Of a DNA stretch of 64,000 nucleotides, positions 1 to 64,000 are shown piece by piece (within the stretch, counting starts at the first letter, position 1; each line of letters opens with the position of its first letter). Under the pieces are notes generated by a model. That model was given only the letters and a program-made list of their open reading frames with translations. It had not been told where the DNA came from and made no database searches. This DNA is from Colwellia sp. M166 (GTDB lineage Bacteria; Pseudomonadota; Gammaproteobacteria; Enterobacterales; Alteromonadaceae): positions 310,001 through 374,000 of the forward strand of contig NZ_CP040755.1 of NCBI RefSeq assembly GCF_024585285.1. Reading direction: 5' to 3'. The translations under genes and the position numbers were made by a program.

Positions 1-771
1 AATTTAGCGGGCCGTGTTTTTACCATAGAAAAACAATTCTTGGATGATATTAAGCGTTATGACACCAGTCATATTAGTCAATTACGAAAAGCGTTACTGG
101 TTATGCACTCACCCATAGATACGACTGTCAACATTAGTGAAGCTGAAAAAATATATCAAACAGCATTGCACCCGAAAAGTTTTGTTAGTTTAGATGATGC
201 CGACCATCTGTTAACCAATAAACGTGATGCTGAATATGCTGCAGATGTGATTGCTGCTTGGGCGGGGCGTTACATTAGTCATGACACTAGTGAACTTAGA
301 AACAATGATGTTAAGGGTAATCATATTAACAGTCAGGTCAGTAAAGGCCACGTTATTGTTGAAGAAAAAAATCATAAATTTACCCAACATATCAGTACCA
401 ATAGTCACTATTGGCTGGCTGATGAGCCAGAAAGTGTTGGCGGCAATAATATGGGGCCAGATCCCTACGAGCACATACTGGCAGGCCTAGGTGCTTGCAC
501 GGCAATGACCTTACGCATGTACGCGGTGCGTAAAGGTTTAGCGATTAAACATATTAAAGTTGAGCTAAGGCATGATCGTAATTATCAACAAGATTGCCAA
601 CAATGTGAGAATAAAACTCAAGGTATTGAAGCGATAGTGCGAGAGATTAGTTTTGTTGGCGAGCTTGATACGGAACAACAAGCTCGATTTTTAGAAATTG
701 CCGATAAATGTCCCGTGCATAAAACACTGCATAGTAAGGTTGAGGTAATTAGTCAATTGCGCGCTGAATAA
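1..771 (+). CDS. Alpha/beta hydrolase-OsmC fusion protein (5' end outside window)
   Basis: The frame is open from base 1, so the N-terminus lies upstream of the window. The first ~75 visible residues are the tail of an alpha/beta hydrolase: SPID carries the likely catalytic Asp and DDADHLL the catalytic His. The rest is an OsmC/Ohr-type peroxidase-like domain with its two Cys sites, [14 protein letters not shown] and [10 protein letters not shown]. Such hydrolase-OsmC fusions are about 400 aa, so roughly 60% is seen here. Proteins of this family are cytoplasmic and linked to hydroperoxide or thiol stress; the hydrolase substrate is unknown. A TTG in the visible part could be mistaken for a start. 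The gene converges on the aldehyde dehydrogenase gene, with a hairpin between them. Confidence 0.85.
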
Positions 772-793
772 GCGATCACTATTGCAAATGAAA

Positions 794-837
794 TTTGTAC
801 CTAAACTTGTTGATAACGATCAGCTTTTAGGTACAAA
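794..837. terminator. Hairpin between convergent genes
   Basis: TTTGTACCTAAA (794-805) and TTTAGGTACAAA (826-837) form a perfect 12-bp stem with a 20-nt loop. It lies between two convergent genes, so a bidirectional terminator is the simplest reading. There is only a weak T-run after the stem. Confidence 0.5.
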
Positions 838-900
838 CTTTATTCAAACACTACAACTTGTTGTCACCGGCCCAACGTTGATTGCGACGTGACGCAGCCG

Positions 901-2358
901 TTAATCATTAATCCCCCCTATACAGAGGTATTTAAGCTCTAAATAATCATCTAAGCCATATTTAGAGCCTTCACGGCCGCTACCTGATTGCTTTACACCA
1001 CCAAATGGCGCTGCAACATTGGAAATTAAGCCTTCATTAATACCCACCATGCCATAGTCTAATGCTTCAGCAACACGCCAAACACGACCAATATCACGAG
1101 CATAAAAGTAAGCGGCTAAACCGTATTCTGTATCGTTCGCCATGGCAATAACATCACTTTCATTATCAAAAGCAATAATGGGTGAAACAGGGCCAAATAC
1201 CTCATTGTATGCCACGGGCATATCTGGTGTTACTTGGGTCAAAATGGTTGGTTGAAAAAAGTGACTGCCGGCTTGATGGCGTTTACCACCGGTATTTAAT
1301 ATCGCGCCTTGTTGTATTGATTCCTCGACTAATTTGGCGACATTATCAACGGCTTCAACCGAGATCATCGGGCCAATTTCTATGTTGTCATCAATACCGT
1401 TGCCAACATGTAAGTTATTAACCGCATCAGTGAATTTTTCAGTAAAACTGGCTAGTACCTCTTTTTGAACAAAAATACGGTTTGTACAGACACAAGTTTG
1501 ACCTGCATTTCTGTACTTCGAGTTGATCGCGCCTTTGACAGCTTCGGCAATATCGGCATCATTAAAGACAATAAAGGGCGCATTACCGCCAAGCTCCATT
1601 GAGACCTTTTTAACGGTTGATGCGCATTGTTTTATCAGGCTTTTCCCGACCACTGTTGAGCCAGTAAAAGTAAACTTGGCCACATCAGTATGCGTGGTAA
1701 ACACTTCACCAATGCCTCGAGCATCTTGCCCAACAATGACGTTAAATACGCCAGCAGGAATACCCGCTTGCTCAGCTAATTCAGCCATTGCTAGTGCTGA
1801 TAAGGGGGTTTGTGCCGCAGGGCGAACAACAAAGGTGCAACCAGCAGCAAGCGCTGCCGAAGCTTTGCGGGCAATCATTGCATTAGGGAAGTTCCACGGT
1901 GTGATCGCGGCAACAACACCCACTGCTTGCTTGATAACAACGATTTTTTGTTTTGCTGATAAACTCGGGATGGTATCGCCGTATACACGCTTGCCTTCTT
2001 CGGCAAACCATTCAATAAAGCCTGCACCGTAGGCTATTTCACCTTTGGCTTCGGCTAAGGGTTTACCTTGTTCAAGGGTGAGTATACGGGCTAGGTCGTC
2101 TTGGTGTTCCATCATCAAATTAAACCAACTACGTAATAACTTAGCTCGTTCATGTGCCGGCATGGCTGACCAAGCTTTGAAGGCTTTTTTCGCTGCCTGT
2201 ATAGCCAATGTTGCCTCATCAACACCCGCATCCGATACTTGCGCTATTACTTCATTCGTTGCGGGATTTTCAACCTCAAATGTGGCATCAGATGCGTGCC
2301 AATGACCGTTAATGTATGAGCTGGTTTTAAGTAATGTGGATTGTTTAATTTTTTGCAA
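901..2358 (-). CDS. gabD: NAD(P)-dependent succinate-semialdehyde dehydrogenase
   Basis: Full-length aldehyde dehydrogenase (485 aa) of the GabD/SSADH group. It would oxidise succinate semialdehyde (or a similar short semialdehyde) to the acid with NAD(P)+ in the cytoplasm. Visible landmarks are ITPWNFP (~152-158), the general base in SMELGG (E255) and the nucleophile in GQTCVC (C289). A second Cys at 291 forms the CxC pair typical of redox-sensitive SSADHs. One oddity: the usual KPA motif that contacts the cofactor reads RPAAQTP, with Arg for Lys. The start is supported by AAGGAGAA just upstream of the ATG. The gene is divergent from a CoA-transferase gene. The exact substrate is inferred. 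Confidence 0.85.
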   Translation of the reverse strand: MQKIKQSTLLKTSSYINGHWHASDATFEVENPATNEVIAQVSDAGVDEATLAIQAAKKAFKAWSAMPAHERAKLLRSWFNLMMEHQDDLARILTLEQGKPLAEAKGEIAYGAGFIEWFAEEGKRVYGDTIPSLSAKQKIVVIKQAVGVVAAITPWNFPNAMIARKASAALAAGCTFVVRPAAQTPLSALAMAELAEQAGIPAGVFNVIVGQDARGIGEVFTTHTDVAKFTFTGSTVVGKSLIKQCASTVKKVSMELGGNAPFIVFNDADIAEAVKGAINSKYRNAGQTCVCTNRIFVQKEVLASFTEKFTDAVNNLHVGNGIDDNIEIGPMISVEAVDNVAKLVEESIQQGAILNTGGKRHQAGSHFFQPTILTQVTPDMPVAYNEVFGPVSPIIAFDNESDVIAMANDTEYGLAAYFYARDIGRVWRVAEALDYGMVGINEGLISNVAAPFGGVKQSGSGREGSKYGLDDYLELKYLCIGGIND

Positions 2359-2543
2359 AATATTCTCCTTAACTTAATGAGGTAAAAATTATCGGAAAAA
2401 TGCCAACAAAGTAACAGGTTATTTAAGCGTTACTAAATTAATATCACTGTTAACGCTGTTTTATCTGTTAACGATAAATTATCATAATTAAGCAAGTTGC
2501 ATAACAGTTTTTATGCACATCCGATAAAATTGAAGGTTTTGAA

Positions 2544-3758
2544 ATGTCTGAAGCGCTAAAGGGTATTAAAGTAATTGACTTAAGTCGAATTTTGGCAGGA
2601 CCTTGGGCATCACAAATGTTAGCGGATATGGGCGCTGAGGTGATCAAGGTTGAACGACCTAAAACCGGTGATGATACCCGACATTGGGGACCTCCTTTTA
2701 TCAAGGCCGCTAAAAATCAACAACCTGCCCAAGCGGCATATTATCATTGTGCAAACCGTAACAAACAATCGATAGCAATAGATATTACTCAACCAGAAGG
2801 GCAACAAGTGATCAAAGATATGATCGCTAAAGCAGATGTACTGATAGAAAACTATAAAGTGGGCGGTCTTGAAAAATATGGTTTGAGCTATCAGCAGGTT
2901 AAATTACTTAACCCTGAATTGATTTATTGTTCAATTACAGGTTTTGGTCAGCAAGGACCATACGCACATAAAGCAGGCTATGACGCGATGATCCAAGGTG
3001 AGGGCGGATTAATGAGTTTAACTGGTGCTGTTGATGGCGAGCCAATGAAAGTGGGCGTTGCCGTAGTTGATGTCATGACCGGCCTTTATAGTGCTAACGC
3101 CATTCTTGCGGCATTGCTCGCGAAAGCCCATACCGGTACAGGTCAACATATTGATATTGCTTTACTTGATGTGCAAGTTGCCAGCTTGGCGAATCAGGGG
3201 ATGAATTACTTAGCGACAGGAAAAGTGCCTGAACGTTTAGGCAATGGCCATCCTAATATCGTGCCATACCAAACCTTTGCAACTCAAGATGGCAGTTTAA
3301 TATTAGCCATAGGTAATGACCCTCAATTTAAAAAGTTCTGTCAAGCTGCACAATGTCATGAATTAGCAAGTAATACATTATTTGTAACGAACCAACAAAG
3401 AGTCGAAAATCGTGCTGCACTTATTCCTATATTAGCTAGTATTATTGCTAAGCACAGTACTGATTATTGGGTTGCCACCCTAGAAGCGATAGCGGTGCCT
3501 TGTGGCCCAGTGAATACGTTAGAGCAAGTATTTAATCACCCTCAGATCCAACATCGAAATATGGTTAGGCAAATACCTGACGAAGAAGGCTTACTGATAA
3601 ACACCATAGCATCACCCATTAATCTTTCCAAAACCCCTTTGCAATATAAACATGCTGCACCGAATATTGGTCAGCACAGTGAGCAAGTTTTAAAGCAATT
3701 TTTGCATTATGATAAAGAGGAAATAGCCAAGCTATTAAAAAATGAAATTGTCAGTTGA
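2544..3758 (+). CDS. CaiB/BaiF (class III) CoA-transferase
   Basis: Class III CoA-transferase (404 aa) that moves CoA between carboxylic acids through an aspartyl-CoA intermediate. The family N-terminus VIDLSRILAGPWASQMLADM is at 10-29. The likely catalytic Asp is D176 in GVAVVDVMTG. The closest pattern I recall is the succinyl-CoA:glutarate/dicarboxylate group, which would fit the divergent succinate-semialdehyde dehydrogenase, but the substrate cannot be read from the sequence. It is the usual length for the family (~400 aa). The promoter would lie in the ~185-bp intergenic region shared with gabD. Confidence 0.85.
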   Translation: MSEALKGIKVIDLSRILAGPWASQMLADMGAEVIKVERPKTGDDTRHWGPPFIKAAKNQQPAQAAYYHCANRNKQSIAIDITQPEGQQVIKDMIAKADVLIENYKVGGLEKYGLSYQQVKLLNPELIYCSITGFGQQGPYAHKAGYDAMIQGEGGLMSLTGAVDGEPMKVGVAVVDVMTGLYSANAILAALLAKAHTGTGQHIDIALLDVQVASLANQGMNYLATGKVPERLGNGHPNIVPYQTFATQDGSLILAIGNDPQFKKFCQAAQCHELASNTLFVTNQQRVENRAALIPILASIIAKHSTDYWVATLEAIAVPCGPVNTLEQVFNHPQIQHRNMVRQIPDEEGLLINTIASPINLSKTPLQYKHAAPNIGQHSEQVLKQFLHYDKEEIAKLLKNEIVS

Positions 3759-4036
3759 TGACGCGTATGTGCCTAATGTAAATGCAGCAAACGATGTGGA
3801 TTTCGAGTCATCATCTACGTAATTATTTGTTTTTATTCAAGCTCTTCGGTATTTTAAAAGCAGAGAAACTAGTGTGCTGTATTTATTTTAAAGGCAATAA
3901 TATGCCTGAAAAGTATCTCTTGAATTAGTCGTCGCTGGTCGCTATGAAAGTGCACCTTAAAGTGTTACAAGCAAATAACCTAGCGTTACCCCTAACGTTA
4001 ATTGATTTTAGTTTTATATGGAACAGTGGAGTTTGA

Positions 4037-4912
4037 ATGAAGTTAATTGTTTTTATCTGTCTCTTTATTGACGCTGTGCAAGGGGCGAATGCACAGAGTA
4101 CTCATTCACAAAACATGAATTCACCAAGCCGCCACTCAAACAAGGTCAATACCTTTGAAATACCGCGAAGTAATGTCGTAGACATTAAAGATCCACATTC
4201 AGCTAGAGTTTATCCAATTTTTATCAAATTGCCTCGTTCGTACCAACATAATTCTGAAAAGTTATATCCGGTTATTTATTTAACCGATGCGCTATATAGT
4301 TTTCAGCTGATCTCAGGCGCTACTCGATTTCCGATGAATACCGGTAAAATGCAAGAAGCTATTATCGTGGCAATATCCTATTCAAAAGGCTCAGGGGGTC
4401 ACACTAGTCGTGTACGTGACTTTACGCATAGTAAAGATGTAAGCTGGAAATACCCTATCGGAGAAGCCAAAGCGCATAGCGAGTTTATTGAACAATCAGT
4501 TTTTTCATATCTCGAAAATAACTACAGAGTAAGTAAATCGAGAACTTTTGTGGGTAATTCGCTTGGCGGGTTATTCGGGGCTTATATACTATTTACTAAA
4601 CCAACTATGTTTAATAACTATGTTTTAGGTAGTCCATCGGTATGGTTTAAAGATAATGATATTCTTAAAATTAAAACAACGCTTAACCTTAACAAACATA
4701 AAGTTTTTATTGGTGTTGGGGCTAATGAAACCAAGGATCTTGATTCTCCAAATCATGACATGGTCAAAGGCGCTAATGAACTCAAATTAAAAATATCACA
4801 AGCGCTGTTCCCTCATACCGAAGTCAAATTATTAATTGTACAAGAGGCAAACCATGAAACGGCTTTTCCAACAACAGCAATTCAAGGTTTATATTGGTTA
4901 TTTAAACGTTAA
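4037..4912 (+). CDS. Secreted alpha/beta hydrolase of the esterase D/Fes family
   Basis: 291-aa serine hydrolase with a cleavable signal peptide (MKLIVFICLFIDAVQG, probable cleavage after GANA), so probably periplasmic or exported. It has the PF00756-type esterase layout: PVIYLTDALYSF near 75, nucleophile elbow GNSLGG near 175, and a late catalytic His in NHETAFP. Relatives hydrolyse carboxylic esters, including enterobactin-type siderophores and S-formylglutathione. No iron-uptake gene is near, so the substrate is open. A GGAG lies just before the ATG. It stands alone between gaps of ~280 and ~90 bp. Confidence 0.75.
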   Translation: MKLIVFICLFIDAVQGANAQSTHSQNMNSPSRHSNKVNTFEIPRSNVVDIKDPHSARVYPIFIKLPRSYQHNSEKLYPVIYLTDALYSFQLISGATRFPMNTGKMQEAIIVAISYSKGSGGHTSRVRDFTHSKDVSWKYPIGEAKAHSEFIEQSVFSYLENNYRVSKSRTFVGNSLGGLFGAYILFTKPTMFNNYVLGSPSVWFKDNDILKIKTTLNLNKHKVFIGVGANETKDLDSPNHDMVKGANELKLKISQALFPHTEVKLLIVQEANHETAFPTTAIQGLYWLFKR

Positions 4913-5005
4913 AGAGTGCTGTCTGGCAATTCTTTAGCTAGTTAGTAATGTTTAATACGTTAGCGCCAATAAGCGTGTTAGGCACATTATAAGGTTTATC
5001 AGTAC

Positions 5006-5428
5006 ATGAACATTTTTTTAATTATTGCTGGCACTTTGAGTGCTATTGCTGCGATATTACATTTAGGCTGTATATATTTTGGTGCGCCTTGGTATCGTTT
5101 TTTTGGTGCTGGTGAACACATGGCAGTACTAGCAGAGCGAGGAAGTATTCAGCCTACGTTGATCACGATTAGTATTGTTGTTGTGCTTGCTATTTGGTCA
5201 CTGTATGCATTTTCTGCGGCGGGTGTTTTTTTTCGTTTACCCTTTATGCGCTCAGTATTAAGCTTAATCACACTGATTTATCTAATACGTGGCATTATCG
5301 GTTTCTTTTTTATTAATGCCCCTATGGGGCGTTCGGCAGAATTTTGGCTGTGGAGCTCAATAATTTGCTTAATATTTGCGATTGTTCATTTTGTTGGTTT
5401 GAAGCAGCAATGGGCCAACATAAGCTAA
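5006..5428 (+). CDS. Four-helix inner membrane protein, unknown function
   Basis: 140 aa, almost entirely hydrophobic, with about four predicted transmembrane helices (residues ~4-24, ~50-70, ~82-102, ~112-132). The conserved-looking loop APWYRFFGAGEHMAVLA sits between helices 1 and 2. I do not recognise a named family. No partner is evident: the flanking genes are a secreted esterase and an MliC-type lipoprotein. There is no clear Shine-Dalgarno other than AAGGTT upstream. Confidence 0.65.
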   Translation: MNIFLIIAGTLSAIAAILHLGCIYFGAPWYRFFGAGEHMAVLAERGSIQPTLITISIVVVLAIWSLYAFSAAGVFFRLPFMRSVLSLITLIYLIRGIIGFFFINAPMGRSAEFWLWSSIICLIFAIVHFVGLKQQWANIS

Positions 5429-5807
5429 CTTATTAATATCGTATTAAATGGTGAGAAGACAAAATGATCAGCTGTCAGATGTTGTCACGAAATTTTATAT
5501 GATGTCGATAACCGTTTAGCTAAATGGGGGCTGAGGTCAGCATTTATGTGGTGAGTGGTGAGATATTGTTTTGTTGTGGTTTGGCTTGTTATTGGCCCCT
5601 AACAGCATAATTAATAAAACAAAATAAAGTAGAGGAAGTCATGATGAATAGTTCAGTAGCCGTTATTACTTCAAAACGTAAAGATAATAAGCGAAACCTA
5701 CGAATCGAAACCTAACAAACTATAAGTTTGTCTATTTAACTACAAAGCTATTAGCTTGGTAAATCGTTAGTTCAATAGCCACTTGCTGACAATGAAAAAA
5801 TATTCAT
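5429..5807 (+). other. Non-coding gap with a 24-codon ORF and two small hairpins
   Basis: No full gene is seen. A 24-codon ORF (5641-5715, MMNSSVAVITSK...) has a strong ribosome site, AGAGGAAG, 3-4 nt before the ATG. Its stop is followed at once by a perfect hairpin (ACAAACT-ATA-AGTTTGT, 5715-5731) and a second one (5743-5760, around AAGCTATTAGCTT). This could be a leader peptide, a small RNA or the remnant of a gene. There is no support beyond the layout. Confidence 0.3.
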
Positions 5808-6176
5808 ATGAAAATAATAGTTTTATTAATGTTTTTATTAACTTTACATTTATCTGCTTGCGTAAAACCATTACAAGTACAAGCTAAAAGTAAAACATCA
5901 GCAGCACTAAGCAATGCAGAGCATAATTATCAATGCCAAAGCGGTGAAAAAATTGTGGTTAATTATCAATCAATAGAGGCTATTTTTCTGCAATACCAAG
6001 GCAGTCATTATAAAATGAGCGCAGCGGTTTCTGCTAGCGGTTCACGCTATATTACGAATGACATCGAATGGTGGACGAAGGGCAGTGGTGCTGGTGCCAA
6101 GGGGACACTGTTTCGTCACCTTGCTGACGGGACTTCAGGTCAAGTTATCGAATCTTGTACTGAGTACTCAATATGA
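5808..6176 (+). CDS. MliC-type lysozyme inhibitor lipoprotein
   Basis: 122 aa. A lipoprotein signal (MKIIVLLMFLLTLHLSAC) puts the acylated Cys at residue 18, so the protein is probably outer-membrane anchored in the periplasm. The mature part matches the MliC/PliC c-type lysozyme inhibitor pattern: YQCQSGEKIVVNY, then a SASGSRY loop that inserts in the lysozyme active site, then IEWWTKGSGA and a final Cys that can pair with the first. It would protect peptidoglycan against host or predator lysozyme. The length is typical. Confidence 0.8.
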   Translation: MKIIVLLMFLLTLHLSACVKPLQVQAKSKTSAALSNAEHNYQCQSGEKIVVNYQSIEAIFLQYQGSHYKMSAAVSASGSRYITNDIEWWTKGSGAGAKGTLFRHLADGTSGQVIESCTEYSI

Positions 6177-6273
6177 TGGCTTGAAAGCAAACTTTGGTAA
6201 AATTTAATTTTTGCGCGTATGTTGATTTAAGCCAATAATTTAACCATGTTTTATCTCTTAATAAGGTGAAAAA

Positions 6274-6681
6274 ATGAAAACTAACTTACTCGGTATTATC
6301 TTAGTGACTTATCTTTTTCAGGGCTGTGCTGGTGCTAGATACAGTTACCTAACTGAACTTGAAAAGACAACTGATGGGCAAGTATTGAATGTTAATACAG
6401 GACAAACACTTGAACTGTTAGCCGTTGGTAATGGTTTTCCAGGGTACTGGGGTTATTACCCTTGGGTGATCTCATCATCAACAAATATTGCTAGCATAGA
6501 CTGTAAAGCCGCGAGAAGTATCGTGCCATTTCGTGAACCCGGCGTGCTATTTGGTGGCATGGTGTGTCATTTAATTGCCCACAAGCAAGGTGAGGCAATA
6601 CTGTATTTTGGTAACAGATTTAATGTTAACGCAGAGCACTATGAAGTTAAAGTTGATGTTGTGGTCAACGAAAATCAGTAA
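6274..6681 (+). CDS. Putative lipoprotein, unknown function
   Basis: 135 aa with a lipoprotein-like signal: MKTNLLGIILVTYLFQGC gives a lipobox LFQGC with Cys at 18. The mature part looks like a small beta domain with an aromatic stretch (GFPGYWGYYPWVIS, ~55-70) and two further Cys. I do not recognise the family. AAGGTG precedes the ATG. It lies 97 bp after the lysozyme inhibitor gene and may be co-transcribed with it. It converges on the LysR gene. Confidence 0.6.
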   Translation: MKTNLLGIILVTYLFQGCAGARYSYLTELEKTTDGQVLNVNTGQTLELLAVGNGFPGYWGYYPWVISSSTNIASIDCKAARSIVPFREPGVLFGGMVCHLIAHKQGEAILYFGNRFNVNAEHYEVKVDVVVNENQ

Positions 6682-6814
6682 TAAATGTCACCAAACGCAA
6701 AAAAGTAATACCAATACAACACTAGAATAATAAAGTTTTACCCCCGATAAAAATGACGAATCAATATAATGAAATATAAAACTTCTTCCACAGAAATTAT
6801 CTAATTTTTTGTTA

Positions 6815-7726
6815 TCAAGGATGATTTTTTGTATTTGATGCCGCCATAATCATTTTATTTCTCAGCCACTTATTTGCCGGCTCTTTATCAACATTAACAT
6901 GCCAGTATAAATGTACATCGATATCCGGTAATTCAACGGGCATTTTGTAAATGGCAATATCAAGCATATCCGCGTACATTTCTGCTGCGGTTTTGGGTAA
7001 TGTCAGCAACATATCATTACTTATCAGGACGCGACAGGCTGATAAAGCATGTTGACAGCGTAAGGATATTTTACGATGTAGGCCAATACGAGAAAGTTCA
7101 AAATCTTCTAAGCCAGGGCCTGTTGAACGAGATGAAACCAATATATGTTCAAGTCGAAGGTATGTTTCTAAGTCGAGTTTACCGTTAAGTGCAGGGTGGT
7201 TTTTACGCGCTACCACTACCAGTTGATCTAGCTCCAATTGGGTATGCAAAATATTATTACTGACGGGGATCAAAGCATCAATTGCTAAATCTATATCTCC
7301 ACTGGCCAATTTGTTTTCTAGCTCACTGCGTCTAACACGTCTATTACTGCGTAGATTAATGGCCGGAGACTCTAGCGATAAACTTTCTTGCAGTATCGGT
7401 AAATAATAAGGCTCTAATGAACCGTGTAACGAGAGCGAGAAGTTTTTCCGTGACGTTAATGGTTCAAATTGACGAGATTGTACTAGGCACACCTGTAATT
7501 GATGCAATGCTTCTCTGACATCATCAATAACATTTTTTGCTACGGGTGTTGGTCTCATTTCGTTGCCTTGTCTAATAAACAAAGCATCATCGAAATAGGT
7601 ACGCAGCTTACCTAATGAGTGACTGACGGCTGGTTGTGATAAATTAAGTACCGAAGCCGCTTTGGTGATATTACCTTCACAATATATTGCATCGAAAACT
7701 ATAAATAAATTTAAATCAATTTTCAT
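6815..7726 (-). CDS. LysR-family transcriptional regulator
   Basis: 303 aa from the chosen start. The N-terminal winged HTH (KIDLNLFIVFDAIYCEGNIT, then AASVLNLSQPAVSHSLGKLR) is followed by a LysR substrate-binding domain from ~90. I chose the ATG at 7726 because GGAGTGAAG sits at ideal distance before it; an upstream start at 7759 would add 11 residues with no ribosome site. The gene is divergent from the acyl-CoA cluster that begins near 7.93 kb, the classic arrangement for a LysR activator of its neighbour. The inducer is unknown, plausibly a CoA ester or acid substrate. Confidence 0.85.
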   Translation of the reverse strand: MKIDLNLFIVFDAIYCEGNITKAASVLNLSQPAVSHSLGKLRTYFDDALFIRQGNEMRPTPVAKNVIDDVREALHQLQVCLVQSRQFEPLTSRKNFSLSLHGSLEPYYLPILQESLSLESPAINLRSNRRVRRSELENKLASGDIDLAIDALIPVSNNILHTQLELDQLVVVARKNHPALNGKLDLETYLRLEHILVSSRSTGPGLEDFELSRIGLHRKISLRCQHALSACRVLISNDMLLTLPKTAAEMYADMLDIAIYKMPVELPDIDVHLYWHVNVDKEPANKWLRNKMIMAASNTKNHP

Positions 7727-7800
7727 CTTCACTCCATTGCTGACTCGATATAACGACAAATAACCGTCCGATCACACCATTTGCACTATTTAATATATCA

Positions 7801-7853
7801 ATAGTAGGGTATTAGAACTATTCATTTGTTTAATTTAGATGCTCGGCTTAGCA
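7801..7853 (+). promoter_or_regulatory. Upstream element of the catabolic cluster, copy 1
   Basis: This stretch shares AACTATTCATTTGTTTAATT (7816-7835) and a following TCGG-N2-TTAGCAT with a second copy at 16177-16229, upstream of the maoC unit. Two near-identical ~50-bp elements in front of two units of one pathway suggest a common operator or promoter. The divergent LysR protein is one candidate binder. Confidence 0.55.
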
Positions 7854-7927
7854 TAGTCAAGTACATTCGATATAGCGCTGTACTATTTTAAAATGCTAAT
7901 TATTGACATAAAAGTATAGGAGTTAAC

Positions 7928-8041
7928 GTGGTTGTTTATAACCGAAAAAATCTCAGTAAAACTCAGTTAAGCAACAACACTAATGTGGCTGTATTAGTCG
8001 CTATGTTAAGTCTAGAAACTGATATTAAGGTTGAGTGCTAA
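7928..8041 (+). CDS. Small ORF (37 aa) leading into the phosphatase gene
   Basis: A GTG-started 37-codon frame, MVVYNRKNLSKTQ..., has a good ribosome site (AGGAG, 5 nt before the GTG). Its TAA stop lies 1 nt before the ATG of the histidine phosphatase gene, an arrangement that gives translational coupling. The peptide resembles nothing I know and may be a leader or upstream ORF of the cluster rather than a working protein. It could also be chance. Confidence 0.35.
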   Translation: MVVYNRKNLSKTQLSNNTNVAVLVAMLSLETDIKVEC

Positions 8042-8042
8042 C

Positions 8043-8777
8043 ATGGCGGCAATTTATTTAATCAGACATGGGCAAGCTTCATTTGGTAGTGCTGACTATG
8101 ACCAGTTGTCTGATAAAGGATGGCAACAGGCAGTGCTATTAGGTCAATACTGGCGTTCAAGAGCGACACCGTGTAAGTTTTATTGTGGTGACTTACTTCG
8201 TCACAGCCAAACATTGTCTAGTTTTAATGAAGGCTATCAAGGTGCTGCAACACCAACAATTATACATTCAGGTTTTAACGAATTTGATCATGTCGATATT
8301 TTAAAGAATTACCACGCACAATGGCAGAACCTTGCCAAAATGAGTGATGAAATAAAACAACTGAAAAATCCGAATAAGACCTTTCAAAAAGAATTTTCTC
8401 AAGCACTGAATCGCTGGATATCAGGCGATAAAGATGAAGAATATAAAGAAAGCTGGTTGCAATTTAAAGCTCGTTGCATACGTGCACTGCAAGATATTAT
8501 TGCACAAGAGTTGGCCAATAAACGTCAATTTAAAGCAGACGGTAGCGAAGCTAAAAAATCTAAAGATATTCTAGTTTTTACTTCTGGCGGCACAATATCG
8601 GTGATCGTTCAGCATATTTTAAAATTAAATGATCAACAAGCATTAGAAATTAATCAACAAGCTAGAAATACCAGTGTCACCAAACTGTTATTCTCAGAGA
8701 ATTTGTTGAGCGTTGACTATTTAAATAATTATAGTCATTTGGAGCAAGCTGGCGATGACTGGGTAACGTTTAGGTAA
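8043..8777 (+). CDS. Histidine phosphatase family protein
   Basis: 244 aa from the ATG at 8043; a TTG 12 bases earlier is less likely because GAG lies 8 nt before the ATG. The N-terminal LIRHGQASFG is the catalytic RHG motif of the phosphoglycerate-mutase-like histidine phosphatases, where His forms the phosphohistidine. A late TSGGTISVIVQHIL supplies the second His region. It is the first full gene of the acyl-CoA cluster, which also encodes an APH-type kinase. A phospho-acid intermediate in the pathway could be its substrate, but that is inference. Confidence 0.8.
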   Translation: MAAIYLIRHGQASFGSADYDQLSDKGWQQAVLLGQYWRSRATPCKFYCGDLLRHSQTLSSFNEGYQGAATPTIIHSGFNEFDHVDILKNYHAQWQNLAKMSDEIKQLKNPNKTFQKEFSQALNRWISGDKDEEYKESWLQFKARCIRALQDIIAQELANKRQFKADGSEAKKSKDILVFTSGGTISVIVQHILKLNDQQALEINQQARNTSVTKLLFSENLLSVDYLNNYSHLEQAGDDWVTFR

Positions 8778-8820
8778 TCGCTTGTTAAATAAATTAACTA
8801 AAACTTAAGTAGGAAATAAA

Positions 8821-9591
8821 ATGAATAATGGCAATTTATTTGATTTATCAGGAAAAGTCGCATTAGTTACTGGTGCTAGTCGTGGCATAGGCGAAGGTAT
8901 CGCTAAGCTACTTGCTCAACACGGCGCGCACGTTATTGTTTCAAGCCGAAAAGTTGAAGGTTGCCAAGCGGTTGTTGATGACATACTTAAAGCGGGTGGT
9001 AGTGCTCAAGCTATTGCCTGCCATATCGGCGAAATGACACAAATTGAAGCTATTTTCTCTGCGATCAGTGAGCAACATGGCAAACTTGATATCTTAGTGA
9101 ATAATGCTGCTGCCAATCCATATTTCGGTCATATTTTAGATACCGATTTAAGTGCTTTTGAAAAAACTGTTGATGTTAATATTCGTGGTTATTTTTTTAT
9201 GTCGACCTTAGGCGCTAAATTAATGAAAGCCAGTAATGGCGGTGCTATTGTTAATGTTGCATCAGTTAATGGTGTTATTCCTGGTGATTTCCAAGGTATA
9301 TATTCGATCACTAAAGCCGCTGTTATTTCGATGACAAAAGCTTTTGCCAAAGAGTGCGCACAGTTCAATATTCGCGTTAACGCATTATTACCTGGAGCAA
9401 CAGATACTAAGTTTGCTTCTACTTTAGTCAATAACCCTAAAATTTTAGAACAAGCGATGGCACATGTACCCATGAAGCGTGTTGCTAAACCTGAAGAAAT
9501 GGCCGGTACAGTATTGTACTTAGCATCCGATGCTTCAAGCTACACAACCGGTACTGCCATTAACGTTGACGGCGGTTACCTTATTGGTTAA
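8821..9591 (+). CDS. SDR-family oxidoreductase
   Basis: 256-aa classical short-chain dehydrogenase/reductase. The cofactor motif TGASRGIGEG is near residue 18, NNAAANP near 96 replaces the usual NNAG, and the catalytic Ser and YSITK (Tyr-x3-Lys) are near 145-165. It ends in the usual NVDGGYLIG. It would interconvert a hydroxyl and a keto group on an acyl or alcohol substrate with NAD(P)H. It lies 43 bp after the phosphatase gene in the same unit, with TAGGAAATAAA before the ATG. Confidence 0.85.
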   Translation: MNNGNLFDLSGKVALVTGASRGIGEGIAKLLAQHGAHVIVSSRKVEGCQAVVDDILKAGGSAQAIACHIGEMTQIEAIFSAISEQHGKLDILVNNAAANPYFGHILDTDLSAFEKTVDVNIRGYFFMSTLGAKLMKASNGGAIVNVASVNGVIPGDFQGIYSITKAAVISMTKAFAKECAQFNIRVNALLPGATDTKFASTLVNNPKILEQAMAHVPMKRVAKPEEMAGTVLYLASDASSYTTGTAINVDGGYLIG

Positions 9592-9687
9592 CTCCTTATA
9601 CTCTTAAGCGTTATTGGCGAATTTCTTTATCGCTTAAGTGATTAATAACAAAAGTTTAACACATCAAAATTTATTGAGAATACATCT

Positions 9688-10812
9688 ATGAGTACAACGA
9701 ATAGCACCAACACAGCAGCATTATTTAAGCAGTTTTCAGTTAAATCTCTCACCTTAAAAAATAAAACCGTGATGGCGCCAATGACACGAGCATTTTCTCC
9801 AAATAATGTCCCAACAACAGATGTAGCGGCTTACTATCGTCGTCGTGCTGAAGGCAATGTGGGTCTTATTATCACCGAAGGAACTTTTATTTCCCATAAA
9901 GCCGCTAACGGCTATGAAAATGTTCCGGCTATTTATGGTGATGATGCATTGGCAGGCTGGAAGCATGTTGTTGACGAAGTACATGCTGCAGGTGGCAAAA
10001 TTGCCCCGCAATTATGGCACGTAGGCTCAGTGAGAAAACTAGGTGTTGGTCCGGATAAAGATGTACCAGCATATAGTCCTTCTGGTTTATTTAAGCCCGG
10101 CGCTGAAAACGGTGTTGCCATGACGCAGACTGACATTGATGAAGTGGTTGCTTCGTTTGCCCAAGCAGCACTTGATGCTAAAAACATTGGCTTTGATGCC
10201 ATTGAAGTGCATGGCGCTCATGGTTATTTAGTCGATCAGTTCTTCTGGCAAGGTACAAACCAACGCGATGATAAATATGGTGGATCGTTAGAAAACCGCA
10301 CCCGTTTTGGTGTTGAAATCGTGCAAGCGATCCGTGCTGCGGTTGGTGAAGATTTTACAATTATTTTCAGATTCTCTCAGTGGAAGCAACAAGATTACAG
10401 CGCCAAGCTTTGTCAAACGCCTGAAGAATTAGAGCGTTTCTTAAGTTTGCTAAGCGATGCCGGTGTTGATGTATTTCATGCTAGTACACGTCGATTTTGG
10501 GTAAGTGAATTTGAAGGCTCAGCGTTGAACCTCGCGGGTTGGACGAAAAAATTGACCAATAAACCCGTTATTACTGTCGGTAATGTTGGCCTTGATGCTG
10601 ATTTTATTGGCGAAGGAAATAAAGATTTATCAGGAACATCGAACCCAACCGGTATCGACGAACTGCTTGAGCGTTTAGGCAATAACGAGTTCGACTTAGT
10701 TGCCATTGGCCGCGCTTTGTTAGTTGACCCTGATTGGGTTAATAAAATTGCGGTTAATGCTATTGAAGAAATTAACCCTTTTACTAAAAAATCATTAATG
10801 TCATTAAGTTAA
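9688..10812 (+). CDS. NADH:flavin oxidoreductase (old yellow enzyme family)
   Basis: 374-aa FMN TIM-barrel enzyme of the OYE family. Landmarks are KNKTVMAPMTRAF (~25-37), the substrate-loop QLWHVGS near 110, the GAHGYLVDQFFWQGTNQR signature near 178-195, and VAIGRALLVDPDW near the C-terminus. OYE enzymes reduce the C=C of alpha,beta-unsaturated carbonyl compounds. Inside a beta-oxidation cluster it may remove double bonds in unsaturated or cyclic acyl substrates. The length is typical (360-375 aa). It lies 27 bp before the acyl-CoA dehydrogenase gene, so they are probably co-transcribed. Confidence 0.88.
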   Translation: MSTTNSTNTAALFKQFSVKSLTLKNKTVMAPMTRAFSPNNVPTTDVAAYYRRRAEGNVGLIITEGTFISHKAANGYENVPAIYGDDALAGWKHVVDEVHAAGGKIAPQLWHVGSVRKLGVGPDKDVPAYSPSGLFKPGAENGVAMTQTDIDEVVASFAQAALDAKNIGFDAIEVHGAHGYLVDQFFWQGTNQRDDKYGGSLENRTRFGVEIVQAIRAAVGEDFTIIFRFSQWKQQDYSAKLCQTPEELERFLSLLSDAGVDVFHASTRRFWVSEFEGSALNLAGWTKKLTNKPVITVGNVGLDADFIGEGNKDLSGTSNPTGIDELLERLGNNEFDLVAIGRALLVDPDWVNKIAVNAIEEINPFTKKSLMSLS

Positions 10813-10839
10813 TCAGTCTGATCAAATAAGGAATACCCT

Positions 10840-12051
10840 ATGAATTTCGAATATAGCGATAAAGTTCAAGAACTTATTAAGCAAGTTTCTGATTTTATGG
10901 ATACACATGTGTTTCCTGTAGAACAAGAAATGCATGATCTGGTTGCTAAAGACCAATGGTCAACACCGCCGTTATTAGAAGTGTTAAAAGCGAAAGCAAA
11001 AGCTGCGGGTTTGTGGAATTTATTTCTCCCTGTTGCTTACGGAAAATACAGTGCTGGCTTGACCAATCTTGAATACGCGCCATTAGCCGAAATTATGGGT
11101 AAAGTTATGTGGGGACCGGAAGTGTTTAACTGCGCGGCGCCAGATACAGGTAATATGGAAGTCTTAGCTAAGTACGGTAATGACGCACAGAAAAAACAAT
11201 GGTTAGAGCCATTGCTTGAAGGAAAAATCCGCTCTGCTTTTGCCATGACAGAGCCAGAAGTTGCTTCAAGTGATGCAACGAATATTGAGTTGCGTATAGA
11301 GCGTGATGGCGATGAATATGTTATTAACGGTCGTAAGTTTTATATTAGTGGTGCCTGTCGTAAGCAATGTGAAGTGATGATTGTGATGGGCAAAACAGAC
11401 CCAGGAAACAGCAATCGTTATATTCAACAATCTCAAGTCTTAGTGCCAATGAATACACCTGGGGTTACTATGGTACGCCCAATGCAAGTGTTTGGTTATA
11501 ACGATGCACCAGAAGGTCATGCTGAAGTCACTTTTGAAAATGTCCGTGTACCAGTTGAAAATATAATTCTTGGTGAAGGTAAAGGCTTTGAAATTGCCCA
11601 AGGTCGATTAGGGCCTGGACGTATTCATCACTGTATGCGTTCAATTGGTGTTGCCCAACGTGCACTTGATTTAATGTGTAAACGGGTTAATGAACGTATT
11701 GTTTTTGGTCGTCCTATGATCAAACAGCAATCGGTTCGTGAAGACATTGCCATTTCAGCCTGTCAAATTGAACAAGCACGGTTAATGACCTTAAAAGCGG
11801 CCCAAAAAATGGATACCGAAGGTAATAAAGCAGCAAGAGATTTAATTGCGATGATAAAAATTGTTGCGCCCAACATGTCACTTGATGTTTTAGACCGTGC
11901 TATCCAGTGCCATGGTGCTGTTGGTGTAAGCCAAGATACCTTTTTGGCCCATGCTTACGCAGGGCAAAGAACCTTACGCCTTGCTGATGGTCCTGACCAA
12001 GTACATATGATGCAATTAGGTCGAGATCTGGTCAAACAAAAAGCCGAGTAA
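10840..12051 (+). CDS. Acyl-CoA dehydrogenase, ACAD10/ACAD11-like
   Basis: 403-aa FAD-dependent acyl-CoA dehydrogenase. [28 protein letters not shown] and the stretch [15 protein letters not shown] are features I associate with the ACAD10/ACAD11 and LvaC-like clade. In that clade the enzyme works with an APH-type kinase to turn 4-hydroxyacyl-CoA into enoyl-CoA by way of a phospho intermediate. The very next gene (12145) is such a kinase, which supports the assignment. A plain dehydrogenation role remains possible. Confidence 0.85.
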
Positions 12052-12144
12052 GTTATGACCTTATGGTTATCACTTTATAGAGACTACATCGCGGCAAGTA
12101 GACTAGCTTGCCGTTAATTCCATTGTTATTAAGAGTAGCGAAAA

Positions 12145-13185
12145 ATGTCAAATGCCTCATCTATTGATATTAAAGCATTAACGGTTTATCTCGAACAACA
12201 CCTTGATGACTTTCAAGGGCCAATGAGTTTAGAAAAATTTAGTGGCGGACAATCCAACCCTACTTATAAAGTTTCAGCACAATCAGGCACCTATGTGTTA
12301 CGCCGACAACCGCCGGGAAAATTATTGAAATCAGCACATGCCGTTGACCGTGAATACCGGGTATTAAAGGCGCTGAAAAACACAGACGTGCCTGTTGCAC
12401 AGGTTTATCACTTGTGTGAAGACATCACCGTTATTGGTTCAATGTTCTATTTAATGGAGTTTTGTGACGGCAGTATTTATTGGCATGCTTCACTGAGCGA
12501 AATTGCTCATAACACGCAAAGAACTGAAATGTATGAAGCAATGAATAAGGCGCTTGTTGCCTTACATAATGTTGACATTGAAGCGGTGGGTTTAAGCAGT
12601 TACGGCAAGAAGGGTAATTATTTTGCCCGTCAACTAGAACGTTGGCTAGCTCAGTATAAAGCGTCTGAGCTACAGGTTATTCCAGCCATGGATAAATTAG
12701 GTCAGTGGTTAGAAGCCAATTTGCCTGAAGATGATGGTCGGGTGTGTTTAGTTCACGGCGACTACCGATTAGACAATATTATGTTTGCCAAAGATAAGCC
12801 GGAAATTATCGCCATTTTAGATTGGGAATTATCAACGTTGGGGCACCCGTTTGCTGATTTAGCTTACCAATGTATGGGGCTGCGTATGCCACAAGGCTTG
12901 GGTAGTATTGATGGCTTAAAAGGTATTGACCGTAACAGTTTAGGTATTCCAACCGAAGCTGAATATGTTGCGCAATATTGCCAACGTATGAACATTGACC
13001 ATATAGATCATTGGTCATTTTATCTGAGTTTTAGTTTTTTCCGTTTGGCCGCCATTGTGCAAGGTGTTGCAAAAAGAGCATCACAGGGTAATGCATCAAA
13101 TGCTAACGCTGATAAAGTTGGTGCTTTTGTTGAGCCGCTCGCGTTAATGGCGCTAGAAATTATTACTCAAGAGCATCAAGCTTAA
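12145..13185 (+). CDS. APH-family phosphotransferase (ACAD10/11- or LvaA-like kinase)
   Basis: 346-aa aminoglycoside-phosphotransferase-fold kinase. FSGGQSNPTYKV (~32-43) is the nucleotide loop, YVLRRQPPGKLLKSAH contains the ATP-binding Lys region, CLVHGDYRLDNIMF (~205-218) is the catalytic loop with its Asp, and ILDWELSTLGHP provides the metal-binding Asp. FSGGQSNPTY and the PPGKLL-AH stretch are typical of the ACAD10/11 kinase domain, not of antibiotic resistance enzymes. Likely job: phosphorylate a hydroxyacyl-CoA for the adjacent dehydrogenase (inference). The adjacent 93-bp gap shows no terminator. Confidence 0.85.
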   Translation: MSNASSIDIKALTVYLEQHLDDFQGPMSLEKFSGGQSNPTYKVSAQSGTYVLRRQPPGKLLKSAHAVDREYRVLKALKNTDVPVAQVYHLCEDITVIGSMFYLMEFCDGSIYWHASLSEIAHNTQRTEMYEAMNKALVALHNVDIEAVGLSSYGKKGNYFARQLERWLAQYKASELQVIPAMDKLGQWLEANLPEDDGRVCLVHGDYRLDNIMFAKDKPEIIAILDWELSTLGHPFADLAYQCMGLRMPQGLGSIDGLKGIDRNSLGIPTEAEYVAQYCQRMNIDHIDHWSFYLSFSFFRLAAIVQGVAKRASQGNASNANADKVGAFVEPLALMALEIITQEHQA

Positions 13186-13301
13186 TCAGTCAACACTAGG
13201 CCAGTACGGATTAGGCCAGTAAAAATTAAGCAAAGAAAATTAATCAACGCATAAAAAGTATTAAAACAATAATAGACACTTTTATTTAAAGGAAATACAT
13301 C

Positions 13302-14063
13302 ATGGATCCATTGTTAGATTTTACCGGTAAAGTCGCTGTGATCACCGGCGCAGCTCAAGGCTTTGGTCAGTTACTCGCTGAAGAATTGGCCAAACGTGGC
13401 GCTAAATTAGTGATCAGCGATATTAACGAAGTAGGTGTTCATAAAGTGGCTGATGGTATTGCCGCTACTGGCGCCGAAGTATTTGCAATGAAGTGTGATG
13501 TTTCTAAAAATGAACAATGCAAAGCCATGGTCGATAAAGCTCTTGAAGCCTTCGGCCGTGTTGATATTGGTGTTAACAATGCCGGTATTGCGCATGAATT
13601 TATGCCATTACATGATATTGATGAAAGCATTATGGACATGCAATTTGCCATTAATGTTAAAGGTGTACAATTTGGTATGCGTCATCAAATACAGCAAATG
13701 TTAACGCAAGGTGAGGGGGCTATTCTCAATGTCAGCTCTATGGCTGGACTAGGTGGCGCACCACGTGGTAGCGCTTACTCGATGGCTAAGCATGCGGTGA
13801 TTGGTTTAACCAAAACCGGAGCAGTTGAGTATGGTCGTAATAACATTCGCATTAATGCCATTTGTCCATTTTTTACCTTAACGCCGATGGTGACTAACTT
13901 CGCTGATGAAGAAAAGCAAAGCAAAATGGGGCGTAGTGCTCCAATGAACCGCTTAGCTGAGCCAAAAGAAATTGTTGCTATGATGCTGATGATGTTATCA
14001 CCTGCCAATACTTATATGACGGGTCAGTGTATTGCCATTGACGGTGGCGTGTCTGCTGCATAG
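13302..14063 (+). CDS. SDR-family oxidoreductase
   Basis: 253-aa classical SDR: TGAAQGFGQ at ~16-24, NNAGIAHEF near 92, catalytic Ser in NVSSMAG (~143) and Tyr-x3-Lys in AYSMAKHAV (~157), C-terminal AIDGGVSAA. A likely 3-hydroxyacyl-CoA or hydroxysteroid-like dehydrogenase step of the cluster; the substrate is not readable from sequence. AAAGGAAA lies 6 nt before the ATG. A strong terminator follows directly, so this is the last gene of the first unit. Confidence 0.85.
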   Translation: MDPLLDFTGKVAVITGAAQGFGQLLAEELAKRGAKLVISDINEVGVHKVADGIAATGAEVFAMKCDVSKNEQCKAMVDKALEAFGRVDIGVNNAGIAHEFMPLHDIDESIMDMQFAINVKGVQFGMRHQIQQMLTQGEGAILNVSSMAGLGGAPRGSAYSMAKHAVIGLTKTGAVEYGRNNIRINAICPFFTLTPMVTNFADEEKQSKMGRSAPMNRLAEPKEIVAMMLMMLSPANTYMTGQCIAIDGGVSAA

Positions 14064-14075
14064 TCTGTAACGTAC

Positions 14076-14111
14076 CTTGAAAAAGCAAGCTGTCAAGCTT
14101 GCTTTTTCAAG
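14076..14111. terminator. Perfect 16-bp stem-loop terminator
   Basis: CTTGAAAAAGCAAGCT (14076-14091) pairs perfectly with AGCTTGCTTTTTCAAG (14096-14111), leaving a 4-nt loop. The stem contains its own A and T runs, so it can act as an intrinsic terminator. It closes the 8.0-14.1 kb unit. Confidence 0.8.
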
Positions 14112-14198
14112 TGTAACCGCGCTGTAAACGACAAGATCAACATGCCCTAGCTAACCCAAGTTATAAATTTTAACTGTTAAATGAAAAAAGAGAATCGT

Positions 14199-16004
14199 AT
14201 GGCTGTAGCAATGATAAATGAGCGTGATTTGGAATTTATGCTTTATGAACTATTTGATAGCGAGCAATTGATAAAACGACCACGCTATCAAGACCATGAT
14301 CGCCAAACATTTAATGAAGTTATTAACACGGCAAAAGCGATTGCAGAAAAGCACTTTTTGCCTATTCGTCAGAAATTAGATACCCATCAACCGACTTTCG
14401 ATGGTAAAAAAGTGCATTTAATTCCTGAACTTAAACCAGCTATTGAAGCGGTGAATGCTTCAGGCATTAGTTCTGCAATGGCCGATTATGACTTAGGGGG
14501 AATGCAATTACCGCCAATCGTTGCGAGTGCTGCAGCGACTTATCTGACCATTGCCGGTGGTGTTGGAATGGGTTACAACATGTTAACTACCGCCAATGCT
14601 AATTTGTTGTTAGCACATGGCAGTAAAGACCTTATCGATACTTGGGTTAAACCTATGTTAGATGGTCGCTTTATGGGCACAATGGCGATGACTGAACCTG
14701 GCAGTGGCTCTGGTTTAGGTGATTTGTCGACTAAAGCCGTAAAAGGCAGCGATGGTAATTATCGCTTATCTGGCAGTAAAATTTTTATTTCGGGTGGCGA
14801 TCATGATCTGAGTGAAAATATTGTTCATTTAGTGCTTGCTCGTATCCAAGGTGCACCAAAAGGTGTAAAAGGTATCTCGTTATTTGTCGTACCTAAGTTT
14901 TTATTAAATGATGACGGTTCGATTGGCGAAGATAATGAAGTTGCCCTTGCCGGTTTATTTCACAAAATGGGCGGGCGAGCGCAAACCTCAACCGCATTAA
15001 GTTTTGGTGAAAAAAATGGTTCGGTTGGTTATTTAGTTGGTGAAGAAAATCACGGTCTAAAATACATGTTTCATATGATGAATGAAGCACGCATTATGGT
15101 GGGCACAAGCGGTGCAGTTTTGGCAACAGCCGGTTTCCAGTATTCACTTGATTACGCTAAAAACCGTCCTCAAGGCCGACTACCTTCTTGTAAAGATCCA
15201 CTATCACCTATGGTTAACATTATTGAACATGCCGATGTTCGTCGAATGTTATTGGCGCAAAAAGCTTATGCTGAAGGTGCAATGGCATTAGTGCTTTATG
15301 GTACACAGCTCAGTGACGATGAAAAAACCGCAGCAACGCCAGAGCAACGAGCATACGCTCATACGTTATTAGATTTTTTAACACCGATCATCAAAACTTG
15401 GCCTTCTGAGTATGGTCCAAAAGCTAACTCTTATGCTATTCAAGTGATGGGCGGGCATGGATATATTAATGAACATCCGGTTGAGATGTTTTATCGTGAT
15501 AACCGACTCAATGCTATTCATGAGGGAACTACCGGTATTCAATCATTAGATTTAATCACCCGTAAAGTACCCATGCATAACATGGAAGGGTACTTAGCGA
15601 CCTTAAATGAAATTAATAAAACCATCATATTGGCGCAACAACTTGATAGCTTAAATGAGTTTTCTGATGAATTACTCAGCGCGGTTAGTATGCTAAAGCA
15701 TACAACTAAAACAGTATTAACGGATATGTCGACGAAAAACATTGACCTTGCACTGGCCAATTCGGTTAATTATTTGTCGATGTTTGGCCACGTTATTATT
15801 GCTTGGTTATGGTTAAAACAAGGTATTGTTGCGACGCAGGCATTAGCTGAGCAGCCTCATCAAGACGATAAATATTTTTATCAGGGAAAGTTGCAAGCCT
15901 TGCAATACTTTTATCGTATCGAGTTACCACAGATCACGGTTTGGGAAAAAACGCTGAACAGTACCGACAGTACCAGTTTTGATATGCAGACCGAGTGGTT
16001 TTAA
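14199..16004 (+). CDS. Long acyl-CoA dehydrogenase (DmdC-like, ~600 aa)
   Basis: 601 aa from the ATG at 14199; AAGAGAA sits well before it, while an ATG 18 bases upstream has no ribosome site. It has a ~70-residue N-terminal helical extension, the FAD dehydrogenase core (MAMTEPGSGSGLGDL, then GSKIFISGGDHD), and the catalytic-region signature YRDNRLNAIHEGTTGIQSLDL near 440. An extra C-terminal helical domain follows. This is the architecture of the DmdC/long-chain acyl-CoA dehydrogenase group. It is a separate transcription unit, bracketed by two terminators. Confidence 0.88.
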   Translation: MAVAMINERDLEFMLYELFDSEQLIKRPRYQDHDRQTFNEVINTAKAIAEKHFLPIRQKLDTHQPTFDGKKVHLIPELKPAIEAVNASGISSAMADYDLGGMQLPPIVASAAATYLTIAGGVGMGYNMLTTANANLLLAHGSKDLIDTWVKPMLDGRFMGTMAMTEPGSGSGLGDLSTKAVKGSDGNYRLSGSKIFISGGDHDLSENIVHLVLARIQGAPKGVKGISLFVVPKFLLNDDGSIGEDNEVALAGLFHKMGGRAQTSTALSFGEKNGSVGYLVGEENHGLKYMFHMMNEARIMVGTSGAVLATAGFQYSLDYAKNRPQGRLPSCKDPLSPMVNIIEHADVRRMLLAQKAYAEGAMALVLYGTQLSDDEKTAATPEQRAYAHTLLDFLTPIIKTWPSEYGPKANSYAIQVMGGHGYINEHPVEMFYRDNRLNAIHEGTTGIQSLDLITRKVPMHNMEGYLATLNEINKTIILAQQLDSLNEFSDELLSAVSMLKHTTKTVLTDMSTKNIDLALANSVNYLSMFGHVIIAWLWLKQGIVATQALAEQPHQDDKYFYQGKLQALQYFYRIELPQITVWEKTLNSTDSTSFDMQTEWF

Positions 16005-16077
16005 TCTAACGGTACATAATTGTTATTGCTAATAAGCAATAAGCAATAAGCCATTTAACTCAATTGCCACTTTAAAG

Positions 16078-16109
16078 AGCATTGTCGCCTTACCGATAAT
16101 GCTTTTTTT
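16078..16109 (+). terminator. Rho-independent terminator
   Basis: AGCATTGTCG (16078-16087) and CGATAATGCT (16094-16103) form a 10-bp stem with one G-T wobble and a CCTTAC loop. A run of seven T follows. It ends the long acyl-CoA dehydrogenase unit. Confidence 0.85.
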
Positions 16110-16176
16110 GTTATATATCAATAGGCTCTACCAGTCACCGTCATAACATTCTCCTTTCAAACTATTCGTACAATAA

Positions 16177-16229
16177 ATACCGAGGTATGAAAACTATTCA
16201 TTTGTTTAATTTTACTGTCGGGATTAGCA
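16177..16229 (+). promoter_or_regulatory. Upstream element of the catabolic cluster, copy 2
   Basis: Second copy of the element at 7801-7853: AACTATTCATTTGTTTAATT (16192-16211) is identical in both, followed by TCGG-N2-TTAGCAT with one base difference in spacing. It lies ~60-110 bp upstream of the MaoC gene, just after a terminator, so it probably drives the 16.3-20.8 kb unit. Confidence 0.55.
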
Positions 16230-16288
16230 TGAGTTATCGCTTAAAATTCATTCATAGCTGGTAACGTTAACGTACCAAAGGAAAAAGA

Positions 16289-16750
16289 ATGCCGACAGTA
16301 ATCAATAGAGATGACATTGCTAAATTTATTGGCAATCAAGCAGCGCCAACTCAGTGGCATCAAATTACCCAAACGCAAATTAACCAATTCGCTGACTGTA
16401 CCCTTGATCATCAATTTATTCATGTTGATGAAGAAAAAGCGAAAGCTACGCCGTTTGGCGCTACGATTGCGCACGGTTTCTTGTCGTTATCAATGTTGTC
16501 GCATTTTGCTGAAGAGTTCAGTGTCATTATCGACGGATTCTACATGGGATTGAATGCCGGCTTTGATAAAGTGCGTTTTTTACAACCCGTTACGGTTAAT
16601 AGCCGAGTGCGTGCTCATGCAAAAACGCTTGCTATTGAAGAGAAAAAGCCCGGACAGTATCGCTTATCAACCGAAGTGACCATTGAAATTGAAGGCTGTG
16701 ATACCCCTGCACTTGTTGCAGAGTGGATTTCAGTGCAAATGGTTAAGTAG
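16289..16750 (+). CDS. MaoC-family enoyl-CoA hydratase
   Basis: 153-aa hot-dog-fold dehydratase. The hydratase-2 motif is visible as DHQFIHVDEEKAK followed by PFGATIAHGFLSLSML. The Asp and His of this region hydrate trans-2-enoyl-CoA, typically to the (R)-3-hydroxyacyl-CoA. It is the normal length for single-domain MaoC proteins. It is the first gene of the second cluster unit, 62 bp before an HSD17B4-like dehydrogenase that could oxidise its product. Confidence 0.85.
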   Translation: MPTVINRDDIAKFIGNQAAPTQWHQITQTQINQFADCTLDHQFIHVDEEKAKATPFGATIAHGFLSLSMLSHFAEEFSVIIDGFYMGLNAGFDKVRFLQPVTVNSRVRAHAKTLAIEEKKPGQYRLSTEVTIEIEGCDTPALVAEWISVQMVK

Positions 16751-16812
16751 CCTTATTGGTTGCTTGTGCGATTGTAAATATTGAGTTTTATAAAAATTTT
16801 TAAGGAAAAAGT

Positions 16813-17733
16813 ATGACCATTAATTTCCAAGGTAAAGTAGCTATTGTAACAGGAGCAGGTAACGGTTTAGGGCGTTCGCACGCTTTAGAGTTGGCGAGAA
16901 GAGGGGCTAAAGTTGTCGTAAATGATTTAGGCGGTGCTCGCGATGGTAGTGGCGCTTCATCAGAAGCCTCGCAAGAAGTCGTGCGTTTAATTGAAGAGCA
17001 TGGCGGCGAAGCAATCAGCCATGGCGCTAATGTAGCTAACTTTGATGAAGTGCAAGACATGGTTAATCAGACCATGGAAAAATGGGGCCGTGTCGATATT
17101 CTTATCAATAATGCCGGTATTTTACGTGATAAATCTTTTTCCAAAATGACTTTAGATGACTTTAAACTGGTCATGGATGTGCATGTTATGGGTACCGTCA
17201 ACTGTACTAAAGCCGTGTGGGAAATTATGCGAGAGCAAAACTATGGCCGTATTGTTATGACGACATCATCGAGTGGCATGTACGGTAATTTTGGTCAATC
17301 AAACTACGGCGCAGCAAAAATGGCGGTGTTAGGACTGATGAATACGTTAGTACTCGAAGGTGCAAAAAATAATATTCGTGTAAATGCCTTAGCGCCAACA
17401 GCGGGTACACGCATGACCGAGGATTTAATGCCGCCAGAAATTGTACAGGCCTTTGCACCTGAAGCGGTTACCGCAGGTATGTTAACGCTGTGTGATGACG
17501 ATGCCCCTAATCGTTTTATCTTATGTGCGGGTGCGGGTGGTTATTCAAGTGCCAATATTGTTGAAACACAAGGTTGCTTTATTCCACAGCATCAGCAAAG
17601 TCCTGAAACAGTTCGTGAGCAATGGTCTGAGCTTACCAATGAAAGTGCGCAAGCATCTTTAGCATCAGGGGCTAAACAAGGTGAAAAGTTTGTGTTAAAA
17701 GCGATGGCATTTATGAAGTCACAGCAACAGTAA
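16813..17733 (+). CDS. SDR-family 3-hydroxyacyl-CoA dehydrogenase (HSD17B4-like)
   Basis: 306-aa SDR resembling the dehydrogenase part of the peroxisomal multifunctional enzyme. TGAGNGLGRSHALELARRGA is at ~14-33, followed by VVNDLGGARDGSG, typical of that group. NNAGILRD is near 100, the catalytic Ser is in TTSSSGMYG and Tyr-x3-Lys in SNYGAAKMAV. It is longer than the ~250-aa SDRs because of a C-terminal extension. With the adjacent MaoC it would form a hydratase/dehydrogenase pair producing 3-ketoacyl-CoA for the next-door thiolase. AAGGAAAA precedes the ATG. Confidence 0.88.
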   Translation: MTINFQGKVAIVTGAGNGLGRSHALELARRGAKVVVNDLGGARDGSGASSEASQEVVRLIEEHGGEAISHGANVANFDEVQDMVNQTMEKWGRVDILINNAGILRDKSFSKMTLDDFKLVMDVHVMGTVNCTKAVWEIMREQNYGRIVMTTSSSGMYGNFGQSNYGAAKMAVLGLMNTLVLEGAKNNIRVNALAPTAGTRMTEDLMPPEIVQAFAPEAVTAGMLTLCDDDAPNRFILCAGAGGYSSANIVETQGCFIPQHQQSPETVREQWSELTNESAQASLASGAKQGEKFVLKAMAFMKSQQQ

Positions 17734-17846
17734 GCGGCTAGCTTTTGTAACATTATTTGCCAACACAGTTATAGGATGATGATTAAATATTTTATAACTT
17801 AGCTCATAAAAAATTAGAATTTTAAATATTACAAACAGGAATTATC

Positions 17847-19028
17847 ATGAGAGAAGCAGTCATAGTATCCGTAGCACGTACGCCAATAGGTAAAGCATAT
17901 CGAGGCGCATTTAATGATTTATCAGCCCCAACATTAGCGGCCGTTGCTGTAAAAGCTGCAGTAGAGCGTGCCGGTATCGATGTTAATGAAATTGATGATT
18001 GTATTTTCGGCGCGGCATTAACTCAAGGCAACCAAGGTATGAACTTTGGCCGTCAAGTGGCTATGGCTGCCGAGCTACCGGTATCTGTTGCGGGCATGAC
18101 CATCGACCGCCAATGTTCATCAGGTTTAATGTCAATAGCGACAGCAGCTAATCATATTGTTTGTGATGGCGCTAATGTTGTTATTGCGGGTGGTTGTGAC
18201 TCAATTAGCTTAGTGCAAAACGACAAAATGAATATGCATCGCGCGGTTGACCCAAGTGTTAAAGCTTATCGACCAGCTATTTATATGCCGATGTTAGATA
18301 CTGCTGAAATTGTCGCTAATCGCTATGAAATTTCACGGGCAGAGCAAGATGCATACGCGCTTAAATCACAGCAACGTACAGCGGCGGCACAAGCAGCAAA
18401 CAAATTTGACGATGAAATTGTACCGGTGACGGCAACAAAGTTAGTGATGGATAAAGCTACCGGCGATATCAGTAAAGAAGAAGTCACGTTAATTAAAGAT
18501 GAAGGCAACCGTCCATCGACTAATATTGAAGGCTTGTCAGGATTAAAAGCCGTAAAAGATAACGGCACGATTACTGGCGGCAATGCTTCTCAGTTGTCTG
18601 ATGGTGCAGCAGCCGTTGTGGTGATGGAACGAGCATTAGCCGAAGAACGTGGACTTAAACCATTAGGCGCGTATCGTGGCATGGTTGTGGCTGGTTGTGA
18701 ACCTGATGAAATGGGCATAGGTCCTATTTACGCGATTCCAAAATTACTCGAGCGTAATAACTTAACCATGGACGATATTGGTTTATGGGAAATTAACGAA
18801 GCCTTTGCCGTACAAGTTTTATATTGTGCCGAAAAATTAGGTATTCCAGAAGATCGTTTAAATGTAGATGGTGGCGCCATTTCAATTGGTCATCCTTACG
18901 GCATGAGCGGTACGCGTATGGTTATGCATGCACTTATCGAAGGTAAGCGTCGTGGTGTTAAATATGTGGTGATCAGCATGTGTATTGGCGGTGGTCAAGG
19001 TGCTGCAGGATTATTTGAAGTGCTTTAG
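17847..19028 (+). CDS. Acetyl-CoA C-acyltransferase (thiolase)
   Basis: 393-aa thiolase. The acyl-binding Cys is in DRQCSSGLMS (~88-97), the His in GGAISIGHPYGMSGTR (~350) and the second Cys in SMCIGGGQGAA near the end. It cleaves 3-ketoacyl-CoA to acetyl-CoA and a shortened acyl-CoA, the last step of the cycle formed by the adjacent dehydrogenases and hydratase. The length is typical. ACAGGAATTATC lies before the ATG. Confidence 0.92.
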   Translation: MREAVIVSVARTPIGKAYRGAFNDLSAPTLAAVAVKAAVERAGIDVNEIDDCIFGAALTQGNQGMNFGRQVAMAAELPVSVAGMTIDRQCSSGLMSIATAANHIVCDGANVVIAGGCDSISLVQNDKMNMHRAVDPSVKAYRPAIYMPMLDTAEIVANRYEISRAEQDAYALKSQQRTAAAQAANKFDDEIVPVTATKLVMDKATGDISKEEVTLIKDEGNRPSTNIEGLSGLKAVKDNGTITGGNASQLSDGAAAVVVMERALAEERGLKPLGAYRGMVVAGCEPDEMGIGPIYAIPKLLERNNLTMDDIGLWEINEAFAVQVLYCAEKLGIPEDRLNVDGGAISIGHPYGMSGTRMVMHALIEGKRRGVKYVVISMCIGGGQGAAGLFEVL

Positions 19029-19164
19029 TAATCAAGCAGTAACATGTACAGTAGAGTGTCATTGATTGATATGAACAAGGTTATAAATAGCCGTAAGAAC
19101 AACATTAACAATAATAACAATGGCACTAGATACACTAAATATTAGTGATTGGGGAGATAATACC

Positions 19165-20820
19165 ATGGAAAAAGTTTGGCTTGAGAAAAGTTATCCAGCA
19201 GGCGTTGAATTTGAAATAAATCCAGACAAATATAACTCTATAGCGGATTTGTTTTTAAAATATACCAAGTTATACAAGAATAATGTCGCATTCATTAATA
19301 TGGATAGTAGTATTACTTATCAAGAACTTGGTCAGCAAGCGAGCGATTTCGCTGCATATTTACAGCACGATTTGGGTTTAGTAAAAGGTGATAAATTTGC
19401 CATTATGATCCCTAATCTTTTGCAATATCCTATTGCATTATTTGGTGCGTTGATTGCTGGTTTAACGGTTGTTAATGTTAATCCACTTTATACTCCTCGA
19501 GAATTACAACATCAATTAAAAGATTCAGGTGCAAAATCTATCCTGATCCTTGAAAACTTTGCTCATGTGCTTGAAACCGTGATTGATAAAACGGATATAA
19601 ATCAAGTTATCCTCACCGGTGTTGGTGACCGTTTAAGTGCAATTAAAGGCGCGGTTGTCAATTGCGTCCTAAAGTACGTTAAGAAACAAGTACCAGCATA
19701 TAACTTACCGGGTGCGGTTAAATTTAATAAAGCTATGGCTAAAGGTGCAAAACTTAGTTATATGCCGGTTGCGGTAAAAGGCGATGATTTAGCGTTCTTA
19801 CAATACACGGGTGGTACAACGGGTCCTTCAAAAGGGGCGATGTTAACGCACCGTAATTTGATTGCTAATGTTGAACAATCGAATGCTTCGACTAAAAATG
19901 TCTACGAAATAGGTAAAGAAATGATGGTAACGGCCTTACCGCTGTACCACATTTTCGCTTTAACCTCTAACTGCCTGTGTTTTATTCCTTTTGGCGGCAC
20001 CAACCTGCTAATTACTAACCCAAGAGACATGGTTGGCTTCGTTAAAGAATTAGATAAATATCCTTTTACCGCTATTACAGGCGTTAACACCTTATTTAAT
20101 GGTTTATTACATACGCCAGGTTTCGAAAAACTTGATTTTAGCACTTTAAAATTAGGTTTTGCCGGCGGTATGGCTGTACAGCGTCCAGTCGCTGAGCTTT
20201 GGGAAAAAGTGACGGCTACGCGTTTGCTAGAAGGTTATGGTTTAACGGAATGTTCACCTTTGGTAACCATGAGTCCTTACGATCAAGAAAGTTACAATGG
20301 CACTATTGGTATACCAGCACCTTCGACTGATGTGCGTTTAATTGGTGATGACGGTGAAGAAGTTGAGATTGGTAAACCGGGTGAAATGTGGGTTAAAGGT
20401 CCGCAGGTCATGAAGGGTTATCATAATCGTCAAGATGCAACCGATGAAGTGCTAAAAGACGGTTGGTTAGCCACCGGTGATATAGCCACTATGGATGAAA
20501 ATGGCTTTTTTACTATTGTGGATCGTAAAAAAGACATGATTATCGTTTCGGGTTTTAATGTTTTCCCTAATGAAATTGAAGAAGTACTGGTTACCCATCC
20601 AGGTATACTAGAGGCCGCAGCTGTTGCAGCGCCAAGTGATGCTACCGGTGAAATGGTGAAAGTATTTGTGGTACGTAAAGACCTTAGTTTAACCGAGCGC
20701 GATGTTATTGAGCACTGTACTGAGTTACTGACTAACTACAAACGCCCGAAAGTTGTGGTGTTTTTAGATGAGTTACCAAAAACCAATGTCGGTAAAGTAC
20801 TGCGCAAAGAACTGCGTTAA
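19165..20820 (+). CDS. fadD: Long-chain fatty acid--CoA ligase
   Basis: 551 aa from the ATG at 19165, chosen because GGGGAGA lies 7 nt upstream and the resulting start [14 protein letters not shown] matches the E. coli FadD start; an ATG at 19120 adds 15 residues without support. Motifs are [19 protein letters not shown] (AMP/P-loop), [11 protein letters not shown] and GWLATGDIA, with [20 protein letters not shown] and the C-terminal [14 protein letters not shown] carrying the catalytic Lys. It activates free fatty acids to acyl-CoA at the inner membrane and feeds the cluster. Confidence 0.93.
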
Positions 20821-20829
20821 TAAAGCATT

Positions 20830-20868
20830 AGATTAATCATGGCTATGATGAATAGCTGTGATTAATCT
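20830..20868. terminator. 17-bp hairpin after fadD
   Basis: AGATTAATCA (20830-20839) pairs with TGATTAATCT (20859-20868), and the inner GGCTAT/ATAGCT extends the stem to about 17 pairs with two wobbles and a 5-nt loop. There is no T-run after it. It may stop transcription or protect the 3' end of the fadD mRNA. Confidence 0.5.
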
Positions 20869-21041
20869 GTCGTAAAGCTGATGTTGATTTATATCCACGC
20901 CACTTCAAAATGAAGGGACAGCTGTGTAAAGCAGGTTCATCGTTACACCTGTTTGAAGGCTACAGCAATAATAAAAATGCGTGTTGAGTACCATTGGCTC
21001 AGGCATTCTGAAATTGGCACCGCTGGGTGTTATAGGTATAT

Positions 21042-22094
21042 ATGTTAGAAATTTATGCTGGTGAAACGGCTTTAAAAACGATTAAAGAAAAGGGCTTTAG
21101 CCCTGATATTTTTAATAACTTTCTAGGCGCTAGTGGAGGGCCTAAATGGTTTGTTTTATACGGATTAGATAAATATTTTTTTGGTGATTTTTTTCAGCAT
21201 CAACAGCAACCATTAAACTTAATTGGCTCGAGCGCAGGCGCTTTTAGAATGGCTTGTTTTGCCCAACAAGATCCTGTGGCAGCCATTGAACGATTAGCCA
21301 AAAACTACAGTGAAACGGTTTATTCAAGTAAGGCTAACGCCGCTGAAATTACCGATAAAGCACGAGAATTATTAGATATATTATTTGGCGAGTCTGGCGC
21401 TGAAGAAATTATTAATAATAAAATTTTCAAAGCACACTTTGTTGTCGCCAAATGTCGAGGCTTAGTTGCCTCAGAAAATAAAGTGTTATTGGGCTTAGGG
21501 TTGTTATCAAGCTTATTGCGCAATGGTGCAAAACGTTCATTGATTAAAAGTCAGTACGAGCGTTATGTTTTTCAGCATCAAGAGAGCCAATTACAGCTGC
21601 ATGACCCCGATAATATTTCGACCACGCGTTTAGCCTTTAGCGAAAATAATATTAAAGATGCTTTACTTGCCTCGGGTGCTATTCCTATGGTGATGCAGGG
21701 CATACAAGATATTGCCGACTGTGGGCCGGGCATGTATCGAGACGGCGGTATTATTGATTATCATTTCGACTTAGCGCTTGATGGCTTAACCCTTTATCCG
21801 CATTTTAGTTCAACGTTAAAAGCAGGTTGGTTTGACAAAAAGTTGTCAAGAAATGTCCGTGCTGAACATTACGATAAAACGGTATTAGTCTGCCCATCAC
21901 AAGCTTTTATTGATGCACTTCCATACGGAAAAATTCCTGATCGCAAGGACTTTGTGACGTTAGAACCTGAGCAGCGTTTGCAATATTGGCAACAAGTATT
22001 TTTAGAAAGTGAAAAGCTGGCAGCTGCTTTTAAAAGCTTCCATCAAACACAAGATATTAAGCAAATAAAGCCGATTAGTCAGTTAGTTGCCTAA
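21042..22094 (+). CDS. Patatin-like phospholipase
   Basis: 350-aa patatin-fold acyl hydrolase. FLGASGGPKW (~28-37) forms the glycine-rich oxyanion region, GSSAG (62-66, nucleophile S64) is the G-x-S-x-G elbow, and YRDGGIIDYH supplies the Asp of the Ser-Asp dyad. It would release fatty acids from phospholipids or other esters, which FadD can then activate. It has no signal peptide, so it is probably cytoplasmic. No Shine-Dalgarno is obvious, and the ATG lies in an AT-rich stretch. Confidence 0.82.
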   Translation: MLEIYAGETALKTIKEKGFSPDIFNNFLGASGGPKWFVLYGLDKYFFGDFFQHQQQPLNLIGSSAGAFRMACFAQQDPVAAIERLAKNYSETVYSSKANAAEITDKARELLDILFGESGAEEIINNKIFKAHFVVAKCRGLVASENKVLLGLGLLSSLLRNGAKRSLIKSQYERYVFQHQESQLQLHDPDNISTTRLAFSENNIKDALLASGAIPMVMQGIQDIADCGPGMYRDGGIIDYHFDLALDGLTLYPHFSSTLKAGWFDKKLSRNVRAEHYDKTVLVCPSQAFIDALPYGKIPDRKDFVTLEPEQRLQYWQQVFLESEKLAAAFKSFHQTQDIKQIKPISQLVA

Positions 22095-22163
22095 TGCGCT
22101 TTATTGATAAATTAAAAAAACTAATAATAAAAATTAATAACAGCAACTAAAAAGAGAAAAAAC

Positions 22164-23162
22164 ATGAGTACTTACACTGCAATAAACTTAATCGCTCGTC
22201 CAGGTGCTGGTCCCGTTGGCCCTGATTTATTTGAAGTTGTCACCAGAAACATGCCTAGTGTCGGTGAAGGTCAGTTTTTAGTGAAGCAAAATCATATGTC
22301 CCTTGACCCAGCAATGTTCGGTTGGATGAGCCCAGATACAGAAAGCTATATTCCACCGGTTGAGTTGGGTGATGTTATGCGTAGTTCAGGTATTGGAGAA
22401 GTAGTGGAAAGTAAGCACCCTGATTTTAAAGTCGGCGAACGCGTGATGGGTATGATGGGGTGGACGGAGTATCACTTAAGTAGTGGTGTTGGCTTAAATA
22501 AAGTTACTGCACCGTTACCCGATGAAGCTATTTTATCGGTTTTTGCTTTACCGGGTTTAACGGCAACGCAAGGGCTTTACAGTATTGGTAAGCCACAAAA
22601 AGGTGAAACTATCGTGGTTTCAGGCGCAGCAGGCTCTGTGGGTTCAATTGTTGGTCAATTAGCTAAAGCTGATGGCTTAACCGTAATAGGCGTGGTGGGA
22701 AGCGATGAAAAAGCGGATTGGATCGTCAACGAATTAGGTTTTGATGGTGCGGTTAATTATAAAGCTGATGACTTAGCAAAGAAGTTAGCAGAATTAACGC
22801 CAAACGGCATTGATATTTACTTTGAAAATACCGGTGGCCCCATACAGCACCATGTTTTTGCTCGTATGAATGCTCATGGCCGTATAGCGGTATGTGGACT
22901 GATTGCTGATTATTCAAAAGCAGAGCCAGATCTTGCGCCAAACTGGATCCCTATCATTAAAAAGCGTTTAACTATACAAGGTTTTACTATGCCAGATCAT
23001 TTTAGCGAAGTACCTGCTTTGTTAGCGAAATTAACGCCTTACGTGATGAAAGGACAAATTAAACATCGTGCTCATGTGCTTAATGGTCTTGAATCTGCCA
23101 TGACAGGTTTGAACTTATTTTTTACTGGCCAGAATAAAGGCAAGTTGATTGTGAAGCTATAA
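22164..23162 (+). CDS. NADP-dependent oxidoreductase of the MDR family
   Basis: 332-aa zinc-independent medium-chain reductase like prostaglandin reductases and YncB/CurA. The start IARPGAGPVGPDLFEV, MSLDPAMFGWM, the cofactor loop VVSGAAGSVGSIVGQLAKA near 150-168 and YFENTGGPIQHHV near 215 are typical. These enzymes reduce the C=C of alpha,beta-unsaturated ketones or acyl compounds with NADPH. It follows the patatin gene by 69 bp, with AAAGAGAAA before the ATG, and is the last gene of the catabolic region. Confidence 0.87.
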   Translation: MSTYTAINLIARPGAGPVGPDLFEVVTRNMPSVGEGQFLVKQNHMSLDPAMFGWMSPDTESYIPPVELGDVMRSSGIGEVVESKHPDFKVGERVMGMMGWTEYHLSSGVGLNKVTAPLPDEAILSVFALPGLTATQGLYSIGKPQKGETIVVSGAAGSVGSIVGQLAKADGLTVIGVVGSDEKADWIVNELGFDGAVNYKADDLAKKLAELTPNGIDIYFENTGGPIQHHVFARMNAHGRIAVCGLIADYSKAEPDLAPNWIPIIKKRLTIQGFTMPDHFSEVPALLAKLTPYVMKGQIKHRAHVLNGLESAMTGLNLFFTGQNKGKLIVKL

Positions 23163-23399
23163 TGGTTTTCACCCGATAACTTAAGCTAATGAGAAATATA
23201 AATAGTTAATATAATAATAACGGCAGTGTTAGCTGCATTCGCAATACGGTATTTTATGTTATAGCCTCTTTATTGATAACTTTTTGTTGATAGTAGATAA
23301 GGCTTTAATACCAGTAAATTAGCTTAGTTTATAAACTCATCTTTCAACGCTGTTGACTTACGTAAGTGTCGATAGCGTATTATCAGCATAGGTTTAAAC

Positions 23400-24314
23400 A
23401 TGACTGACGTTAAAACACATTATCGAAACTGTAATATTTGTGAAGCCATGTGTGGCTTGGAAATTAAGTATCAAGACCAAGAAATATTGTCGATTAAAGG
23501 CGATCAAAAAGACCCTTTTAGTAAAGGGTATAACTGCCCGAAAGCAACCGCTTTAGCAGATTTTCATAATGATAAAGATCGTTTGAAAACCCCGATAAGA
23601 CGCACAGACACAGGTTGGGATGATATATCATGGGATGAAGCTTATACCGAGATAACAGAAAAATTTAAAGCGATTCAACAGGCTCATGGTAAAAACGCCT
23701 TAGCGATATATTTAGGCAACCCTAATGCCCACAGTCTTGGCAATGGCTTGTTCTTAAAACCTTTTATGAAATCTATTGGTACCATCAATCGTTATAGCTC
23801 GGCTTCGGCTGATCAAATGCCACATTATGTTGCCGCTAACTTCATGTTAGGTGCTGGTATGCTTATTCCTGTGCCTGATATTGACCGTACTGACTTTATG
23901 TTAATTATCGGTGGCAATCCAGTGGTCTCAAATGGCAGTATGATGACTGCTCCGAACGTCATTGGCCGCATGAAAGCCATTCAAAAGCGTGGTGGTAAAA
24001 TTGTCGTGGTTGACCCACGTTGTACTAAAACAGCGAAAGTTGCCGACCAACATTTATTTATTCGACCAGAAAAAGATGCTTTGTTACTGTTTGCTGTTAT
24101 CCATTGTGTTTTTGCAAGTAATAAGGTCAACTTACTGATCATTTGGGCATTGTTAGGTATCGGTATTTTACTGGCTTCAAGAATGGTGTACACCACCTTA
24201 GTGACTTATACCGGAGCGGTACCGTCTGAGTTTTATTCTGTGCAGAAACGACCAGAATATAAAACTTATCAGCAAACCACGAATATATTCTTCCCTGGGC
24301 CAAGCAAGTCATAG
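23400..24314 (+). pseudogene. Truncated molybdopterin oxidoreductase fused to a DUF1295-like tail
   Basis: 304-codon open frame made of two unrelated pieces. Residues 1 to ~243 are the N-terminus of a molybdopterin-dependent oxidoreductase: 4Fe-4S motif CNICEAMCGLEI...NCPKA, then GNPNAHSLGNGLFLKP and IIGGNPVVSNGSMM. Such enzymes are normally ~700 aa. From about 24130 the sequence becomes a hydrophobic segment ending PEYKTYQQTTNIFFPGPSK, the typical end of DUF1295/isoprenylcysteine-methyltransferase-like membrane proteins. A deletion joining two genes in frame is the simplest explanation. No function is expected, as the Mo-cofactor domains are missing. Confidence 0.75.
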
Positions 24315-24369
24315 TGGAAGACAAGTAAAGCGTAATAAATAAAACGTAACAAATTTAATAGGGTAATCC

Positions 24370-24771
24370 ATGTTTAAAAGTACAGATAATTATATTGCAT
24401 CTAATGACCTTACAATGGCGGTAAATGCCGCGATAGCATTAGAAAAACCATTGTTGATCAAAGGTGAGCCGGGTACAGGTAAAACTCAGTTGGCTGAAGA
24501 GCTCGCTAAATCGCTTAATTGTAAATTGTATCAATGGCATATCAAATCAACCACCAAAGCACAGCAAGGCTTATACGAATACGATGCAGTATCTCGATTA
24601 CGTGATAGTCAATTAGGCGATGAACGTGTTCATGATATTTCAAATTATATTGTTAAAGGCAAACTATGGCAGGCTTTTGAAGAAGAGCAACGCCCCATTT
24701 TATTGATTGATGAAATTGACAAAGCCGATATAGAATTCCCAAATGACTTGCTTCAAGAACGCCAAAAATAG
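24370..24771 (+). pseudogene. MoxR AAA-ATPase, 5' half (interrupted by island)
   Basis: Codons 1-130 of a MoxR-type ATPase: Walker A GEPGTGKT (32-39) and Walker B LLIDEIDKAD (~111-120). Homology stops after LLQE at 24760; three island-encoded residues (RQK) and a TAG follow. The missing C-terminal half, with sensor and Arg-finger regions, resumes at 61689. A truncated 133-aa ATPase could still be made but would lack the lid. The intact protein would work with the VWA protein now at 62140 as a chaperone-like pair. AATAGGGTAATCC precedes the ATG. Confidence 0.9.
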
Positions 24772-24800
24772 GGGGTGTATTAATACCAATTTAACTGACT
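24755..24800 (+). other. Left island junction (attL) and terminal repeat
   Basis: moxR sequence ends in TTCAAGAAC (to 24760). Island DNA follows with TAGGGGGT (24769-24776), overlapping the imperfect palindrome GGTGTATTAATACC. The right end, read on the other strand, shows the same order: TAGGGGGT, then GGT...ACC, then AA. The rejoined target would read TTCAAGAACTTGAT, a TCAAG-AA-CTTGA palindrome typical of a tyrosine-recombinase core. Confidence 0.7.
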
Positions 24801-25437
24801 GACTGACCAAATTCTTTTGTACTATGGTCTACGGGCTTCTATGTTTTTGGTATTCGTACCATTTTATAATACCAAATATTAACTTCCCTTAATAATATAA
24901 AGAAAAGCCACCAAGCTAATATGCTCTATAAACTCAACACATTTGTGCAGTGACAATGAAGTGTCATACTCAACAAAAAAGAATCATACTTTACAATAAA
25001 TCATCATACATTCGAGCTGTTGCTCTCGGCAGAAATAGCTTAGCTCCTCGTTATAAGTGCAACAAGCTTTAGTAATTTTCGTTCAAGAGCTGACCTAAAT
25101 TAGTCCTCAAAATTAGGCTCGTTTATGTTCACTTAGATACGATTACGGACGTTAGCATCAATAGTTTTTTGAGCTATTTTTAGTGTTCATTAAGCATTGA
25201 GCTACCTTCATAATGACAGTCAACAAAGCACCATTGCTGACACTCGATTGGAATAATTTTGATGGATGAAACGAATAATTATACTCAAGTAGTGCTAATA
25301 GTTTACCGATATTAGCCAGAAGCCTTTATTTATCATGATTAGCAAAGGATACTTAATCCTATGGTAGTATTTGTAATGTAAATCATGGTTAATACATATG
25401 TATGAGTCGAATAAGTTTACAGTGGCATGAACATTAA
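24801..25437. other. Non-coding left end of the island
   Basis: About 640 bp without a supported gene. It lies directly upstream of the reverse transcriptase gene and could hold its promoter or an associated RNA. I see a short GTTGC...GCAAC-type pairing around 25020-25063 but no recognisable msr/msd retron structure and no group II intron domain V. Confidence 0.4.
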
Positions 25438-26469
25438 GTGATAACTGAATTATTATCTGAATACTTAATCGATGAATCGTTTAGTTGGTTATGTAAACAA
25501 CGAAAACACTTTCCCGATAACAGTGATGTATGGGATGTACGTTTTCATTGGAATAAAATCAAATCACAACTTATTGATGAATTAATATCAAATACCTTCA
25601 ATTTTCAACCATTACAAAAAATAACTAAATCATCAGGTGAAGTTATTCACTTATGGACATCAATAGATAGTTTGGTGTTAAAACAGTTGTCACTGGTATT
25701 ACAGTATCATTTACCATCCTCTAAGCTGTGTACACACTTAAAAGGACATGGTGGTAGCAAGCATACTGTTACAGAGATACAGCGTAATTTAAAAGATGAT
25801 TTAGAAGGCTTGGTAAACAACAATACGTTTGTATTTCGAACCGATGTGAAATCGTATTACGAGTCAATAAGCCATGAAGTATTATTAGATAAATTATCAA
25901 AGTACATCAAAGATAAAACGGTAATGAACTTATTGGCACAATATCTCAAACGCAGTGTTGAATCAGGAGGGCTGTTTAGGGATATAAAACAAGGTATTTC
26001 ATCGGGTTGTCCATTAAGCCCTTTAATCTCAAGCTTCTACCTTTATGAATTAGATAAAGAAATGGAAAGTAAGTCCGTATTTTATCGACGTTATATGGAT
26101 GACATTATTGTTTTATCACCAACAAGATGGAAGTTACGTCAAGCTATAAAAACCGTTAACCAACATTTTGAAAAACTAAAGTTAAAACAACATCCTGATA
26201 AAACGACCATCGGTAGAATCAAAAATGGCTTTGATTTTTTAGGTTATCAGTTTGGACAAGAAAAAATAACAGTTTCAAAACGAACATTACGAAATCACAT
26301 ACGTCGATTAACGCAGCTTTATGAGCAAAAAAAGCATCTACCAAACTGGCAAATGCTTATTGATGATTATCGACAACATTGGGTTACATGGGTTTATTCA
26401 GGCATACCTTCATCGATGATCAATTTCAATAAAGAAACTTATTTAAGATTGTTTCTTAAATCGACGTGA
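25438..26469 (+). CDS. Stand-alone reverse transcriptase
   Basis: 343-aa RNA-directed DNA polymerase with a GTG start. RT motifs in order: LWTSIDSLVLKQLS (~72-85), GHGGSKHTVTEI (~103-114), FRTDVKSYYESI (catalytic D136), QGISSGCPLSPL (~185-196), catalytic YMDD (219-222), and HPDKTTIGRIKNGFDFLGYQF. It lacks the maturase and endonuclease domains of group II intron proteins, and no intron RNA is seen. It belongs to the group II-like, non-retron stand-alone RTs found in many proteobacteria; function unknown, possibly defence or repair. The last 27 bases overlap the PEP-CTERM gene on the other strand, so its C-terminus may be altered. Confidence 0.85.
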   Translation: MITELLSEYLIDESFSWLCKQRKHFPDNSDVWDVRFHWNKIKSQLIDELISNTFNFQPLQKITKSSGEVIHLWTSIDSLVLKQLSLVLQYHLPSSKLCTHLKGHGGSKHTVTEIQRNLKDDLEGLVNNNTFVFRTDVKSYYESISHEVLLDKLSKYIKDKTVMNLLAQYLKRSVESGGLFRDIKQGISSGCPLSPLISSFYLYELDKEMESKSVFYRRYMDDIIVLSPTRWKLRQAIKTVNQHFEKLKLKQHPDKTTIGRIKNGFDFLGYQFGQEKITVSKRTLRNHIRRLTQLYEQKKHLPNWQMLIDDYRQHWVTWVYSGIPSSMINFNKETYLRLFLKST

Positions 26470-27199
26470 TGCTAAACCCATAAGGCCTAATGCAAAAATC
26501 GCTAGTGTAGTAGGTTCTGGTACTTCATCATAGCTGACCGCTTTGCGTTTTAACCATGTCCCCCGGTCATAATGGTCACCGAAAGGCTGGGTAAAATGAA
26601 CATCCAGACTAACTTCCGTATAAAAACCATCATATGAACTTAGCAATGAATACGCTGAGATTTGTTCGCAGGTGTGGCGAGATGCAGCAAATCCGTAACA
26701 GTAACCATATGAGTCGTCGTTTGTGTACCCGTGGCCAGCGCGCGCCATCTGCGTTTGTGTCTCCGTACAACTAAATAAATGGTGAAACTTTATCCGCTGC
26801 ATGATGTCCAAATTGATATGTGAGCGGGTACAAATCCTCGCCGTAGAAAGCTGAAAACATCTCTGAAATTTTCTCAATTGTAACTGTCTGCCAACTTGTG
26901 GCCTGTGCAGCTGACAAAGCACATATGTCGCTTATTGCTCCAGCTGATGCGCCTGTATGCGCGGATGTATTGCCTAAAATCCCGTCGACTAAATCAGTAA
27001 CCACGTTACTGTAAGACAAACCGTTAGTTACGGTTACATCTAACCATTCCCACACAGAAACTGCACCTGTTGCGGTATCTGTACGAGTCTCTGTAGTAAT
27101 CAAGCCATTATCAGCAAAAGTACTGGTGTAGTCTAATGCGTTAGACGCAAAAGGTGATAACGCAGCTATAAGCAGCGGTATGGTTTTCAATAATTTCAT
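26443..27199 (-). pseudogene. PEP-CTERM sorting-domain protein, frameshifted
   Basis: The 5' part (from 27199, MKLLKTIPLLIAALSPFASNA signal peptide) runs to a TAG near 26770. The 3' part, in another frame, ends VPEPTTLAIFALGLMGLASRRFKK, a textbook PEP-CTERM anchor: VPEP, hydrophobic helix, basic tail. The frames join naturally near SPF/FSCTETQ at ~26775, so one base was lost or gained. An intact product would be an ~240-aa exported protein processed by exosortase. AACGGAG precedes the ATG. No exosortase gene is in the window. Either a real mutation or a sequence error. Confidence 0.75.
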
Positions 27200-27438
27200 G
27201 GTTTGCTCCGTTTTGTGTTTTTGCCGTTCCGTGTATAAGTAAGGTGTCTACAACATTATTCAATAGTTTAATTACTTTGTTATTTTTTTATTTAAGCAAA
27301 ATTCGCACCAAGAAAACAATAAGACTGATAATCATAGGGTTACGTAACCTCTAAAGTTCAGGGTTAGGTGAAGTGTAAAAATACCTAACACTTATGCAAT
27401 GACAATTAAGGATAAAGCGCTCAACGCCACTTTAAAAA
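27200..27438. other. Intergenic region with a GGTTACGTAACC palindrome
   Basis: This gap separates the PEP-CTERM gene from the stranded end of prsT. It contains a perfect 12-bp palindrome (27338-27349), a possible regulator site. No sigma-54 -24/-12 site of the sort linked to PEP-CTERM genes was evident. Confidence 0.3.
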
Positions 27439-27571
27439 TCACTCTGATAAATATTCCTTTTTAAGGATATTTAAATGCAAGATAGCTTGTTCATCATGAA
27501 GTGGCTGTTGTGCTATTTTCTTTTGTGCCAATTTAAGCTGGTTATTAACGAGTAAAGCTTCAATGTAATTA
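27439..27571 (-). pseudogene. Stranded 3' end of prsT beyond the IS982 insertion
   Basis: Read on the minus strand, this continues the prsT frame exactly: the codons after the target duplication give YIEALLVNNQLKLAQKK and run ~40 more residues to a TGA at 27439-27441. Removing the 1000-bp IS and one copy of TAATTA restores a single prsT frame of about 946 codons. Confidence 0.85.
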
Positions 27572-28571
27572 ACCTCAGATCGGGTTAAGCCCTAACCATA
27601 GCATTCTTCTCTACGTCACTAATATTAAGGGTTGGCTTATTTTCTTTAAGGCAATAAGCCACTAAACCTGCCAGTAAATTCAACATAAAACTATTAGGGC
27701 TACGATGACGCGAATGCTCTATTTGAGATATATTCTTCAATTGATCATTTATCGTTTCAATAATAAACCGTCTAGATAACATTGCTCTATCCCATAACGA
27801 CATAGCTTTGGCTTTCATATTACGGCGCACGGTTGTTATCAAATCAACTCCTTTTTCCTTCAAACCAACTGTTAATTTTTTTGCTTATATAGCCTTTATC
27901 TGCATATAACTTCCCTTTTAAGTTTTTAGCTAAGGCTAATACGGGCTTTTGTGTCGTGAACATTGCCAGTAGTTAATTTAGCCTCAACTATTTCACCTCT
28001 AAAGTTAGTGACTAAATGTAGTTTGAACCCATAAAACCAACCCATTGTTCCTTTGCCCCGTTCGGCTATACCGTCAAATGTTTTATGTCTAGGAATTCTT
28101 AAGTTATGGCATACTTTTATGCTTGTAGAGTCAATAAACTCAATACCTGTAGACTCACCTTTAAGTATTGAAAAGTAGCTAGAAAGTGGAACGACCGCTT
28201 TAGGCATCACTTCTAAAAATCGAGTGTAGCTCAATAAGCTAGGGAAATGTGAACGATAAAACTTAGCAATATAACCTTTATAATAATTTTTAAAGTCGCG
28301 ATGATTTGATGTATGAAAAGCAATTAATATAGTGATTATCTCACTCATAGCCATACGGCATGGACGATTTCGCTTGATACTTCCATCAGCAATTAATTGT
28401 TTCTCCCATTGTGGGATAAATACGCGACAAAAATCATCGACATCACAGAATATTTCAACTAGTTTATTCATGCCCGTTCCTTATTATCTTTCTGTTTTTT
28501 CTTGGTCGAAAGATCGGATCGTGGAACGGGCACTTAGTTCAATTTAATTAATTCTTATCCCGAGCTGAGGT
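27572..28571 (-). mobile_element. IS982-family insertion sequence, exactly 1000 bp
   Basis: Terminal inverted repeats ACCTCAGATCGGGTTAAG (27572-27589) and CTTATCCCGAGCTGAGGT (28554-28571) match in 16 of 18 positions. The flanks carry a TAATTA target duplication (27566-27571 and 28572-28577). Length and transposase type fit IS982. It sits within the 3' part of prsT. Confidence 0.92.
27585..28471 (-). pseudogene. IS982 transposase with two frameshifts
   Basis: The N-terminal part (28471 down to ~27950) starts MNKLVEIFCDVDDFCRVFIP and contains FIDSTSIKVCHN and GTMGWFYGFKLH, which match IS982 transposases (DDE type). The frame breaks after NVHDTK. A middle piece reads PVLALAKNLKGKLYADKGYI in a second frame, and the last part (LTVGLKEKGVDLITTVRR, RFIIETINDQLKNISQIEHS) is in a third. 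An intact protein would be ~290 aa. Two breaks mean the copy is inactive unless supplied in trans. Confidence 0.88.
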
Positions 28572-31288
28572 TAATTAACAAATACACTATCAATAATGTC
28601 GTTATTAGATAAATTGATTGCACGGGTTAAGTGCTGTAATGCAGATTCATTTTTGCTTAGCTTTAATTCAATGCTGCCCAAGGTGTCTAGTATTTGAATT
28701 TCGTTAGGTTTTATTGAAAACGCTTGTTGTGCAAATTGCAGCGCTTGTTGAAAGTTTTGTTTTTTCATGTAAAGGCTAGCGACATTATTTAACGCAATGA
28801 TATTATTTGCGTTTAGCTCAATGGTTTTAAGGTAATAAGTGAGCGCCTCATCGTTGTTTTTTGAAGTTTGAAGTAATGCGTATTTCAACGTGCTTTTTTC
28901 ATCATTAGGGTGTTGAGTTATATGTTTGTTCAAAAACGATAAAGAAGCTTGCTCTCCTTGGGTTTGATAAATCACGTTCACCATTAAATTAGTATTGGTA
29001 GGTGATGATGTAGCGTGGTAAGCCGTTTTTAGGTTTTTCATCGCTTGGGGGAACTCACGTTTTTTCAGTTGTACTTGCCCTCTAACACCTTGACTATAAG
29101 GTAGCGCTTGAATGTTTTCTGGCAATGCGTCGAGCTCATTTTCTACTTGCTCAAAGGCGCCTTTACTCAGTAGTAACTGTAAGCGTAACAATTGTATTTC
29201 AATGTGCTTACCCCCTAACTCATTTAAATGATACTCGGTAAGTGCTAAGGCTTTATCTTGCTCGCCCTTAGTCATGTGTACTTTTATCATGCCTGTTATT
29301 GCTTCAGGATTGTTGGGTTGTTGTTCAACCCATGCTTGGTATAAAGCTGTGGCTTTGTTGTATTGTTTGGTATTAATGTAGGCGAATGCCAGTTGTGACC
29401 AAAATGGTGCTGATGTGTCACTTTTTGCGCTTTCAAACTGACTAATGGCTTGCGTGGTCTTCCCTTCTATTAAGAGTAGTTTTCCCAAAGTGATTTTGTA
29501 GCCTTGATTAGTAGGTGTTTGCTGCAAAAGCTGCTCAAGGTGTGTTGTTGCTATTTCATCATGTCCAAGTACCTTACTTAATAAGTAGTGCTTGAGAATA
29601 ATAGGTAAGTGCGCAGGGTGTGTTTTAAGTAAAATTGCCACCTCATCAAAGACCGTTTGTGTTTCAACTTTTGTATTTGTTGGTGATAAATTAATAATAG
29701 CGAGTGCTACCGCTGGATTATTAGGCTCTTGTATTAACACTTTTTGGTAGAGCGCTTTGGCTTTATCTGGTTTGTTTTGTTTAGTTAATACCTTGGCTTC
29801 CATGATAAAGCCTTGTAGTTTCAAATCTTCAGTTTGTTGCCATTTCTTGGCTATCATCATTACCTTGCTAAATTGTTCAGTTGAAAAATACGCTTGTGCA
29901 AGGGCTTGCTGAAGTTGCTCAGGAGATAAGTTTTGCTTACCTTCTTCAAGGCCTTCATCAAGGTTTTCTTTAAGGTTACCGAGTGCTTTTTCTAAGTCGA
30001 TAATGCCTGACAAGTCATTAAGGGAAAGCTTTAATAGGCCAACATTTGCTAACGCATCAGGTGTAATAAGCGCTTTAGGTTGCTTATTTAAAACGGCTTT
30101 CGCTTTATTTAGCTCACCTTTGCGTAACAGTGCCCGGCCAACCCCTGAAAGTAGGCTAGCATCTTGCTCTGATATTTCATCAAACTTGGTTACCGTGTCG
30201 TTCGCTTCTAATAGCAATCCTAATCGTAATTGCGTATCAGCCAATATACGCAAGGCTTGGTGTGAAGCAGGTAACTCACTGGCAACAAATGATAAGTGTT
30301 GGTTCGCTTTTTCTAAGTCTTTTAATAGGTAGGCACTAATACCGGCAATTAAGCGTGCAGGCGTTTCAGTTGAAGATTTTAATAACGTTCGCTCTGCATG
30401 TAATAATGCATTCACGTTATCTTTGTCATTAAATCGCGCAATGGCTTTGAGTTGATTAAGCAGTGGGTTTTCACTGTTGATTTTTAAAAGGCTATCAATA
30501 ATTGGCTCGGCTTCGGCTGTTTGATTGCTGTCAGTGAGTAATCTAGCGAATAAAAATGACTTTTGTTTATCTTCAGGATAGTTTTCTACATAAAGGCGGT
30601 AAGTATCAATCGCACCTTGAATATCTTTTGCTTGAATTTGTAAATTTGCTTTGAGCGTCAATGCGTCTGATTGGGTGGGATATTTCGCCAATACTCCATC
30701 GAGTTGTATGTTGGCGGCTCCAAGGTTTTTATCTCTCGATTTTTCATCAACTAATCCCTTATCAAACAGTCCATTGCCAATCAAAATTGCATAAACAAGT
30801 GATAACTGCTTAAACGGAGATTGTGTTTTCATCACTTTGATTTTATTAATCATCCCCTTCGCTTTTTCAATTTGCTCTAAACGCACCATGGCTTGTAGTT
30901 TGTAAAAGCGTACCTGGACTAAGTCATCTGCTTTTAATCCTGATTTTTTAAGTGACAATTTAAGCAAGGTATCGTCAGCGCCTGTTTTTTGATACGTTTG
31001 TGATAGTAACGGAACAACTTCGCTTGCAGGGTAATTAAATGCCATAGCGCGCTCAAACTCTTTCTCAGCATTTTCGTATTGATGGGTTTGTAAATAAAGC
31101 TTCCCCAATAAAAATCGAGCTTCTGCAAGCGAGGGCTCAGTTTTTATGGCATTTTTAAGCTCTATAATTGCTGAGTCATAGTCTTGTTGGGCAAGTTTTG
31201 TTTTGGCTGATGCTAAGTAATCGTTAGCGCCTTGTTCACTACAACCAAAAAGTACAAAAAGGAATAGTGCAATGCATGAATTTTTCAT
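28571..31288 (-). CDS. prsT: PEP-CTERM system TPR-repeat lipoprotein PrsT, C-terminus cut by IS982
   Basis: 905 codons remain before the stop created by the IS target duplication. The lipoprotein signal MKNSCIALFLFVLFGC puts the lipidated Cys at 16. The rest is ~20 tetratricopeptide-like repeats (e.g. AKTKLAQQDYDSAIIELKNA, EPSLAEARFLLGKLYLQT), the layout of the PrsT (TIGR02917-type) proteins that accompany exosortase and exopolysaccharide clusters. About 41 C-terminal residues lie beyond the IS, at 27439-27571. The protein may still fold. It is upstream of a PEP-CTERM gene on the same strand. No exosortase or EPS genes are in the island. Confidence 0.85.
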   Translation of the reverse strand: MKNSCIALFLFVLFGCSEQGANDYLASAKTKLAQQDYDSAIIELKNAIKTEPSLAEARFLLGKLYLQTHQYENAEKEFERAMAFNYPASEVVPLLSQTYQKTGADDTLLKLSLKKSGLKADDLVQVRFYKLQAMVRLEQIEKAKGMINKIKVMKTQSPFKQLSLVYAILIGNGLFDKGLVDEKSRDKNLGAANIQLDGVLAKYPTQSDALTLKANLQIQAKDIQGAIDTYRLYVENYPEDKQKSFLFARLLTDSNQTAEAEPIIDSLLKINSENPLLNQLKAIARFNDKDNVNALLHAERTLLKSSTETPARLIAGISAYLLKDLEKANQHLSFVASELPASHQALRILADTQLRLGLLLEANDTVTKFDEISEQDASLLSGVGRALLRKGELNKAKAVLNKQPKALITPDALANVGLLKLSLNDLSGIIDLEKALGNLKENLDEGLEEGKQNLSPEQLQQALAQAYFSTEQFSKVMMIAKKWQQTEDLKLQGFIMEAKVLTKQNKPDKAKALYQKVLIQEPNNPAVALAIINLSPTNTKVETQTVFDEVAILLKTHPAHLPIILKHYLLSKVLGHDEIATTHLEQLLQQTPTNQGYKITLGKLLLIEGKTTQAISQFESAKSDTSAPFWSQLAFAYINTKQYNKATALYQAWVEQQPNNPEAITGMIKVHMTKGEQDKALALTEYHLNELGGKHIEIQLLRLQLLLSKGAFEQVENELDALPENIQALPYSQGVRGQVQLKKREFPQAMKNLKTAYHATSSPTNTNLMVNVIYQTQGEQASLSFLNKHITQHPNDEKSTLKYALLQTSKNNDEALTYYLKTIELNANNIIALNNVASLYMKKQNFQQALQFAQQAFSIKPNEIQILDTLGSIELKLSKNESALQHLTRAINLSNNDIIDSVFVN

Positions 31289-31897
31289 GGGTAGTCATAT
31301 GTAATTGTTATCAATTTAAAGAAGACTACTGAGCAAATGACGCAATTGCAACTTAACGTGTAAGTACTTAAGTAAAACTGAGCGGAATAAACGTTATTTT
31401 AAATTACAGTAGCGTGTTTGAATATTCCATTTTTTAGCCCTACATCCACCTTAAGATCCAAAGTTGACGTTCATATTAAGGGAATCTACATTCATCTCAT
31501 AAGTAAAAACTGAACATCTCAGAAAAAAGGGCGTTTTGACAACTTCAGTTACAGCGCCTCAAACATATAGCGATTTCTGGTTAAAATTTCTCTCTAATAT
31601 TTTTATGATTTTACAAAAGCTAATGTCAGCTCTTGGCTAGGAGCCGAAGTACCAATTTAGCCACTCGAAGCTTCCGCTTAGCGCATGTTGGGGTTAAATA
31701 AATGGTCTTTATTCTTCTTGAACTATAATAAACTTATATGTGTCTCTATTTTATAATAGTCACCATGTAATGAGTAATATGGCGACTTTTCAAGTTTTAT
31801 TTAAAGTATTTGTCTGACAGACAATCTCTTGTAATTGTTTGGCTTATGCTTCCTTGATATATCATTTAGTTGCTGTCAGTATCGTTACTTATTCAAT
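31289..31897. other. Non-coding 0.6-kb gap
   Basis: Lies between the prsT start and the end of the helicase operon, both on the minus strand, so it should hold a terminator and the prsT promoter. I see no convincing gene. AT-rich sequence with a short CTTGGCTAGGAGCCGAAG imperfect palindrome near 31635 is the only structure noticed. Confidence 0.4.
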
Positions 31898-32209
31898 TCA
31901 ATGCATGGTACTTTCTTCCCATAAAAACTGTTGCTCGATAGGCAATTCTTCTTTAGTCATAAATACACGTATTTTGATAGTTTCACCGTCTTTTTTTGAA
32001 CATTCACAAACCATTAAACCTAACGTATCCATTGAAGCTGTATCCCAATTCAAAAAACTGCCATGAGATCTCTTCTTTCGCATTAATTGTTTGTCATCTG
32101 CTCTTAGCTTTATCATTTGAAGAGCAAAATCAAAACTCATATCACAAGCCTTAGCAAGGCGGTAAATGCGGGTGTAAAAAGCTTTGTGCTTCCTAAGTAT
32201 TTTTTTCAT
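31898..32209 (-). CDS. Hypothetical protein, last gene of helicase operon
   Basis: 103 aa, basic N-terminus (MKKILRKHKAFYTRIYRLAK), no signal peptide or membrane segment, two Cys in LGLMVCECSKKDG. I do not recognise it. Its start overlaps the stop of the zinc-ribbon gene by 4 bases (ATGA-type), so the two are translated together. The role is presumably tied to the upstream helicase module. Confidence 0.6.
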   Translation of the reverse strand: MKKILRKHKAFYTRIYRLAKACDMSFDFALQMIKLRADDKQLMRKKRSHGSFLNWDTASMDTLGLMVCECSKKDGETIKIRVFMTKEELPIEQQFLWEESTMH

Positions 32210-33111
32210 AACGTAGTTACTAACTCTTTATGGTTCTTGAGAACAGCTTGATTTTTTTCAGCTAAGACATCATCTTCAATATGAAAAAGTTCAGGGCATG
32301 GCTGCTGAAGATTGATGGCATTTACTAATAACTGACCCAGTCGTAATTCGGGGTACTTAGCTATTACATTGACCATACTTTCTAACAGTTGTTGCTTGGC
32401 ATCATCAAGGTGACTCTCTGCCAAAGCTGAATCCCTTGAAGTCTCATCATCAATGTTTGTATTGACGGATATGTTGGATAACATACCACTCGCAGTATGA
32501 TCTTCGTCACAAGTGAACTTTGATTTAAAATTTAACCTGCCTGGCATAAAATCATCATCTGCTAAAGGCGCTTCTTCAAAATAACTGTCCCAATCTTTTT
32601 TCTCATAAGCATAAATCAAATCGACAAGTTGATGAAGCTCATTACCTTCGGCTGATTGGTATTGAGCATCCCAAAGTTGTTCTACGCGTTTCAACGCAAC
32701 TGTTAACTCATTATTATTGGCAACTTTATTTTTCGATAATATATCTCTTACAGCCAACCTTAAGTCACCTCTCTCCTTTAGTTGACGTGCCTTAGTCTTT
32801 GACTGGCAAATTACATCAAAAATATTACTATATTCAAGCGTGCTCGTGTCCAGACTTTCATTGTCTTCAATAATGGAATTACTTTTGTCCGTTATCCTGA
32901 GAGTGTCACCACACATATCCGCAAAACATTGTTGGCATAAGTCTACTGATATTAGCTTCCCATCACCATGCATTGCACCATAACCACACTGGTGGTCAAT
33001 GGTAATAAACTCGCTAAATTCATACCCCTCATCAACACAGGCTTCTAGACCACAGCCGTCACAAGTTAATTTAATAACTTCTTGTCGTTTAACCTCTTTG
33101 AAATTCTTCAT
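32206..33111 (-). CDS. Zinc-ribbon protein with a HigA-antitoxin-like segment
   Basis: 301 aa. The N-terminus holds Cys pairs CDGCGLEAC and DLCQQCFADMC (~17-72), a likely treble-clef or zinc ribbon. Residues ~134-170 (ALKRVEQLWDAQ, then EGNELHQLVDLIYAYEKKDW) resemble the N-terminal segment of HigA-type antitoxins, but no HTH follows. The C-terminal ELRLGQLLVNAINL...LFHIEDDVL resembles a small domain common in uncharacterised proteins. Function unknown; it could be an adaptor or antitoxin-like control protein for the helicase module. It is 4 bp after the preceding gene. Confidence 0.6.
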   Translation of the reverse strand: MKNFKEVKRQEVIKLTCDGCGLEACVDEGYEFSEFITIDHQCGYGAMHGDGKLISVDLCQQCFADMCGDTLRITDKSNSIIEDNESLDTSTLEYSNIFDVICQSKTKARQLKERGDLRLAVRDILSKNKVANNNELTVALKRVEQLWDAQYQSAEGNELHQLVDLIYAYEKKDWDSYFEEAPLADDDFMPGRLNFKSKFTCDEDHTASGMLSNISVNTNIDDETSRDSALAESHLDDAKQQLLESMVNVIAKYPELRLGQLLVNAINLQQPCPELFHIEDDVLAEKNQAVLKNHKELVTTL

Positions 33112-33115
33112 GTGC

Positions 33116-33403
33116 TTACCTTAATATGAAAGAAGGAGATATGCCTTGCCTAACGAGTAGAAATTGCTCTGCGGTAAGTGAAATTGAAGATGGCAATACA
33201 TCAACTTTATAAAGGCTGTTTAAGGTATGAACCAAGAGATTTTCAGCATCTATTCGCTCTATAGGGCTGCTAACCATCCAATTGCCAGGCTGCCAACGGC
33301 CGAGGCGGTCACTCTCAACAGTACCATAAATAAATTGGAGGTTAAGCTCATTCACTTCAATCAATTCAACGTGTTTAATGATGCCTGTAATCGATGTTTT
33401 CAT
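33116..33403 (-). CDS. Small hypothetical protein with a repeat between RBS and start
   Basis: 95 aa, no recognised family, with GRWQPGNWMVSSPI near the middle and no membrane segment. AAGGAG lies ~26 nt before the ATG, and the gap is filled by six copies of a 4-base repeat (33405-33428). In that gap every frame meets stops, so no upstream start exists. Repeat number could therefore set ribosome-site distance. It is part of the helicase operon. Confidence 0.6.
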   Translation of the reverse strand: MKTSITGIIKHVELIEVNELNLQFIYGTVESDRLGRWQPGNWMVSSPIERIDAENLLVHTLNSLYKVDVLPSSISLTAEQFLLVRQGISPSFILR

Positions 33404-33404
33404 T

Positions 33405-33428
33405 TAACTAACTAACTAACTAACTAAC
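33405..33428. repeat. (TAAC)6 microsatellite in a leader
   Basis: Six perfect TAAC units on the + strand, GTTA on the coding strand. They lie exactly between the Shine-Dalgarno AAGGAG and the ATG of the 95-aa gene. Tetranucleotide tracts of this kind slip during replication and are common phase-variation devices. Confidence 0.85.
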
Positions 33429-33444
33429 TCCTTAACGTTATTAT

Positions 33445-33726
33445 CTAGTTGCTCTGTGCTAGCGATATATAATGAATCAAAATATTTCTATCGAGCAGAA
33501 GACTTTTCTTTTCATCTTTAATTAATTCACCAGAGTTAATCTGTCTAATTACCCATTCCTTGATTTCAGGTAAGTAGCTTTCAATAGGTGCGCTAATTGT
33601 GTTCCCCATCCCACCATTTCCAACAATATAAAATTGTTTTGCATTGTTAGCATCAATTGCGACATGCAGCCAATCCGATCGGTTAGACCGCTCTAATCGT
33701 CCCTTAAATTTTTTTACAGTTAGCAT
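33445..33726 (-). CDS. Small hypothetical protein of the helicase operon
   Basis: 93 aa, soluble, no recognised family. It begins MLTVKKFKGRLERSN and has a Gly-rich YIVGNGGMGNTISAP segment (~33-47). It starts 2 bp after the helicase stop codon, so it is clearly in the operon. It may be a subunit or regulator of the helicase; this is position-based inference only. Confidence 0.6.
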   Translation of the reverse strand: MLTVKKFKGRLERSNRSDWLHVAIDANNAKQFYIVGNGGMGNTISAPIESYLPEIKEWVIRQINSGELIKDEKKSLLLDRNILIHYISLAQSN

Positions 33727-33728
33727 AA

Positions 33729-35162
33729 CTACCTCAATTCACTTAGCCCTAACGCGATAGCTTCTTGTTGAAATCGACCAAAAATATTAACGACTTTTTC
33801 ATAAGAACTTGCCAAAAAGTGTTCCTCGACTGTAGCACTAGCTCCATCAAAGGAATGATGACCAATAACAGTATCAAATCCACTAAGTTTTAATTTTTCT
33901 TTAGAGCTAACATTTGGTTCCTTGTCGAATATAACAGTGTCTGAAGTCTCACCACCCACAGCATCTTCAACACAAGCCTTCATCTTTTCAAACTTAACCA
34001 CATCAGCTTCAAAAGGCACATCTTGCTTAACTCGGTAAGCATATTCCAACAGCTTAGGCTCAGCAGGCATATACATAATAGCCTCTTGATTTATTGAGTC
34101 AGTCATTCTAAGTATTCGGCCTAAAATCTGCCTAAAGTGCATTTCTGTTTTTATATTGGTGAGGTGACAACAAACCTGCAATCGGGGGATATTAGTTCCC
34201 TCGCTGATCATGCCTACGGAAATGATCCATTTAGTTTGTTCGTGCCTAAATTGTTGAATAATACTGGTTGGCTCATTTTCTCTGTAAGTAACAACAACGG
34301 CATTTTCGTTAAAACTGGCTTTCATTAATGCTGAAATCTGTCTTGCATGCTCAACAGATGATGCAACAATTAACCCGGCGGCATCAGAGTTTTTAATCCT
34401 AATTGCGCTCAACTTTTTCTGTGCAGAAGAAATTACATATTTAATAACCTTTTCATTTTCAATAATTTCCTGATAAGGAATGATTGATTGCGATAATAAG
34501 CATTTAAAGCTAGTAAACGTTTTAGTCTCATCGTCATCAACAACAGAAATATTATTGTTATCAACTGCGATTATCTGCGGTATACGACAAACATCATCTT
34601 GAATAGCTTCAGCAAGCCCATAAACGTAATCACATGATATTTTGTTGCTAGGGTGCATATAGTTGGAAAGAACGATAGGAGCAGTATCTGAGCGCCAAGG
34701 TGTTCCTGTCAACGCCAATGTATATTTAGCTTTATCTTGAATGTTCAGTATTATTTGTTCGCCCCATGAATTCGCATTATCAATAGTAGATCCAGCACAA
34801 TGGTGGATTTCATCAAATATCACAAACACACGATATCGTGTAAATAAACGCCAAAAGTCATCATTAAGGAATTGAAGACTTTGATAAGTTAACGATCTTC
34901 CTTTAGAGCCGATCAAGCCATCAAAGCGCTCTTGGGTTTTTAACTTCAAGCTTTCACTAAAGTCTTGAGAAACAATGGATGAGGGTGAAAAACAAATAAC
35001 TAAATCAACCATGTCCTTTGTTAATAGCTGATTAGCTAATTCGGAAGCCATTAACGTTTTACCTGCACCAGGTGTAGCTAAAGCTAAAAAATGGCTAAAG
35101 CCACTTCTGTATTTTGTTGAAGCTAAATCAATACACTCAGCTTGCCATTGTCTTAATTTCAT
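33729..35162 (-). CDS. SF2 DEAD/DEAH-box helicase (restriction-helicase type)
   Basis: 477 aa, two RecA-like domains. Walker A ATPGAGKT (29-36), DEIHH (117-121), motif III LTGTPWRS (151-158), and the arginine-finger motif VI QILGRILRM near 340. The match is to the helicase core of type III/type I restriction subunits, but no nuclease motif follows in the C-terminal ~120 residues. It overlaps the preceding wHTH-like gene by 4 bases. A translocase for DNA sensing in a defence module is the likely role; its partners are not named systems to my knowledge. Confidence 0.82.
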   Translation of the reverse strand: MKLRQWQAECIDLASTKYRSGFSHFLALATPGAGKTLMASELANQLLTKDMVDLVICFSPSSIVSQDFSESLKLKTQERFDGLIGSKGRSLTYQSLQFLNDDFWRLFTRYRVFVIFDEIHHCAGSTIDNANSWGEQIILNIQDKAKYTLALTGTPWRSDTAPIVLSNYMHPSNKISCDYVYGLAEAIQDDVCRIPQIIAVDNNNISVVDDDETKTFTSFKCLLSQSIIPYQEIIENEKVIKYVISSAQKKLSAIRIKNSDAAGLIVASSVEHARQISALMKASFNENAVVVTYRENEPTSIIQQFRHEQTKWIISVGMISEGTNIPRLQVCCHLTNIKTEMHFRQILGRILRMTDSINQEAIMYMPAEPKLLEYAYRVKQDVPFEADVVKFEKMKACVEDAVGGETSDTVIFDKEPNVSSKEKLKLSGFDTVIGHHSFDGASATVEEHFLASSYEKVVNIFGRFQQEAIALGLSELR

Positions 35163-35680
35163 ATATTCTCTACAGGTTTATCTTGCTCAAGTAAGCCTTC
35201 AATAGCTCTTATCTTCCCTAGTATTCTAGTATTATTGTCTCTAGCTTTATTAAATTGTGGTTGTATTTCGTCAACTAATTCGGGAAATTCCGAATACAGC
35301 TCTTTGTAAGCTTCAGACTCACCAATATTTAATAATAACTCCGCTCTATAGTGGTTTAATTTAGTAATCAGGTTTTTCTGTTTCTCTTCTTTAAACACCT
35401 TTGTTTTAGGTTTAGTGGCTTGTAGATCATCAAGGTACTTAGGATCAAATAACCCAGTTTTACTAAAACGTGTCGAACCTTTTTTATTCGTATTTTTCTT
35501 AATTAACCAACCTTTATTTACCAGTTTGAGCAGCTCAGCATAAAGCTTCCTTCTTACCACTGTAGGATCTAAGGAAGGGTCATTTTTTAAGGTAATGTAG
35601 GATGAACGAACATCACTGGTTGTGAAATTATCAAAGTTTGTCGCTTTAATAATTTGCGCCACAAAAACGTCTATTTTCAA
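35159..35680 (-). CDS. Winged-helix-like protein heading the helicase operon
   Basis: 173 aa from a TTG at 35680, chosen because AGGAG lies 5 nt before it; a TTG at 35770 would swallow both operator palindromes. Residues ~15-75 (TTSDVRSSYITLKNDPSLDP, VVRRKLYAELLKLVNKGWL) look like a winged helix. The C-terminal ~100 residues are charged and helical, probably coiled coil. It could be the DNA-specificity partner of the helicase or a repressor. I do not recognise a named family. Confidence 0.6.
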   Translation of the reverse strand: MKIDVFVAQIIKATNFDNFTTSDVRSSYITLKNDPSLDPTVVRRKLYAELLKLVNKGWLIKKNTNKKGSTRFSKTGLFDPKYLDDLQATKPKTKVFKEEKQKNLITKLNHYRAELLLNIGESEAYKELYSEFPELVDEIQPQFNKARDNNTRILGKIRAIEGLLEQDKPVENI

Positions 35681-35705
35681 GATAACTCCTAACTTAATTT
35701 CTTCC

Positions 35706-35723
35706 TGCTCCGTTGGCGGAGCA
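35706..35723. promoter_or_regulatory. Operator palindrome 1 (GCTCCG-N4-CGGAGC)
   Basis: TGCTCCG-TTGG-CGGAGCA, a perfect 7-bp inverted repeat around a 4-bp spacer. It lies 26 bp upstream of the helicase-operon start and 46 bp (centre to centre) from a second copy. It is probably bound by the divergent XRE protein. Confidence 0.75.
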
Positions 35724-35752
35724 ATTCTAGGCTTTTTATTTGTGACAATCAA

Positions 35753-35768
35753 GCTCCGATAGCGGAGC
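35753..35768. promoter_or_regulatory. Operator palindrome 2 (GCTCCG-N4-CGGAGC)
   Basis: GCTCCG-ATAG-CGGAGC, the same half-sites as at 35706-35723. It ends 10 bp before the ATG of the XRE regulator gene, overlapping its ribosome-binding region, which suits autorepression of the regulator. Confidence 0.75.
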
Positions 35769-35778
35769 AAGTGATGTT

Positions 35779-36006
35779 ATGAATATTATTGGAACAAATA
35801 TTAAACGTATTAGAGAAGACAAAGCATGGACACAAGAGATTCTTGTCGCTAAATGCCAGCTATCTCAATGGAAGATCACTCGTAGCACATTGGCTAAAAT
35901 AGAATCCAATGTTAGAAGAGTGACAGACATAGAAGTGAAGTTATTTTCCCAAGTTCTTAAAGTTTCAATTAATGAGCTATTTATTGAAGAGCAGAATTAC
36001 CAATAA
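35779..36006 (+). CDS. XRE-family HTH regulator (C-protein-like)
   Basis: 75 aa, a single Cro/C1-type helix-turn-helix: IGTNIKRIREDKAWTQEILVAKC, then ITRSTLAKIESNVRRVTDIEV, ending in FIEEQ. The size is that of restriction-modification control (C) proteins. It sits at the head of the rightward operon and next to two identical-arm palindromes in the divergent region, so it most likely represses or times both defence operons. Target binding is inferred from position. Confidence 0.82.
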   Translation: MNIIGTNIKRIREDKAWTQEILVAKCQLSQWKITRSTLAKIESNVRRVTDIEVKLFSQVLKVSINELFIEEQNYQ

Positions 36007-36091
36007 CAAAGTGTTGTTCTAAATCACTTGTAGTACGAATCAAAATGATACATATTGTATGTATCTGATTATTATTAATGATAAATTTACA

Positions 36092-36961
36092 ATGGACCAA
36101 TTCAGTTTTGCACAAAAGCAGCGCTTAGCTTATATCGATTTTAAGCTCTATTTTACTGGGATGGTAACCCGTAGTGAAATAGTCAGTCATTTTGAATTAG
36201 GTCTTGCGGCAGCAACCAGAGATTTAAAAATCTATAAAGAAAATGCGCCTGAAAATATGGCGTATGACAATGTAGAAAAAAAATATTTTATCACAAGTCA
36301 GTTCAAACCTATTCTTAAGCATGATGCTCGTCGTACGCTCATCAAGCTAGCTAATAACATCAGTGATGGATTTGATGGTATTGGCGATACTTCATTCCCT
36401 ATTGAATCACCAATCCCCTTAAACGTTCCCTGCATTGATATTATCGCTAAGTTATCCCAAGCAATAATTAATAATAAGCCTATCAACGTAATATACACCT
36501 CTTTAAGCAGTGGTTCTGGTGCAAGAGAGTTAGTGCCTCACTCAATCGTAGATAATGGCTTACGTTGGCATTTAAGAGCGTATGACCGAAAATCTAAGTC
36601 GTTCCGAGACTTTGTTTTAACGCGTATTACTAAAGTTACAATTATTGCACAGACACCATCCCATCAAGAAGATAAATTAGAAGATCACCAATGGATGCGA
36701 ATGGTGCCATTACAAATTATTCCTCATCCAAACAACGTTGAGCACCCAACAGCTATTAAGCTTGATTTTGGAATGGAAAACGGCATGTTAGAAGTCAATG
36801 TACGAGCAGCGATGGCAGGTTATTTATTAAGACGTTGGAACGTAGATTGCTCTGAAAGTGGCTCACTTTCAGGCCCAGAATATCAACTTTATTTACAGAA
36901 TTTACAAACACTATACGGTGCTGAAAATTTAGCAATAGCACCGGGCTATAAAGTATTATAA
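36092..36961 (+). CDS. WYL-domain transcriptional regulator (BrxR/CapW-like)
   Basis: 289 aa from the ATG at 36092; a start at 36059 would add 11 residues, and neither has a strong ribosome site. The N-terminal winged HTH (QRLAYIDFKLYFTGMVTRSEIVSHF) is followed by a WYL domain (~120-190: INVIYTSLSSGSGARELVPHSIVDNGLRWHLRAYD) and a C-terminal extension. This is the layout of the BrxR/CapW repressors that keep BREX and CBASS operons silent until infection. Here it precedes an RM-like operon and then CBASS, so it may govern both. Confidence 0.82.
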   Translation: MDQFSFAQKQRLAYIDFKLYFTGMVTRSEIVSHFELGLAAATRDLKIYKENAPENMAYDNVEKKYFITSQFKPILKHDARRTLIKLANNISDGFDGIGDTSFPIESPIPLNVPCIDIIAKLSQAIINNKPINVIYTSLSSGSGARELVPHSIVDNGLRWHLRAYDRKSKSFRDFVLTRITKVTIIAQTPSHQEDKLEDHQWMRMVPLQIIPHPNNVEHPTAIKLDFGMENGMLEVNVRAAMAGYLLRRWNVDCSESGSLSGPEYQLYLQNLQTLYGAENLAIAPGYKVL

Positions 36962-36978
36962 AAATGATGGATTATTAA

Positions 36979-39717
36979 ATGAACATTACCCAAATAGAAG
37001 AAATCGTTAAAAAATTAGCTGTAGACATTAATAATAGCCAAGTTAACAAGGATGAGTTTATATACCAACTAATGGCGGCTTACGGACATCGTAAAACAAC
37101 CATTGGCCGTATTAAATCAGGTGAACGTAACTTAGCTAAGGTAGAAGGTGAAGTAAGAGCCAAGCGACACATTTACTTTAAGCAAAGCCAAAATGATTGT
37201 GTGTTATTAGATATTGATAACATGAAAAAAGAACCATCAGTTACTCGCGATAAAATTCGCTTTGTTATAGCTACCGACTTTAATCAGTTTGTTGCCATAG
37301 ATACTCGTACCCATGATACCTTAGATATTGAGTTTAATGAGCTGGGTAAACATTTTGACTTCTTCTTACCTTGGGCGGGAATGGAAAAAGCAGTTTACCA
37401 AGGTGAAAACCCTGCTGATGTTAAAGCCGCAGAAAAAATGGCTAAGTTGTTCGACTTAATTAAAGCCGATAACTTTAGCGAAGAGAACAAAGACGATACC
37501 ACTGCACTTCATAACTTAAATGTATTCTTAACCCGTTTGCTCTTCTGCTTCTTTGCCGAAGATACGGGCATATTCAAACAAAACCAATTTAGCGGTGAGC
37601 TTGAATCACATACCAAGGTTGATGGCTCTGATGTTAATAGTTACTTAAATCGTTTATTTGAAGTTTTAAATACCAGTAAAGAAAACCGTGGTGACTTACC
37701 TGATTACTTAGCTAACTTTGAATTTGTCAATGGTGGCTTATTTGCGAGCACAATAGCCTCACCAAGGTTTGCGACTAAATCACGAAAAATGCTCATCGAA
37801 TGTGGCAGTGAACTAGATTGGTCTGATATTAACCCTGATATTTTTGGTTCGATGATCCAAGCTGTTGTCCACCCTGACCAGCGTGGTGGTATGGGTATGC
37901 ACTATACGTCAGTGACTAACATCATGAAGGTTATTGAACCATTATTTTTAGATGAGCTTTATGCTGAATTTGAAAATATTGAAGACAACATTGATGCTAA
38001 GTTGAAACCAAGTCGTTTACGTAAACTTCATGAACGTATTGCGGAAATTAAATTGTTTGACCCAGCCTGTGGATCTGGCAACTTTCTGATCATTGCCTTT
38101 AAAGAGTTACGCAAGCTTGAAATGGAAATTATCAAGCGCTTACAAGAATTAGATCAAAACGACAATCAAGATGATCTTTTTGGTGATGTAGGACTAGATT
38201 CATCTTTTTCACGAATCAAGCTTTCTCAATTTTACGGGATTGAGCTAGATGATTTTGCTCACGAGGTCGCCATTCTTTCATTATGGCTTGCTGAACATCA
38301 AATGAATGTTGAATTCAAAGCTGAGTTTGGTGAGTGTGAACCTACGTTGCCGCTTCAAAATGGAGGCCATATTATTTGTGGAAATGCAACTAGGTTAAAC
38401 TGGGATGAAGTGTGCACTAAAATCAATAACCCTGAAATATTTATTATCGGTAATCCACCGTATTTAGGCTTTAAAATGCAAAATGCAGAGCATAAGTTAG
38501 ATATAGAATATGTTTTTCAGGGAATTAAAAATTATAAAAAGTTAGATTATATATCATGCTGGTGGTTTTTAGCTGCCAAATATATCAGAGGAATAAGAGG
38601 AAAAGCTTCATTTGTATCAACTAACTCAATATGTCAAGGAGAGCATGTAGGTTTACTTTGGCCTGAAATGTTGAATCAAAACATTGAAATATCATTCGCT
38701 CACAAGTCTTTTAAGTGGAAAAATAGTGCGAAAGATAATGCAGGAGTTATTTGTATTATTTTGGGATTACAAAATCAACAAGAAAAACCCAAATACCTTT
38801 ACGAAGGATACGTAAAAAGAAAGGTTTCGAACATCAACCCGTATTTAAGTTCAGGCGAAAATATAGTAGTTAATAAGTTAAGTAGTCCAATTTCAAATTT
38901 CCCCAAAATGTCGCTTGGTAATATGCCCAAAGATGATGGCAATTTTATATTAAGCAAAGATGAAAAGGATACCCTTATTGCAAGCACTCCTAAAATAAAG
39001 AAGTTTATCAAAAAACTGATAGGTGCTCTCGAATTCATAAGAGGCTCAGAAAGGTGGTGTATCTGGATTGAAGATGAATTTCTAGAAGAAGCTTTGCAAA
39101 TACCAGAAATAGTAAAAAGAGTTGAGGCAGTAAGAAAGTTTAGGGCTGATAGTACAGATAAATCGGCTAACAAAATGGCATTAACAGCACATAAATTTCG
39201 TGAACAACATGTAGCAAAAAGTCACTCGGTGATTATACCAACGGTGACATCAGAAAGGCGAGATTATATACCTTTGGGTATATTGAACGTTGATACAGTT
39301 ATTGTTGCACCTAATAACGCCCTTTATGATCCGTCATTGGATGTTATAGCTGTTATTTCATCAAGGATGCACATGACTTGGGTACGAACTGTTGCAGGGA
39401 GATTGAAAACTGATTACAGATATTCTTCGGTACTTTGCTATAACACCTTCCCGTTTCCAAAAATTACTGAGGCAACTAAGACTAGGTTAGTTGAATTATT
39501 GTTAGATATTTTTTCTTTACAAGAAAGTTATGTAGGAAAAACAATTGCAGAGTTATATGACCCACTTAAAATGCCTAAAGATTTATTACAAGCCCATAAA
39601 AATTTAGATAAAGCTGTAGAACAATGTTATCAAAATGAACCATTCAAAGATGATTCTCATCGGTTAGATCATTTATTTGACTTATATTCAGAAATGACAG
39701 GAGGTCAAAATGCGTAA
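36979..39717 (+). CDS. MmeI-like class I DNA methyltransferase (N6-adenine)
   Basis: 912 aa. SAM motif I FDPACGSGNFL (~360-370) and catalytic motif IV NPPY (~492-495) give an N6-adenine methyltransferase. HPDQRGGMGMHYTS (~296-309) is typical of MmeI-family proteins, and the C-terminal half is the target-recognition and helical region. The N-terminal ~180 residues do not show the PD-(D/E)XK nuclease of true MmeI type IIG enzymes, so cleavage may be supplied by the helicase and GIY-YIG proteins encoded next. It overlaps the helicase gene by 8 bases. Confidence 0.82.
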   Translation: MNITQIEEIVKKLAVDINNSQVNKDEFIYQLMAAYGHRKTTIGRIKSGERNLAKVEGEVRAKRHIYFKQSQNDCVLLDIDNMKKEPSVTRDKIRFVIATDFNQFVAIDTRTHDTLDIEFNELGKHFDFFLPWAGMEKAVYQGENPADVKAAEKMAKLFDLIKADNFSEENKDDTTALHNLNVFLTRLLFCFFAEDTGIFKQNQFSGELESHTKVDGSDVNSYLNRLFEVLNTSKENRGDLPDYLANFEFVNGGLFASTIASPRFATKSRKMLIECGSELDWSDINPDIFGSMIQAVVHPDQRGGMGMHYTSVTNIMKVIEPLFLDELYAEFENIEDNIDAKLKPSRLRKLHERIAEIKLFDPACGSGNFLIIAFKELRKLEMEIIKRLQELDQNDNQDDLFGDVGLDSSFSRIKLSQFYGIELDDFAHEVAILSLWLAEHQMNVEFKAEFGECEPTLPLQNGGHIICGNATRLNWDEVCTKINNPEIFIIGNPPYLGFKMQNAEHKLDIEYVFQGIKNYKKLDYISCWWFLAAKYIRGIRGKASFVSTNSICQGEHVGLLWPEMLNQNIEISFAHKSFKWKNSAKDNAGVICIILGLQNQQEKPKYLYEGYVKRKVSNINPYLSSGENIVVNKLSSPISNFPKMSLGNMPKDDGNFILSKDEKDTLIASTPKIKKFIKKLIGALEFIRGSERWCIWIEDEFLEEALQIPEIVKRVEAVRKFRADSTDKSANKMALTAHKFREQHVAKSHSVIIPTVTSERRDYIPLGILNVDTVIVAPNNALYDPSLDVIAVISSRMHMTWVRTVAGRLKTDYRYSSVLCYNTFPFPKITEATKTRLVELLLDIFSLQESYVGKTIAELYDPLKMPKDLLQAHKNLDKAVEQCYQNEPFKDDSHRLDHLFDLYSEMTGGQNA

Positions 39718-41638
39718 TTTAATGGAATTCAAATATGCCCAAAGTGGTGCTAGTTCAAATACTAATGACATGGGCATGCGGGCTATGCAGTCTCGTGCTT
39801 ACGAAGGAAGAAACAGCCAGTACCTTTTATTAAAAGCTCCTCCAGCATCAGGTAAATCAAGAGCATTAATGTTTTTGGCGTTAGATAAACTACATAACCA
39901 AGGCGTTAAAAAAGCGATTGTAGCTGTGCCAGAACGCTCTATAGGAGGTTCATTTAGTACCACTGAGCTTAGCAAATACGGTTTTTTCTGTGATTGGGAA
40001 GTTGAAGAAGATAATAACCTTTGTACTCCTGGTGGTGAAGCTAGTAGAACTAAAGCGTTTAAGCGTTTTATGGCAGGTAACGATAAAGTACTTATTTGTA
40101 CACATGCAACGTTACGTTTTGCCTTTCAAGAAGTAGAAGATACCGATTTCAATGATTGCTTGATAGCTATTGATGAATTTCATCATGTGTCTGCTGATGG
40201 TGAAAACGTATTAGGTGATGTTTTACGCTCGATTATGGCTAACAGTAGTGCTCATATTGTTGCTATGACAGGTTCGTATTTTCGTGGTGATAGTGTTCCT
40301 GTATTAACACCTGAACTGGAGGCTCAGTTCGACAAAGTATCATTTAACTATTACGAACAACTTAATGGTTATAACTACTTAAAATCGCTTGGCATTGGTT
40401 ATCACTTCTACCAAGGTAAGTACACTGAAGTTATTCATGAAGTACTTAATTCAGAAGAAAACTATGGTAAGAAAACCATCATTCATATTCCTAACGTTAA
40501 TTCTGGTGAATCAACCAAAGAAAAATACGATGAAGTAGATGCCATTCTGGAAGTGCTTGGTGAAGCAGGTAAACGTGATCCTGAAACTGGCGTTATTCCT
40601 GTTACCCGAAATGACGGTACGGTAATAAAAGTAGCTGACCTAGTTGAAGAGAATGATCGTGATGTGATTCAAAATTACTTACGAAAGATTAAACATGTAG
40701 ATGATATTGATATCATCATCGCATTAGGCATGGCCAAAGAGGGCTTTGACTGGGAATACTGTGAGCATGCATTAACCGTGGGTTATAGAAGCTCGTTAAC
40801 TGAAATCATTCAGATTATTGGTCGCTGTACTCGTGATAGTTCAAATAAAACACATGCGCAATTCACTAACCTCATAGCCCAGCCTGATGCTGAAAATGAC
40901 CAAGTAACTATTGCCGTGAATAACATGCTTAAAGCGATCACTTGTTCATTACTTATGGAGCAAGTATTGGCACCAAACTTTAAGTTTAAAGCCAAAAAAG
41001 ATGATGACTTTGAGCCAGCACCACCGGGTACAATGAAAATTGGTGGGTTTAAAGAGCCAAGCACTAAGCGTACTAAAGACATTATTGAATCTGACTTAGC
41101 TGATTTAAAAGCGGCTATTTTGCAAGATGATAAAGTAATTGCTGCTTCAGCAGGTAAAGTTGACCCAGAAGTCGTTAATAAAATACTTATCCCTAAAATA
41201 ATCCAACGTAAATATCCTGATTTAACTGAAGCTGAAGTTGAAGAAGTTCGCCAACAAGTAGTCGTTGATTCAGCAGTAAGTACAGCAGAAGTGAGTGAAC
41301 AAGGCGGTAAAAAGTTTGTTCGCTTAGCTGATAAATTTATCAACATTGATGAATTGAGTATTGATCTAATCGATCAAATTAATCCGTTCCAAAAAGCCTT
41401 TGAGATATTGTCAAAATCAGTAACAACTGACGTACTTAAGCTTATTCAAGAATCGATTCAAACCACCCGTATTCAAATGGACTTTGATGAAGCTAAATTG
41501 CTATGGCCTAAAGTTAAGCTGTTTGTTCATGAAAATGGCCGTGAACCTGATTTAAACACGTCTGACTTTACTGAAAAGCGTTTGGCTGAGTGTTTAATTT
41601 ACATTAAACAAGAAAAGCGCAAAAGGATGCAAGCGTAA
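39710..41638 (+). CDS. DEAD/DEAH-box helicase of the methyltransferase operon
   Basis: 642 aa. Walker A APPASGKS (43-50), DEFHH (155-159), a motif III-like VAMTGSYFRG (~184-193) and motif VI IIQIIGRCTRD near 360 give an SF2 helicase core. The C-terminal ~250 residues are helical with no nuclease motif seen. GGAGG lies 6 nt before the ATG, inside the methyltransferase gene end. Likely the translocating subunit of an RM-like defence complex with the flanking methyltransferase and nuclease. Distinct from the helicase at 33729. Confidence 0.82.
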   Translation: MRNLMEFKYAQSGASSNTNDMGMRAMQSRAYEGRNSQYLLLKAPPASGKSRALMFLALDKLHNQGVKKAIVAVPERSIGGSFSTTELSKYGFFCDWEVEEDNNLCTPGGEASRTKAFKRFMAGNDKVLICTHATLRFAFQEVEDTDFNDCLIAIDEFHHVSADGENVLGDVLRSIMANSSAHIVAMTGSYFRGDSVPVLTPELEAQFDKVSFNYYEQLNGYNYLKSLGIGYHFYQGKYTEVIHEVLNSEENYGKKTIIHIPNVNSGESTKEKYDEVDAILEVLGEAGKRDPETGVIPVTRNDGTVIKVADLVEENDRDVIQNYLRKIKHVDDIDIIIALGMAKEGFDWEYCEHALTVGYRSSLTEIIQIIGRCTRDSSNKTHAQFTNLIAQPDAENDQVTIAVNNMLKAITCSLLMEQVLAPNFKFKAKKDDDFEPAPPGTMKIGGFKEPSTKRTKDIIESDLADLKAAILQDDKVIAASAGKVDPEVVNKILIPKIIQRKYPDLTEAEVEEVRQQVVVDSAVSTAEVSEQGGKKFVRLADKFINIDELSIDLIDQINPFQKAFEILSKSVTTDVLKLIQESIQTTRIQMDFDEAKLLWPKVKLFVHENGREPDLNTSDFTEKRLAECLIYIKQEKRKRMQA

Positions 41639-42912
41639 TGAAAAATGAAGAATGGCAAAAGTTAAAGTCGATGGAGATGGACGACTGGTTAAGCTTCATT
41701 AATGATGATGACGAATTAGGGCTTACAACCGTTAAAGTTAAATCTAAAGCGCCAACGGCAGATGAGCACTTAGTTGCTAAGTTTCAAGAAGTAAATGATT
41801 TCTATAAAGCCAATGGCCGTTTACCTGAAAATAATATGGCAAACATTAGTGAGCTAATGTTATTTAAACGTTTAGATTCTATTAGAGGTAATGATACCCA
41901 GTGTCATGCGCTGGTTGATTTTGATGAATTTAATTTATTGCCTTTAACGCATGAAGTAGCAGAGCCTGCGGCAGAATATAAACCAGAACCTAAACCTGAA
42001 CCAAAGCCAGTGGTAAAAGAAATTAACTCAGTGGAAGATATATTCGCTGATGATGATTTTGGTTTACTGGGTGATTCTGACGATAGCATTTTTAATATAA
42101 AACATGTTAAAGCAGATAAACGTGCTGAAAGCGATTTGGTTGCAAGGCGTAAGTCATGTAAAGATTTTGCTAAATATAAAGACCTTTTCCCGGTTGTTCA
42201 GCAAGAGCTTAACAGCGGCCAGCGTAAAATCATTGAGTTTGATGATAAAGGCGAAAAACTTCAAGCTGGTGAATATTATGTGTTAAGTGGGGTACTGATG
42301 TACCTCGAACACATAGATATCACCAGTGAAGCAAAAACTGTTGATGGAAAGCGTTTCAGAAAGGATGGAAGAACTCGGTGTATATTTGAGAACGGTACTG
42401 AATCAAATATGCTTTATCGCTCTATTGCTAAGTCACTATATGCTGATGGCAAAATGGTTTCACCAAAAGGCGAGCACTTTTCTGACATTAAAAATGTTGG
42501 TGAAGATGATGAGTCGGCAGGATTTATTTATATTTTATCAAGTCAAAGCCAAGACCCTCGCATTAATTCAATTTCAAATTTATTTAAAATTGGTTACGCA
42601 ACAACACCCGTTGCAAAACGTATTGCCAATGCCGTAAATGAACCAACATACTTAATGGCCCCCGTAAATGTTGTTGCTGAATACGAGTGCTACAACATGA
42701 ATACCCAAAAGTTTGAGAACTTAATTCATACCGTTTTTAAAAACGTGTGTATCGAAGTAGAGATAGCTGATTTACAGGGCAGCATGTGCAAACCGAGAGA
42801 ATGGTTCAGTGTACCAATCGAACAAATAAATACTGCTATTGAGCTTATTGTTAATGGGCAGATTGTTAATTACCGATATAACTCAACATCACAGAAAATT
42901 GAGTTGAGATAA
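41638..42912 (+). CDS. GIY-YIG nuclease (T5orf172/MUG113 type)
   Basis: 424 aa. The N-terminal ~110 residues form a helical domain, then a PEPKPEPKP linker (~118-127), a central region, and a C-terminal GIY-YIG nuclease (~300-395): GFIYILSS as GIY, FKIGYAT as YIG, AKRI with the catalytic Arg, and FENLIHTVF with the metal-binding Glu. It starts on the TAATG shared with the helicase stop. As the only visible nuclease of the operon it is the likely effector of the RM-like system. A linker of this kind suggests a flexible tether. Confidence 0.82.
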   Translation: MKNEEWQKLKSMEMDDWLSFINDDDELGLTTVKVKSKAPTADEHLVAKFQEVNDFYKANGRLPENNMANISELMLFKRLDSIRGNDTQCHALVDFDEFNLLPLTHEVAEPAAEYKPEPKPEPKPVVKEINSVEDIFADDDFGLLGDSDDSIFNIKHVKADKRAESDLVARRKSCKDFAKYKDLFPVVQQELNSGQRKIIEFDDKGEKLQAGEYYVLSGVLMYLEHIDITSEAKTVDGKRFRKDGRTRCIFENGTESNMLYRSIAKSLYADGKMVSPKGEHFSDIKNVGEDDESAGFIYILSSQSQDPRINSISNLFKIGYATTPVAKRIANAVNEPTYLMAPVNVVAEYECYNMNTQKFENLIHTVFKNVCIEVEIADLQGSMCKPREWFSVPIEQINTAIELIVNGQIVNYRYNSTSQKIELR

Positions 42913-42940
42913 TAATAATAACCAGTAAAAAGGATTAAAC

Positions 42941-43945
42941 ATGGCCAAGTTACAAGCACAATTTATGTCGTTTAACGACATTATAAAAATGGGTACCTAT
43001 GAAGAAAATGCAATTCTTAAAGACAAACGCGATCTTCTTATCAATGAGCTGCGCAATTCGTTAACGGACGAAAAAATTCCTGATACAAATAAGTCATTGA
43101 CGTTTTCAAAAATTGATCTTGGCTCATATGCTATGAACACAGGTGTTAAGCCTGCCAGTGGTGACTATGACATAGACGTTGGGATTATTTTTGATATAAC
43201 AAACGATGAATATGATTCAAACAAACTAAAAAAATTGGTGTTCGATAAGCTTAATAAAAACCACAACCGAACCGTTGAGTTCAACAAACCATGTATTACT
43301 GTTAATTATACGAGAGGCTACCATGTGGATTTGGCAATTTATTCTAAAAATAGCGAAAATCATCACATTGCCTGGGGCAAAGAGCACTCAATAGTAAACC
43401 GAAAGTGGTGGATTGCAGATCCCAAAGGATTAAAACAATGGGTTAGTGATGTTGCGACCGAAGCTGAACACAAAAAACAGTTTCGCCGTATTGCACGTTT
43501 CTTGAAAAAATGGAAAGCCAAAGCTTTCAGCGACAATGGCAATAATGCACCACCTTCCATTGGTTTGACCATTCAAGCACGAAAAGCTTTCAGATACCAA
43601 GAAGGTAGTGATTTAGATGTTCTGATTGCTGTAGTTCAAAGTATTAAAAACAGTTTCAATCAGACTTGGGACCTCGATAGTAGCTCACAAAAATCGATTA
43701 TCGACATAGAGTTGCCTGTTCAGCCATACAAAAATGTTTATTATAAAATGACAGAAAATCAGCAAGATACCTTTTATAATCAAGTTGTAAATTTACTTGA
43801 AGCTATAGAAGCTGCTAGAGATGAATCATCTGAGCATGAATGTAGCAAAATTCTACGCAAAGTCTTTGGTAATGACTTCCCTTTAGTCGAAGACAGTAAA
43901 CAAACTCATACTGCACCATATGTCCCCACGGGTACAAGCGCTTGA
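42941..43945 (+). CDS. CD-NTase (CBASS cyclic oligonucleotide synthase)
   Basis: 334 aa cGAS/DncV-like nucleotidyltransferase: GSYAMNTGVKP (61-71) then GDYDIDVGI with catalytic D77 and D79, and third acid D130 in YHVDLAIY. It makes a cyclic di- or trinucleotide alarm signal on phage infection. It is the first gene of a four-gene type II CBASS operon; the SAVED effector downstream suggests a cyclic trinucleotide. AAAAAGGA lies before the ATG. The C-terminal tail ends TSA, available for conjugation by Cap2. It follows the GIY-YIG gene by 28 bp. Confidence 0.92.
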   Translation: MAKLQAQFMSFNDIIKMGTYEENAILKDKRDLLINELRNSLTDEKIPDTNKSLTFSKIDLGSYAMNTGVKPASGDYDIDVGIIFDITNDEYDSNKLKKLVFDKLNKNHNRTVEFNKPCITVNYTRGYHVDLAIYSKNSENHHIAWGKEHSIVNRKWWIADPKGLKQWVSDVATEAEHKKQFRRIARFLKKWKAKAFSDNGNNAPPSIGLTIQARKAFRYQEGSDLDVLIAVVQSIKNSFNQTWDLDSSSQKSIIDIELPVQPYKNVYYKMTENQQDTFYNQVVNLLEAIEAARDESSEHECSKILRKVFGNDFPLVEDSKQTHTAPYVPTGTSA

Positions 43946-45645
43946 ACCAAGTTGAACTTTCAAGGATGATTTCAGAATTGAAATCATCCTATGTTGAATC
44001 TTTTCAGGAAGAAAAAGAACGGCATTTTAATTTTGTTTTAGTCGGAAAAAAACGTAAGTGGGAAGTTGCTATATATTTCCCCGAGAGCTTTCCTTACTGC
44101 CTACCCAAGTCTAAGTTGCTTAATCAAGATCTTATTGGAACACTGGCGCATATCAATCAATTTGGCACTATTTGCATTGAAGAAAGCGATACTGTTTTTG
44201 CTGATTATACGAGAGCACATGACATTATTTGTCAATATATTGAAGATATAGTTAAACTCTTAAACAGGATAAGCCTCAAAATATACCAAGACGAATTACT
44301 AGATGAGTTAGAAGGTTATTACCAACCTAATGATAGTGTTGCTAGTTTTTACCATGCTAAAGATAAAGCTGAAATGGTTTACCTGAGAGTTATTGAAAGA
44401 GAAAAGAAAAAAGGCCCCAAAAATTCTATACCCGTTGTGATGTTTAGTCGTAATAAGGCTTTGCCGTATCAATTTAGTAACGTAAAACAGTTAGGGCAGT
44501 ATCGCGCTACTAAAATATTGCATTTACCTCTAGATAGCGCGGTATTACCTCCAGTAGGAGGCAAAAATTTTAGCTCTCAGTATTTTTCAACTTTGCTTGA
44601 TTATGTAAGTGAACAAAACAAAAAAATATTAAATAAACTCGTTCAGAAATGCCGCTCATTTAATATCTTTTACGTATTACTATCTATGCCGAGAACTAAT
44701 GGTGAAAGAACACAGTTTTTATTGAGGTTTAGCGCTAACCATCATTTACCTCACCCTATTGTCGAACATTCAAACGACTGGCAGATTGAAATGTTTTCAA
44801 TTACGCGGAACTCAAAAGAGTATCTCGTAGAACGTGGAGGCGGTGACATTTTATTGAGTAATAAAAAAGTTGCTGTTGTTGGCTGTGGATCTGTAGGGGG
44901 CCAAGTGGCAAACATGTTAGCTAAAGCTGGTGTAGGGGAATTGGTATTAGTCGACCCCGATATATTAAGTGCCGACAATATATACCGACATCATTTGGGA
45001 GGCCGTGAATTAAATTTTGAAGCTGATAAAAAGACAGGTCGCGTTTATACACGGAGTAAGGTTAACTCATTAGCCCGTCAATTACAGAATGATTTACCAT
45101 ACATAAAAGTTAACACCAAACCTCTCAATTTTGCTGAAGTCATCAATGACAAGGATTTAGTGAATTGCGACGTTATTGTGGTTGCTGTGGGCGCACCGTC
45201 AGTAAACTTACAAATTAACCAAGTGTTAAAAGACAGAAACTTCAATAATGTTGTTTTTTGTTGGAATGAAGCGGCTGGTTTAGGTGGCCATTCCATTGCT
45301 TTAAACCTGCAGGTTAGCTGCTATCAATGCCTTCATACTGATGGCAACCAGTTGAAAGCTGAAAGTGAATTATCGCTTGTTTGTGTAGGGCAGTCTATTT
45401 CTAAAAATCTTACCGGTTGTGCTGGTGTGTTTACTCCATTTTCTTTTTTAGATTCAAGCAGAACCGCTGAGTTGGCCGCAACTCAGACAATCGAAATATT
45501 GCAGTCTTTTACAACTGAGCTAGCAATCAGCTGGAAGGGTAATAACTCAACAAATCTAAAAACAACTGATAGATACGCCACTATGCCATTGAAAGAGCAA
45601 TTGCCTTTAAAACAGCATCATGATTGTAGGGTTTGCAATGACTGA
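43942..45645 (+). CDS. cap2: Cap2: E2-E1 ubiquitin-transfer-like protein of CBASS
   Basis: 567 aa with a TTG start overlapping the CD-NTase stop by 4 bases. N-terminal E2-like domain with the conjugating Cys C78 in GTICIEE; C-terminal ThiF/E1-like domain with the nucleotide loop VVGCGSVGGQVA (~312-323) and LVDPDILSADNIYRHHLGG. Cap2 adenylates and conjugates the CD-NTase C-terminus to primed targets, raising signal output. This E2-E1 fusion defines the long form of type II CBASS. A CxxC pair near the end (CRVCND) may bind zinc. Confidence 0.92.
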   Translation: MNQVELSRMISELKSSYVESFQEEKERHFNFVLVGKKRKWEVAIYFPESFPYCLPKSKLLNQDLIGTLAHINQFGTICIEESDTVFADYTRAHDIICQYIEDIVKLLNRISLKIYQDELLDELEGYYQPNDSVASFYHAKDKAEMVYLRVIEREKKKGPKNSIPVVMFSRNKALPYQFSNVKQLGQYRATKILHLPLDSAVLPPVGGKNFSSQYFSTLLDYVSEQNKKILNKLVQKCRSFNIFYVLLSMPRTNGERTQFLLRFSANHHLPHPIVEHSNDWQIEMFSITRNSKEYLVERGGGDILLSNKKVAVVGCGSVGGQVANMLAKAGVGELVLVDPDILSADNIYRHHLGGRELNFEADKKTGRVYTRSKVNSLARQLQNDLPYIKVNTKPLNFAEVINDKDLVNCDVIVVAVGAPSVNLQINQVLKDRNFNNVVFCWNEAAGLGGHSIALNLQVSCYQCLHTDGNQLKAESELSLVCVGQSISKNLTGCAGVFTPFSFLDSSRTAELAATQTIEILQSFTTELAISWKGNNSTNLKTTDRYATMPLKEQLPLKQHHDCRVCND

Positions 45646-46135
45646 AGAATGGCAAATGGATGTAAAAGGATACGGCTTGATTAGAGTATCAAAAGAACTA
45701 TTGGCAAAATTATGTGATTTTCGGCAATTACCTAAGCAATCACCTGAATCTGGCGGTGTATTAATTGGTAAGCACCTTAATTCAGCGGGTGTATTACTTA
45801 TAGATCAACTTACCCCGCCTCAAAAATCAGATAAGCAGGGGCGCTGTGAATTTTATCGATCTACTGAACACAATAAGTTGGTGAATGATATATGGCAAAA
45901 AAGTAATAAACATTCAACTTATGTAGGGCTTTGGCATAGTCACCCTGAGCCTACTCCAAACTATTCTTTGGTTGATAAACAAGACTGGCAGAACGCACTT
46001 ATTCAATCAAAATACGAAAGCAATAAGTTGTTTTTTGCAATTGTAGGACAAACGCATATTCGGATGTGGATGGGCACAAAACCTACTTTACGAACCCAAA
46101 TATCATTAATTGGAGAATATAAAATTGGAAACTAA
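45638..46135 (+). CDS. cap3: Cap3: JAB/JAMM deconjugating protease of CBASS
   Basis: 165 aa from the ATG at 45638, preceded by AGGG and overlapping the Cap2 stop by 8 bases. Complete JAMM zinc-protease set: E37 in PESGG, then H100-S-H102-P and S110-x2-D113. Cap3 cleaves Cap2-made conjugates of the CD-NTase. It closes the synthase-Cap2-Cap3 core. Confidence 0.92.
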   Translation: MTEEWQMDVKGYGLIRVSKELLAKLCDFRQLPKQSPESGGVLIGKHLNSAGVLLIDQLTPPQKSDKQGRCEFYRSTEHNKLVNDIWQKSNKHSTYVGLWHSHPEPTPNYSLVDKQDWQNALIQSKYESNKLFFAIVGQTHIRMWMGTKPTLRTQISLIGEYKIGN

Positions 46136-47180
46136 TTGGTGGAGCAAAATTAAGTGGTTGATTAGCGTCTATCGCGATTTGAAAAAAAACTCATTACCAA
46201 AAACAATTGCAGGTACAAGGATTATTATCGCAGCTATAGCTAGTCCGGCACTTGGGGTTGCAATAAACTTAATTCTACCTCCAAGCTACTATTTAGGGAG
46301 TATAGAAATAACAAACGGTGGCGTATCATTTTTAACATCAACATTAGGCGTTATGGGATTTTTATTGGGAAGTGGACTCATACTCTTGGATATTAGAGCA
46401 GAACTAAACCAAGCTCGAAAAGTTGCAAGAGTCATAATCTCTGGACTACCTAGTATGCCTACTCATTTCCCCTCGGAAATATTAAGCAAGTCTGAGCAAA
46501 GGCTTGCTAGAGAGCCTATAGAGCTAAGTATTCAAGATGATAATATTGAAAAACAAGTTGAACGCTATAATGCTGAAGTGTGCGTTGACCTGTTCAAAAG
46601 ATTTGTACTTCACCACCAATGTGAAAAACTCTATATAGGTGGTTTAGCTAGAATTCCATTCTTAGTGGCTTACGGTGTATTTCTAAGGAACGTTAGCAAT
46701 ATTACTTATTTCGATAAAATGCACGGCTCCACAAACTGGCGTATTTTAGATAACGAAGATGTCAACATCCAATTGAGTAACACTGAACCACTTCCTAAAG
46801 CAGATGAAAATGGAAATGTGGGTCTAGCCGTTGGTTTATCAACCCCTATACTGCAAGAACAACTTTCTATTGAATTTCAAAACAATACGGCTATCTTAAG
46901 TTCAACGACTCTAGTTGAACGTAATTTAGTACTCAATCAAGAAAATCTGCAAAGATTATCTAGTTCATTGTTGGCAACAATCGATGCATTATCTAGAGAC
47001 CCCAAAGTTAGGAGAATACATCTGTTTCTATCTGTGCAGTCTTCGTTAGCAATTGAAATAGGCCGGAAGTTTCAAGAAGGGATACATAAAACGTGGGTAA
47101 TTCATAACTTCAATGGTAACAAAGGACATTATGAATGGGCTTTAGAACTGTCTGGAAAAGGGGTGAAAATTTATGATTAA
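46125..47180 (+). CDS. Two-transmembrane SAVED effector of CBASS (Cap14-like)
   Basis: 351 aa from a TTG at 46125 (GGAG 9 nt upstream; a TTG at 46110 is an alternative). Two transmembrane helices near residues 31-52 and 68-87 precede a SAVED ligand-binding domain (~150-351), recognised by LFLSVQSSLAIEIGRKF and the final HYEWALEL. Binding of the cyclic nucleotide would assemble the protein and disrupt the inner membrane, killing the infected cell. Last gene of the operon; an IS21 element follows ~40 bp later. Confidence 0.87.
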   Translation: METNWWSKIKWLISVYRDLKKNSLPKTIAGTRIIIAAIASPALGVAINLILPPSYYLGSIEITNGGVSFLTSTLGVMGFLLGSGLILLDIRAELNQARKVARVIISGLPSMPTHFPSEILSKSEQRLAREPIELSIQDDNIEKQVERYNAEVCVDLFKRFVLHHQCEKLYIGGLARIPFLVAYGVFLRNVSNITYFDKMHGSTNWRILDNEDVNIQLSNTEPLPKADENGNVGLAVGLSTPILQEQLSIEFQNNTAILSSTTLVERNLVLNQENLQRLSSSLLATIDALSRDPKVRRIHLFLSVQSSLAIEIGRKFQEGIHKTWVIHNFNGNKGHYEWALELSGKGVKIYD

Positions 47181-47301
47181 AGGCCGTCAAATAAAAACCT
47201 AGCTGGTGGCTCTGTTACTGGTGCGTATTCTCATGACTTTGATCACCGATTCTCATCAGCTTTGATCACTTGATTTATCATTTTGTAGAGCCATTCTTAA
47301 A

Positions 47302-48058
47302 CTAACTTAACTGATCATCATCAGTCAATTTATTTAACTGTTTTCGTATCGATTCTCCTTTTAAATTCACCTTGATTGCACCATGAATAAGCCTGTCTAA
47401 AATAGCATCAGCGTGCGTTGATTCTCCGATCATTTCATGCCAGTTTTCCTGTGGTAACTGACTAATAATGATGTGTGATTTATAACCATACCTCGCATCA
47501 ATTAATTCAAGTAAGTCACTTCTCTGTTGAGCACTGAGTGGCTCAAGCCCCCAATCATCTAAAAATAAGTAAGTCGACTTTAATGAGTTTACTCAGTAAC
47601 TTTCGATAACTGCCATCGGCCTGTGCTAGGAATAGACTTTCAAGTAATTCTTTTAGCCGAATATAAAAAACGCTTTTACCTTGTAGGCAATGTTCATGGC
47701 CTAAGGCACACGCTAGGTATGTTTTGCCACAACCTGTTGCGCCCGTGATTAATATATTCTGATGTAAACTCAGCCAGGTACTTTGGCTGAGACTACGTAT
47801 TTGCGTTTTATCTAGGTTGCGCTTCGGCGAGTAAATGAGTTGGTTTAATTGACCCGGTAACCTGAATTTAGCTTGTCGTACAAGTCGATCGATTTTTCTT
47901 TCATCACGTGTATCAATTTCATGTGTGAGCAATAAACTGATGCGCTCTATAAAGCTTTGCTCTTGATATAGGTTTGGCTGTTCAAGCTGTTGCTTGAGTG
48001 CTTGCTTTATACCCGATAACTTGAGCAGTTGAAGTTGCTGATTAATGGTGTCTATCAT
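47302..48058 (-). pseudogene. istB: IstB helper ATPase of IS21, single frameshift
   Basis: Codons from 48058 read MIDTINQQLQLLKLSGIKQA, then Walker A ITGATGCGKTYLACALGHE. The frame breaks at DLLIF(R), where a run of five T replaces the expected four. In the next frame the rest continues LDDWGLEPLSAQQRSDLLEL... to a TAG at 47302. Restored length is ~252 aa, normal for IstB. The extra T may be a mutation, a sequence error, or a slippery site. Confidence 0.88.
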
Positions 48059-48069
48059 GTTGGTATTCC

Positions 48070-49620
48070 TTAATGGTAGTAATCTGTGCCACGTATGTTG
48101 CTATGTTTGACTGATTTTTCTGGCTCTGTTTGCTGTGTGGGTAAGGGTTGCTGATCTAACCCTTTTTTTAATATCTGTTTAATTGATCTAAGCGTGGTCG
48201 TATTCATACTGATTGCCCGATAACATGCTTGTTCGAGGCGTGGTTTTGAGTAGGTTTTAGCTAAACTCAACACGCCTAAACAGCTGCGGTAAGCTTGCTC
48301 AGGATGGCGTTTTCTATTAAGCAGTAATTCAACAACCTGATGGGTATAATCACCGATACTCAATGCCCATGAGCGTAAGTTTATTGGTGACTGCTCATGC
48401 TGTTTTTGATGCGCCTTTGGCATATGATGTGCCTGTGTTGTATGTCCGCCTAAACGGTTCGACCTTGGATGTTGCGCAATCAAGGTATCGTGATGATAAA
48501 GCTGTACGAGTTGATTGGTGATGTGTGCACGCAATTGTTTCTTAACCCATTGATGTGGCACGCTGTAGTAGTGTTTTTCTATGTCAACATGATAATCAAT
48601 GTGTACACGCACCGTTTTGATTTGTGTGTATTGATAAGGGTTCTCAGGCAATGGTTTTAATGCATTTTTATCGACTAAATCAAATAGCTGCTTGCGTGAT
48701 TGTTGGTATTGCTTCATCACCTTATTGTTCATCACGTCAAGTAACTTTGCTATTTCATGATTTAATTGCGCTAAACTATAAAAGGTTTGGTGACGCAAAC
48801 GCGCCATGATCCAACGCTCTACAATTTGTACACCGACCTCAGCTTTGGATTTATCTTTGGGTTTATAAGGTCTAGCGGGTATGACAGCGACATTAAAGTA
48901 CTCTGCTAGCTGGTGGTATGTCGGGTTTAGGTCAGGCTCGTAGCGACAAGTTTTACTCACCGCACTTCTGAGGTTGTCGGGAATAACAACGTCAGGAACA
49001 CCACCTAAAAACTCAAAGCAACGGGCATGACTCATCACCCAATCTTCAAGTTGTTGACTATAGGTTGCCTCAGCATAGGTATAATTTGATGCGCCTAGTA
49101 CAGCAACAAATACCTGAGCGGTACGTTTTTCCTGTGTCGTAGGGCAAGTGATGGCAATTGTGGGACCACAATAATCGACAAACAGTTTTTCACCGCCTTT
49201 ATGCTGCTGACGCATGGATAGCCGCTGCGTACCTAACCACTGCTTATAAGCACGGCAGAAGTGACTGTAGCTGTAATAAGGCTCGCCCACTTTTTCAAGT
49301 AACTCATCAAACACGAGCTGCAATGTTAAGAGTTTATGTTGTTTTAAATCCTTATTGATACTTAACCAATCAGGCGTTGGGTATCTTTTCTTACGTGTTG
49401 AGAAGCGCCTTAGTTTGGTATTGAGAAACGAATTTTGTTGCTGCTCCTCTGGAATTGGCCATTGATTAAAGCCTAATTCATTCGCCTTTTTAACATAATT
49501 TGCGACGGTGCCAGGCGAAATATTTAAGCTTCTTGCGATCTCTCGATGAGATAACTTTGCTGAGTACTTCAGCCGTAAAATAGAATGTAATTTACTCATA
49601 GATATAGGTTTTGTTGCCAT
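48070..49620 (-). CDS. istA: IS21 transposase IstA
   Basis: 516 aa from the ATG at 49620 (GAGGA 9 nt before; an upstream ATG at 49662 is less likely). N-terminal HTH (YSAKLSHREIARSLNISPGT), then a DDE integrase core: FVDYCGPTIAI, VFVAVLGASNYTYAEA, and DVVIPDNLRSAV with the second Asp and SKAEVGVQIVERW with the Glu. The length is normal. It pairs with the IstB gene 11 bp downstream, which is frameshifted, so the copy may be defective. Confidence 0.9.
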   Translation of the reverse strand: MATKPISMSKLHSILRLKYSAKLSHREIARSLNISPGTVANYVKKANELGFNQWPIPEEQQQNSFLNTKLRRFSTRKKRYPTPDWLSINKDLKQHKLLTLQLVFDELLEKVGEPYYSYSHFCRAYKQWLGTQRLSMRQQHKGGEKLFVDYCGPTIAITCPTTQEKRTAQVFVAVLGASNYTYAEATYSQQLEDWVMSHARCFEFLGGVPDVVIPDNLRSAVSKTCRYEPDLNPTYHQLAEYFNVAVIPARPYKPKDKSKAEVGVQIVERWIMARLRHQTFYSLAQLNHEIAKLLDVMNNKVMKQYQQSRKQLFDLVDKNALKPLPENPYQYTQIKTVRVHIDYHVDIEKHYYSVPHQWVKKQLRAHITNQLVQLYHHDTLIAQHPRSNRLGGHTTQAHHMPKAHQKQHEQSPINLRSWALSIGDYTHQVVELLLNRKRHPEQAYRSCLGVLSLAKTYSKPRLEQACYRAISMNTTTLRSIKQILKKGLDQQPLPTQQTEPEKSVKHSNIRGTDYYH

Positions 49621-49814
49621 TATTGTTATCCTCACCAAACGATTTAGATAACGGTTTAACATACCTACAAAAATTGATAAAACATGAACTCAGTGACGAG
49701 TGGTATTAAGCTTTGATCGGCAAAATCATTAAGAGCACAAAAGTGATCATTTACAAGTGATTTTAGTGATCAAAGCTTAATGAGAATAAGCGATCAAAGT
49801 TAATGCCATTGGGT

Positions 49815-50140
49815 GATCAAAGCTGGAGAGAATATGCAACTGGCATACGTCATGCTGAAATAATTGGATGTACAGGGCAAGCTTTAACTGCTCCAAGAAG
49901 CAAGGTTAAAGAGCTTAGCGACAGGGAAGAAAGCCACAAACCGGGAGTGATACTGTTTATATTGGTGAGGCTGAGCAGGTTTCAAGTCGAGTATATCAGC
50001 ACTTTGGCAAAGGTTTTTGGAATGAAGAGATCTGCTAACGAATAAAAATGAAAATTTAACAAAACACACGTCAAACTCTTAGAATCGAGATTAGTTGTTT
50101 TAACTCATCAAGTAAACAGAGATGAATTGCTTAATAGTAA
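49815..50140 (+). pseudogene. Decayed GIY-YIG (DUF4357-type) nuclease gene
   Basis: Fragments in shifting frames: ATGIRHAEIIGCTGQALTAP, then PRSKVKELSDREESHKPGV in one frame, DTVYIGEAEQVSSRVYQHFG and KGFWNEEIC in the next, and KFNKTHVKLLESRLVVL in a third. In order they match the GIY-YIG proteins that carry DUF4357 (VYIGEAE..., FWNEAI..., NLTKAHVKYLESRL). At least two frameshifts and the missing 5' end show it is dead. The IS21 element abuts its 5' side and may have removed the start. Confidence 0.72.
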
Positions 50141-50229
50141 TCTGCCATTACATTACTGACCTTATCGACAGTACGATTAGGTCAGAACGTATATGCAGAG
50201 GGCCAGCAGAGCTACTACAGTTTAAGTCA

Positions 50230-51402
50230 TCACAATAAGGCTTTTATACCATCAGTTAAACCACTTAACGTTAGGGGATACATTTTATTTTCAACAAGTT
50301 GCGACATAATATTAATTGAAGCATAGTATGGCCATTGCGGTTGCCCTTGAGGGTTTAGCCAAATAACATTATCAAAATGATCTGTTATTCTTTGCATCCA
50401 AACACTACCAGGCTCTTCATTCCAGTGTTCAACACTGCCGCCGGGGTAAGTTATTTCGTATGGCCCCATGGTGGCATCACCAACAAAAATCACTTTATAA
50501 TCTCGACTGTAAGTATGCAGCACTTGCAATAACTCTATTTTTTCACTTTGCCTGCGAGTATTATCTTTCCAAACAGTTTCATAAACACAATTATGAAAAT
50601 AGAAAAATTCAAGATGTTTAAATTCAGCATGCACGGCAGAGAAAATCTGCTCGCAAATTTTGATATGATCATCCATCGAACCACCAACATCGAAAAACAT
50701 TAATACTTTAATCGCATTATGGCGCTCGGGTTTCATTTTGATGTCTAGATAACCTGCATTATTCGCGGTTGCGGCAATCGTATCGTCTAAATCCAATTCT
50801 TCACTAGCACCGGTACGAGCAAACTGTCTAAGCTTACGAAGCGCAACTTTAATATTTCGCGTACCAATTTCAACTTGATTATCCAAATTTCGATATTGAC
50901 GCTTATCCCATACTTTAGCTGCTTTACGATGACGAGAATTGTCTTGGCCTATTCTTATGCCTTCTGGGTTGTAGCCATAAGCACCAAAAGGAGATGTGCC
51001 ACCTGTACCAATCCACTTATTGCCCCCTTGATGACGTTTCTCTTGCTCTTTTAAACGCTCAGCCAATGTTTCCATTAACTTGTCAAAGCCACCCACAGCC
51101 TCTAACTGTGCTTTATCTTCTTCAGTTAACGACTTTTCAAGTTGCTTTCTCAACCAATCCTCAGGGATACCATCTAAATCAAGTTCTAATGATTCTACGC
51201 CTTTAAAATAGTCGGCAAAAGCACGGTCAAACTTGTCAAAATAGCTCTCGTCTTTAACTAAAATAGCTCGGCTAATAACGTAAAAGTCATCAATTTTGGC
51301 GAATACTACCTGCTGCTCTAATGCACGAATTAAATCAAGTAATTCACGCATAGTGCATGGGACTTTATATTCTCGAACTTTACTAAAAAAACCAATTAAC
51401 AT
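50230..51402 (-). CDS. VWA-domain protein, island copy
   Basis: 390 aa, close homolog of the chromosomal VWA protein at 62140. The N-terminal half is helical with a conserved KWIGTGGTSPFGAYGYNPEG linker; the C-terminal VWA domain has the metal site DVGGSMDDH (~243-251) and VFVGDATMGPYEIT. MoxR/VWA pairs act together in protein or cofactor maturation (CoxD/CoxE style). It starts 3 bp after the island MoxR stop. Last gene of the recombinase operon. Confidence 0.87.
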   Translation of the reverse strand: MLIGFFSKVREYKVPCTMRELLDLIRALEQQVVFAKIDDFYVISRAILVKDESYFDKFDRAFADYFKGVESLELDLDGIPEDWLRKQLEKSLTEEDKAQLEAVGGFDKLMETLAERLKEQEKRHQGGNKWIGTGGTSPFGAYGYNPEGIRIGQDNSRHRKAAKVWDKRQYRNLDNQVEIGTRNIKVALRKLRQFARTGASEELDLDDTIAATANNAGYLDIKMKPERHNAIKVLMFFDVGGSMDDHIKICEQIFSAVHAEFKHLEFFYFHNCVYETVWKDNTRRQSEKIELLQVLHTYSRDYKVIFVGDATMGPYEITYPGGSVEHWNEEPGSVWMQRITDHFDNVIWLNPQGQPQWPYYASINIMSQLVENKMYPLTLSGLTDGIKALL

Positions 51403-51405
51403 AAG

Positions 51406-52248
51406 TTATCGACCAGAGCGATTGATAAAGGCTAACTTTTCAAACAAGTGTACGTCTTGTTCGTTTTTCAATAATGCCCCATGTAATGGTGGGATAGACT
51501 TCTCTCTGTCTTTGTTCTGTATAGTTTCAGGTGAAATATCGTCAGCCAAAAGCAACTTGATCCAATCGAGCAGCTCCGATGTAGAAGGTTTCTTTTTCAA
51601 TCCTGGGATATCTCTCAAGTTAAAAAAAGATCCAAGCGCTTGATCGAGTAATGACTTTTTAATATTTGGAAAATGCACATCAACAATTTTCCCCATTTCG
51701 TCAGCATCTGGAAATTGTATATAGTGAAAGAAGCACCTTCTGAGAAAAGCGTCAGGAAGCTCTTTTTCATTGTTGCTTGTGATAATAATGATTGGTCTAT
51801 TTTTAGCCGTTATTAATTGACTTGTTTCATATACGTAAAACTCCATACGATCTAATTCCTGAAGCAAATCATTCGGAAATTCTATATCGGCCTTATCTAT
51901 TTCATCGATCAATAAAACGCAGCGCTTGTCACTTTCAAATGCATGCCAAAGTTTCCCTTTTACAATATAATTAGCAATGTCATGAACTTTATCTTCACCA
52001 AGCTGAGAGTCTCGCAGTCTTGATACAGCATCATAATCGTACAAGCCTTGCTGTGCTTTGGTCGTTGATTTGATATTCCACTGTATTAACTCCAAGCCTA
52101 AGTTATCTGCAATTTCTTCTGCTAACATGGTTTTTCCTGTACCAGGCTCGCCTTTAATCAATAAAGGTTTTTCGAGGGTAATAGCTGCATTAACTGCAAG
52201 CTTAAGCCCATGACTTGTTATATAGTTTTCTGTGCCGTTAAATGACAT
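51406..52248 (-). CDS. MoxR AAA-ATPase, complete island copy of the interrupted gene
   Basis: 280 aa, intact: Walker A GEPGTGKT (~34-41), Walker B LLIDEIDKAD (~113-122), sensor and Arg finger in ITSNNEKELPDAFLRRC (~155-171). By eye it is 65-75% identical to the two halves of the split chromosomal gene, so it is a diverged ortholog, not a recent duplicate. GAGG precedes the ATG, 15 bp after the RecD-like helicase stop, so it is co-transcribed with the recombinase genes. It likely replaces the function lost by insertion. Confidence 0.92.
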   Translation of the reverse strand: MSFNGTENYITSHGLKLAVNAAITLEKPLLIKGEPGTGKTMLAEEIADNLGLELIQWNIKSTTKAQQGLYDYDAVSRLRDSQLGEDKVHDIANYIVKGKLWHAFESDKRCVLLIDEIDKADIEFPNDLLQELDRMEFYVYETSQLITAKNRPIIIITSNNEKELPDAFLRRCFFHYIQFPDADEMGKIVDVHFPNIKKSLLDQALGSFFNLRDIPGLKKKPSTSELLDWIKLLLADDISPETIQNKDREKSIPPLHGALLKNEQDVHLFEKLAFINRSGR

Positions 52249-52263
52249 TCATTACCTCTGTTA

Positions 52264-54519
52264 TTAATTCTTTGGGGTTATGCTATTGGCTTTCAAAAGT
52301 TCTTGCAAGTATGTTTTCCGCTGGCTTGCATTGCTTTGGTTTTTTATAGCGCTAAACAGTTTTTCCTTTGGCCCGACGATATGAATTTCAGTTTCAGCCC
52401 TTGTTATGGCAGTATATAACCATGCGCGATCTAAGTTACTACCTCTAGAGAGCGCAACAATAACACGCGGGAATTGCGAGCCTTGCGCCTTATGTAATGT
52501 GATAGCGTAGCCTGCTTTTAACGAAAGAAGCAGAGCTTGTGTCAAGGGAATGAATTCTTGATTCTCATCTTCAAAATCAGCCATTTTTACCATACCCAGA
52601 TGTCCATCGGTCTGTTCAACGTTAATCAATTTACCAAGAGAACCATTCTGTACACCCGCATCGTAATTATTTTGTGTGAATAATACAGGGTCGTTTTGAT
52701 ATAAATCATCTTGGAAATGTTGCCCATCTATATCAAATACAAGACGTTTACCATCAGGATTCAACTCTCGTTGGCATTGTGTATTAATCTTGTCTACTAA
52801 AGCGTTGGTAGGGGCTACTACGCGACTTTGGGATGGTGATTGCTTGTATAGCTCTACACACGCATCAGCAACGTGATCAAATTCAACATCGTGGAATGTG
52901 ATTGCCCCTGTTGTTAGCGAACTAGGTATCTGCCCTTCATTAATCAATTTTGAATACTCTGGGATCCCCGAACTTGCTCCTTGACGTTTAACAATATCCA
53001 AGTGGGTGTTTCGTATAACACCAGATCCAACAATGTCGGCTAAGATGTTTCCAGCACCAATTGGCGGGAGTTGATTTGGATCTCCAACAAACAGGAGTCT
53101 TATAGATGGATCTATATGTATGATGATTTTAAATATGGTTGATAAATCAACCATTGAGCTTTCATCGATTACAAGTAAAAATTTGTTGTCACCTAAATCG
53201 TCAAGAGGTTCTTCTCTTAAAAATTTGGCGATAGTAGAGCACGGACGCTTAATGCTTTGGCGCATTCTCATGGCTGCTCGACCACTCAATGCGACAGCTT
53301 TAATATTATATCCAAGTTCCTGATAGGAATTTAAAACCGTATTTAGTACCGTTGTCTTGCCGGTTCCAGCCCCTCCTGTGATACAAGAAATAGCATAGCT
53401 CACAGATGTCATTACAGACTCTTTCTGTTGATACTCTAATTCAAAGGGGTTTGCTGAAAAAGCGTTAACACAAGCCGTATTTTCAGCTTCTTCGTATTTT
53501 TCACCTTGAGCATGTAAATTTAAGAAGCGCTTAGCGACAACATTCTCCATTATGAAAGTAGGAGTGAATTGATACTTTCCACTGTCAGGGTAGATGATAA
53601 ATGCGTTTTTATCATAAGCTCCGTTCAGTGCTTGATTGACGAGTTCATCACAATGTAGTAATTCTTTTAAGCGTTTTCTTATGTCCTTATTGCTCGCGAC
53701 AGTATGTCCCTTGGTTGCATGCTTTCTGAGGCATTGAGTAACCGCCGCAACTAAGCGCCTATCATCATTATCATTTACGTTAAAATGTGTTTTAGCAAGC
53801 TTGTCATTGGCTTGAAATGTCATACCAAACAAGCTGAGCGAGTAGGGGTTCTCTTTAATTAATTTTGTAGGATCAGCATCTACTTCAATATCATCAAACT
53901 CTAATGTTCTATTATTACCCCCTTTAAACTTATAAATTCGCTTTTGAATTTGTGATGGAATTCCATGCTCAGTAAAGAACTTTGAGTGTTTCAAGAAAGA
54001 GAATTTTTCATAGCCAGTTATAAGACTGATTGCTGACTCTTTACCAAGGTGATTTACCGTTAATAGTTTAGCTAAGTCTTTATCTTCTAGAACTTTATAA
54101 ACACCTTCACCAAAGGCTTTCCATAGGCGTTCAGCAGTTGAAACACCAACACCTTTGAAGTGAGGCGTATCAGCAATAAATGATTTAAACCCTACAGGGT
54201 TGTTAGATAAAATTAGTTTAGCGGTGATCGCATCAGCATTAATATGATGCTTTTTAATAAAGTAATTACCATCAAAGCTAGCTGCTTCTTCATAGCTTGC
54301 TTCTCCGGTGATTGACCATATTTCACCTTCAGATGGCTCAGGGAATATAGTGTCTGATAGTTTTATTGTGTAGTAATTAATCTTATTGAGTATGGTGTGA
54401 TGTACATTATCAACAGAAACTGCGCTAAAGGCCATTGTTGAATCGTTTTGCTTAAAGCTTGTAAAGACTTTAGTTATACGAACGGTGATATCTGCTTTGT
54501 AAGCTGTTCGCTGGCTCAT
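52264..54519 (-). CDS. RecD2-like SF1 DNA helicase
   Basis: 751 aa. N-terminal OB/HhH-like region (PHFKGVGVSTAERLWKAFGE, ~138-157), then the SF1 core: Walker A ITGGAGTGKTT, Walker B LLVIDESSMVD, motif III LLFVGDPNQLPPIGAGN, and the C-terminal UvrD-like TLHKAQGSQFPRV and YTAITRAE. The layout is RecD2/TraA-like: 5'-3' DNA unwinding. It lies between the small coiled-coil gene and moxR in the recombinase operon, overlapping the former by 4 bases, so a role in island replication, excision or transfer is plausible. Confidence 0.85.
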   Translation of the reverse strand: MSQRTAYKADITVRITKVFTSFKQNDSTMAFSAVSVDNVHHTILNKINYYTIKLSDTIFPEPSEGEIWSITGEASYEEAASFDGNYFIKKHHINADAITAKLILSNNPVGFKSFIADTPHFKGVGVSTAERLWKAFGEGVYKVLEDKDLAKLLTVNHLGKESAISLITGYEKFSFLKHSKFFTEHGIPSQIQKRIYKFKGGNNRTLEFDDIEVDADPTKLIKENPYSLSLFGMTFQANDKLAKTHFNVNDNDDRRLVAAVTQCLRKHATKGHTVASNKDIRKRLKELLHCDELVNQALNGAYDKNAFIIYPDSGKYQFTPTFIMENVVAKRFLNLHAQGEKYEEAENTACVNAFSANPFELEYQQKESVMTSVSYAISCITGGAGTGKTTVLNTVLNSYQELGYNIKAVALSGRAAMRMRQSIKRPCSTIAKFLREEPLDDLGDNKFLLVIDESSMVDLSTIFKIIIHIDPSIRLLFVGDPNQLPPIGAGNILADIVGSGVIRNTHLDIVKRQGASSGIPEYSKLINEGQIPSSLTTGAITFHDVEFDHVADACVELYKQSPSQSRVVAPTNALVDKINTQCQRELNPDGKRLVFDIDGQHFQDDLYQNDPVLFTQNNYDAGVQNGSLGKLINVEQTDGHLGMVKMADFEDENQEFIPLTQALLLSLKAGYAITLHKAQGSQFPRVIVALSRGSNLDRAWLYTAITRAETEIHIVGPKEKLFSAIKNQSNASQRKTYLQELLKANSITPKN

Positions 54520-54941
54520 AGTTTTGATAGTTCCTCGTAAACTTCAGCAAATTCACTTAAACGGCCTTTGTTGGCTCTGAGAACCTTATTTTCAGCCTCT
54601 AACTCAACAATGCGCTGTTCAAGGTCAGGTACGCGAGATTGCTCTCTAGCAGCCTTTAACGACTCTCTTTGCAGTGTTTTAGGTGCTCGTTCTTCTTTTT
54701 CGCCTTTTGTTGTTAAGGCTGGCAATACCAATCGCTCTCTGAGTCCATCCTCAAGCTTTTTTAAATCATCTTTAATTGTTTGGTTGGAGCCTAGTACAGA
54801 CTTGGCAAAGCCACATTGTTCAGCAATGTTTTTTCGATTTAATTTACCCCTAAAAATGATATCAACATAATCCTGATCGGACATAGAATCTCTCCATGTC
54901 TCAAACAACTTAACGCTATTATCTCCAGATACTGAGGACAT
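54516..54941 (-). CDS. Small coiled-coil protein of the recombinase operon
   Basis: 141 aa from the ATG at 54941, chosen for GAGGA 5 nt upstream and a 1-nt gap from the previous stop. Residues ~20-60 may be an HTH (LNRKNIAEQCGFAKSVLGSN); the C-terminal part (~95-135, VPDLEQRIVELEAENKVLRA) is a leucine-zipper-like coiled coil. This layout is seen in integrase-associated accessory proteins. Function unknown, perhaps a DNA-bending or directionality factor (inference). Confidence 0.65.
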   Translation of the reverse strand: MSSVSGDNSVKLFETWRDSMSDQDYVDIIFRGKLNRKNIAEQCGFAKSVLGSNQTIKDDLKKLEDGLRERLVLPALTTKGEKEERAPKTLQRESLKAAREQSRVPDLEQRIVELEAENKVLRANKGRLSEFAEVYEELSKL

Positions 54942-54942
54942 G

Positions 54943-55587
54943 CTAATCCTCCTCGGGTATGAATGAAAGCTTATTGATAGCGTCAATGAAAAAAGGCTTA
55001 GTTACAGGTTTACCTTTAACGTCTACTATTCGCCCATGTTCTCCTAGTTTCCAGCCCAAATCCTTTAACTTGTTCTCTGATATGAAACTAGTAAGAGCGT
55101 TGACTTCTCCTGAAGTAAGCTTGTTTTCAAGCGCTACAAAATCTTCTTGAGGTGTATTTTTGCGATGATCTAATTCAATCAATCCTTTGCTTTTTTGCAG
55201 ATTTAGTTCATTTTGTAACTTTCTGTTTGTAGAAATCAAATCAAGAACCATAAGTCGTGTAACGGTGTCTTCAATGCAATTAGCAAGACGAAGAGGCTCT
55301 GAATTTCTTGCTTTCTTTGGTACAGGTTTGGAGTAGCGAGCTCTGTAAACCATTACGAGGCTTTGATACAGAGGGCTTAACTTACTTTTATTTTTGATAG
55401 TCGATTCTGCGGGACCACCCATTTCTTTCGATATTTTCCCGATTACCCCAAAACTGAAATCAGTTGACTTACCTGTTACTTGGCTTTCGCAGGCTTTCTT
55501 TAATATTTTTAGCTTAGCCTTAACTGAATCTGACGATCCTTCAATTAAGCCTTGGTATATCTCTTCAATTACGTCAGTCATTTTCAC
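54943..55587 (-). CDS. gmtX: GmtX-like third protein of the gamma-mobile-trio
   Basis: 214 aa, soluble. It starts on GTG overlapping the GmtZ stop by 4 bases; an ATG 6 bases on is an alternative. It has no known enzymatic motif. Segments include FSFGVIGKISKEMGGPAEST (~45-64), an HTH-like stretch, and KPFFIDAINKLSFIPEED at the end. I name it from its position directly after the GmtY/GmtZ pair and from recalled family size (~210 aa). Confidence 0.7.
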   Translation of the reverse strand: MKMTDVIEEIYQGLIEGSSDSVKAKLKILKKACESQVTGKSTDFSFGVIGKISKEMGGPAESTIKNKSKLSPLYQSLVMVYRARYSKPVPKKARNSEPLRLANCIEDTVTRLMVLDLISTNRKLQNELNLQKSKGLIELDHRKNTPQEDFVALENKLTSGEVNALTSFISENKLKDLGWKLGEHGRIVDVKGKPVTKPFFIDAINKLSFIPEED

Positions 55588-58500
55588 ACCACTTTAAGTT
55601 TTGATTCTTCATTCGAAAGAATATTATTTTTTAGAGATTTACCTTCAAGCAGAAGTGTTAATCCTTGTTGAGTTTCATCATCATCAAAGCCTAATTCTTT
55701 CAGAGTTATTTTTTCATCTTTATCCATCAACGTACTAACTTTATCCCAGCTACCTGTTCGGGCAAAGATAAACTTTGTTAGTTCATTACCGACTTCTAAT
55801 TGCTGACGTTCATCAAGCATAAACATACCTGGAGATAAGCCGTTTTTTCGTGCAAACAGGTCTAGAAATTGAGTTCGAGCAATGTTTGCGTTTTTTGGAT
55901 GTGAAGATTGATAATATGAAGCTGAATGGCAGACCATATCCAATTGTATAAAGTCTGATGTTTCAGATAATTGGAATTCAACCTCACCTTGATTAGTAGC
56001 AACAAGGCTTAGGCTACTATTTTCATCATCACCATTTATTTTTCTGTTTAGAAGTTGAACAGAATTCATTGAAAGTCTGATAATGCTAACTAGGTCGCAT
56101 GTAAGCGCATCAAACCTTGTAACCTCTTGCTCATAGTGTGATTCAGCAAGTGATAGCTCATATTGCTTTAAAAAGGGTTTTCCTTTCTTTATTGCTTGAT
56201 ATTCTTCATCTTCCATTATCTCAATTTCATTTCTTAACGATTCAACCTGAATCGATCCCGCCTTGCATTCCAGTGATATTTCATTTGCAATCATCTGCAA
56301 TCCACCTAAAAATGCTGGGCCTGTAACAAAGTGACGACATTGAATGCAATTACTAGTCCCAAGGTATCCAGGCGAGGCTGGTGCGTATAAATTCCTATCC
56401 TTATCTAGTGGTTTCCCACCGCTATTACATAACGTTCGACCATTAGGGCAAATCCCATAATCCATAAAGCTAAATGCTGCGGCAGGTATCTCCCAATTAT
56501 TCTTAACCAACTCTCCGTCGGAGCCAATAAGTTCAGACTTCGCTTGTTCCATTTTTTTTTGTTTAATAAGCTGTTCAACACGCTTAACTTGGTTTTTAAT
56601 GATTCGGTTATCAGCGTTTTGCAATTGTTCTTGGATATCGACTGCTGAAACTTTCGTGTAATAAATAGTCATAACCAACGAAGAGTGACCTACAAGTTTT
56701 TGAACTATTTCAGGTGATATCTGTGCATCCCGAACAAAAGCAGTAATCAGTGATACGCGCATGGAGTGCAGGGTGAAATGTGCTTTGAAGGAGGTTAATC
56801 TATTCGATTTTAATCCTTTACTCAAATAAGCTAAGGGCAGTTCTTCATCTTGAATTAAATATAAAAGACCGCAAAAAGCTGCACTAAGTTTGGCTTGGGT
56901 TAAAGGGCGAATCCCCCCTTTAGTTGGGTCTCTAAACAAAAAACAAGACCGTGAATTATAACCATACTTCTTTAATTGGTACTCTGAAGCTTTTCCGCTA
57001 CTTTTATATTCGTTAGTCCATTTAGTTGGTTTTACTAACGGGTTGTATTTTGTCTGCCAATCTCTGAGCATTATTATCCAAGGAACAATCCTTTCATCTA
57101 CCCAAGGCACATCGTAGCCAATATATGCGTTCTTAGCTGTTTTGTTTGTGTTTACATGACAACTTACGCCGATTGTATTGTTTTTATCAATAAGTGTTAG
57201 TGATTCAGTTGGCTTTAGAAAACCTTGCCAATTTTTTTCAGGTACTCGATGTTCATCTAATAGTAAATTTTCTTCCCATTGATGTTTGCCGTCTTTTGTT
57301 GTTAGTATGTGTGAGTCAGCCTCTCCACTGTCTAACCAACATGTTTGACTACCGCGAAACGGCATAAAAAGCTGGGTATATAAAGCAATTAAACGTACTG
57401 GAGACCACATTTGGAATTGTCCCTTAGAATACCTCCAAACACAATTAGGATCATTTTTATCAATAACACTTTCATCCACATGAAACCACTCAGAGAAATA
57501 GGAATACATTTCAGTTTTAGTATCAATTGAATCAAACAATTCTCTAATATTGGTTACTTTAGAGTCAGCAGGCACAATGTATTTTCTGGCGCGGTCGATG
57601 TAGCGAAAGGGGAGCGCTGGCTTCCTCGACTCACTCAACCGTGGATTTCCATCTAATTCAACCTGAATATCTTTCTGTTTAATTGGATTTGAATAGCCCT
57701 CTAAATAGGTGACCTCTCCCGTTTCTTCGCAGGTATGAGCGCAACATTCTGTAAGCACAAAATCAAAGAACTCATTCACAGCATTGACTGCGGCCATAGT
57801 CTTACTAGACGCTGACAGTGCATTTAACCAAGCATTAATGTCTGGTTTGCTATCATAGTTAATGTCACAGTATTTTGCGGGAGAAGATGGCATGTTGTTG
57901 ATATTAAACAAAAAGTAATTTCTTAAGGTTTGTATTTTGTTACCTATTCTTTTTAACGAACTAACCCACTTGTTTGCCATATCGTGCCACTCTGCCAAAT
58001 CTTCGTTGTCAAGCATATCGAAGTCGGTAGAATAAGTGATATTTGAAAATGAAGAAAATCCGACGATTTGTTCTTTGTTGATGGCAAGGTAAGGGGTGGT
58101 TGTAGTAGCTTTTCGGTATTGATTGTTAGTAGTGATTTTATTTTCATGACAAAAGTTACGCACTTGGTCAACGTGCCAAAGCTTATCTTTGTTAAACGCA
58201 AGAAACTCTTCAAATGAATAAAAGCCGTATGTGTTTTCTGGGCTCTCAGGTAGTGCACGATACAGCTTCCTTGCCGATTCATAGCTTTTTTTATCAAAAA
58301 CAGATTGGTCTTTGATTAACGCTATAGCATCTAATGGGTCTTTATATTCTATACCTACAAAGCTAGCCCAGTCATAATATTCAGGCCAATGTTTTTTTGA
58401 TGGTTGGTTTGGGAATCTACGATCCTTTTTTATAAGTCCAACGTAGTCTGAAATAGTACGGACTTTCACATCAGCAGAATCAATATATCGTACGGTTTCT

Positions 58501-60119
58501 ATGTAGGAAGCATTTTTACTTAAAAATAAATCCCAATTTATCCAACCTAGCTCTGCATATTTCACTTCGGGAACTGAAGGTAATTTAGGGTCTTCTTTGT
58601 AACGTCTTCCGTACTCGATTCCACTACTAATATTAAGCGCAAGGGCAGCATCTGACGCTTCTTGAAGGGTTTCATAATGCTCCTTTTTTTCTTTACCTAA
58701 AAAAGCTCTCCAGCCTTCCCAACCTTGATCTTTATATTTGGTATCGGGATATGCAGGTAATTTAGGGTCTTCTTTGTAACGTCTTCCGTACTCGATTCCA
58801 CTACTAATATTAAGCGCAAGGGCAGCATCTGACGCTTCTTGAAGGGTTTCATAATGCTCCTTTTTTTCTTTACCTAAAAAAGCTCTCCAGCCTTCCCAAC
58901 CTTGATCTTTATATTTGGTATCGGGATATGCAGGTAATTTAGGGTCTTCTTTGTAACGTCTTCCGTACTCGATTCCACTACTAATATTAAGCGCAAGGGC
59001 GGCATCTGACGCCTCTTGAAGGGTTTCATAAAAATTAGTTTTTTCCTTACCTAAAAACGTATCGAAGCTTTCCCAACCTAGGGCGGCATATTTTTTATCG
59101 GGAGTTGCAGGTAATTTAGGGTCTTCTTTGTAACGTCTTTTGTACTCGGAAGGACTACTAATATTAAGCGCAATGGTGGCATCTGACGCTTCAGAGAGGG
59201 TTTCATAAAGACTCTTTTTTTCTTTACCTAAAAAAACATCAAAGCCTTCCCAACCTAGAACCTTATATTTTTCATCCGGAGATGAAGGTAATTTAGGGTC
59301 TTCTTTGTAGCGTTTTTGGTACTCGGCTTGCCCTCTAATGTAAAGTGTAATGGCGGCATCTGACGCTTCTTGAAGGGTTTCATAATACTCCTTTATTTCC
59401 TTACCTAGAAAAAGATTCCAATTATCCCAGCCTAGATTTTCATATGTTCTATGAGGGTTTGAAGGTAATTTAGGGTCTTCTTTGTAACGTCTTCGGTACT
59501 CGGTTCCACTACTAATATTAAGTGCAATGGCGGAATCTGACGCTTCTTGATGGGTTACATAATGATCCTTTTTTTCTTTACCTAAAAAAACATCAAAGCC
59601 TTCCCAGCCTTGGTCAGAATATTTCTTATCAGGGTTTGAAGGTAATTTAGGGTCTTCTTTGTAGCGCCTTTCGTACTCACCACTGTTACTAATATTAAGC
59701 GCAATGGCGGCATCTGACGCCTCTTGAAGGGTTTCATAAAAATCCTTTTTTTCTTTACCTAAAAAAACAGCAAAGCCTTCCCAGCCTAGATCCTTATATT
59801 TTGATTCGGGAGTTGAAGTTAATTTAGGGTCTTCTTTGTAGCGTTCTTTGTACTCATTTTTACCAATAATATTTAGTGCAATGGCGGCATCTGACGCCTC
59901 TTGATGGGTTTCATAAAGATTCTTTTTTTCTTTACCTAAAAAAGCATCCCAGCCTTCCCACCCTAGGTCTTTATATTTTACATCCGGATCTGAAGGTAGC
60001 TTTGAGTCTTCTTTGTAGCGTTTTTTGTACATTCTCTTCCCTGTAACGTTAAGCGCAATGGCGGCATCTGACGCTTCTTGAAGAGTTTCATATTGGTGAG
60101 ATTTCTTAGACATCTTCAT
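55584..60119 (-). CDS. gmtZ: GmtZ-like giant integrase with nine N-terminal repeats
   Basis: 1511 aa. Residues 10-540 are nine tandem 59-aa repeats of the phage-integrase repeat type (core RYKEDPKLP...GWEGWxxFLGK). Then comes a core-binding-like region (~600-850) and a tyrosine-recombinase catalytic domain: Arg in PFRGSQTCW (~940), HxxR in LHSMRVSL (~1118) and GHSSLVMTIYYTK, which has the His and the likely nucleophilic Tyr. A late Cys cluster (CPNGRTLC...CIQCRHF, ~1230-1270) looks like a zinc finger. The repeats probably bind DNA. It overlaps gmtY by 14 bases. Confidence 0.85.
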   Translation of the reverse strand: MKMSKKSHQYETLQEASDAAIALNVTGKRMYKKRYKEDSKLPSDPDVKYKDLGWEGWDAFLGKEKKNLYETHQEASDAAIALNIIGKNEYKERYKEDPKLTSTPESKYKDLGWEGFAVFLGKEKKDFYETLQEASDAAIALNISNSGEYERRYKEDPKLPSNPDKKYSDQGWEGFDVFLGKEKKDHYVTHQEASDSAIALNISSGTEYRRRYKEDPKLPSNPHRTYENLGWDNWNLFLGKEIKEYYETLQEASDAAITLYIRGQAEYQKRYKEDPKLPSSPDEKYKVLGWEGFDVFLGKEKKSLYETLSEASDATIALNISSPSEYKRRYKEDPKLPATPDKKYAALGWESFDTFLGKEKTNFYETLQEASDAALALNISSGIEYGRRYKEDPKLPAYPDTKYKDQGWEGWRAFLGKEKKEHYETLQEASDAALALNISSGIEYGRRYKEDPKLPAYPDTKYKDQGWEGWRAFLGKEKKEHYETLQEASDAALALNISSGIEYGRRYKEDPKLPSVPEVKYAELGWINWDLFLSKNASYIETVRYIDSADVKVRTISDYVGLIKKDRRFPNQPSKKHWPEYYDWASFVGIEYKDPLDAIALIKDQSVFDKKSYESARKLYRALPESPENTYGFYSFEEFLAFNKDKLWHVDQVRNFCHENKITTNNQYRKATTTTPYLAINKEQIVGFSSFSNITYSTDFDMLDNEDLAEWHDMANKWVSSLKRIGNKIQTLRNYFLFNINNMPSSPAKYCDINYDSKPDINAWLNALSASSKTMAAVNAVNEFFDFVLTECCAHTCEETGEVTYLEGYSNPIKQKDIQVELDGNPRLSESRKPALPFRYIDRARKYIVPADSKVTNIRELFDSIDTKTEMYSYFSEWFHVDESVIDKNDPNCVWRYSKGQFQMWSPVRLIALYTQLFMPFRGSQTCWLDSGEADSHILTTKDGKHQWEENLLLDEHRVPEKNWQGFLKPTESLTLIDKNNTIGVSCHVNTNKTAKNAYIGYDVPWVDERIVPWIIMLRDWQTKYNPLVKPTKWTNEYKSSGKASEYQLKKYGYNSRSCFLFRDPTKGGIRPLTQAKLSAAFCGLLYLIQDEELPLAYLSKGLKSNRLTSFKAHFTLHSMRVSLITAFVRDAQISPEIVQKLVGHSSLVMTIYYTKVSAVDIQEQLQNADNRIIKNQVKRVEQLIKQKKMEQAKSELIGSDGELVKNNWEIPAAAFSFMDYGICPNGRTLCNSGGKPLDKDRNLYAPASPGYLGTSNCIQCRHFVTGPAFLGGLQMIANEISLECKAGSIQVESLRNEIEIMEDEEYQAIKKGKPFLKQYELSLAESHYEQEVTRFDALTCDLVSIIRLSMNSVQLLNRKINGDDENSSLSLVATNQGEVEFQLSETSDFIQLDMVCHSASYYQSSHPKNANIARTQFLDLFARKNGLSPGMFMLDERQQLEVGNELTKFIFARTGSWDKVSTLMDKDEKITLKELGFDDDETQQGLTLLLEGKSLKNNILSNEESKLKVV
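58500..60092 (-). repeat. Nine tandem 177-bp coding repeats in gmtZ
   Basis: In-frame repeats of 59 codons. Repeats 7 (58854-59030) and 8 (58677-58853) encode identical protein and are almost identical DNA, and most of repeat 9 matches them too. The other six have diverged, so the last repeats were copied recently. Confidence 0.9.
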
Positions 60120-61539
60120 ATCCTTTGATTAATAGTTCACTATTTTGTTTCTCTAGTAAAGTTGATGCTTTTGAAAGAGCATGTGAAATTTCTTTTGGAT
60201 TATCGTGCTTGTAGGTTTCTTGGCTTTCAAGGCTTGCGTGGTGCATACATGTTTTGATCATATATGGATCAATGCCTGCGTCTTTAAGCCTAGTGCCATA
60301 GGCATGTCGATGGCAGTGTGGCGTACCACCGTATTCAAGTAGAGCTGTCATACCTATTTTTTCAATCGCTACCTTATGAGCATCTTGGTATGAATCCATA
60401 CTTAGCGGGTCGCCATTTTTATTGGTGAATAGGAAGGGATGCTCTCTACCAGACAGAGGGGCAGTTCTTGTTTGTATATAAGCTAAGAACAATTCAAAAA
60501 ATAGCTCTTTAACTCCGTTGGAGCCAAACATAAATACATTAAAATACTTGCCTTCAGGATTTATCGTAGAGTTTTTCCATCCAGCATTATATGTGCTGTT
60601 TGGGTGCTTCCATCTTGGCTCAAGCCCGTAGCGCTCTCGCAAAAATGTTTGCCTGTTTGCATTTGGTTGTTTTGTTTTATTTCTATACCATTCGGGTGCA
60701 AGCCCTTCTCTTGGGTGATAAATGCGGATCTGCTCTAGCCCTTCATTGGGGATAATATCGTCTACATATATGTGAAACACCTCAGATGTTCGAAGACCAC
60801 CGAAATGAAGCAGCATAGTTATTAGTACGTTAGCTAGATTGAATCTTTCATGAGGAGGGTGTGAGACAGGCACGCCTTTTTTAGCAAACCCATTCGATAG
60901 CAACCCCCAGATTTTATCTTCTCGAAATGCTTTGGATGGATCGAAATCAGGAGTTGAGTGAGTCTTACGGTTTCCGATGTTACGGGCTTCTTTGATGCTT
61001 TGCTCTTTGTGCTCCCTTGAGTAAGTGTGACCGAGGAACGATTTGTTTATACGATGGTTGTAAGCCGCAAGATTTAGAATTCGTTCAGATTTTGTTGCTG
61101 GTCTCTTTGGGTTCAACAACTCACTTTCACCATCAGTGGAATCATACAGCCAATCAGAAAATTGAGTGATATGGTAAATTATTTTATTGCCATACGCATT
61201 ACTTTGCGGCTTCCAACGCAAGGCCGTAGGGTCATTGCCTTTTTCATCAATTGTTCCCTCGTAAACCCGATTGCTGAACGCAACAAACATCTCTTTGGGA
61301 TTAGCAAACGAATCTTTATTTACAGTGGCGTAATCCAATAGAAGCCTGATAGCCTGAATCGATTGTGTTCGCCATGACTCGCTTATGCCTGCTGTTAGCG
61401 TTTTATTTTTTAAATACTCAAGGTGACTATGTAGTAGACCGTTTTCTACAAAAATAGCTTTAAAGACAAGTTTACGATTAAGGTTGTCAACTTTTATACT
61501 CACCTTCGCTGTGGTGGAGAAAAGATAATTATTGTTCAT
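60106..61539 (-). CDS. gmtY: GmtY-like tyrosine recombinase
   Basis: 477 aa. N-terminal core-binding region, then a catalytic domain: Arg in LLHFGGLRTSEVFHI (~250), His-x-x-Arg region GTPHCHRHAYGTRL (~405-418) and CMHHASLESQETYKH with the His and nucleophilic Tyr (~438-452). As the gene nearest the right island end it should, with GmtZ, carry out integration and excision. The ~150-bp upstream region reaches the attachment site and would carry the operon promoter. Confidence 0.87.
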   Translation of the reverse strand: MNNNYLFSTTAKVSIKVDNLNRKLVFKAIFVENGLLHSHLEYLKNKTLTAGISESWRTQSIQAIRLLLDYATVNKDSFANPKEMFVAFSNRVYEGTIDEKGNDPTALRWKPQSNAYGNKIIYHITQFSDWLYDSTDGESELLNPKRPATKSERILNLAAYNHRINKSFLGHTYSREHKEQSIKEARNIGNRKTHSTPDFDPSKAFREDKIWGLLSNGFAKKGVPVSHPPHERFNLANVLITMLLHFGGLRTSEVFHIYVDDIIPNEGLEQIRIYHPREGLAPEWYRNKTKQPNANRQTFLRERYGLEPRWKHPNSTYNAGWKNSTINPEGKYFNVFMFGSNGVKELFFELFLAYIQTRTAPLSGREHPFLFTNKNGDPLSMDSYQDAHKVAIEKIGMTALLEYGGTPHCHRHAYGTRLKDAGIDPYMIKTCMHHASLESQETYKHDNPKEISHALSKASTLLEKQNSELLIKGYEDV

Positions 61540-61639
61540 TTGGTTGATTTTAATGAATTGGTATTATTGGTACATGTTACACCCTAATACGTAATAAATA
61601 AAGGGCAAAAGTTTACAGAAAGAAAGGTTTCAGTTCGAT

Positions 61640-61700
61640 TAATACAAACAATTAGGTTGTTTTGGTACACCTAAGTACCCCCTAATACCTTGATAAGATG
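61640..61700 (+). other. Right island junction (attR) and terminal repeat
   Basis: GGTACACCTAAGTACC (61665-61680) and ACCCCCTA (61677-61684) end the island, then CTTGATAAG (61689 on) restores moxR. On the opposite strand this reads TAGGGGGT with a GGT...ACC palindrome, mirroring the left end. Codons Asp-Lys-Met-Glu then match the moxR frame. Confidence 0.7.
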
Positions 61701-62132
61701 GAGTTTTATGTTTATGAAACACAACAAGTCATTAAAGCTAAACAACGACCTATTATTATCATTACCTCGAACAATGAAAAAGAATTACCCGATGCTTTTT
61801 TAAGACGTTGTTTTTTCCATTACATTAAGTTTCCAACCAAAGATGAAATGGCAAAAATTATAGATGTTCACCACCCTAACGTTAAGCAAGACTTATTAAA
61901 GCAAACCTTAGAGGTATTTTTTGACTTAAGAGAAGTCAATGGCATCAAGAAAAAACCGTCAACTTCCGAGTTAATTGATTGGTTAAAATTGCTGATTTCG
62001 GATGATCTTGCACAAGATGTCTTATTGAATAAAAAATCAGACATAATTCCTTTATTTGGCGCCTTACTGAAAAATGAGCAAGATGTCTCTTTGCTGGAAA
62101 AATTAGCCTTTATGAGCAGACGAAACGGGTGA
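61689..62132 (+). pseudogene. MoxR AAA-ATPase, 3' half (beyond the island)
   Basis: Continues the gene broken at 24760. It encodes the C-terminal half from LDKMEFYVYE: sensor and Arg-finger region ITSNNEKELPDAFLRRC, then the lid domain KKPSTSELIDWLKLL. The frame has no internal stops over ~145 codons, so the insertion is probably recent. An ATG at 61698 could start a fragment, but no ribosome site is near. Confidence 0.88.
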
Positions 62133-62139
62133 TATAACA

Positions 62140-63312
62140 GTGTTTATCGACTTTTTTCTCACGCTAAAAAAACACAAAGTTCCTTGTAGCTTGCGTGAAC
62201 TACTCGATCTTATCGCGCTATTAAAAAAAGGCGTGGTATTTGCCAATGTAGAAGAATTTTATAATCTGGCCAAAATTGTCATGGTTAAAGATGAAATTCA
62301 TTATGACAAGTACGACAATGCCTTCGCTGAATATTTTAAAGGCATTGAAAGTATAGATATTTTTGATCAAATTCTGCCAGAAGATTGGCTAAGAAAAGAG
62401 TTTGAGAAAAATTTATCGCCAGAAGAAAAAGCACAGCTTAAAGCCTTAGGTGGTCTTGAAGCCTTAATGAAAACTTTAAAAGAACGGCTTGAAGAACAAA
62501 AAAAACGTCATGCAGGTGGTAGTAAATGGGTAGGCACTGGAGGCACTTCGCCATTTGGTGCTTATGGTTATAATCCGGAAGGCATTCGCGTTGGTCAAGA
62601 CAAAAACCGTAATAATAGTGCGGTGAAGGTTTGGGACAAACGAGAGTTTAAAAACTTTGATCAAGACCGTGAACTGGGCACGCGAAATATCAAATTAGCG
62701 TTAAAAAAACTGCGTAAATTTGCCCGTACTGGCGCTAGTGAAAGACTTGATATTAATACCACTATTCGCTCTACCGCACAAAACGGTGGCTTGCTTGATG
62801 TTCATATGGAGCCTGAGCGCCATAACGCGGTAAAAGTACTGATGTTTTTTGATATCGGTGGCTCGATGGATGAGTATATTCACACCTGTGAAGAATTGTT
62901 TTCCGCAGCGCACAGCGAATTTAAACACTTAAAGTTTTTCTACTTTCATAACTGTTTGTACGATAAAGTTTGGCAAGATAATCAGCGTCGCTATCGAGAA
63001 ACAGTTGATCTTGAAGAAGTTATTAGAACTTTTGGTAGTGATTATAAAGTGATCTTTGTTGGTGATGCCACCATGGGGCCATACGAAATTATGGCACGTG
63101 GCGGCAGTGTTGAACACTGGAATGAAAAGCCCGGCATAGACTACATGAACCGCCTTTTATCACATTTCAATAAAGTGGCGTGGTTAAACCCGCAGCCGGA
63201 AACGCACTGGCCTTATCATCACTCGATATCTGTTATACAGCAGATAGTTAACGACAGAATGTTTCCGTTAACGGTTGATGGTATCGGACGTGCGATAAAA
63301 GAAATCAGTTAG
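62140..63312 (+). CDS. VWA-domain protein, chromosomal partner of the split MoxR
   Basis: 390 aa, GTG start 7 bp after the MoxR stop. Same architecture as the island copy at 50230: GSKWVGTGGTSPFGAYGYNP (~127-146) and a VWA metal site DIGGSMDEY (~243-251), with VFVGDATMGPYEIM. Intact, but its operon promoter is now 37 kb away on the other side of the island, so expression may be lost or driven by sequence near the island end. Confidence 0.88.
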   Translation: MFIDFFLTLKKHKVPCSLRELLDLIALLKKGVVFANVEEFYNLAKIVMVKDEIHYDKYDNAFAEYFKGIESIDIFDQILPEDWLRKEFEKNLSPEEKAQLKALGGLEALMKTLKERLEEQKKRHAGGSKWVGTGGTSPFGAYGYNPEGIRVGQDKNRNNSAVKVWDKREFKNFDQDRELGTRNIKLALKKLRKFARTGASERLDINTTIRSTAQNGGLLDVHMEPERHNAVKVLMFFDIGGSMDEYIHTCEELFSAAHSEFKHLKFFYFHNCLYDKVWQDNQRRYRETVDLEEVIRTFGSDYKVIFVGDATMGPYEIMARGGSVEHWNEKPGIDYMNRLLSHFNKVAWLNPQPETHWPYHHSISVIQQIVNDRMFPLTVDGIGRAIKEIS

Positions 63313-63332
63313 TTACCCCATTACTGGTGAGC

Positions 63333-63367
63333 AATAGCTAAAAAGTATGCACTACGCTTTAGCTATT
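63333..63367 (+). terminator. Hairpin after the VWA gene
   Basis: AATAGCTAAA (63333-63342) pairs perfectly with TTTAGCTATT (63358-63367), with a 15-nt loop and a T-rich ATTCT after it. Probable terminator of the moxR-VWA operon. Confidence 0.5.
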
Positions 63368-63453
63368 ATTCTAATGGCAATCTTAGCTATAAGTTGCGGC
63401 AGCCACTCAGTGAGTGATAAGCATAGACAATAATAAAAATAGAGAGAGTAACG

Positions 63454-63486
63454 ATGGAATATTTACGTACAGATGATAGCTATTAG
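63454..63486 (+). pseudogene. First codons of a disrupted gene
   Basis: A good ribosome site (AGAGAGAG) precedes an ATG that reads MEYLRTDDSY and stops, exactly where the repeat array begins. The first residues resemble the start of haloalkane dehalogenases (MEYLRTPD-like). The array may have invaded or replaced the rest. Ten residues are too few for certainty. Confidence 0.3.
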
Positions 63487-63497
63487 TTAAGTTATTA

Positions 63498-63971
63498 GTT
63501 ATCAGGAAAGTTATAAAAAGTTATCAGGCCACCCAAAGTTATCAGGCTAAAAGTTATCAGGCCACCCATAATATAAGTTATGGCAAGTTATCAGGCCACC
63601 CATCAAAAAGTTATCAGGCCACCCATAATATAAGTTATCAGGCTATAAGTTATCAGGCCACCCATAATAGAACGTCTACATTTCATCTAATAAACTACAC
63701 TTAATTTACCCTTACTAAGTTCGGTATCAAGTTATCAGGCCACCCATAACAAAAGTTATCAGGCAAAAGTTAACAGGCCACCCATAATAGAACGTCTACA
63801 TTTCATCTAATAAACTACACTTAATTTACCCTTACTAAGTTCGGTGATTGTAATAAAGTTAACAGGTCACCCATAATAGAACGTCTACAAAAAAGTTAAC
63901 AGGCCACCCATAATAGAACGTCTACATTTCATCTAATAAACTACACTTAATTTACCCTTACTAAGTTCGGT
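63498..63971 (+). repeat. REP-like repeat array upstream of a RAYT gene
   Basis: GTTATCAGGCCACCC or its GTTAACAGG(C/T)CACCC variant occurs nine times (starts 63520, 63553, 63587, 63610, 63649, 63731, 63769, 63858, 63895), with four partial copies between. A 65-nt unit beginning CCCATAATAGAACGTC and ending CTAAGTTCGGT is present three times (63661, 63781, 63907). On the other strand each short unit carries GGGTGG, containing the GTGG tetranucleotide of RAYT targets. Confidence 0.85.
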
Positions 63972-63978
63972 GATTGTC

Positions 63979-64000
63979 ATGCCTAAGCCCCGTTCACAAC
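63979..64000 (+). CDS. RAYT (REP-associated tyrosine transposase), first codons only
   Basis: The ATG at 63979 opens MPKPRSQ, the start of the Y1/IS200-like REP-associated transposases that I recall as MPxPR...STPYYHCVSRCVRRAF. The window ends after 7 codons. The repeat array in front of it fits, because RAYTs act on nearby REP-like repeats. Confidence 0.55.

Follow-up and report, generated by a model that had tools for sequence, protein, structure and literature searches.

The host genome, a single contig of 4.84 Mb, contains the 64,000-nt stretch of DNA analysed here as a whole (the window), in which a chromosomal moxR gene is interrupted in frame, between codons 130 and 131, by a large island. 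When the flanks are joined, an uninterrupted 277-aa MoxR is obtained, with LLQE directly before the junction and LDKMEF directly behind it. By eye, the insertion site lies behind Walker B. The features of the insertion are the following.

24370..24759, + strand: 5' part of the chromosomal moxR, 130 codons (joined flanks in frame)
24760..61688, no strand: the GMT island in moxR, 36.9 kb (bounds set by the in-frame flanks)
24760..24793, no strand: left terminus of the island, forming an imperfect inverted repeat with the right terminus, core TAGGGGGT (direct reading)
61655..61688, no strand: right end of the island, imperfect inverted repeat, core ACCCCCTA (direct reading)
61689..62132, + strand: 3' part of the chromosomal moxR, 147 codons plus stop (joined flanks in frame)
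62140..63312, + strand: chromosomal VWA gene, uninterrupted, separated from the 5' part of moxR (PF05762, 40.1 bits)

The initial annotation of this DNA described a split chromosomal pair, which is correct for moxR and not for the VWA gene, whose reading frame continues without a break. A single, uninterrupted moxR was found in 14 other genomes of the genus (n = 17 genomes), and two had no match at the threshold used.

Inward from the right end, 149 bp from which gmtY lies, the island carries a row of seven genes on one strand, followed further in by defence cargo.

60106..61539, - strand: gmtY, tyrosine recombinase (NF040693, 432.4 bits, cut-off 340)
55584..60119, - strand: gmtZ, large integrase with integrase repeats (NF047926, 627.1 bits, cut-off 600; INT_rpt, 8 stretches)
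54943..55587, - strand: gmtX (NF040692, 138.3 bits, cut-off 40)
54516..54986, - strand: VPA1267-family gene (NF040697, 139.1 bits, cut-off 90)
52264..54519, - strand: RecD2-like helicase (TIGR01448, 352.2 bits, below the cut-off of 500; Pfam HHH_RecD2)
51406..52248, - strand: island moxR, complete, a 280-aa MoxR-like ATPase and the replacement candidate (AAA_5, 47.5 bits, cut-off 22)
50230..51402, - strand: island VWA gene (CoxE-like), 390 aa, partner gene (PF05762, VWA_CoxE, 30.2 bits, cut-off 26.4)
42941..47180, + strand: cargo, CBASS operon with cyclase, E1-E2, JAB and 2TM effector, SAVED-like matches (PADLOC, 353.5, 710.1, 220.4 and 402.6 bits)
36979..39717, + strand: cargo, MmeI-like type IIG restriction-modification (PADLOC, 1019.5 bits)

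With GmtY, GmtZ and GmtX all above their NCBIfam cut-offs and adjacent in the order Y-Z-X at the edge, the element is a Gamma-Mobile-Trio (GMT) island, and it is presumably mobile. The gaps along the row are -14, -4, -44, -4, 15 and 3 bp, so that the full moxR-VWA pair ends the recombinase operon 15 bp after the RecD-like gene, as had been annotated initially. From this operon-like spacing, the pair is predicted to be co-transcribed with the integrase genes. AAA_5 and VWA_CoxE domains in adjacent genes identify it as a MoxR AAA ATPase/VWA pair, and the match to the MadB family ATPases reached 110 bits with a cut-off of 475 (NF047784). An IS21-like istA/istB pair, recognized by eye, adjoins the VWA gene (47555-49662); its istB reading frame of 167 aa is apparently cut short. 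Near the left end of the island lies a reading frame of the group II intron reverse transcriptase type (25438-26469, 343 aa, GTG start, perhaps truncated).

A complete foreign moxR-VWA pair is thus present in an island that splits moxR. Residues 3-145 of the island MoxR match the left part of the broken gene (window 24373-24801) at 72% identity, and the right part (61689-62123) is matched at 70%. Over 277 codons, the joined flanks and the island moxR share 72.6% of amino acids and 67.1% of nucleotides, and for the two VWA genes the values are 60.0% and 64.8% (390 codons). The range of 65-75% first estimated by eye therefore holds for the DNA of both genes and for MoxR, the VWA protein being somewhat lower. 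Between the pairs, dN is 0.23 for moxR and 0.31 for the VWA gene, and synonymous change is saturated or nearly saturated. Such low dN against saturated synonymous sites would be expected under purifying selection, with no particular branch indicated.

A tree of 58 MoxR rows places the joined chromosomal flanks within the genus clade (15 rows, 100/100), where they are 99% identical to the nearest member, and the island MoxR outside that clade. This position, together with the single uninterrupted moxR in the 14 genus genomes, rules out a local duplication and bears out the earlier view that the pair came from elsewhere; judged by the tree, it is a foreign copy. Among the best 120 of 8000 scored proteins, the nearest relatives of the island MoxR are 19 mostly unnamed proteins (P0003-P0021) at 88-96% identity, probably of metagenomic origin with sources such as jgi, ena, lgn and tara, and named alteromonad MoxR proteins come next, at 79-82%. 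One further protein, P0002, is 100% identical and has no stated source. Seventeen of the 19 share a weakly supported clade with the island MoxR (88/85). The source may have been a chromosomal gene or an element-borne lineage, as both are compatible with these 19 relatives. Sequence scans of viral contigs returned one GmtY relative and no MoxR relative.

The pair could also be a by-product of capture, in which the element took neighbouring genes from the moxR locus of an earlier host without selection. Its chromosomal gene order and the chromosomal type of the named alteromonad relatives would suit such an origin, but the pair stands after recD and not at an end, its reading frames are open, and in the related islands described below greB copies of different origins occupy the same slot after gmtX. 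We regard a mere by-product as very unlikely.

The initial annotation proposed that an island which breaks a useful gene brings a working replacement, and that islands in other genes would carry the matching gene. For a survey of this pattern, 127 distinct GmtY-bearing loci were collected, with membership decided by GmtY: that of the window, 34 loci from the 395 family genomes (31 of 33 above-cut-off matches and 3 below), the best 80 of 179 relatives from the public genome set, and 14 loci from genomes of the order (394) and the class (369), admitted at E values of 1e-30 or lower against the GmtY of the window. The duplicates L141 (= L043) and L194 (= L129) were removed. At each locus, the genes just outside gmtY were compared with the genes within the island. 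Reading extended inward for at most 10-13.5 kb and for at least 8 kb in 90 of the 127 loci; L005, on a 3.7-kb contig, was read to 2.9 kb. The GmtY tree left out L072, L129 and L194 (frame from the match start below 300 aa) as well as L090 and L141 (identical proteins). In addition, 147 plasmid records hold GmtY relatives, all below 60% identity.

No GmtY-bearing locus outside moxR contained a moxR-VWA pair within the 10-13.5 kb at most that were read inward (127 loci), in agreement with the initial expectation that islands elsewhere lack it. At each locus with greB, radical-SAM, moxR or VWA genes inside, the copy corresponds to the target gene. These results bear on whether the pair is hitch-hiking cargo, carried for a function of its own (e.g., in stress or defence), with the match to the target a coincidence. 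Such cargo would fit the wide occurrence and versatility of MoxR-VWA pairs, the abundance of defence genes in the island and the absence of the pair from the only other moxR island found. Nevertheless, neither moxR nor VWA was seen inside any other locus of the set over the length that was read, and the chance-cargo view fails to explain why greB, radical-SAM, moxR and VWA genes lie inside only those islands that break that very gene. Coincidence is therefore an unlikely explanation.

Other outside-inside matches of the survey were of a different kind: those of L103 and L139 proved to be unrelated gene families (by eye, permease-like in L103 and sensor-like in L139) and were rejected, and those of L114, L138 and L193 are short or distant. 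Broken genes seen by eye also include ligA, an Lrp-like regulator (L083) and a cupin-type protein (L093, L096); the integrases of the Lrp-like and cupin-type islands fall in the same clade as those of other gene-breakers. Other GMT islands apparently lie, by eye, behind uninterrupted genes, among them recA, prs, rimO and glmS. Five of them (L085, L091, L099, L102, L117) from Acinetobacter, Pseudoalteromonas and a Wohlfahrtiimonas MAG, are found by eye about 245-278 bp past the glmS end; the region behind glmS is the one used by Tn7. A RecD-like frame stands directly upstream of gmtY, not after gmtX, in L068, L069, L072, L074, L075, L077, L078 and L080, and likewise in L104, L106, L118, L120, L126 and L132; these frames were named by eye from one sequence of the group, and those in L072 and L074 are short pieces.

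The most extensive parallel is provided by greB, which is split at codon 48 in 22 distinct genomes, each with one foreign greB in the island (G889, which equals G398, was dropped from the count). The break lies right behind the catalytic loop, to which D41 and E44 belong in E. coli GreB. Each of the 22 genomes yielded, in whole-genome searches, one greB copy together with an N- and a C-terminal piece of the gene, any other greB matches being distant (about 27-38% identity). The copy is full-length in 21 of the 22. The exception, G359, has a copy that matches residues 1-134, the remainder being in another frame; with this frameshift near the 3' end, the genome seems to be without any whole greB. 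The gmtY gene of the same genome (L057) is in two pieces, separated by approximately 0.5-1 kb of other sequence; the broken gmtY and frameshifted greB fit a decaying island.

The copy lies between both greB pieces on one contig in 15 of the 22 genomes; in the remaining seven it lies on the side of one piece that faces the island. In the layout set of 18 loci, 15 of them greB islands, it follows gmtX directly in 12 of these 15, with a gap of -4 to 29 bp; in L047 it stands 435 bp after gmtX, in L043 further off and inverted, and in L121 outside the stretch read. G396, G399, G400 and G404 have the copy at a distance of 85-98 bp from the N-terminal piece and G403 at about 8 kb, in all of them near the end opposite gmtY; in G400, gmtY is on another contig than the copy. 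In G395 (L119) and G397 (L123), the copy stands between gmtX and the greB N-terminal piece, and the gmtY found does not adjoin the C-terminal piece, so these two are possibly stacked islands. Where reading reached at least 8 kb inward (90 loci), greB was present inside 15 of the 19 greB-target loci vs none of the 71 others, and in the four remaining greB-target loci the copy lies further in.

A quick tree unites those greB-island GmtY proteins that entered it in one clade of 21 rows, inside which L134 and L138, of other or unknown target, also fall; the L138 locus shows neither a greB piece nor a greB copy. The greB islands are therefore not independent cases, as they share a common integrase ancestor. 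Their GreB copies, on the other hand, are polyphyletic: well-supported branches force at least four changes of copy/target label, and a single clade of copies is rejected (p-AU 2.2e-43), which rules out one greB capture followed by plain descent. The Pseudomonas copies of G396, G399, G403 and G404 group with chromosomal GreB of other Pseudomonas and those of G395 and G397 elsewhere, and the copies of three Acinetobacter islands group with an Acinetobacter target. One clade of integrases with polyphyletic copies indicates one choice of target and several origins of the copy. Allele swapping in one ancestral greB slot is a possible route; since the tree has 111 columns and some long branches, the number of capture or swap events is uncertain.

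The break site within the copies bears on a role in transposition, in which the copy, as a decoy or an additional target-like site, would direct integration or protect from it, as was suggested for tgl of Tn552-II. That transposon has an att copy within its target-like gene in the portion of the report available (PMC12486829), and several alteromonad islands have a copy that departs from the target immediately behind the break (KENK vs QYNK or IYGK). However, in G395 and G397 the copy has the QYNKK of the target, in G753 both have KENKR, and in G359 the swap is reversed. Across these motifs no site is consistently altered or kept, and self-protection through an altered site in the greB copy is rejected on this ground. 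It seems highly improbable that the copy serves transposition.

Outside greB, the matching gene was seldom found, and the earlier expectation holds there only in part. In 16 genomes the break falls, by eye, directly behind the cysteine motif of a radical-SAM gene. A full copy occurs in two of them, G501 and G484, which belong to one genus; there it lies beyond the break on the island side, outside the trio row. No copy was found in the other 14 genomes searched, 13 of which are of unknown completeness; in one of the 14, the MAG G418, no C-terminal piece was found either. Neither of two radC islands nor the one island in a slipin-like gene had a copy, with these targets named by eye and the N-terminal piece searched. 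Likewise, the idea that islands in moxR carry moxR-VWA is realized in one of two cases, the island in the window. The second, G162, belongs to another genus; its moxR is split at the same place, its integrase is the nearest relative of that of the window (52% identity), and its genome (99% complete, about 70 contigs) contains no intact moxR. Replacement is thus not general: radical-SAM, radC and G162 contradict a strict rule by which every island that breaks a gene also supplies a spare. We infer that a spare is kept where loss of the target is costly.

Taken together, these observations make it quite probable that the pair at 50230-52248 is a replacement module for the moxR broken by the GMT island. 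The GMT integrase of this lineage would recombine into a conserved stretch of moxR and break the gene, and the island would supply a foreign, complete moxR with its operon partner VWA, last in the gmtY-led row, whereby the host would regain a working moxR-VWA. The element contains a foreign version of its target at full length here, for moxR, and in 21 of the 22 greB relatives. The island copy is predicted to be functional. Selection against the cost of the broken gene would retain it, and its divergence (about 65-67% nucleotide identity here) may limit homologous recombination with the target, which could delete the island. Overall, the initial interpretation as a replacement is partly supported: it was right in direction, and the greB pattern is stronger than could be known at that time.

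A broader proposal can be put forward only tentatively. Behind the trio, GMT islands may maintain a "rescue slot" into which foreign alleles of the broken gene are recruited repeatedly, while the integrase would aim at the DNA for the most conserved part of a protein and so gain a wide host range. The spare would pay the cost and tie the host to the island, because island loss without precise excision would lose the gene. The sites in question lie after the catalytic loop in greB, after the cysteine motif in the radical-SAM gene and after Walker B in moxR.

In this way, separate cases (recA, bcp, a YolD-like gene) become a countable pattern, in which a single integrase clade and a single target codon go with several gene sources and a replacement in 22 of 22 genomes. 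This pattern suggests how integrases use conserved coding DNA as attachment sites at a tolerable cost to the host. It also lets one ask which targets need a spare (here greB always, radical-SAM seldom, radC not seen), and it represents a route by which housekeeping genes are swapped for foreign versions across genera.

The initial annotation knew of no earlier description for this family. For GMT islands this stands, as no report of target replacement was found in the literature searched, which did not include the founding paper (10.1038/s41564-024-01840-5) and its possible discussion of insertion sites; the principle itself is not new among mobile elements, since RME/recA, Tn6283/bcp and Tn552-II/tgl precede. 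The GMT islands of Mahata et al. (2024) share with the present one gmtY-gmtZ-gmtX at one edge, defence cargo and a VPA1267-family gene beside the trio, whereas a target-matched replacement gene behind the trio goes unmentioned in the passages that cite that work. Two identical GMT islands occur at different places in one isolate in the available text of PMC12039261, which indicates that site choice is not strict in all lineages.

The recA mobile element (RME) of V. cholerae S24 and V. parahaemolyticus 090-96, in the available parts of its descriptions, splits a conserved gene at a fixed site, has short inverted repeats and carries a full divergent recA (PMC4405046; PMC4334540); recA-RME was functional in E. 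coli (PMC4405046). Unlike the present island, in which both target and copy are moxR, RME has recA as its target and a divergent recA inside, in S24 at the end away from the integrase, and is not called GMT in the portion of PMC4405046 available. An island with a second recA also appears in the accessible part of PMC7820670, and a thymidylate-synthase case in C. difficile is cited in that of PMC4405046.

Tn6283, a strand-biased circularizing integrative element, has two tyrosine recombinases and bcp as its insertion site; the thiol peroxidase it carries is 54.8% identical to Bcp and, as the authors speculate, may compensate for bcp. In contrast to the GMT islands, it is an IntA/IntB element and a single case in the excerpts of that report (PMC5991714). 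A term search of a later survey of Tn6283-type elements gave no match for "target gene" or "compensat" (PMC10214605). In Tn552-II of S. aureus, a target-gene-like gene, tgl, lies behind tnpABC and is proposed to rescue the broken target; the element differs in being Tn554-related, with beta-lactamase cargo and a YolD-like target, in the part of the report at hand (PMC12486829). The replacement principle is thus already known from RME/recA, Tn6283/bcp and Tn552-II/tgl, and the GMT case is an addition to it.
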